DNA of 21,367 nt from Shewanella sp. (lineage in GTDB: Bacteria; Pseudomonadota; Gammaproteobacteria; Enterobacterales; Shewanellaceae): positions 1-21,367 of the forward strand of contig SDWK01001025.1 of NCBI GenBank assembly GCA_004195335.1, given 5' to 3'. Position 1 is the stretch's first letter. Each line of letters begins with the position of its first letter. The position numbers and the translations under genes are program-made. The notes below the pieces were generated by a model. That model had not been told where the DNA came from. It did no database searches and worked only from the letters and a program-made list of their open reading frames with translations. Of this stretch, positions 1 to 21,367 are shown piece by piece.

Positions 1-1010
1 TTGATCAGTTCGCGATGGCCACCGACATCCGATGCCAGAACCTGTTTCCCCTGCGCCATCGCCTCCATCGGTTTGAGCGGGGTGACCAGCTCGGTTAAAC
101 GCATCGACTTTCGCGGATAAACCAGTGCATCGACCAGACTGTAATAGTGGCTGACCTGTTTATGAGGCACGCGTCCGGTAAATATAACCTGTTCCTCAAC
201 CCCTAGTTTTTTTGCAAGCCGCTTCAATGTTGTTTCTTGCGGGCCGCCACCAACCAGCAGCAGGCGCAGCTCGGGCAGTGGCTGTCGCAGCTGTTCAAAG
301 GCTTTGATTAGAATGTCCAGACCTTCGTATTCATAGAAGGAGCCGATAAAACCGATGACGGATTTGTTGACCAGGTTATGGCGTTGCAAAAGGTCGGCGG
401 ATTTTGTGTGCAGCTGTTCGAATTGCTCCAAATCGACTGCATTGGGAATGGTGGTCGTGCGTTGCGGGTCAATGCCGCGTGCGATGATGTCGTCTTTGAG
501 ACCCTGGCAGATACAAGTGACCGCATCGGCATTCTTCAATACATAGGTTTCCATCGCCCGGGTCAGTCGGTAGCGCAGGCTACCCTCGCGACAGGTGCCC
601 AGGTTGACGGCGGCGTCTTCCCAGAAAGCTCGCACCTCATAGACCAGCGGCAATCCCGACTGTCGTGCGGCTTGGTAAGCGGCAACACCATTCAGGGCTG
701 GCGAGTGGGCATGGATAATATCCGGCTGCTCGCGCTCGATGACGTCTAGTATTCGCCGTTTAAGGACAGGAATGATCGCCAGTTGATTTAAAACCGGGAG
801 CTTGTTCCATAGATCAACAACCGCTGGGCTGCGGTAGAAGTGCAGTCCATCATGGGTTTCCTCGCAGTTGATAGATTCGCCTTGCTTGGGACCGGTGACA
901 TGGCAGGTTTCTAAGCCTTGCTGGCGTTGATTGTTGAGGATAGCCCGGGTACGGAAGGTGTAACCGCTGTGTAAAGGTATGGAGTGATCCAGAACGTGGA
1001 GTATTTTCAA
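1..1010 (-). CDS. Glycosyltransferase family 4, exosortase A-associated (Daro_2409-like), C-terminus cut by window edge
   Basis: The reading frame is open from TTG at 1010-1008 to the left edge, giving about 336 residues of a protein usually near 400. It starts MKILHVLDHSIPLHSGYTFR, the typical N-terminus of the third glycosyltransferase of XrtA loci. Further on are DIIHAHSPALNG, YEVRAFWEDAAV, IPNAVDLEQF, IGFIGSFYEYEGLD and a GT-B donor-site region with ELVTPLKPMEAMAQGK. It should transfer a sugar from a nucleotide donor to a lipid-linked glycan intermediate at the cytoplasmic face; donor and linkage cannot be read. TTG is chosen because GGAG lies 8 nt upstream and the only nearby ATG (1016-1014) is out of frame and closes after two codons (ATG CAT TGA). 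It follows the amidotransferase by 15 nt, so it belongs to the same operon. Family assignment rests on recognised motifs, not a search. Confidence 0.9.
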   Translation of the reverse strand, partial: MKILHVLDHSIPLHSGYTFRTRAILNNQRQQGLETCHVTGPKQGESINCEETHDGLHFYRSPAVVDLWNKLPVLNQLAIIPVLKRRILDVIEREQPDIIHAHSPALNGVAAYQAARQSGLPLVYEVRAFWEDAAVNLGTCREGSLRYRLTRAMETYVLKNADAVTCICQGLKDDIIARGIDPQRTTTIPNAVDLEQFEQLHTKSADLLQRHNLVNKSVIGFIGSFYEYEGLDILIKAFEQLRQPLPELRLLLVGGGPQETTLKRLAKKLGVEEQVIFTGRVPHKQVSHYYSLVDALVYPRKSMRLTELVTPLKPMEAMAQGKQVLASDVGGHRELI

Positions 1011-1025
1011 TGCATTAACTCCGGA

Positions 1026-2918
1026 TTAGGCGGCATTTTTTTGCATAAAGGCGGCAAACATCATCAGGGTCCAGAGGGCTGCGCTGTTATCGCGGCGTCC
1101 AGAAGCATGCTGGTCAATGAGTGTGGTCATGGTGTCCTGATTAAACAGTCCACACTCTACCATGATGCCGCTTAATAGTGATTCACGCAGTTTTTCGCGT
1201 AGGGGTCCACGGAACCATTGGACAAGCGGTACCGCGAATCCCATTTTTTTGCGGTACAGCACATCATGCGGTAGATGCGGCTCTAATGATTTTTTGAAGC
1301 AGTATTTGCCCTCTGATCCTTGTAGTGTGGCTTTTGAGTCGGCGTTAAAGGCCCATTCAACGAATTTATGATCCAGGAGTGGTACCCGTACTTCCAAAGA
1401 GTGCGCCATGCTGGCGCGATCGACTTTGGTCAAAATATCGCCCACCAGATAGGTCTTCATATCGATGTATTGAATTTTCTTAAGTGGGTCATCACTGGGG
1501 GCGCTCCCTTCGTGGTGACGAAAAACTTCCAGTGAACTGTAACCGTTAAGCTTTTGTTTCAGCTGATCGGAAAACAGCGCATCACGCGCGTCCTGGCGCA
1601 TGATCGACATCGTGTTGTGATACCCCTCAACGCTGTCGAAGGCCATCGATTGGAAGGTGGTTTTTGCGCGCAGAAAACGCGGTGCCCAGTCGAGTTTGGG
1701 GTAAGCTTTACCGAGAAAGCCAAACAATGGTCGACGTAGGCGATACGGTAACTTGTTACGCACGCTGTCTTCGTTCAGGTGCCAGCGATAACGCCGGTAG
1801 CCAGCGAGCAGTTCATCCCCTCCGTCACCTGACAGGGCGACAGTGACATGTTTACGGGCCAGTTCGCAGACGCGGTAGGTGGGCATGGCCGAGCTGTCTG
1901 CGTAGGGTTCATCATACAGATCGGCTAACTTGTCGATCAGATCAAAATCATCTTGGCTAACGGTGCCGCTGTGATGATTAGTCTGGTAGCGATCAGCGAC
2001 TTTCTGGGCATATTCGGTTTCGTTGAACGCTTTGACATCAAATCCTATGGAGCAGGTGTTGACGGGAGTGTCCTGTAACTCTGACATCAGCGCGACCACC
2101 GCACTGGAGTCAACCCCGCCGGAGAGAAAGGCCCCGAGTGGAACTTCGGCGACCATGCGCACCTTGACGGCTTCTTTAAGGCGATCAGCCAGCTCGCGTT
2201 GAGTATCTTCTAGTGTCAGTGATTGGCCGCTCAATGTGATATCCCAATACTGCACCGGCTTGGGAGTCAGCTTGAGTTGTTGATCCAGTAGCAGGTAGTG
2301 GCCGGGTTCCAATTTGAACACGCCCTCAAAGATCGTCTTCGGCTCGGGAATATAGCCAAAGGTGAAGTAATCTTCGACCGCGCGGTGGTCAATAGCGCGG
2401 GGCAGGTCGGGATGTTGTTTGAGTACCTTTAGTTCAGAACCAAAAATCAGCGAGCCATCTGCGAGGACGCTGTAAAAAAGCGGTTTAATGCCAAGTCGAT
2501 CGCGGGCAATAAAGAGCTGCTGATTGGGCTGATCCCAGATGGCGAAGGCAAACATGCCGCGGAAGTGCTCGACGCAGGCAGTGCCCCATTCCTCCCAGGC
2601 GTGGACGATAGTTTCGGTATCACTATGGGTCTTAAAGATATGGCCTTTGGCTACCAGCTCGTCGGCCAGCTCTTGGAAGTTGTAGATCTCGCCGTTGAAT
2701 ACTACGCAGACGTTGCCGTCCTCGTTAAACAGCGGCTGGTGGCCGCCGGACAGATCGATAATCGATAATCGTCGATGGGCCAGCCCGATGCCCGGACCGT
2801 AAAAAAAACCGTCATCGTCAGGACCACGGTGAGATTGAATCCCGTTCATGCGCGCTAACAGGCTTTTGTCTATCGGAGTTGTATTCTGCGGCTGAAGAAT
2901 ACCGGCAATTCCGCACAT
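1026..2918 (-). CDS. asnB: XrtA-system amidotransferase (class II asparagine synthase family)
   Basis: A 630-residue, full-length class II glutamine amidotransferase/asparagine synthase. The N-terminal glutaminase domain opens with MCGIAGIL, leaving Cys2 as the nucleophile after Met removal. It also has HRRLSIIDLS (48-57), FNGEIYN (74-80) and SDTETIVHAWEEWG. The synthase domain has the PP-loop SGGVDSS (266-272) and later ALSGDGGDELLAGYRRY and SLEVRVPLLDHKFVEWAF. Family members make an amide or related product from glutamine and ATP. In exosortase/exopolysaccharide loci the acceptor is thought to be a sugar carboxylate or similar group rather than free aspartate, but that is inference. It lies 22 nt after one glycosyltransferase and 15 nt before the next, inside the minus-strand EPS operon. 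All expected key motifs are present and no frame damage is seen. Confidence 0.95.
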   Translation of the reverse strand: MCGIAGILQPQNTTPIDKSLLARMNGIQSHRGPDDDGFFYGPGIGLAHRRLSIIDLSGGHQPLFNEDGNVCVVFNGEIYNFQELADELVAKGHIFKTHSDTETIVHAWEEWGTACVEHFRGMFAFAIWDQPNQQLFIARDRLGIKPLFYSVLADGSLIFGSELKVLKQHPDLPRAIDHRAVEDYFTFGYIPEPKTIFEGVFKLEPGHYLLLDQQLKLTPKPVQYWDITLSGQSLTLEDTQRELADRLKEAVKVRMVAEVPLGAFLSGGVDSSAVVALMSELQDTPVNTCSIGFDVKAFNETEYAQKVADRYQTNHHSGTVSQDDFDLIDKLADLYDEPYADSSAMPTYRVCELARKHVTVALSGDGGDELLAGYRRYRWHLNEDSVRNKLPYRLRRPLFGFLGKAYPKLDWAPRFLRAKTTFQSMAFDSVEGYHNTMSIMRQDARDALFSDQLKQKLNGYSSLEVFRHHEGSAPSDDPLKKIQYIDMKTYLVGDILTKVDRASMAHSLEVRVPLLDHKFVEWAFNADSKATLQGSEGKYCFKKSLEPHLPHDVLYRKKMGFAVPLVQWFRGPLREKLRESLLSGIMVECGLFNQDTMTTLIDQHASGRRDNSAALWTLMMFAAFMQKNAA

Positions 2919-2940
2919 AATCCGTTAACTCTACGTATTT

Positions 2941-4065
2941 TTAGTTCCGTGAATAGATCGCAGCGTAGCGGTCTATCATGTGGCCGAGGCTGAATTTTGT
3001 TTCCGCAGTCTGTCTGGCATTGATGCCTTGAGCCTTAATCTTTTGCGGCTGCAGGGCGTATTCAGCCATCGCCTTCGCTAAAGGCGCCACCTGATCGCTT
3101 GGGGTCAGAGTACCGCTTTTATCGATTGCAACCAACTCCCCGTTACCGCCGACATCAGTCGCAATAACGGGCAAACCGCTGGCGAAGGCTTCGAGTATAG
3201 TATTGGAGATCCCTTCGGCAAGTGAGGGCAGCACAAACAGATCGAAAAGCCGCATAAAATCTGGGATCTGTTGCTGATTGCCGGCCAGCCACACCTGTTG
3301 CGACAATTTTGCGGCTTTAAATTTTTGTTCTAAGGTTTGGCGAGTGTCACCCTCGCCGACAATGATCAGTCGAAGGTTTGATGCTATATCTGGCTGTGAC
3401 TGGCATAGGGCGATAAAGGCATCGGCTAACAACCGATGATTTTTTACCGATGCCAGACGTCCGACGCACCCAAATACGATGCAGTTGTCATCAAGAAACC
3501 CGGCAGGGGCTTCTGCCCTCACTCCCACGGGAGTGAATCGTTCGGTATCGACACCGTTGATAATCTGGTAACACTGCGCTTGGCGGACATTAACCTTATC
3601 GATAAGGTACTCGGCTGACTGGGCCGACAGGGCGATAAAGTCGTGGATCAATGGCCGTAAGGCTTGTTTGAGTTTGATATAGCGGGAGTTACTGCCACCC
3701 AGGTCGCTCATATCCCAGCCATGCTCACCATGGACGCGGTGTTTGATCCGTGCAAAAAAGGCAGGTAGCTGATACTCCATGCTGGTCATGTTGCGCGTAT
3801 GGACGACATCGGGTTTGAGCCGCCGCAGCACGCACCACATCGACCAATAGTATTTCCAATCGGATCCCGGGGCTTTGTCGATGGATTCGATATGAATAGG
3901 TTGTTCTACCCGCTTGATAAAATCGGGATCAAAACCGGTCAGGCAGACGACGCTGTGGCGGTATTTATCCGCTGGAAGATGGTTGATTAGATTGACGATG
4001 CCGTTCTCTAGGCCGCCGGTGCCAAAATGGTAAACAATATGGGTGATATGGATCGGTCGGGCCAT
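2941..4065 (-). CDS. Glycosyltransferase family 4, PEP-CTERM/EpsH1 system-associated (stp2-type)
   Basis: 374 residues, GT-B fold, GT4-like. The N-terminal domain begins ITHIVYHFGTGGLENGIVNL, where the GGLE turn is typical of this XrtA-associated sugar transferase (TIGR03088-like). It continues with DVVHTRNMTSMEYQ and GEHGWDMSDLGG. The C-terminal donor domain shows FGCVGRLASVKNH (about 198-210), LRLIIVGEGDTR, and the EX7E-type signature EGISNTILE (284-292) followed by ASGLPVIATDVGGNGELV. It should add one sugar to the exopolysaccharide repeat unit at the inner membrane; the specific sugar is not inferable. Start ATG at 4065 is 2 nt from the end of the preceding glycosyltransferase gene, indicating translational coupling in one operon. 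Confidence 0.93.
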   Translation of the reverse strand: MARPIHITHIVYHFGTGGLENGIVNLINHLPADKYRHSVVCLTGFDPDFIKRVEQPIHIESIDKAPGSDWKYYWSMWCVLRRLKPDVVHTRNMTSMEYQLPAFFARIKHRVHGEHGWDMSDLGGSNSRYIKLKQALRPLIHDFIALSAQSAEYLIDKVNVRQAQCYQIINGVDTERFTPVGVRAEAPAGFLDDNCIVFGCVGRLASVKNHRLLADAFIALCQSQPDIASNLRLIIVGEGDTRQTLEQKFKAAKLSQQVWLAGNQQQIPDFMRLFDLFVLPSLAEGISNTILEAFASGLPVIATDVGGNGELVAIDKSGTLTPSDQVAPLAKAMAEYALQPQKIKAQGINARQTAETKFSLGHMIDRYAAIYSRN

Positions 4066-4067
4066 TG

Positions 4068-5288
4068 TCAGCCGGGATCCTGATCGGGGTTTTGCAACAA
4101 TTCAGGTAGGTTGGCCAGGGTGTTCCTCCAATTGAACTGCTGCTGAATCCAGTGCCGATTCGCTTCGATGTCCATCTGTTGTGGATTATTAAGAACATTG
4201 TCGCAGGCTTGGATATACGCTTCAGCGGTGTCGGCAACAATTACAGCCAGATCGGTATGCAGTGGAATTCCCTCCATCGCCATACTGGTGGCCACAACGG
4301 GCTTCGCCATCGCCATCGCTTCCAGGACTTTATTTTGTATCCCCCGCGCGATCTGCAGCGGGGCGACGACGTGCACTGCCTGCGCGATATAAGGGCGGAC
4401 ATCCTTGACCCTGCCGGTCACAAGTACGCGCTCGAGGGTGCCGAGCTGTTTAACCGCCGGGGTCGGATTTGAACCGACAATCATGAAGCTGAGCGCGGGC
4501 TGTTGCTTTAATAAGGTAGGCCATACTTTGTCACAAAACCAGGTGACTGCATCTTCATTGGCCCAGTAGTCCATCGCGCCGGTGAATACGATAAAGGGTC
4601 CAGGCTGAATCGGCGGGTGGTTTTTAACGGTCTCCGGATCAAAGTAGTGGCTATCAACACCGTTATTCAGGTAGTTAACTTTGGTTGCCAGGGAGGGTGG
4701 GATAAGCGATTTGAACAGCGCGGCTTCTTTTTCTGAAACAAACAGGGATTTATCGAACTGGTGGGTGATCTTTATTTCATAGCGTTGCAGCAGGCGATGT
4801 TCGCGTCGATAGACCCAGCGGGCGATGCCGGATTTTTTCTGGGCATACTGCGCCCATTTGTCTGAATCGATGTCGACAAAGTCGATGACTCGAGTCGCGG
4901 AGTTAAACTGCGGTTCTACCACGAACTGCGCCATCGCTCCGGAAAAGAGCATGATTTTATCGATCTTATGCCGTTCGGTCGTCTGTTGAACCCAGCGTTG
5001 CAGCTTGCTGGAACTGTAGAGAGGCAGCGTGATGGGCTTTGCCTGGGCAAATGCCAGCGCCGCTTTGATATATCGTCGTGAGTTTTTAACCGGAAGGCAG
5101 TACAGAGATGCACACAGAGGGCGCAATTTTTCTATATATTGTTCGTCCTCAGGGTCATCAATAAAGCAGCCCAGATGAACATCGTAATGCGCGCAAAGCT
5201 CAAGCAGAATATGGTAAGAGCGTATCTTGTCGCCCTTATTGGGGGGGTAGGGTATGCGATGTGCTAGGAACAGTACCGACGGGCGCAT
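4068..5288 (-). CDS. Glycosyltransferase, PEP-CTERM/EpsH1 system-associated (stp1-type), first gene of the EPS operon
   Basis: 406 residues. The N-terminus MRPSVLFLAHRIPYPPNKGD with KIRSYH just after is the hallmark of the TIGR03087-like sugar transferases found next to exosortase A. The middle has FVDIDSDKWAQYAQKKSG and YLNNGVDSHYFDPE. The C-terminal Rossmann domain carries FIVFTGAMDYWANEDAV, VTGRVKDVRPYI and ARGIQNKVLEAMAMAKPVVA, including the donor-binding glutamate region. It should act in assembly of the exopolysaccharide repeat at the cytoplasmic membrane face. It is the promoter-proximal gene of a four-gene minus-strand operon (5288 down to the left edge). The putative RBS GAAAGGATG directly precedes and overlaps the start region, a rather short spacing. 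Confidence 0.93.
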   Translation of the reverse strand: MRPSVLFLAHRIPYPPNKGDKIRSYHILLELCAHYDVHLGCFIDDPEDEQYIEKLRPLCASLYCLPVKNSRRYIKAALAFAQAKPITLPLYSSSKLQRWVQQTTERHKIDKIMLFSGAMAQFVVEPQFNSATRVIDFVDIDSDKWAQYAQKKSGIARWVYRREHRLLQRYEIKITHQFDKSLFVSEKEAALFKSLIPPSLATKVNYLNNGVDSHYFDPETVKNHPPIQPGPFIVFTGAMDYWANEDAVTWFCDKVWPTLLKQQPALSFMIVGSNPTPAVKQLGTLERVLVTGRVKDVRPYIAQAVHVVAPLQIARGIQNKVLEAMAMAKPVVATSMAMEGIPLHTDLAVIVADTAEAYIQACDNVLNNPQQMDIEANRHWIQQQFNWRNTLANLPELLQNPDQDPG

Positions 5289-5382
5289 CCTTTCATCTCT
5301 TGGCTTAAACTGTAGTGCGTCAATGTTAAAGGATCTTAACCCAGAGCAGGATTTTTTATGTCCTTAATAGATGAAATAGGGA

Positions 5383-5399
5383 TGCTTTTTATGCACCAA
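5383..5399 (-). promoter_or_regulatory. Weak sigma-54-like -24/-12 candidate for the EPS glycosyltransferase operon
   Basis: Read on the minus strand the site is TTGGTGCATAAAAAGCA. It has GG and GC separated by exactly 10 nt, as sigma-54 needs, but the -24 block lacks CAC and the -12 block is AAGC instead of TTGC. It lies about 95 nt upstream of the ATG at 5288. Context (PrsR is a sigma-54 activator family) makes it worth listing; sequence match alone is weak. Confidence 0.22.
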
Positions 5400-5451
5400 G
5401 TGTATTAAAAAGCTAAGATACGGTTTGATTTTACAGGAGTAAGCCATTTTT

Positions 5452-6336
5452 ATGTCGGTAGTCGAGCAACAGGATGAGTCCGTACCTCTACATAGGGTTG
5501 TTCCTATACTCGCAGGAGGTGGCGCTCGGCTATCCGCGCATATTGGTATTCTGACCGCTTTAGAACAATTGGATATCAAGTTTGATCATTTGGTAGGCGT
5601 CTCTGGGGGCAGTATCGTTGGGGCGCTCTATGCGGCGGGGCATTCGGTCGAAGCGATTAAGCAAGTGGCGATAGAGACCGATTTTAGTCATTTTTTAAGT
5701 CAGTCGCTGTTTAAATTGTTACGCAGTGGTGGTTTGTCGTCCGGTGACCGTTTTGAGCAATGGGTGGATGAAAAGCTTAATGGGGTAACCTTTCAAGAGT
5801 TAGCATACGATTTTCATGTGGTCGCGACGGATGTCCGAACTGGCCAGCCGGTGGTCTTCGATAAAAGCCGGACGCCTGATCTGAAAGTCTCGGCAGCGGT
5901 ACGGTTTTCGATGTCGATTCCCATTCTGTTTAGCTTCAAGCCCTTCAAAGAGCATCTGCTGGTTGACGGCAGTATTCTCTCTGAGGAGGCGCTGCAGCGT
6001 GACTGGAGTGGAAATGGAGACCCTGTGGTCTGTTTTAGATTGCGCAGCACTCAGGCCACTGTCGCGACCAAGAAGCAGCCATTGATCCCCTTGAAGCAAT
6101 ACCTTTCCATGCTGATCCGTACCTTTATGACCACGATGTCTCGTGAGTACATCAGTGACTCGTTCTGGCACTCAACGGTCATCGTGCATACGGGGGCGAT
6201 CTCGCCGATTGAATTCAAACTGACTAAAGAGCAGAAGAAGCAGCTGTTCAAGGCTGGCTATGACACGACGCGCCGGGTGGTGCCGCTGAAACTAAAAAAT
6301 AGCGATGCGAAAAGGGGCGTTGCAGGATTGGCTTAG
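5452..6336 (+). CDS. Patatin-like phospholipase/acyl hydrolase
   Basis: 294 residues with the patatin fold: oxyanion loop GGGARLSAHIG (22-32), nucleophile elbow GVSGGS (Ser51) and the dyad aspartate in LLVDGSI (Asp172, DGS instead of the usual DGG/DGA). These proteins hydrolyse acyl esters of lipids, mostly phospholipids. There is no signal peptide, so it is predicted cytosolic or membrane-peripheral. The ATG has an AGGAG upstream (in ttttacaggagtaagcc) at slightly long spacing. It is on the opposite strand to the glycosyltransferase operon on its left and converges with the deacetylase on its right with only 4 nt between stop codons. It is not a standard XrtA-locus component I can name; a role in recycling or tailoring lipids during envelope/EPS export is inference only. 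Confidence 0.9.
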   Translation: MSVVEQQDESVPLHRVVPILAGGGARLSAHIGILTALEQLDIKFDHLVGVSGGSIVGALYAAGHSVEAIKQVAIETDFSHFLSQSLFKLLRSGGLSSGDRFEQWVDEKLNGVTFQELAYDFHVVATDVRTGQPVVFDKSRTPDLKVSAAVRFSMSIPILFSFKPFKEHLLVDGSILSEEALQRDWSGNGDPVVCFRLRSTQATVATKKQPLIPLKQYLSMLIRTFMTTMSREYISDSFWHSTVIVHTGAISPIEFKLTKEQKKQLFKAGYDTTRRVVPLKLKNSDAKRGVAGLA

Positions 6337-6340
6337 CGGC

Positions 6341-7213
6341 TTACTGCGTGTTGCATGCTTTTTGTACAATATTGAGGTCGATCATTCGTCCCCAGTTGAA
6401 GTCCTGTAGCAGTCGCTTCAAGCGAGGCTCCGTCTGGTGCAGGTTGATGTAGTGGCGAAACCGTGATTTGAGCGAAGCGCCCTCGATGCGAGGCTGCTCA
6501 GGATCAAGCTCCCAGGGATGTAGATAAAAGACAGCGGGTTGATCGAGCTGTTTCGATGCGCGCTGCATAAGCCATTTAAACAGCGGGTAGGGATAGAGTC
6601 GAAAGTAGCCTCCACCGGCACAAGGGATTCGGCGACCGAGTAGCTCGCAGGTGGTCACCGGAATCTCCAGTAAGCCGTTATCCCAGTGAAAAGGTGTTCT
6701 GGGTGCGTCGCTATAGCCATAGAGGTCATGAGGCACGGGGTTGATGCTGGAGCTGTAACGGTAACCGGCTTCAAGCAGCTCGTCAAAGGTCCAGGGTGTT
6801 TGTTCAGAAAAGGAAAAGCTGGGGGCTCGATAGCCTTTGACTTCGTGTCCGGTCAGGTCTTCTAACAGCTGCTTGGCAGAGCGAATATCTTCTTGGAACT
6901 GATGTTGGGATAGCAGATTGATCCGCTGATGGTTGTAGCCATGGCTAGCAATTTCATGGCCAGCCTGCGCGATTTTATTTATCAGAGCCGGGTAGCGTTC
7001 CGCGATCCAGCCGAGGATAAAAAAAGTCGCTAGTGTGCTGTTGGCGTCAAGTGTATCGAGTAGTCTGTCAACATTGGCTTCGACCCTGCACTGAAGCGAT
7101 GGCCAGCGTTCAGGATGGCATTGGTTCTCGAAGGCAGATACCTGAAAATAGTCTTCTATATCAAGGCTAAGTGCGTTAATTGAATGGGATAGATCCGGGT
7201 TTGATTTTGACAT
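6341..7213 (-). CDS. XrtA-system polysaccharide deacetylase (NodB fold, DUF3473 type)
   Basis: 290 residues matching the exosortase-associated polysaccharide deacetylase family (TIGR03006-like). It opens with NALSLDIEDYFQVSAFE, holding the DIED metal/catalytic motif. It then has STLATFFILGWIAERYP, the HEIASHGYNHQ motif with the two metal-binding histidines, KGYRAPSFSFS, and the C-terminal YLHPWELDPEQPR, which is typical of the DUF3473 extension. It should remove N-acetyl (or O-acetyl) groups from the exopolysaccharide or its precursor. There is no clear signal peptide, as is usual in this family. It is separated from the glycosyltransferase operon by the oppositely oriented patatin gene, so it probably has its own promoter in 7214-7426. 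I see no strong RBS just upstream of ATG 7213, so the exact start is a little uncertain. Confidence 0.93.
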   Translation of the reverse strand: MSKSNPDLSHSINALSLDIEDYFQVSAFENQCHPERWPSLQCRVEANVDRLLDTLDANSTLATFFILGWIAERYPALINKIAQAGHEIASHGYNHQRINLLSQHQFQEDIRSAKQLLEDLTGHEVKGYRAPSFSFSEQTPWTFDELLEAGYRYSSSINPVPHDLYGYSDAPRTPFHWDNGLLEIPVTTCELLGRRIPCAGGGYFRLYPYPLFKWLMQRASKQLDQPAVFYLHPWELDPEQPRIEGASLKSRFRHYINLHQTEPRLKRLLQDFNWGRMIDLNIVQKACNTQ

Positions 7214-7426
7214 AGATAGCGTCGACTAGAGAGTAACCATGAAGAATAGCGCTCTTTGCGCAGTACTTCCAAGGATTTGCAGTTGCTGGTAGGCCGTTAA
7301 CAACGTCAGCCGGTTCTGGCTATGATTAAAATATTGCTCAATGTGTTGATTTTGCATAAATGACCGTTATTCTCAAATGAGTCTATTTTTACCTGAGTTA
7401 ATAACACAACGCCTAGGACTGTACTT
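7214..7426. other. Divergent intergenic region between deacetylase and E1-like gene
   Basis: 213 nt that must hold promoters for both directions. It contains short inverted stretches such as AGCGCTCTTTGCGC, but no promoter I can call with confidence on either strand. An AGGA lies shortly upstream of ATG 7427. Confidence 0.5.
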
Positions 7427-8275
7427 ATGTATGACTATGACAAAGCCGTCTCCAGAAATATCGGCTGGGTCACGGAGCAAGAGCAAGCGCTGCTGCGTAA
7501 TAAGCGTGTTGCGATCGCGGGTATGGGCGGGGTGGGTGGTCGCCATGCCATGACGCTGGCAAGGCTGGGGGTCGGACGGTTTTGTTTGTCGGATTTTGAT
7601 GACTTCGAAGTGCATAACTTCAACCGGCAGGACGGTGCCTATATAAGTACGGTGGGGCGCAGTAAGCTCGAGGTAATGACCGAACGGGTGCGGGATGTAA
7701 ATCCTGAGGCCGACATCAGAGAGTATCCTGAGGGCGTGAATGCCAGCAACGTAGACCAGTTTCTGGACGGAGTGGATATCTATGTTGATGGCTTGGATTT
7801 TTTTGCTATGGATGCCCGGCGACTAGTTTTTGGCAAGTGTGAAGAGAAAGGTATTCCCGTGGTAACCGCTGCGCCTTTGGGGATGGGCTGTGCGTTTCTG
7901 GCATTCTTGCCTGGAAAAATGAGTTTTGAGGACTATTTTTGTTTTGAGGGGTTATCGGAAAAGGATCAGCTCATTCGATTCTTAATTGGACTCGCACCAA
8001 CCATGTGGCAGCGTCACTACTTGGTGGATCGATCCAGTGCCGATTTTGATGCAAAAAAAGGCCCCTCTATGCCGATGGCCGTTGATCTATGTGCGGGAAT
8101 CGCGGGCATTAATGTCCTCAAAATCCTGTTGGGACGAGGTGATGTCATTTGTGCACCTAGAGGTCTACATGTTGATGGTTATCTGAATCGATATAAAATT
8201 ACCTATCGCTGGCTGGGGAATAAAAATCCACTGCAGCTAGTTTCTTTTATGATAGCTAAGAAAATTCTTGGCTAA
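7427..8275 (+). CDS. E1-like adenylyltransferase (ThiF/MoeB/HesA superfamily)
   Basis: 282 residues with the E1-like Rossmann core: RVAIAGMGGVGGRHAM, with the nucleotide loop GMGGVGG at 32-38, then SDFDDFEVHNFNRQ (55-68) with the Asp, Asn and Arg-Gln that bind ATP/Mg in MoeB and ThiF, and VDGLDF (120-125) at the place of the E1 aspartate motif. Family members adenylate a C-terminal carboxylate (ubiquitin-like protein or peptide) or similar substrate. The CxxC zinc pairs of MoeB/ThiF are absent. Cys138 and Cys155 are possible thiolating cysteines, but neither is proven. The C-terminal part (after about 165) is unlike MoeB and may bind a different partner. The gene is 57 nt ahead of a nitroreductase-family gene on the same strand, suggesting a two-step activation/redox module. 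Substrate unknown. Confidence 0.88.
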   Translation: MYDYDKAVSRNIGWVTEQEQALLRNKRVAIAGMGGVGGRHAMTLARLGVGRFCLSDFDDFEVHNFNRQDGAYISTVGRSKLEVMTERVRDVNPEADIREYPEGVNASNVDQFLDGVDIYVDGLDFFAMDARRLVFGKCEEKGIPVVTAAPLGMGCAFLAFLPGKMSFEDYFCFEGLSEKDQLIRFLIGLAPTMWQRHYLVDRSSADFDAKKGPSMPMAVDLCAGIAGINVLKILLGRGDVICAPRGLHVDGYLNRYKITYRWLGNKNPLQLVSFMIAKKILG

Positions 8276-8332
8276 GTTTATTGGCATGCATTTGTTGTAA
8301 TGTTTCTACACAATTCATATAAGGATTAATCA

Positions 8333-9409
8333 GTGAGTTCCCTAACCAAAGATATTCTCGACAATATTTTAACTGCGGCGGTATGTGCCCCCTCGGGAGA
8401 TAACGTTCAGCCAGCACGATTTGAGGTCTCTGCGGGCCTGCGGCAGATTGACCTTTTTAATATGCCAGAGCGGGATCCCTCTTATTTCAACTATTTGCAG
8501 CTAGCGTCCTATGTTGCCCATGGCGCAATCATCGAGAATTTCTTGATTGCAGCTAGGGTGTATGGGTTCGATGTGAATCTTAAGGTTTTCCCCTCTGATG
8601 ATATGACCCATACCGCCCGATTCGAGTTGATGGACGTTGAGCCTGAAGTCAGCCCTTGGTATGAGGCTATTTTTAAGCGTTGTACCAATCGGAGAATGTA
8701 CCGGCGAGGGAGTTTTGACTCAGAACAGAAACAAGCGATGTTGCGAGCCGTGGAAGGGATCAAAGGCGTTACGTTATCACTTATCGATAATCCTGAGCAG
8801 AAAAATGCGCTAGCGCGGCAGCTTGCAGTTAATGATCGGATGGTCTTCGAGCATAAAGAGATCCATAGTTTTTTGTTTAAGCAGATTCGGTGGAATAAGA
8901 AACAGATAGAGGATACCAAAGATGGCATGCCTATAGGCACACTGGGACTCAATCCTATAGAAGAGAAGGTCTTTTTTCCTCTGCTACGTTTTTGGGCCGC
9001 AGTAAAAATATTCAACCTGTTTGGGCTGTCCCGAATTATAGGCTTCAAAGGGTTTCTGGGCTGTCGTTCAGCGATGGCTGTAGGAATGATCAGCACAACT
9101 CTGCCTGGTAAAGAGGGGTTTCTGGCCAGTGGTCGGGCGTTTCAACGAGTCTGGCTGGAAGCAACAAGGCAGGGGATGGCGTTTCAGCCGGTTACGGGTA
9201 TCACCTTTCTGATGCAGCGCCTACAGGATGACGAGTTAGAGGGTTTTAATGCCAAGCAGAAGGGGGTGATTATGCGTGCTGAAGCGTCGATGCGTGATGC
9301 TTTCGATGCAGGTGACAGAGTGATGTCTGTTGGATTTAGGGTGGGTTACCAGCGCGATCAAGCCATAAAGACTGAGCGCCGATTACCAGTCATAACAGAA
9401 AAAAAGTAA
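8333..9409 (+). CDS. Nitroreductase-family flavoprotein paired with the E1-like gene
   Basis: 358 residues, starting at GTG 8333 with AAGGA about 8 nt upstream. The N-terminus has ILTAAVCAPSGDNVQPARFE, the FMN-binding APSxxNxQP signature of nitroreductases. The C-terminal half has GRAFQRVWLEATRQGMAFQP, the second conserved flavin/dimer segment. Residues about 200-250 (EKVFFPLLRFWAAVKIFNLF) are hydrophobic and could touch a membrane or a hydrophobic substrate. Family members use FMN and NAD(P)H, or oxidise heterocycles in peptide natural products. With the adjacent E1-like gene the pair resembles known ThiF-nitroreductase associations, but no precursor peptide is visible nearby, so the product remains unknown. 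The gene ends 133 nt before the convergent prsT stop. Confidence 0.87.
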   Translation: MSSLTKDILDNILTAAVCAPSGDNVQPARFEVSAGLRQIDLFNMPERDPSYFNYLQLASYVAHGAIIENFLIAARVYGFDVNLKVFPSDDMTHTARFELMDVEPEVSPWYEAIFKRCTNRRMYRRGSFDSEQKQAMLRAVEGIKGVTLSLIDNPEQKNALARQLAVNDRMVFEHKEIHSFLFKQIRWNKKQIEDTKDGMPIGTLGLNPIEEKVFFPLLRFWAAVKIFNLFGLSRIIGFKGFLGCRSAMAVGMISTTLPGKEGFLASGRAFQRVWLEATRQGMAFQPVTGITFLMQRLQDDELEGFNAKQKGVIMRAEASMRDAFDAGDRVMSVGFRVGYQRDQAIKTERRLPVITEKK

Positions 9410-9472
9410 ACAGAACACTTTGAGGGCGGGGCGCTCTCGCATCCATGTTTTATATTAGGGAGACTGCGAACA

Positions 9473-9500
9473 AGTCCAAATGCAGAGGCGCTTTGGGACT
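9473..9500. other. Imperfect hairpin between convergent nitroreductase and prsT genes
   Basis: AGTCCAAA (9473-9480) and TTTGGGACT (9492-9500) pair around an 11-nt loop, with one bulged base. There is no U-tract on either side, so it is not a classical intrinsic terminator, though it sits where a bidirectional stop would be useful. Confidence 0.3.
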
Positions 9501-9542
9501 CATTCGTAGGCTCATTAGCTGCTCAAGTGTAATAAGTATGGG

Positions 9543-12314
9543 TCATATTTTAGAGTTGGTTAGCCCCTTAATCATCTGGCTGATAGTGTTTTTTTCCGGA
9601 AAATCACGTCCGTTATTTTGAAGCGTTTGAAGAATGTCTCGCGCCCTGTTTTGATCTCCAGATTGAATGAGGATCAAGGCCTTGTGATATAGATAAGATG
9701 GATTGCGGGGCTGTTTTTCTACTACTTCAGTAATTAGGTTTAATGATCTAGCGGGTTGTATGTCTTTAAGTAGTAAGGCGAGTGTGTCCATGATGTCGAC
9801 GTTAGTTGGTGCTAACGAATAAGCTTTCTCTGCATGAATAAGGGCCTGGTTGAGGTCAGTGTCACGAAGCAGCCAAGCCAGGTTGTTTAAAGCAAGGAGG
9901 TTGCTGGGGTGCAATGATAATAGTTTGTTATAGGTGTCCGCCGCTTGTATATTTTGTTTGGATGTAATTAATCTTGATCCGTACTGTTGCAAGGCTAATT
10001 GGTCTTCAGGATATTCATTTAGCCATTCTTGTAGTAGCAAGAGTGATTTTTTAAAATCGCCATTGGACCAAAGTGCTTCTTCGAGCCAAAGCAGATGTAT
10101 GTTAGTTTCTTCGCCATTAAAAACATTTTTATAGGCTAGAATGGCGGTTGGATAATCACCAGACATATGTGAAATTTGCCCTTCCAGTTTATCCAAGTCT
10201 AGAGGGTTTATTTTTTTATCTTTAAGTAAGCTGAATTGTTTTTTTGCATTTTCAATATCGTGCTTGCGTAGTAGTAACTCAATGTAGTTGGCTCGAGCAG
10301 AAATATGGTTTGGGTTAAGTTTTAAGGCTTCTATGAGACGCGATTCCTGGATTTCCTGTTGCTTAAGTCCAGCGTATGCCTTTGAGGATAAAAATAGGTA
10401 GTGGCTATTGGTTGGATTATTTTTAATTAACTCCTCTGTGTACCTCAGTGCGCGGTTGAATTGTTTATCTGCGAGTAGGCTTTCCGTGAAGAGGATCAGA
10501 GCTTGAGGGTTGTTGCGGTACGGAAGGCGAGCTTTTTCTATTAATAGCGTCGCTTTTTTAGGCGCGCCCGAGTTAAGGTGAAAACGTCCAAGGGCAAGAT
10601 AGGGTTGCCACGACGGATTTTCAAGTTCAATCGCTCTTTCGAGTGTTTTTACCATATCCATTGATAGCCCTTGTAGCGATTGGACTCGGGATAAGTTAAT
10701 AAGTGTTACCAATGAACCTGGATTTCCCTTAAGAGCGTTTAAATAATGATTTTTGGCGCCTTCAAGGTCTCTCGCGCCAAGTGCTAATGCTGCTAGGCCG
10801 CTGTTAGCCGATAGGTCGTTAGGGCTGATCTTAAGAGCGCTTAAGAGGGTTGTTTTGGCCTCATCAAAGTGTCCGCCCGATAGATAGACCGATCCCAGCG
10901 TCACAAGTGCTTGGGCGCTGGTTGGGTGGGCGTCGAGATATTGCTGTGCAGTCTTCAGTGCCTCATCGTAGTTTTTGTTGGACAAATGGTAGAGTGCTAA
11001 TCGGTACGGTGTTTCTTCGAATGATGGATCGGTATTTCTTGATTTTTCAAGCATGCTTAGGCCTGAAGTGATTTTCCCATCTGCGAGCAGTTGGAGTCCT
11101 TGTTGTAAGAGTTCTGATGCAGAGAGATCGTTTGGGGTTTGTGTAAGGAATGCTTGTTGGGTATCAAAATCAGTATCGCGATCCAGCGCTTTTTCCAAAA
11201 GGAGCAATGAAAAAGTATCTTCCGGTGATCTGCTCAAAAGCCCTTGGATAATTTTCTCTGCCTTTGCAAACTCCCCATATTGCAGTTTTATTGCCGCAAG
11301 CATTTTGAGTGCGGCCATGTTTTGAGGTGCAGATGCTAAAATCTTCGAAAGTAAAGTATGAGCTTGCTCATTCTCCTTGAGGACGAAATACGATGTAGCT
11401 GCATAAAACTGGGCGGGAGCATAATTTGGATTGATGCCCAGTGCTGCTGATAGGTTGGTACGTGCGGATTCGTAGTTTTTCTGATGAAAGTCAAGTAGCC
11501 CCTGGGTGTAATTGGCAGCAAATGAGTTACTGGCTCTTTGTTTCAACTGCTTGATTCCGTTTTTTGCGCTGTCAAACTCCCCTAGAGAGATACTGGTTGT
11601 GGTGAAATTGAGCAGGTCGATGACGTTGTCGTGGTGCAGCTCTGAAGCGCGAAGGTAAGCGGTTTGAGCTGTTTTAACGTCCCCCTCCCTCTGTGCGATA
11701 TCGCCTGAAAGGCGCCAAGTAAGGTGATGGAGTGGGTTTGTTTCGAAAGAACGGGCTAGTAGCTCCTTCGCTTCTTGTAACTGTCCTTGTATTAATCGCA
11801 ATGCCCCTATTCCGGATAGGGCATCGGAGTCCTTGTCATTAAGCGCTAGGGAATCGGAGAACATCTGTTCACTGGCCTGTATTTTATCCGTGACCAGATA
11901 GGCCCAGCCTTTAGTTGCCAAAAGAGATGCTTTGGGCACGTCTGCAATTGCGATAGGAGCGGTTAGTTTTAAGACTTTTTCGGGTTGTCTATTTTCAAAG
12001 AGGGCTTTAGCTAATAAAGGTTGAACATCCGTAAGCGGGTAGCCATATTGGCCTGCCAGGGTTAGTTCTTTGGCGGCGGCGGCGCTATCTCCTGTTGCGA
12101 AATAGGCGGTCCCCATTAGCCATCTGACTTCTGGGTTCTTTGGTGTAGATAAAGCGGCGTTTTTTAAGTAAACCAGAGCTGTGGAGAAGTCCTTCTGAGC
12201 GATAGATGTCTTGGCTTGGTCAATATGCTGGGTCGGGGAAAACTGTCCGCTGCTATCGCAACCCGCTGATAGGACAAGAAGTACCGCTATACAAAGCATA
12301 TTTATTTTTCGCAT
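9543..12314 (-). CDS. prsT: PEP-CTERM/XrtA-system TPR-repeat lipoprotein PrsT
   Basis: 923 residues, the expected size for PrsT (TIGR02917-like). A lipoprotein signal MRKINMLCIAVLLVLSAGC ends in lipobox LSAGC with lipidated Cys19. The rest is nearly all tetratricopeptide repeats, recognisable by spaced A/G-x-Y motifs such as NPEVRWLMGTAYFATGDSAA, NYAPAQFYAATSYFVLKENE and HPSNLLALNNLAWLLRDTDL. TPR solenoids bind proteins, so it is likely a scaffold for EPS export or PEP-CTERM sorting. The residue after Cys19 is Asp20, which in enterobacteria keeps lipoproteins in the inner membrane. This would place PrsT on the periplasmic face of the inner membrane, if the rule holds here. AAGGA precedes the ATG. 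It lies downstream of the PEP-CTERM gene on the same strand, but a strong terminator intervenes, so it probably has its own promoter. Confidence 0.95.
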   Translation of the reverse strand: MRKINMLCIAVLLVLSAGCDSSGQFSPTQHIDQAKTSIAQKDFSTALVYLKNAALSTPKNPEVRWLMGTAYFATGDSAAAAKELTLAGQYGYPLTDVQPLLAKALFENRQPEKVLKLTAPIAIADVPKASLLATKGWAYLVTDKIQASEQMFSDSLALNDKDSDALSGIGALRLIQGQLQEAKELLARSFETNPLHHLTWRLSGDIAQREGDVKTAQTAYLRASELHHDNVIDLLNFTTTSISLGEFDSAKNGIKQLKQRASNSFAANYTQGLLDFHQKNYESARTNLSAALGINPNYAPAQFYAATSYFVLKENEQAHTLLSKILASAPQNMAALKMLAAIKLQYGEFAKAEKIIQGLLSRSPEDTFSLLLLEKALDRDTDFDTQQAFLTQTPNDLSASELLQQGLQLLADGKITSGLSMLEKSRNTDPSFEETPYRLALYHLSNKNYDEALKTAQQYLDAHPTSAQALVTLGSVYLSGGHFDEAKTTLLSALKISPNDLSANSGLAALALGARDLEGAKNHYLNALKGNPGSLVTLINLSRVQSLQGLSMDMVKTLERAIELENPSWQPYLALGRFHLNSGAPKKATLLIEKARLPYRNNPQALILFTESLLADKQFNRALRYTEELIKNNPTNSHYLFLSSKAYAGLKQQEIQESRLIEALKLNPNHISARANYIELLLRKHDIENAKKQFSLLKDKKINPLDLDKLEGQISHMSGDYPTAILAYKNVFNGEETNIHLLWLEEALWSNGDFKKSLLLLQEWLNEYPEDQLALQQYGSRLITSKQNIQAADTYNKLLSLHPSNLLALNNLAWLLRDTDLNQALIHAEKAYSLAPTNVDIMDTLALLLKDIQPARSLNLITEVVEKQPRNPSYLYHKALILIQSGDQNRARDILQTLQNNGRDFPEKNTISQMIKGLTNSKI

Positions 12315-12369
12315 CTATCTTATCCTTAGAATTGACTTGCCTGCGGGGGTAGAGCGCTCAGGTTGTGAC

Positions 12370-12398
12370 GTATTAACGATAGTTTACAATCTGATCAA
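12370..12398 (-). promoter_or_regulatory. Possible sigma-70-type promoter for prsT
   Basis: On the minus strand TTGATC and TAATAC are separated by 17 nt, about 55 nt upstream of the prsT ATG. The -35 box matches 4 of 6 and the -10 box only 3 of 6 consensus bases, so this is a spacing-supported but weak call. No sigma-54 GG-N10-GC site was found in this gap. Confidence 0.28.
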
Positions 12399-12476
12399 GA
12401 GGCTTTAAAGGGGCGTAAGAATATTTCAATAGATAGAGTTGGGGCGTTTGTTGAAAAGTAGATTGTTGATTTTACG

Positions 12477-12503
12477 AAAAAAAGCTCCAGCAAAGCTGGA
12501 GCT
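12477..12503 (-). terminator. Rho-independent terminator of the PEP-CTERM gene
   Basis: Minus-strand AGCTCCAGC, loop TTT, GCTGGAGCT: a perfect 9-bp stem (12483-12503) followed by a run of seven T's (12483-12477 read on the minus strand). It starts about 40 nt after the stop codon of the PEP-CTERM gene and ahead of prsT, so it separates those two transcription units. Confidence 0.93.
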
Positions 12504-12543
12504 TAGGGTTTTTCCAGTTGACTTGGTATTCGCTGAGCAAGCC

Positions 12544-13530
12544 TTAGGCTTTTTTATATTTACGCGAAGCGGCAAAGCCAAGAAGAGCGAGGCCCATTAG
12601 TGCAATAGATCCTGGCTCCGGTACTCTTCTTGCGTCAGCCTTGGTGTTGATAGAGCCTGTTAGAGTGTAGATGGTATTAGCGGTTAGGGCGTTGGTGGTT
12701 GCTGACATAAACCCGCTATCGGCGACGCCTAAGCCCGCTCCGATAAATGCTAGTTGATCAAAGGGGAGTCCTATGGCGTTTCGGCTAACTAAGTTGCTGT
12801 TGAGGTTGACGACATCGCTAATTTCGGTACCACCGGTGATATTGCCATTTGTGGTTCCATCCGGCTCCCAGTTAAAGATCGTGCTGGTGTCGGATAGGGT
12901 AAAGTTAAAGCTGTATTCGGCAGATGCAAATCCGGGAGCTTTTTCTCCAGCTTCCACAAGTACTTCCAAGTAGGATCTGACGTCAAATTCAAATGTAATA
13001 CCTTGTGACAAATCTTCACCCAGTATGAACGAGGCTGTGATCGTAAGGCCGTTATTTGACGTCGATGAAGCCTTGCTCTCTCCGGTTTTTATGGCCACAT
13101 AGGAGCCGCTTCCCACATTTGCTGCTGGAGCAAGCCCAAGTCCTGTCGCTGGAGCACCTTCTTCGTATTGATCAGCTGCTGCGTAGTTACCCGCGGCCGG
13201 TCCGCTCACAACCGGGAACGCATTGTCCACAGGAAGCGGGGTGCAGCCCGTTCCAACACAGATTGGAGCAAAATCGATACCACCGGCAGCAGCGTCACTG
13301 TTAGATATTGATGCTCCGTCGAAATCCACTTTTTGGTCTGCGGAGCTGGTAAAAGCTACGGCTCCGCCAAAGAAGTCGCCCGCATCCAATTGAACAGTGG
13401 TAGCGGTATTTATGAGTTTAAAGTTGGTCATGTCAATGAACGCGGTCGAAGAAACACCGGCATTGGCCTGCCCAGCTGCCATCGCCCCAAGCGCTGCGCT
13501 AGCTAGTGCAATTTTGATTTTGTTGTTCAT
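12544..13530 (-). CDS. PEP-CTERM sorting domain-containing secreted protein
   Basis: 328 residues with the three-part exosortase substrate tail: PEP motif VPEPGS (303-308), a short hydrophobic helix (about 309-321, IALMGLALLGFAA) and a basic end (RKYKKA). The N-terminus is a Sec signal peptide, with cleavage likely after QANA (residue 24). The mature part is acidic, rich in Ala, Gly, Ser, Thr and Asn, mostly beta-like, and has only two cysteines in PICVGTGC (91 and 96), which could form a disulfide. XrtA is expected to cleave at the PEP motif and attach or release the protein at the envelope or EPS matrix. GGAGAAGGATA gives a strong RBS. It has its own sigma-54-type promoter candidate and terminator, consistent with a regulated, highly expressed single-gene unit. 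The biochemical role of the ectodomain is not recognised. Confidence 0.94.
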   Translation of the reverse strand: MNNKIKIALASAALGAMAAGQANAGVSSTAFIDMTNFKLINTATTVQLDAGDFFGGAVAFTSSADQKVDFDGASISNSDAAAGGIDFAPICVGTGCTPLPVDNAFPVVSGPAAGNYAAADQYEEGAPATGLGLAPAANVGSGSYVAIKTGESKASSTSNNGLTITASFILGEDLSQGITFEFDVRSYLEVLVEAGEKAPGFASAEYSFNFTLSDTSTIFNWEPDGTTNGNITGGTEISDVVNLNSNLVSRNAIGLPFDQLAFIGAGLGVADSGFMSATTNALTANTIYTLTGSINTKADARRVPEPGSIALMGLALLGFAASRKYKKA

Positions 13531-13600
13531 TATCCTTCTCCATTATAAAGAAATTGCCTGCCATTGGTTGTGATGACGGACCTTTTTACTCCTTAAAATC

Positions 13601-13620
13601 TTATGCAGCCTGTGTGCCAA
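13601..13620 (-). promoter_or_regulatory. Sigma-54 (RpoN) -24/-12 promoter of the PEP-CTERM gene
   Basis: Minus-strand TTGGCACACAGGCTGCATAA matches the consensus TGGCAC-N5-TTGC with one mismatch in the -12 block (CTGC); GG and GC are spaced exactly 10 nt apart. Transcription would start near 13593, leaving a leader of about 63 nt to ATG 13530. PrsR, encoded at the right end of the window, belongs to the sigma-54 activator family that controls PEP-CTERM genes in other bacteria, so promoter type and regulator agree. The activator binding site upstream was not identified. Confidence 0.72.
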
Positions 13621-13996
13621 TATGTTTATCTATAGTTAAAACAATCTGTTATATATTTTTTAGGTGCTGTCGATGGTGCTTATCGGATCGGTTGTAAAAT
13701 TTTCTGACGCTGCTATTAGGCGTCAATTATTTTTGGTCGGTCATGGCTGTGTTCTGATTGGTTCTTGGTCCGGCGCTGGGCTAAAGAAGCTGCAGAGGTT
13801 GTCGGAGGTTTTTAATGAAATAGATCGATTTCAACCAATCAGTTATGACCATCAGCTCGCTCAGCCTCTGTCAGTGGCGCTTGCTTCTGGAGTGATTGCA
13901 GCATTGTGACGCAAAGCCTGCAGTCTTCGAGCATCTGGATCGGTCACATCTGTCCGATCTTAGATGCCCTAAGTGCAGCTCTGATTAACTCCATCG
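13621..13996. other. Gene-poor region upstream of the PEP-CTERM gene
   Basis: No supported gene. It should contain the PrsR-type upstream activating site for the sigma-54 promoter. A plus-strand open frame (13664-13909, 81 codons) has no good RBS or recognisable domain and is not called. A hairpin at 13931-13967 is listed separately. Confidence 0.5.
13931..13967. repeat. Inverted repeat/hairpin next to the first MITE-like element
   Basis: GCATCTGGATCGG (13931-13943) pairs with CCGATCTTAGATGC (13954-13967) as a 5-bp plus 6-bp stem with a small internal loop, around a 10-nt loop. No T-run follows, so it is unlikely to be an intrinsic terminator. It may be an operator, or a remnant of mobile DNA since it lies 30 nt from the MITE-like copy. 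Confidence 0.4.
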
Positions 13997-14162
13997 CTAG
14001 GAGTCTGTCGGACTTAACACTAATCTGCTGCGGAAAGTCGAATTTGGTCATATTTCCCGATCTCTATCGTTAAATAGCTCGCTATTCGCCTCGATAGATC
14101 GAAAAATTTGCCTCAAATCGTTTTCCCCTCACTACGATCGGCTAAGTCCGACAGGCTCCTAG
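13997..14162. mobile_element. MITE-like element, copy 1 (166 bp, intact 20-bp terminal inverted repeats)
   Basis: The ends are CTAGGAGTCTGTCGGACTTA (13997-14016) and its inverted partner (14143-14162), differing at one of 20 positions. The outermost CTAG at each end could be a 4-bp target duplication or part of the repeat; being palindromic, it cannot be decided. There is no coding capacity. Inside, GATCTCTATCG (14059-14069) pairs with CGATAGATC (14092-14100), and AATAGC/GCTATT (14073-14078/14081-14086) forms an apical hairpin, so the whole element can fold into a long stem. A diverged second copy in the same orientation lies at 16468-16632. The parent transposase is not in the window. Confidence 0.8.
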
Positions 14163-14878
14163 GCGCTTTCAAAGAGTTGCCGCCTTATCGCTGCCAAGCT
14201 TATCGCAATAGCTTTACGGTCTTGGCTTGTGTGCTGCCGGTTCGACTACGGAAACGCGAGCTTTGGGTGGAATGTACAGTCTCCATGCTTAGCTGCGTAG
14301 TCGCGGCGCGGTGATAGCTCCATCTACCCACCTCTTTTTCGCTGGTGTCCTCGCTTCATTCCGCTGGCGTAGTGCCTTTTAAAGTGCCTGCACTTGCTGG
14401 CTCCATAGGCGCTGATCAAGCAATGTTCCGCGAATCATTCAAAGGTCGGCACAAAATTGCTGTGCGGCCTGTTTGCACGCGTGGTAGTGATAAAAAAGGT
14501 GTCAAATGGGGGGCTGAAGGCTCGTGACGCGAGGCGTCAATCCTCTGCATGGAGAGGTTAACGGCTGCCATCAACGACTCAACGGCTGTGTCCGGTGTTT
14601 TTCGCAGTGTCGCCCTCCTTGGTATCTATCACCCTGTCTGGCTTGGCTGGTTGCGATGGTACGATCAGGATCTATCAAAAACAAACCAACAAGTTGATAT
14701 TGTGGGTGTATATAATATTTTTTATTTTTGGCAGAAAGTTTTCTCGCATTTAGTGCGAGCATGGTCGGCGGCCATCCTGGTTGTTGCTGAGCATGCCTGC
14801 TCGTGCTTGCTGTACTGTAGCGGTATTCCGCAGTTATGGTTATATTGTGGGCTGCTTTACTAAAGGATGGAGATAGAT
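14163..14878. other. Gene-poor stretch between MITE-like copy 1 and the methyltransferase
   Basis: No supported gene. It holds small perfect inverted repeats: TGACGC/GCGTCA (14525-14539), CCTCT/AGAGG (14542-14557) and CTCGCA/TGCGAG (14743-14759). The open frames here (14345-14527, 14549-14863) show no RBS or family motifs. A perfect TATAAT at 14711-14716, about 160 nt ahead of the methyltransferase, lacks a -35 box at proper spacing. Confidence 0.45.
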
Positions 14879-15754
14879 ATGCCTAGCGTTGCTGTTATGC
14901 GTACCCTTGTGAGGGAATTAATGACGAGTGAGCGTGCACCTCGTGTTACTGAGCCAGATCTTGTTATGAGCGATCCCGAGCAAGTTGAGGCTTATACACG
15001 TGCAGGTCGCGTTGATGGTGTGATGGCGCCTGTTTATCTTTTCCATGCCTATCAGATATGTGATGTTGTAAAGGCGGGTGACACGGTTGTGGACTTGGCT
15101 TGTGGGCCCGCAACCCAGCTGGCTCTTGTGGCTTCTTTGATGCCGGATGTTAATTTTATCGGTGTTGACCTTTCTCGTGAAATGCTCAAACGTGCTCACG
15201 AGTATATTGCTGAGCTTGGTTTGACAAATGTAGAGTTCCGCTACGGTAGTATTACTCAGTTGGATAGCTTTGAGGACTTGAGCATTGATGTCGTTATGTC
15301 GACGATGGCTCTCCATCATCTGCCTGACAGTTCATCTTTGTGCGAGGTTTTTTCCGAGGTGAAAAGGATTATCAAGCCAGATGCTGGATTGTACTTGGTC
15401 GATTTTGGACATTTGAAATCGATGAAATCCATTGAGTCTTTTGGTTATCAGTATGCCGATCGGCAGCCTAAATTGTTTACGGAAGATTATCTTAACTCTT
15501 TGCATGCTGCATTTTCGGTAAATGATTTTAGACAGGCGGTATCGTGTCTAGAGGGTAGGGGGGCTTTGTATACAACCTTCGTGGCCCCTTATATGATCGC
15601 ATTTAAGAGTCAGGCGCGTGGGGGTGTGGAAAACAAGGTTCAAGCCAGTCTTTCATCCTTAAAGAGTAATCTACCAAGCTATCATAAAGTTGATTTCAAA
15701 GATTTATGCACGTTTTTTTCTTTGGGTGGGCTTAAGTCAAAATATATAAAGTGA
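14879..15754 (+). CDS. Class I SAM-dependent methyltransferase
   Basis: 291 residues from ATG 14879, preferred over ATG 14867 because GGAG lies 6 nt upstream of it while the upstream ATG has no RBS. The SAM-binding fold shows motif I VVDLACGPATQLAL, motif II IGVDLSREMLKRA, and the post-motif segment VVMSTMALHHLPDS followed by VKRIIKPDAGLYLVDFGH. These are features of small-molecule methyltransferases (UbiE/methyltransferase-11/25-like). An N-terminal helical extension of about 60 residues and a C-terminal region of about 100 residues probably form the substrate lid. The substrate is unknown; methyl capping of a glycan is one possibility in this locus. It stands alone in gene-poor DNA between two MITE-like copies, and its codons look more AT-ending than those of the glycosyltransferase operon, so acquisition by transfer is possible. 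Confidence 0.87.
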   Translation: MPSVAVMRTLVRELMTSERAPRVTEPDLVMSDPEQVEAYTRAGRVDGVMAPVYLFHAYQICDVVKAGDTVVDLACGPATQLALVASLMPDVNFIGVDLSREMLKRAHEYIAELGLTNVEFRYGSITQLDSFEDLSIDVVMSTMALHHLPDSSSLCEVFSEVKRIIKPDAGLYLVDFGHLKSMKSIESFGYQYADRQPKLFTEDYLNSLHAAFSVNDFRQAVSCLEGRGALYTTFVAPYMIAFKSQARGGVENKVQASLSSLKSNLPSYHKVDFKDLCTFFSLGGLKSKYIK

Positions 15755-16467
15755 GCTTGTTTTAGGGGTGGAGTGTCTCTAAGTTGCACCTCGATCATGC
15801 GCTTTCGCTGCTAGATGGCGCGCCTAGGCTTGGTATGTAAGAACTTCATGGAGCGGGGCTGGCTTCTTGGTCGAAAGGGGCGTGGTGATAAGTGTCACGG
15901 TTGTTGAGGTGCCGGGTTTGACCAAGAATAAATCGGCTCAACGCTACCCGGGGGTCGTTAAATCCAGAAAGGCAGTCGATGGTGCTTCGAAATCAAGGCT
16001 TATATCGGTGCTGACGCGTGCTGTTACAGTCGTTAGAGCCAGTAAGCATAATCCCGTTAGGCTAGAGCATACGCTGTACGCTAATGATAGATTCGCCTTC
16101 GGCGGTACCGGAGAGACCGAGGGGCAGAAAAACGCAAGGTGCTGAGGTTGGCGCTGGCTTATTACAAGGTGCCCAGAGAAAGTTAAAATAATGGAAGCAA
16201 CGCCCGAGAGTAAATCAAGTTGTGAGCAATATCGAATGTTTGAGCGCCTGCATGCGAGCAGCGGTTGAGTATCCGTTCAGTGTCATTTAAAGCCAGTTTG
16301 GGCTCGCCATGGCACTACACGGTGCCTGGCTAGAAAAGATAACAGCCTGCTGATATGTGTTAACTTGCAAGAAATTGTTTCAGAATGGTTTTTTATGGAC
16401 AAATCCTTGGCTAAGACATCAGGATTCATGTGTTAACGCTTTTTCTCAGCAAGTTGATACATGGCGT
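15755..16467. other. Gene-poor stretch after the methyltransferase
   Basis: About 710 nt with no supported gene. One plus-strand frame (15867-16145) would begin at TTG, is rich in Lys/Arg/Val, and shows no RBS or family motif. There is no clear terminator behind the methyltransferase. Probably degraded accessory DNA. Confidence 0.45.
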
Positions 16468-16632
16468 CTAGGATGCTGTTGGACATAACGCTCATCTACT
16501 GCGGAAACCCGGATTTGGTCATGTTTTCACGATCATCCTCGCTCAGTAGCTCGCTATTGGTCGCGGATGATCTAACAATCTGCCTTAAATTGGATTTCCC
16601 TCGCAGCGATTGGCTAAGCCCAGCGGTCTCTT
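16468..16632. mobile_element. MITE-like element, copy 2 (diverged)
   Basis: It aligns end to end with copy 1 at 13997-14162 in the same orientation, at roughly 70% identity by eye. Shared blocks include CTGCGGAAA, ATTTGGTCAT, TAGCTCGCTATT and GGCTAAG. The terminal inverted repeats are decayed (left CTAGGATGCTGTTGGACATA; right end GGCTAAGCCCAGCGGTCTC). The internal stem is kept with different bases: GATCATCC (16531-16538) pairs perfectly with GGATGATC (16565-16572). This looks like an older insertion of the same family. Confidence 0.7.
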
Positions 16633-16893
16633 GGTGAGTATCGCCAAAGTAGATCAGACGTTCAAAAAGCAGGTTCAGTGTACTGGTATGTTGGATAAAT
16701 TAGCATGCTGGAGTTAAAGCAAGCATGAGCCGAGTGGTGATTGCCCCCCACGCCTTCTTTGTTCGCCTATGTTGTTAGGGGTTTTGGGCTTAATCGTAGG
16801 TTTACTAAAAATAATTGCTCCAGCTCAGTCGGTTGATTGATCGTAAAAGTCGCATGGTTTGGTGCTTTGGAGTGGGCAGTTCAGGAGCTTGTT
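16633..16893. other. Leader region of the secreted protease gene
   Basis: 261 nt without a supported gene. It probably contains the protease promoter, but no convincing -35/-10 or sigma-54 site is visible. AGGAG at 16883-16887 is the RBS that fixes the protease start. Confidence 0.45.
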
Positions 16894-17655
16894 ATGGGTG
16901 TGCTGGTTCTTTTGTTGCTAATTAGTTTTGCGGCTGAGGCTGAGGCTGATGGCTTGGTTGATACGGTGCAGGCTGTTAAGCAATCGATAGTTGGCATTGG
17001 TACTTATCAGCCTACTAGGCGCCCGCCTGTGAGGTTGTTAGGTACTGGCTTTTCTGTTGGCAATGGGCGGCTTATTGCAACCAATAATCATGTTGTTCCG
17101 ACAGATATGAGCACTACTGAGCTGGAGCGATTGGTTGTTCTTACTGGGGCTGGGAGTAGTGCGCAGATGCACCCTGCGGTTCTTTCTGCCTCTAGCCCTG
17201 AGCATGATTTAGCCTTGTTAAATGTAGATGCGTATATACCGGCAGTGGCGCTTGCTGGTGCAGATGTAATGCTTAAAGAAGGAGAGGGTGTTGCATTTAC
17301 GGGATTTCCCATCGGTTCGGTACTTGGGCTTTATCCTGCAACTCACCGGGGTATAATTTCAGCTATTACGCCTATAGCCATTCCCTCTTCGAGCTCCCGT
17401 CAGCTCACCGCCAGTAAAATCAATCGGCTTAGGAACCCTTTGTTGGTCTATCAACTTGATGCAACCGCCTATCCAGGAAATAGCGGGAGTCCATTGTACC
17501 GGCCAGATAGCGGTGAGGTGGTCGGTATTCTTAACATGGTGTTTGTTAAATCAACCAAGGAAGATGTGCTCAGTAATCCCAGTGGAATCAGCTACGCTAT
17601 TCCAGTGAAGCATCTTCGCGCAATGCTTCAGGAGCTGGAGAAGCCGAAGCAGTAA
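16894..17655 (+). CDS. Secreted trypsin-like serine protease (S1/HtrA-like, no PDZ)
   Basis: 253 residues from ATG 16894, which has AGGAG 6 nt upstream; the longer frame from TTG 16837 would bury the signal peptide and lacks an RBS. The N-terminus MGVLVLLLLISFAAEAEA is a short Sec signal. The trypsin-fold triad is visible: His66 in IATNNHVV, Asp105 in PEHDLALLNV, and Ser197 in AYPGNSGSPLY. It resembles the DegP/DegS catalytic domain but has no PDZ domain, ending at LRAMLQELEKPKQ. It should act in the periplasm or outside the cell. Its position just before the exosortase-associated acyltransferase suggests a part in processing envelope or PEP-CTERM proteins; that link is inference. The gap to the next gene is 68 nt and contains a heptamer repeat. 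Confidence 0.88.
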   Translation: MGVLVLLLLISFAAEAEADGLVDTVQAVKQSIVGIGTYQPTRRPPVRLLGTGFSVGNGRLIATNNHVVPTDMSTTELERLVVLTGAGSSAQMHPAVLSASSPEHDLALLNVDAYIPAVALAGADVMLKEGEGVAFTGFPIGSVLGLYPATHRGIISAITPIAIPSSSSRQLTASKINRLRNPLLVYQLDATAYPGNSGSPLYRPDSGEVVGILNMVFVKSTKEDVLSNPSGISYAIPVKHLRAMLQELEKPKQ

Positions 17656-17666
17656 TTTTTGTTGAT

Positions 17667-17687
17667 AAGTGCTAAGTGCTAAGTGGT
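17667..17687. repeat. Tandem heptamer AAGTGCT x3 (third unit AAGTGGT)
   Basis: AAGTGCT at 17667-17673 and 17674-17680, then AAGTGGT at 17681-17687, in the short gap between the protease stop and the acyltransferase ATG (17724). Short tandem repeats in this position can change promoter or leader spacing by slippage; three units is a low copy number. Confidence 0.6.
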
Positions 17688-17723
17688 GAGCCAGGTGGGT
17701 AGTGAGCCTTCAATGGGGTACTA

Positions 17724-18458
17724 ATGACCGATACCAGGTTAGTGGATTGCTTTGATCGATACTTCTACATCTGCCGAGCGGATTCTGATGTGTTATGCGC
17801 GCTTGCCTACCAAGTTCGCTACCAGGTGTATTGTAAAGAGCTTGAATTTGAAGATGAGTCAGCGTTTCCGGACAAACTGGAGTCTGATGGCTTCGATGCG
17901 TTTTCAGACCATTTTCTAATCTTTCACCGTGGTGATCCAGATGAGGTGGTGGGTACGGTACGATTGGTGCGACCTCAGCACAGAGGGCAGAAGTTGCCCG
18001 TCGTGGTGCACTGTCTTGATGCAATTGACAGTGACAAGATCGATCTGGATCATTTGTATGATGGTCGTTATGGCGAGTTGTCCCGGCTGGCTGTAAAGGG
18101 TGAGTATCGTCGACGCTTGGGTGAGAGCAAGGTGCCCTTTGTGGTCAATGGCTCGCGTGCACATCTGGGGTTTCCTGGTTTTCCCTATATCGCCGTCGGA
18201 CTCTATATGGCGGTAGCGGCCTGGTGTCATTCTCGGGGTATGCACGCCGTGATCGTGATGATGGAGCCGCGTCTGGCGCGTCACTTGGCCCGTTTAGGGA
18301 TTCTGTTTGAACCGGTCGGTAGAGAGATTGTGTACCATGGCCGTAGGGCGCCTTATACAATTAATCAGGATGTTTTTTTTCGCCACATAAAGCCCCCTCT
18401 CAGGGAGTTGTATGACTATGTTGCGGCTGAGGTCGGTGATTGTTATCAGGATCTCTAA
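17724..18458 (+). CDS. PEP-CTERM/exosortase system-associated acyltransferase (LuxI-like fold)
   Basis: 244 residues matching the exosortase-associated acyltransferase family (TIGR03694-like), related to N-acyl-homoserine-lactone synthases and GNAT folds. The N-terminal third has YQVRYQVYCKELEFE then DGFDAFSDHFLIF, and the core has EVVGTVRLVRP. The most diagnostic part is GELSRLAVKGEYRRR, with the Glu-x-Ser-Arg arrangement shared with LuxI enzymes. A hydrophobic C-terminal half (GFPYIAVGLYMAVAAWCHSRG) completes the fold. It probably transfers an acyl group, from acyl-ACP or acyl-CoA, to an unknown acceptor linked to EPS or signalling. The RBS is weak (GGGG shortly before ATG). It is 13 nt ahead of the N-terminal fragment of prsK, suggesting co-transcription with the regulator genes. 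Confidence 0.93.
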   Translation: MTDTRLVDCFDRYFYICRADSDVLCALAYQVRYQVYCKELEFEDESAFPDKLESDGFDAFSDHFLIFHRGDPDEVVGTVRLVRPQHRGQKLPVVVHCLDAIDSDKIDLDHLYDGRYGELSRLAVKGEYRRRLGESKVPFVVNGSRAHLGFPGFPYIAVGLYMAVAAWCHSRGMHAVIVMMEPRLARHLARLGILFEPVGREIVYHGRRAPYTINQDVFFRHIKPPLRELYDYVAAEVGDCYQDL

Positions 18459-18471
18459 CTAAGGATATTGG

Positions 18472-18597
18472 ATGGCTCTGTTCGGATTTTCAGCTTCAGT
18501 CATAGTTTTCTCCACTGTTTTTTTTCTCTGTCTGGTTATCTGGCGGGAGCGGTTACTGGGTATCTGGCTGCAGCTGGCTCTCTTCACCACGTGTTGA
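18472..18597 (+). pseudogene. prsK: N-terminal fragment of prsK, separated by a frameshift
   Basis: A 41-codon frame from ATG 18472, with AAGGA upstream, encodes one membrane helix (VIVFSTVFFLCLVIW) followed by RERLLGIWLQLALFTT and stops at TGA 18595-18597. This matches the first helix of PrsK histidine kinases. The kinase then continues in another frame from VELIRNAAWLLF (about 18593 on). From what I recall of the family, some 20-25 residues including the second helix are missing between the two parts, so a deletion plus frameshift has occurred here, or the assembly is wrong. The gene as originally built would start at 18472. Confidence 0.7.
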
Positions 18598-18598
18598 A

Positions 18599-20455
18599 TT
18601 GATTCGCAATGCGGCCTGGTTGCTGTTTGTGCTCAAGCTGTGCGATTTTGGGCGAGGGGGTAAGGATTTCTGGTCGCTGAAGGCTCCCTGGTTGGTCGTG
18701 TTTGGTACCCTGGTGTTGCTGCTGCTCAATGTCTTACAGCGGCAGAGTTTTGACTTCGTTATTGATCTTGGACTCCCCTTTGAATATTTGGGGCCGTTAT
18801 TGCTGGTTACTGCGGTGTTGGTGGTGACAGAGCAGTGGTTTCGAAATATTCCCGTTACCCAGCGCTGGCCGGTCAGGTTTTTGTTGATCAGTATCTGTCT
18901 GATTTTTGGGTACGATTTTTTACTTTATTCCGAAGCGCTGTTATTTCAAAGGATCGACGCTGATTTTTGGCAGGCCAGAGGATTTGTCTCTGCTATGGCG
19001 GCTCCCTTGATTGCGGTATCCGTATCGCGGGCGCGCGACTGGAATCGGGAACTGAGGATCTCGCGCAATGCGGTGTTCTTTTCCGCGACCCTGCTGCTCT
19101 CGGGTATCTACCTGCTGATCATGAGTCTGGTGGGGTATTACCTGAGGTGGTTTGGTGGCGGCATGGGCGGTGCTGTGCAGATCATATTTTTGGTTGCGTC
19201 CTTGACTCTGTTTGTGTTGTTGCTCAGCTCGGGACGGTTTCGATCGCTGGTGGCTGTCTGGCTGAATAAGCACTTTCTGAGTTATAAGTACGATTATCGC
19301 AATGAGTGGATGCAAGCCAATGCGCGCTTTGCTTCCCTGCCGATGGATGAGCGTTACTACCAAGAGCTGCTTCTCGGTATTACCGAGCCGGTGGATAGTA
19401 ATGGAGGGGTGCTCTGGATTCTGGAGTCCGACAGTATCGTAACGCAATATGCCAGCAGTGCGGATTTTGTAATGCCGCTGGATCTCGTCAGCGACAGGGC
19501 GCTGCTGGATTTCCTGGAAGCAACGGGTTGGGTCATGAATCTGAACGAATATCAGGATGATCCCCGGCTGTATCGGCAGGTGGTGGTTCGTCCGCAGTTG
19601 TTGATGGGCGGGTTATGGTTGCTGGTGCCTTTGTTGCACCAATCACGACTGGTGGGTGTTGCCGGATTGGCCCCTCCCAGGGCTGATCATCCGGTTAACT
19701 GGGAGGACTTTGATCTACTCAAGGCGCTGGGTGGTCAGTTGGCAGCCATGATCGTGCTTAAGCGTACCAGTGATTCGTTGTCGGAAGCACGGCAGTTCGA
19801 AGCCTTTAATCGATTATCCGCGTTTGTGGTGCATGATCTGAAAAATATCATTGCTCAGCTGTCATTGGTGGTTAAAAACGCCGAGCGGCACAAGCATAAT
19901 CCGGAATTTGTTGATGATGCGTTAGAAACGTTAGGCCACGCAGTGTCACGCATGAACCGATTGCTGAGCCAGTTGCGCAAGCAGACGCAGGTCTTGATTC
20001 CGTCAGATTTGGTTGAGCTGGATCGGCTTATCGAGACGGTTGTGCAACGTCAGTCTGGCTGTCTTCCTATTCCTGAGTCTGTTCAGGGTCAGCAAGGGAT
20101 CAGGTTAAAGATCGATAAGGAGCGCTTGACGGATGTGCTCTGTCATCTGGTGCAGAACGCCCAGGATGCCACGTCGGATTCAGGTCAGGTGCAAATAGCA
20201 CTGGTAAAACAGGATCATGAGGCTATCCTAGAAATTATGGATAACGGTTGTGGCATGGATCCTGAGTTTATCCGCGATCGTTTGTTTAAACCTTTTGATA
20301 CCACCAAAGGTAGTGCGGGAATGGGTATAGGTGCCTATGAGGCCCAGCAGTTTTTAAAGGCCAATAAAGGCGGTTTGGATGTGCAGAGCCAGCCCGGAAC
20401 GGGGACTCGATTGAGGCTCCGGTTGCCGATATTTGAGGCGTTGGATCAACAGTGA
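18599..20455 (+). CDS. prsK: PEP-CTERM system histidine kinase PrsK (main body, N-terminus displaced)
   Basis: 618 residues in this frame, from a TTG that is unlikely to be the native start (see fragment 18472-18597). Several membrane helices lie between about 5 and 210, followed by a GAF-like sensor region (about 245-390, with MGGLWLLVPLLHQSRLVGVA). The kinase core has H-box FVVHDLKN with phosphorylated His412, N-box LVQNAQDA (518-525), G1 DNGCGM (548-553) and G2 GMGIGAY (574-580). The VHDLKN form with an N following K is typical of PrsK. It should sense an envelope or EPS signal and phosphorylate PrsR. The stop precedes the prsR GTG by 7 nt. The catalytic body is intact; whether it can be made and inserted correctly without the missing N-terminal segment is doubtful. 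Confidence 0.9.
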   Translation: MIRNAAWLLFVLKLCDFGRGGKDFWSLKAPWLVVFGTLVLLLLNVLQRQSFDFVIDLGLPFEYLGPLLLVTAVLVVTEQWFRNIPVTQRWPVRFLLISICLIFGYDFLLYSEALLFQRIDADFWQARGFVSAMAAPLIAVSVSRARDWNRELRISRNAVFFSATLLLSGIYLLIMSLVGYYLRWFGGGMGGAVQIIFLVASLTLFVLLLSSGRFRSLVAVWLNKHFLSYKYDYRNEWMQANARFASLPMDERYYQELLLGITEPVDSNGGVLWILESDSIVTQYASSADFVMPLDLVSDRALLDFLEATGWVMNLNEYQDDPRLYRQVVVRPQLLMGGLWLLVPLLHQSRLVGVAGLAPPRADHPVNWEDFDLLKALGGQLAAMIVLKRTSDSLSEARQFEAFNRLSAFVVHDLKNIIAQLSLVVKNAERHKHNPEFVDDALETLGHAVSRMNRLLSQLRKQTQVLIPSDLVELDRLIETVVQRQSGCLPIPESVQGQQGIRLKIDKERLTDVLCHLVQNAQDATSDSGQVQIALVKQDHEAILEIMDNGCGMDPEFIRDRLFKPFDTTKGSAGMGIGAYEAQQFLKANKGGLDVQSQPGTGTRLRLRLPIFEALDQQ

Positions 20456-20462
20456 GAGATGC

Positions 20463-20987
20463 GTGAGTCAAAACAAGGACGCTAAGGTTCTTTTGGTTGT
20501 CGAGGACGATCTGGGGCTGCAAAAGCAATTGAAATGGTGCTTTGAGCAGTATCAGCTGGTGTTTGCCGAGGATGAAGCATCTGCAATTAAGCAGTTGCGG
20601 CGGTTCGAACCGGAAGTGGTCACTCTGGATCTTGGGCTGCCGCCCGATCCGGCCAATGCCACGGTTGGGCTGGGTGTTCTGCAGCAGATGCTTAAACTGG
20701 CCCCTTATACTAAGGTGATCGTGGTTACCGGTAATGACGATCAGTCTAATGCGGTGCGTGCAGTCGGCATGGGCGCCTACGATTTTTATCAGAAGCCGAT
20801 AGACCCGGATGTGCTGTCGCTAGTGGTCGACAGGGCGTTCAAACTGTCGCAGTTGGAGCGGGAGAACCGTCGCTTAGCCGCTGTGGTGAAGCCGTTGGAT
20901 GGTTTGATAGCGGCTTCCGATGAGATGCTGGCTATCTGCCGAATGGTCGAGAAAATTGCCCCCGCCGGGGGAGAGTGGTACCGGTAA
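20463..20987 (+). CDS. prsR: PEP-CTERM-box response regulator PrsR, N-terminal receiver part, frame-broken
   Basis: Start GTG 20463 (GAGAG upstream), 7 nt after prsK; longer frames into prsK are unlikely. The receiver domain has VLLVVEDD (acidic pair Asp15/Asp16), phospho-acceptor Asp56 in [18 protein letters not shown] and the conserved Lys in YQKPIDPD. The [11 protein letters not shown] loop is typical of PrsR. The linker [36 protein letters not shown] leads into the AAA+ domain, but then reads AGGEWYR and stops at TAA 20985-20987. The expected continuation (a beta strand ending in GESGTGKE) resumes one frame over at 20968. The lesion looks like loss of about 20 nt. As it stands only a receiver domain would be made. 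Confidence 0.88.
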
Positions 20988-21367
20988 AGAAGTGATAGCC
21001 AAGGCTGTTCATGGTTTAAGCGAGCGCAGTGGTGGGCGCTTTGTGGCGATCAACTGTGCATCTATTCCTGATAACTTGCTTGAGAGCGAGTTGTTTGGCT
21101 ACGAAAAAGGGGCGTTTACGGGTGCGGCCAAACAAACCCCCGGTAAGATCGAAACAGCTAATGGCGGAACCCTGTTTCTGGATGAGATCGGAGATATGCC
21201 ATTGCCGCTGCAAGCCAAGTTGTTGCGTTTTCTGCAGGAGAAGACGATAGAGCGGATCGGTGGGCGGCAGGAGATTGCGGTGGATGTGCGGATTATCAGT
21301 GCCACCCATCAGAATCTGGAGCAGATGATTGTTGCTGGTGGGTTTAGAGAGGATCTGTTCTATCGTC
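20968..21367 (+). pseudogene. prsR: PrsR sigma-54 activator AAA+ domain, continued in another frame, cut by window edge
   Basis: The frame starting GGG GAG AGT at 20968 encodes Walker A GESGTGKE, then [32 protein letters not shown] (the sigma-54-contacting GAFTGA loop, about 21109-21126), Walker [11 protein letters not shown], and [14 protein letters not shown] and FREDLFYR at the edge. These are the standard motifs of NtrC-family activators, and the frame stays open to the last base. It has no start codon of its own with an RBS, so it is the displaced C-terminal half of prsR. In an intact protein it would hydrolyse ATP to open sigma-54 promoters such as that of the PEP-CTERM gene at 13601-13620. 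Confidence 0.9.

What the first reader, a model, noticed from the sequence alone, without database searches (positions are those of the whole stretch)
7427..9409. E1-like adenylyltransferase plus nitroreductase module inside an exosortase/EPS locus
A ThiF/MoeB-fold protein lacking the CxxC zinc pairs is followed by a 358-residue FMN-binding nitroreductase with a hydrophobic insert. Such pairings activate a carboxylate and then do redox chemistry on it, as in peptide or amino-acid modification. No precursor peptide or ubiquitin-like partner is visible, and I do not know this pair as a standard XrtA component. It could modify a PEP-CTERM protein tail, a glycan substituent or a signal molecule (a LuxI-like acyltransferase lies 8 kb away).
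Basis: partly seen in the sequence, partly recalled or inferred. Interest (0 to 1): 0.7.

Follow-up and report, generated by a model that had tools for sequence, protein, structure and literature searches.

The report
Exosortase-locus acyl-oxazolone synthetase pair
Two adjacent genes in a bacterial exopolysaccharide and surface-protein-sorting locus encode a ThiF-type cyclase and a flavin oxidase that are predicted to turn a fatty-acyl amino acid, likely made by a nearby acyltransferase, into a ring-closed lipid (an acyl-oxazolone), which would give this sorting system a small-molecule arm that can be tested.

Summary
The pair is real, and its chemistry is a known kind. The ThiF protein (7427-8275) and the nitroreductase (8333-9409) match the two halves of one fused family, the ThiF/flavin-oxidase proteins. 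Published enzymes of this kind (OxzB, TrzS, split TyzB/TyzC) cyclise and desaturate N-acyl aromatic amino acids to oxazolones. [quoted passage not shown]

In 229 class-level genomes the ThiF family is over cut-off in 21. Of these, 19 have an exosortase (55 of 208 others) and 17 the acyltransferase (12 of 208 others), within 11 kb of ThiF in all 17. Close relatives add a methyltransferase and an EDSAP-1 PEP-CTERM protein, both in the window.

Prior print: acyl amino acid synthases linked to exosortase (2011), a stieleriacine cluster with a PEP-CTERM gene (2020).

Against: no exosortase in this assembly, to which the contig may be foreign; 6 of 21 ThiF genomes show no flavin oxidase nearby. Product, methylation and role are inferred.

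The parts
7427..8275 (+). ThiF-fold adenylating cyclase (PRK08223/NF006077 family), proposed to close N-acyl amino acids to oxazolones
   Evidence: NF006077 408 bits, cut-off 266; ThiF half of PRK14851 300 bits; no CxxC; Arg67, Lys80 and Asp124 invariant and aligned with E. coli ThiF
8333..9409 (+). Acg-type flavin-dependent oxidase (nitroreductase superfamily), proposed desaturase
17724..18458 (+). [quoted passage not shown]
   Evidence: TIGR03694 211.5 bits, cut-off 112; Pfam FeeM 29 bits, cut-off 27; within 11 kb of ThiF in 17 of 17 surveyed genomes with both
14867..15754 (+). class I methyltransferase, proposed tailoring enzyme (family start likely at 14879)
12544..13530 (-). EDSAP-1 family PEP-CTERM surface protein, neighbour of the methyltransferase in relatives
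   Evidence: NF041538 193.8 bits, cut-off 100
9543..12314 (-). PrsT TPR lipoprotein of XrtA systems
   Evidence: TIGR02917 565 bits, cut-off 312
18599..20455 (+). PrsK histidine kinase, 140 bp after the acyltransferase; N-terminal part of the family model not in this ORF
   Evidence: TIGR02916 635 bits, profile 64-679
20433..20987 (+). PrsR response regulator, first part; the frame breaks near 20985 and the contig ends at 21367
   Evidence: TIGR02915 233 bits (cut-off 503), profile 1-161 of 445; frames read
6341..7213 (-). XrtA-system polysaccharide deacetylase
   Evidence: TIGR03006 414 bits, cut-off 276
1026..2918 (-). XrtA-system amidotransferase
   Evidence: TIGR03108 1054 bits, cut-off 817
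3..1025 (-). XrtA-system glycosyltransferase, cut by the contig end
   Evidence: TIGR04063 531 bits, cut-off 442

Best explanation
The ThiF protein and the nitroreductase encoded side by side here likely form a split acyl-oxazolone synthetase that would close and desaturate an N-acyl aromatic amino acid, predicted to be made by the exosortase-family acyltransferase encoded 9 kb away. Proposed steps, all inferred for this organism: (1) TIGR03694 acyltransferase: acyl donor plus L-Tyr, Phe or Trp gives N-acyl amino acid. (2) ThiF: ATP adenylates its carboxylate, the amide oxygen attacks and a 5(4H)-oxazolone forms. (3) Flavin oxidase: O2-dependent 2,3-desaturation to the azlactone, before or after step 2. 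(4) In this subtype a methyltransferase decorates the product, most likely on the tyrosine ring. Hydrolysis would give an N-acyl dehydrotyrosine. Shown here: the homologies, the model fold, the gene linkage and the genome-level link to exosortases. Its role, most likely a lipid signal or biofilm effector expressed with the PrsK/PrsR, exopolysaccharide and PEP-CTERM programme, is inference.
Against: In this window the acyltransferase is 9.4 kb from ThiF, not adjacent. No exosortase was found in the own assembly. Of the 21 ThiF-positive survey genomes, 7 have ThiF and oxidase in one frame, 8 (with the window's) in separate nearby frames, and 6 show no oxidase in the 20 kb fetched (G010, G055, G066, G107, G124, and G223, whose ThiF frame is 686 aa long); neither did three further same-order genomes (G333, G338, G344). 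So desaturation is not universal. Only 13 of 43 loci with this ThiF type showed an acyltransferase in the stretch held, some of it cut short by contig ends. The 36 genomes whose oxidase locus lacks this ThiF type have an exosortase in 3, but 31 of the 36 are 1.4 Mb or smaller and the 3 lie among the 5 larger ones, so that contrast carries little weight. No substrate or product was observed. The residues tested in TrzS could not be placed exactly, because no TrzS sequence was fetched.
Confidence: 0.85

Rival explanations
1. The final product is the ring-open N-acyl 2,3-dehydrotyrosine (thalassotalic, kyonggic or stieleriacine type); the oxazolone is only an activated intermediate or is never released. 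(This shares the enzymes of the best explanation and differs in the end product.)
For: PMC12479983 (passages): NAS + ThiF + nitroreductase clusters in producers of N-acyl dehydrotyrosines, where no acyl-oxazolone was observed. Named Thalassotalea ThiF proteins are 63-67% identical to the window's.
Against: Oxazolones hydrolyse in acid and react with methanol during extraction (PMC12856293), so absence in extracts is weak. OxzB, TyzB/TyzC and TrzS give the ring.
Confidence: 0.4
2. The ThiF/oxidase pair modifies the PEP-CTERM protein itself (for example its C-terminus or a lysine), the EDSAP-1 protein being the target.
For: EDSAP-1-like genes sit beside the methyltransferase in 5 of the 7 close loci with it, and 2.3 kb away in a sixth; the five adjacent ones pass the EDSAP-1 cut-off, the sixth was not tested. 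Azlactones are electrophiles that react with amines (general chemistry, recalled).
Against: EDSAP-1 is over cut-off in 8 of 229 genomes and ThiF in 21, with 5 in common. The constant partner is the acyltransferase (17 of 21).
Confidence: 0.06
3. The pair decorates the exopolysaccharide (an acyl or amino-acid substituent on the glycan).
For: The locus holds XrtA-system glycosyltransferase, amidotransferase and deacetylase genes. In Methylomonas LW13 disruption of an exosortase-system N-acyl amino acid synthase prevents the normal polysaccharide band, restored by complementation (PMC11072679).
Against: The related enzymes in print act on free N-acyl amino acids; no glycan-directed domain was found in either protein.
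Confidence: 0.05
4. The ThiF is a housekeeping TcdA- or MoeB-like enzyme and the nitroreductase a chance neighbour.
For: TcdA structures are the best PDB matches by sequence.
Against: The own assembly has a separate MoeB (428 bits) and TcdA (414 bits) over their cut-offs; the window ThiF scores 74.5 for TcdA; ThiF-oxidase proximity recurs in 40 of 43 loci.
Confidence: 0.01

Closest known systems
OxzAB of Pseudoalteromonas rubra (oxazolone synthetase; known here through PMC10404671 and PMC12856293, the original paper not held)
   Same: Acyltransferase + ThiF + flavin oxidase; the fused OxzB corresponds in layout to the two genes here.
   Different: Here ThiF and oxidase are separate genes, the acyltransferase is 9 kb off, and a methyltransferase and XrtA genes lie between. 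OxzAB sequences were not compared.
TyzABC and TrzAS (tyrazolones, tryptazolones; PMC10404671, PMC12856293)
   Same: Split (Tyz) or fused (Trz) ThiF/flavin oxidase; oxidase matches the Rv1355c (TrzS) family at 166 bits; Acg-type fold.
   Different: Exosortase, PEP-CTERM and methyltransferase are not mentioned in either main text; the window ThiF is nearer PRK14851 (300 bits) than Rv1355c (68 bits).
[quoted passage not shown] passages read)
   Same: NAS + ThiF + nitroreductase; the Stieleria clusters also hold methyltransferases, and that of S. maiorica a PEP-CTERM gene with EPS genes upstream: the closest whole-locus match.
   Different: Planctomycete, several NAS copies; the S. maiorica methyltransferase clusters with SfmM2, that in the S. 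neptunia cluster with UbiE; EDSAP-1 or Prs genes were not named in the passages read. Sequences were not compared.
Exosortase-linked N-acyl amino acid synthases (Craig 2011, seen only as a citation)
   Same: The acyltransferase and its link to PEP-CTERM/exosortase loci.
   Different: Full text not held, so whether it mentions the ThiF or oxidase is unknown to me.
CouO/NovO aromatic C-methyltransferases (5m58, 5mgz)
   Different: CouO Arg121, whose exchange gave almost complete loss of activity (PMC5289526), is His151 in the 18 sequences aligned.

Membership tests
Acyl-oxazolone / N-acyl dehydro-amino-acid pathway | ThiF-fold cyclase of the oxazolone type | tested here: met
   ThiF half of PRK14851 300 bits; NF006077 408 bits. 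Homology only; activity not tested.
Acyl-oxazolone / N-acyl dehydro-amino-acid pathway | Acg-type flavin-dependent oxidase adjacent or fused to the ThiF | tested here: met
Acyl-oxazolone / N-acyl dehydro-amino-acid pathway | N-acyl amino acid synthase gene in the cluster | tested here: met
   TIGR03694 211.5 bits at 17724-18458; 9.4 kb away, not adjacent here
Acyl-oxazolone / N-acyl dehydro-amino-acid pathway | Residues shown to matter in TrzS (Asp217, Arg540, Gln651) | tested here: inconclusive
   No TrzS sequence fetched. ThiF Asp124, Arg67 and Lys80 are invariant and align with E. coli ThiF; oxidase Gln285 is invariant, near the profile place expected for Gln651; Arg540 could be Arg169 or Arg186.
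Acyl-oxazolone / N-acyl dehydro-amino-acid pathway | Oxazolone product | not testable with these tools
   needs expression and mass spectrometry
XrtA/PEP-CTERM system component | Exosortase in the same genome | tested here: not met
   None in the own draft assembly, which may be composite; 19 of 21 ThiF-positive genomes in the class survey have one
XrtA/PEP-CTERM system component | Non-random association with exosortase genomes | tested here: met
   19 of 21 against 55 of 208, p 1e-8
Sulfur-carrier or ubiquitin-like E1 (MoeB/ThiF) | CxxC zinc pairs | tested here: not met
   no CxxC
TcdA | Score over the family cut-off | tested here: not met
   74.5 bits, cut-off 304; a separate TcdA exists in the assembly
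CouO/NovO-type aromatic C-methyltransferase | His120 equivalent | tested here: met
   His150, invariant in 18; RebM (3bus), an O-methyltransferase by recall, aligns a His-His there too, so not discriminating
CouO/NovO-type aromatic C-methyltransferase | Arg121 equivalent | tested here: not met
   His151 in the 18 sequences aligned

The most novel reading that the evidence does not exclude
XrtA/PEP-CTERM systems own a private lipid signal: a ring-methylated acyl-oxazolone made by the acyltransferase-ThiF-oxidase-methyltransferase set and sensed by the membrane kinase PrsK, which switches exopolysaccharide and surface-protein (EDSAP-1) expression on at density.
Probability: 0.17. Interest if true: 0.85.

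Novelty: new variant of a known kind. Interest (0 to 1): 0.5.

Why it matters
The exosortase-associated acyltransferase family TIGR03694 has a name but, as far as I know, no settled product within the sorting system. If this reading holds, its product is fed into ThiF/oxidase chemistry. Among acyltransferase-positive survey genomes, those with the ThiF have an exosortase in 15 of 17 and those without in 4 of 12 (p 0.0036), so the link to exosortases seems to run largely through this pathway. That turns a vague "LuxI-like gene near XrtA" into a testable route with a mass-detectable product, in bacteria with published genetics (Methylomonas LW13, where disruption of such an acyltransferase prevents a normal polysaccharide band; PMC11072679. 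Whether LW13 itself carries the ThiF and oxidase was not checked).

Tried and rejected

Of these 80 loci, exosortase was asked for 27 (26 with unfused ThiF, plus L034 without one) and 36 (no such ThiF in the stretch). The 17 others (16 fused, and L101, overlooked) were not asked. Fisher tests treat genomes as independent; the survey was drawn evenly over the class and its 21 ThiF positives fall in 19 families, but no tree-based test was made. For genomes with several acyltransferases the nearest copy on the ThiF contig was used. In one search, 4 of 20 sampled own-genome contigs read only N.

Literature limits: de Rond 2021 and Craig 2011 are not held. Statements on what is in print rest on searches. 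Read as outline and named sections or parts: PMC10404671 and PMC12856293 (not whole). Read as outline and passages: PMC12479983. One section and passages: PMC11072679. Passages only: PMC7293339, PMC5289526, PMC3684757, PMC3226654, PMC8776678.

Changed on re-checking: L030 is titled Acidobacteriota, so the ten closest loci are nine by title of Gammaproteobacteria, plus L030; G147 was moved from fused to separate frames; the 36-genome contrast was downgraded.

Full report
OBSERVATION. Two ORFs on the + strand, 7427-8275 (282 aa) and 8333-9409 (358 aa, GTG), are 57 bp apart. The first is a PF00899 protein without CxxC. The second matches PF00881 only in part (29.6 bits) but matches the flavin-oxidase half of fusion families over residues 3-350. 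The locus is an XrtA/PEP-CTERM exopolysaccharide locus by family models: TIGR04063 glycosyltransferase (cut by the contig end), TIGR03108 amidotransferase, TIGR03006 deacetylase, PrsT, an EDSAP-1 PEP-CTERM protein, the TIGR03694 acyltransferase, PrsK and part of PrsR.

THE FIRST ENZYME. The LuxI-like gene at 17724-18458 is TIGR03694 (211.5 bits), the exosortase-associated acyltransferase family. A link between N-acyl amino acid synthases and exosortase loci is credited to Craig 2011, which I saw only cited; that TIGR03694 proteins are such synthases is recalled from that work and fits the FeeM match.

GENOME SURVEY. The same 229 class-level genomes were searched for each part. ThiF (NF006077 over cut-off): 21. 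Exosortase (PF09721 over cut-off): 74. TIGR03694 over cut-off: 29. ThiF with exosortase: 19 of 21 against 55 of 208 (p 1e-8; without the own genome 19 of 20, p 1e-9). ThiF with acyltransferase: 17 of 21 against 12 of 208 (p 1e-14). In all 17 genomes with both, an acyltransferase lies on the ThiF contig, 36 bp to 10.8 kb away, in 10 of 17 under 1 kb. A relatives search found ThiF in 5 of 60 genomes (own, G139 and three more), and in those three an acyltransferase found with my own profile lies within 1.3 kb of ThiF. In 8 of the 19 genomes with ThiF and exosortase the two share a contig, 12-45 kb apart. The acyltransferase alone is a weaker predictor of an exosortase (19 of 29): with ThiF 15 of 17, without 4 of 12 (p 0.0036).

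LOCI. A scan of genome contigs with the oxidase alignment kept the best 80 of 493 relatives. Of these 80, 43 hold this ThiF type, 16 of them fused, and in 40 of 43 ThiF and oxidase are within 2 kb; 13 of 43 show an acyltransferase and 11 of 43 a Prs gene in the stretch held, against 1 and 1 of the 37 others. In the ten closest loci (L029-L038; nine titled Gammaproteobacteria or lineages of it, L030 titled Acidobacteriota) ThiF is beside the oxidase in 8 (2.5 kb away in L038, not seen in L034). The methyltransferase is present in 7 of 10, and an EDSAP-1-like protein is its neighbour in 5 of those 7 and 2.3 kb off in a sixth; the five neighbours pass the EDSAP-1 cut-off. L034 reads PrsK-PrsR-acyltransferase-oxidase-methyltransferase on one strand. 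Each of these ten genomes has an exosortase; of the 27 genomes asked, 22 have. Of 36 genomes whose oxidase locus lacks this ThiF type, 3 have, but 31 of the 36 are 1.4 Mb or smaller and the 3 are among the 5 larger ones, so size and kinship confound that contrast.

AGAINST. No exosortase is in the own assembly. The contig may not belong to it: 0 of 35 same-genus genomes have this ThiF at E up to 1e-60; the window has 49.4% GC, while 14 of 16 readable sampled contigs have 43-47% and two have 49-50%; its tetranucleotide similarity is 0.73 against 0.58-0.84 for ten other contigs, so inside the range; reported contamination is 4.91%. The closest named ThiF proteins are from Motiliproteus. The pair's own genes are unaffected, but the host is uncertain. 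Among the 21 ThiF-positive survey genomes, 7 have the oxidase in the same frame, 8 in a nearby frame, and 6 show none in the stretch held; three more in the order show none. No chemistry has been done.

KNOWN OR NEW. The enzyme pair is known chemistry. N-acyl dehydrotyrosine clusters with NAS, ThiF and nitroreductase are in print (PMC12479983, whose main text does not mention exosortase or PEP-CTERM), and one such cluster with a PEP-CTERM gene and EPS genes was remarked on in 2020 (PMC7293339). A paper of 2013 lists two UBA/THIF genes in a PEP-CTERM-associated exopolysaccharide locus (PMC3684757). Searches for exosortase+ThiF+nitroreductase (none) and oxazolone+exosortase (one unrelated paper) found no statement of the general link in the library held. 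What is added here is the count-based link of the pathway to exosortase genomes, the split pair in an XrtA locus, and the methyltransferase/EDSAP-1 subtype.

Noticed in passing
L046, L048, L055, L056, L058-L063, L065, L067-L070, L072 and similar loci: Many genomes of about 0.4-1.4 Mb, several titled Patescibacteria lineages, carry an oxidase about 29-35% identical to the window's, often beside a distant ThiF; the one tested (L046) is of the Rv1355c/TrzS type (294 bits to NF005901). No acyltransferase in the stretch held and no exosortase in the genome: a possible split tryptazolone-type synthetase in tiny genomes.
   Followed up: partly
window 1-21367 (whole contig C1011 of G000): The contig may be foreign to its assembly: no exosortase elsewhere in it, 0 of 35 congeners with the ThiF, somewhat higher GC, 4.91% contamination.
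   Followed up: partly
5452-6336 and 16837-17655: A patatin-like hydrolase and a trypsin-like protease also sit next to acyltransferase-ThiF-oxidase in same-order genome G139 (L154); a trypsin-like gene lies beside ThiF in G333 (L180).
   Followed up: no
20433-21367: PrsR is broken: the frame ends at 20987 and regulator-like sequence goes on in another frame to the contig end; a sequencing error or a real break.
   Followed up: no
13604-13619, - strand: A sigma-54-like site with one mismatch about 74 nt upstream of the EDSAP-1 PEP-CTERM gene; such sites are not above chance in the window as a whole.
   Followed up: partly
L147, L150, L151, L179-L181 (G055, G010, G124, G338, G333, G344): ThiF with an acyltransferase close by or within about 7 kb but no detectable flavin oxidase in the stretch: a possible saturated-oxazolone variant of the pathway.
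   Followed up: no
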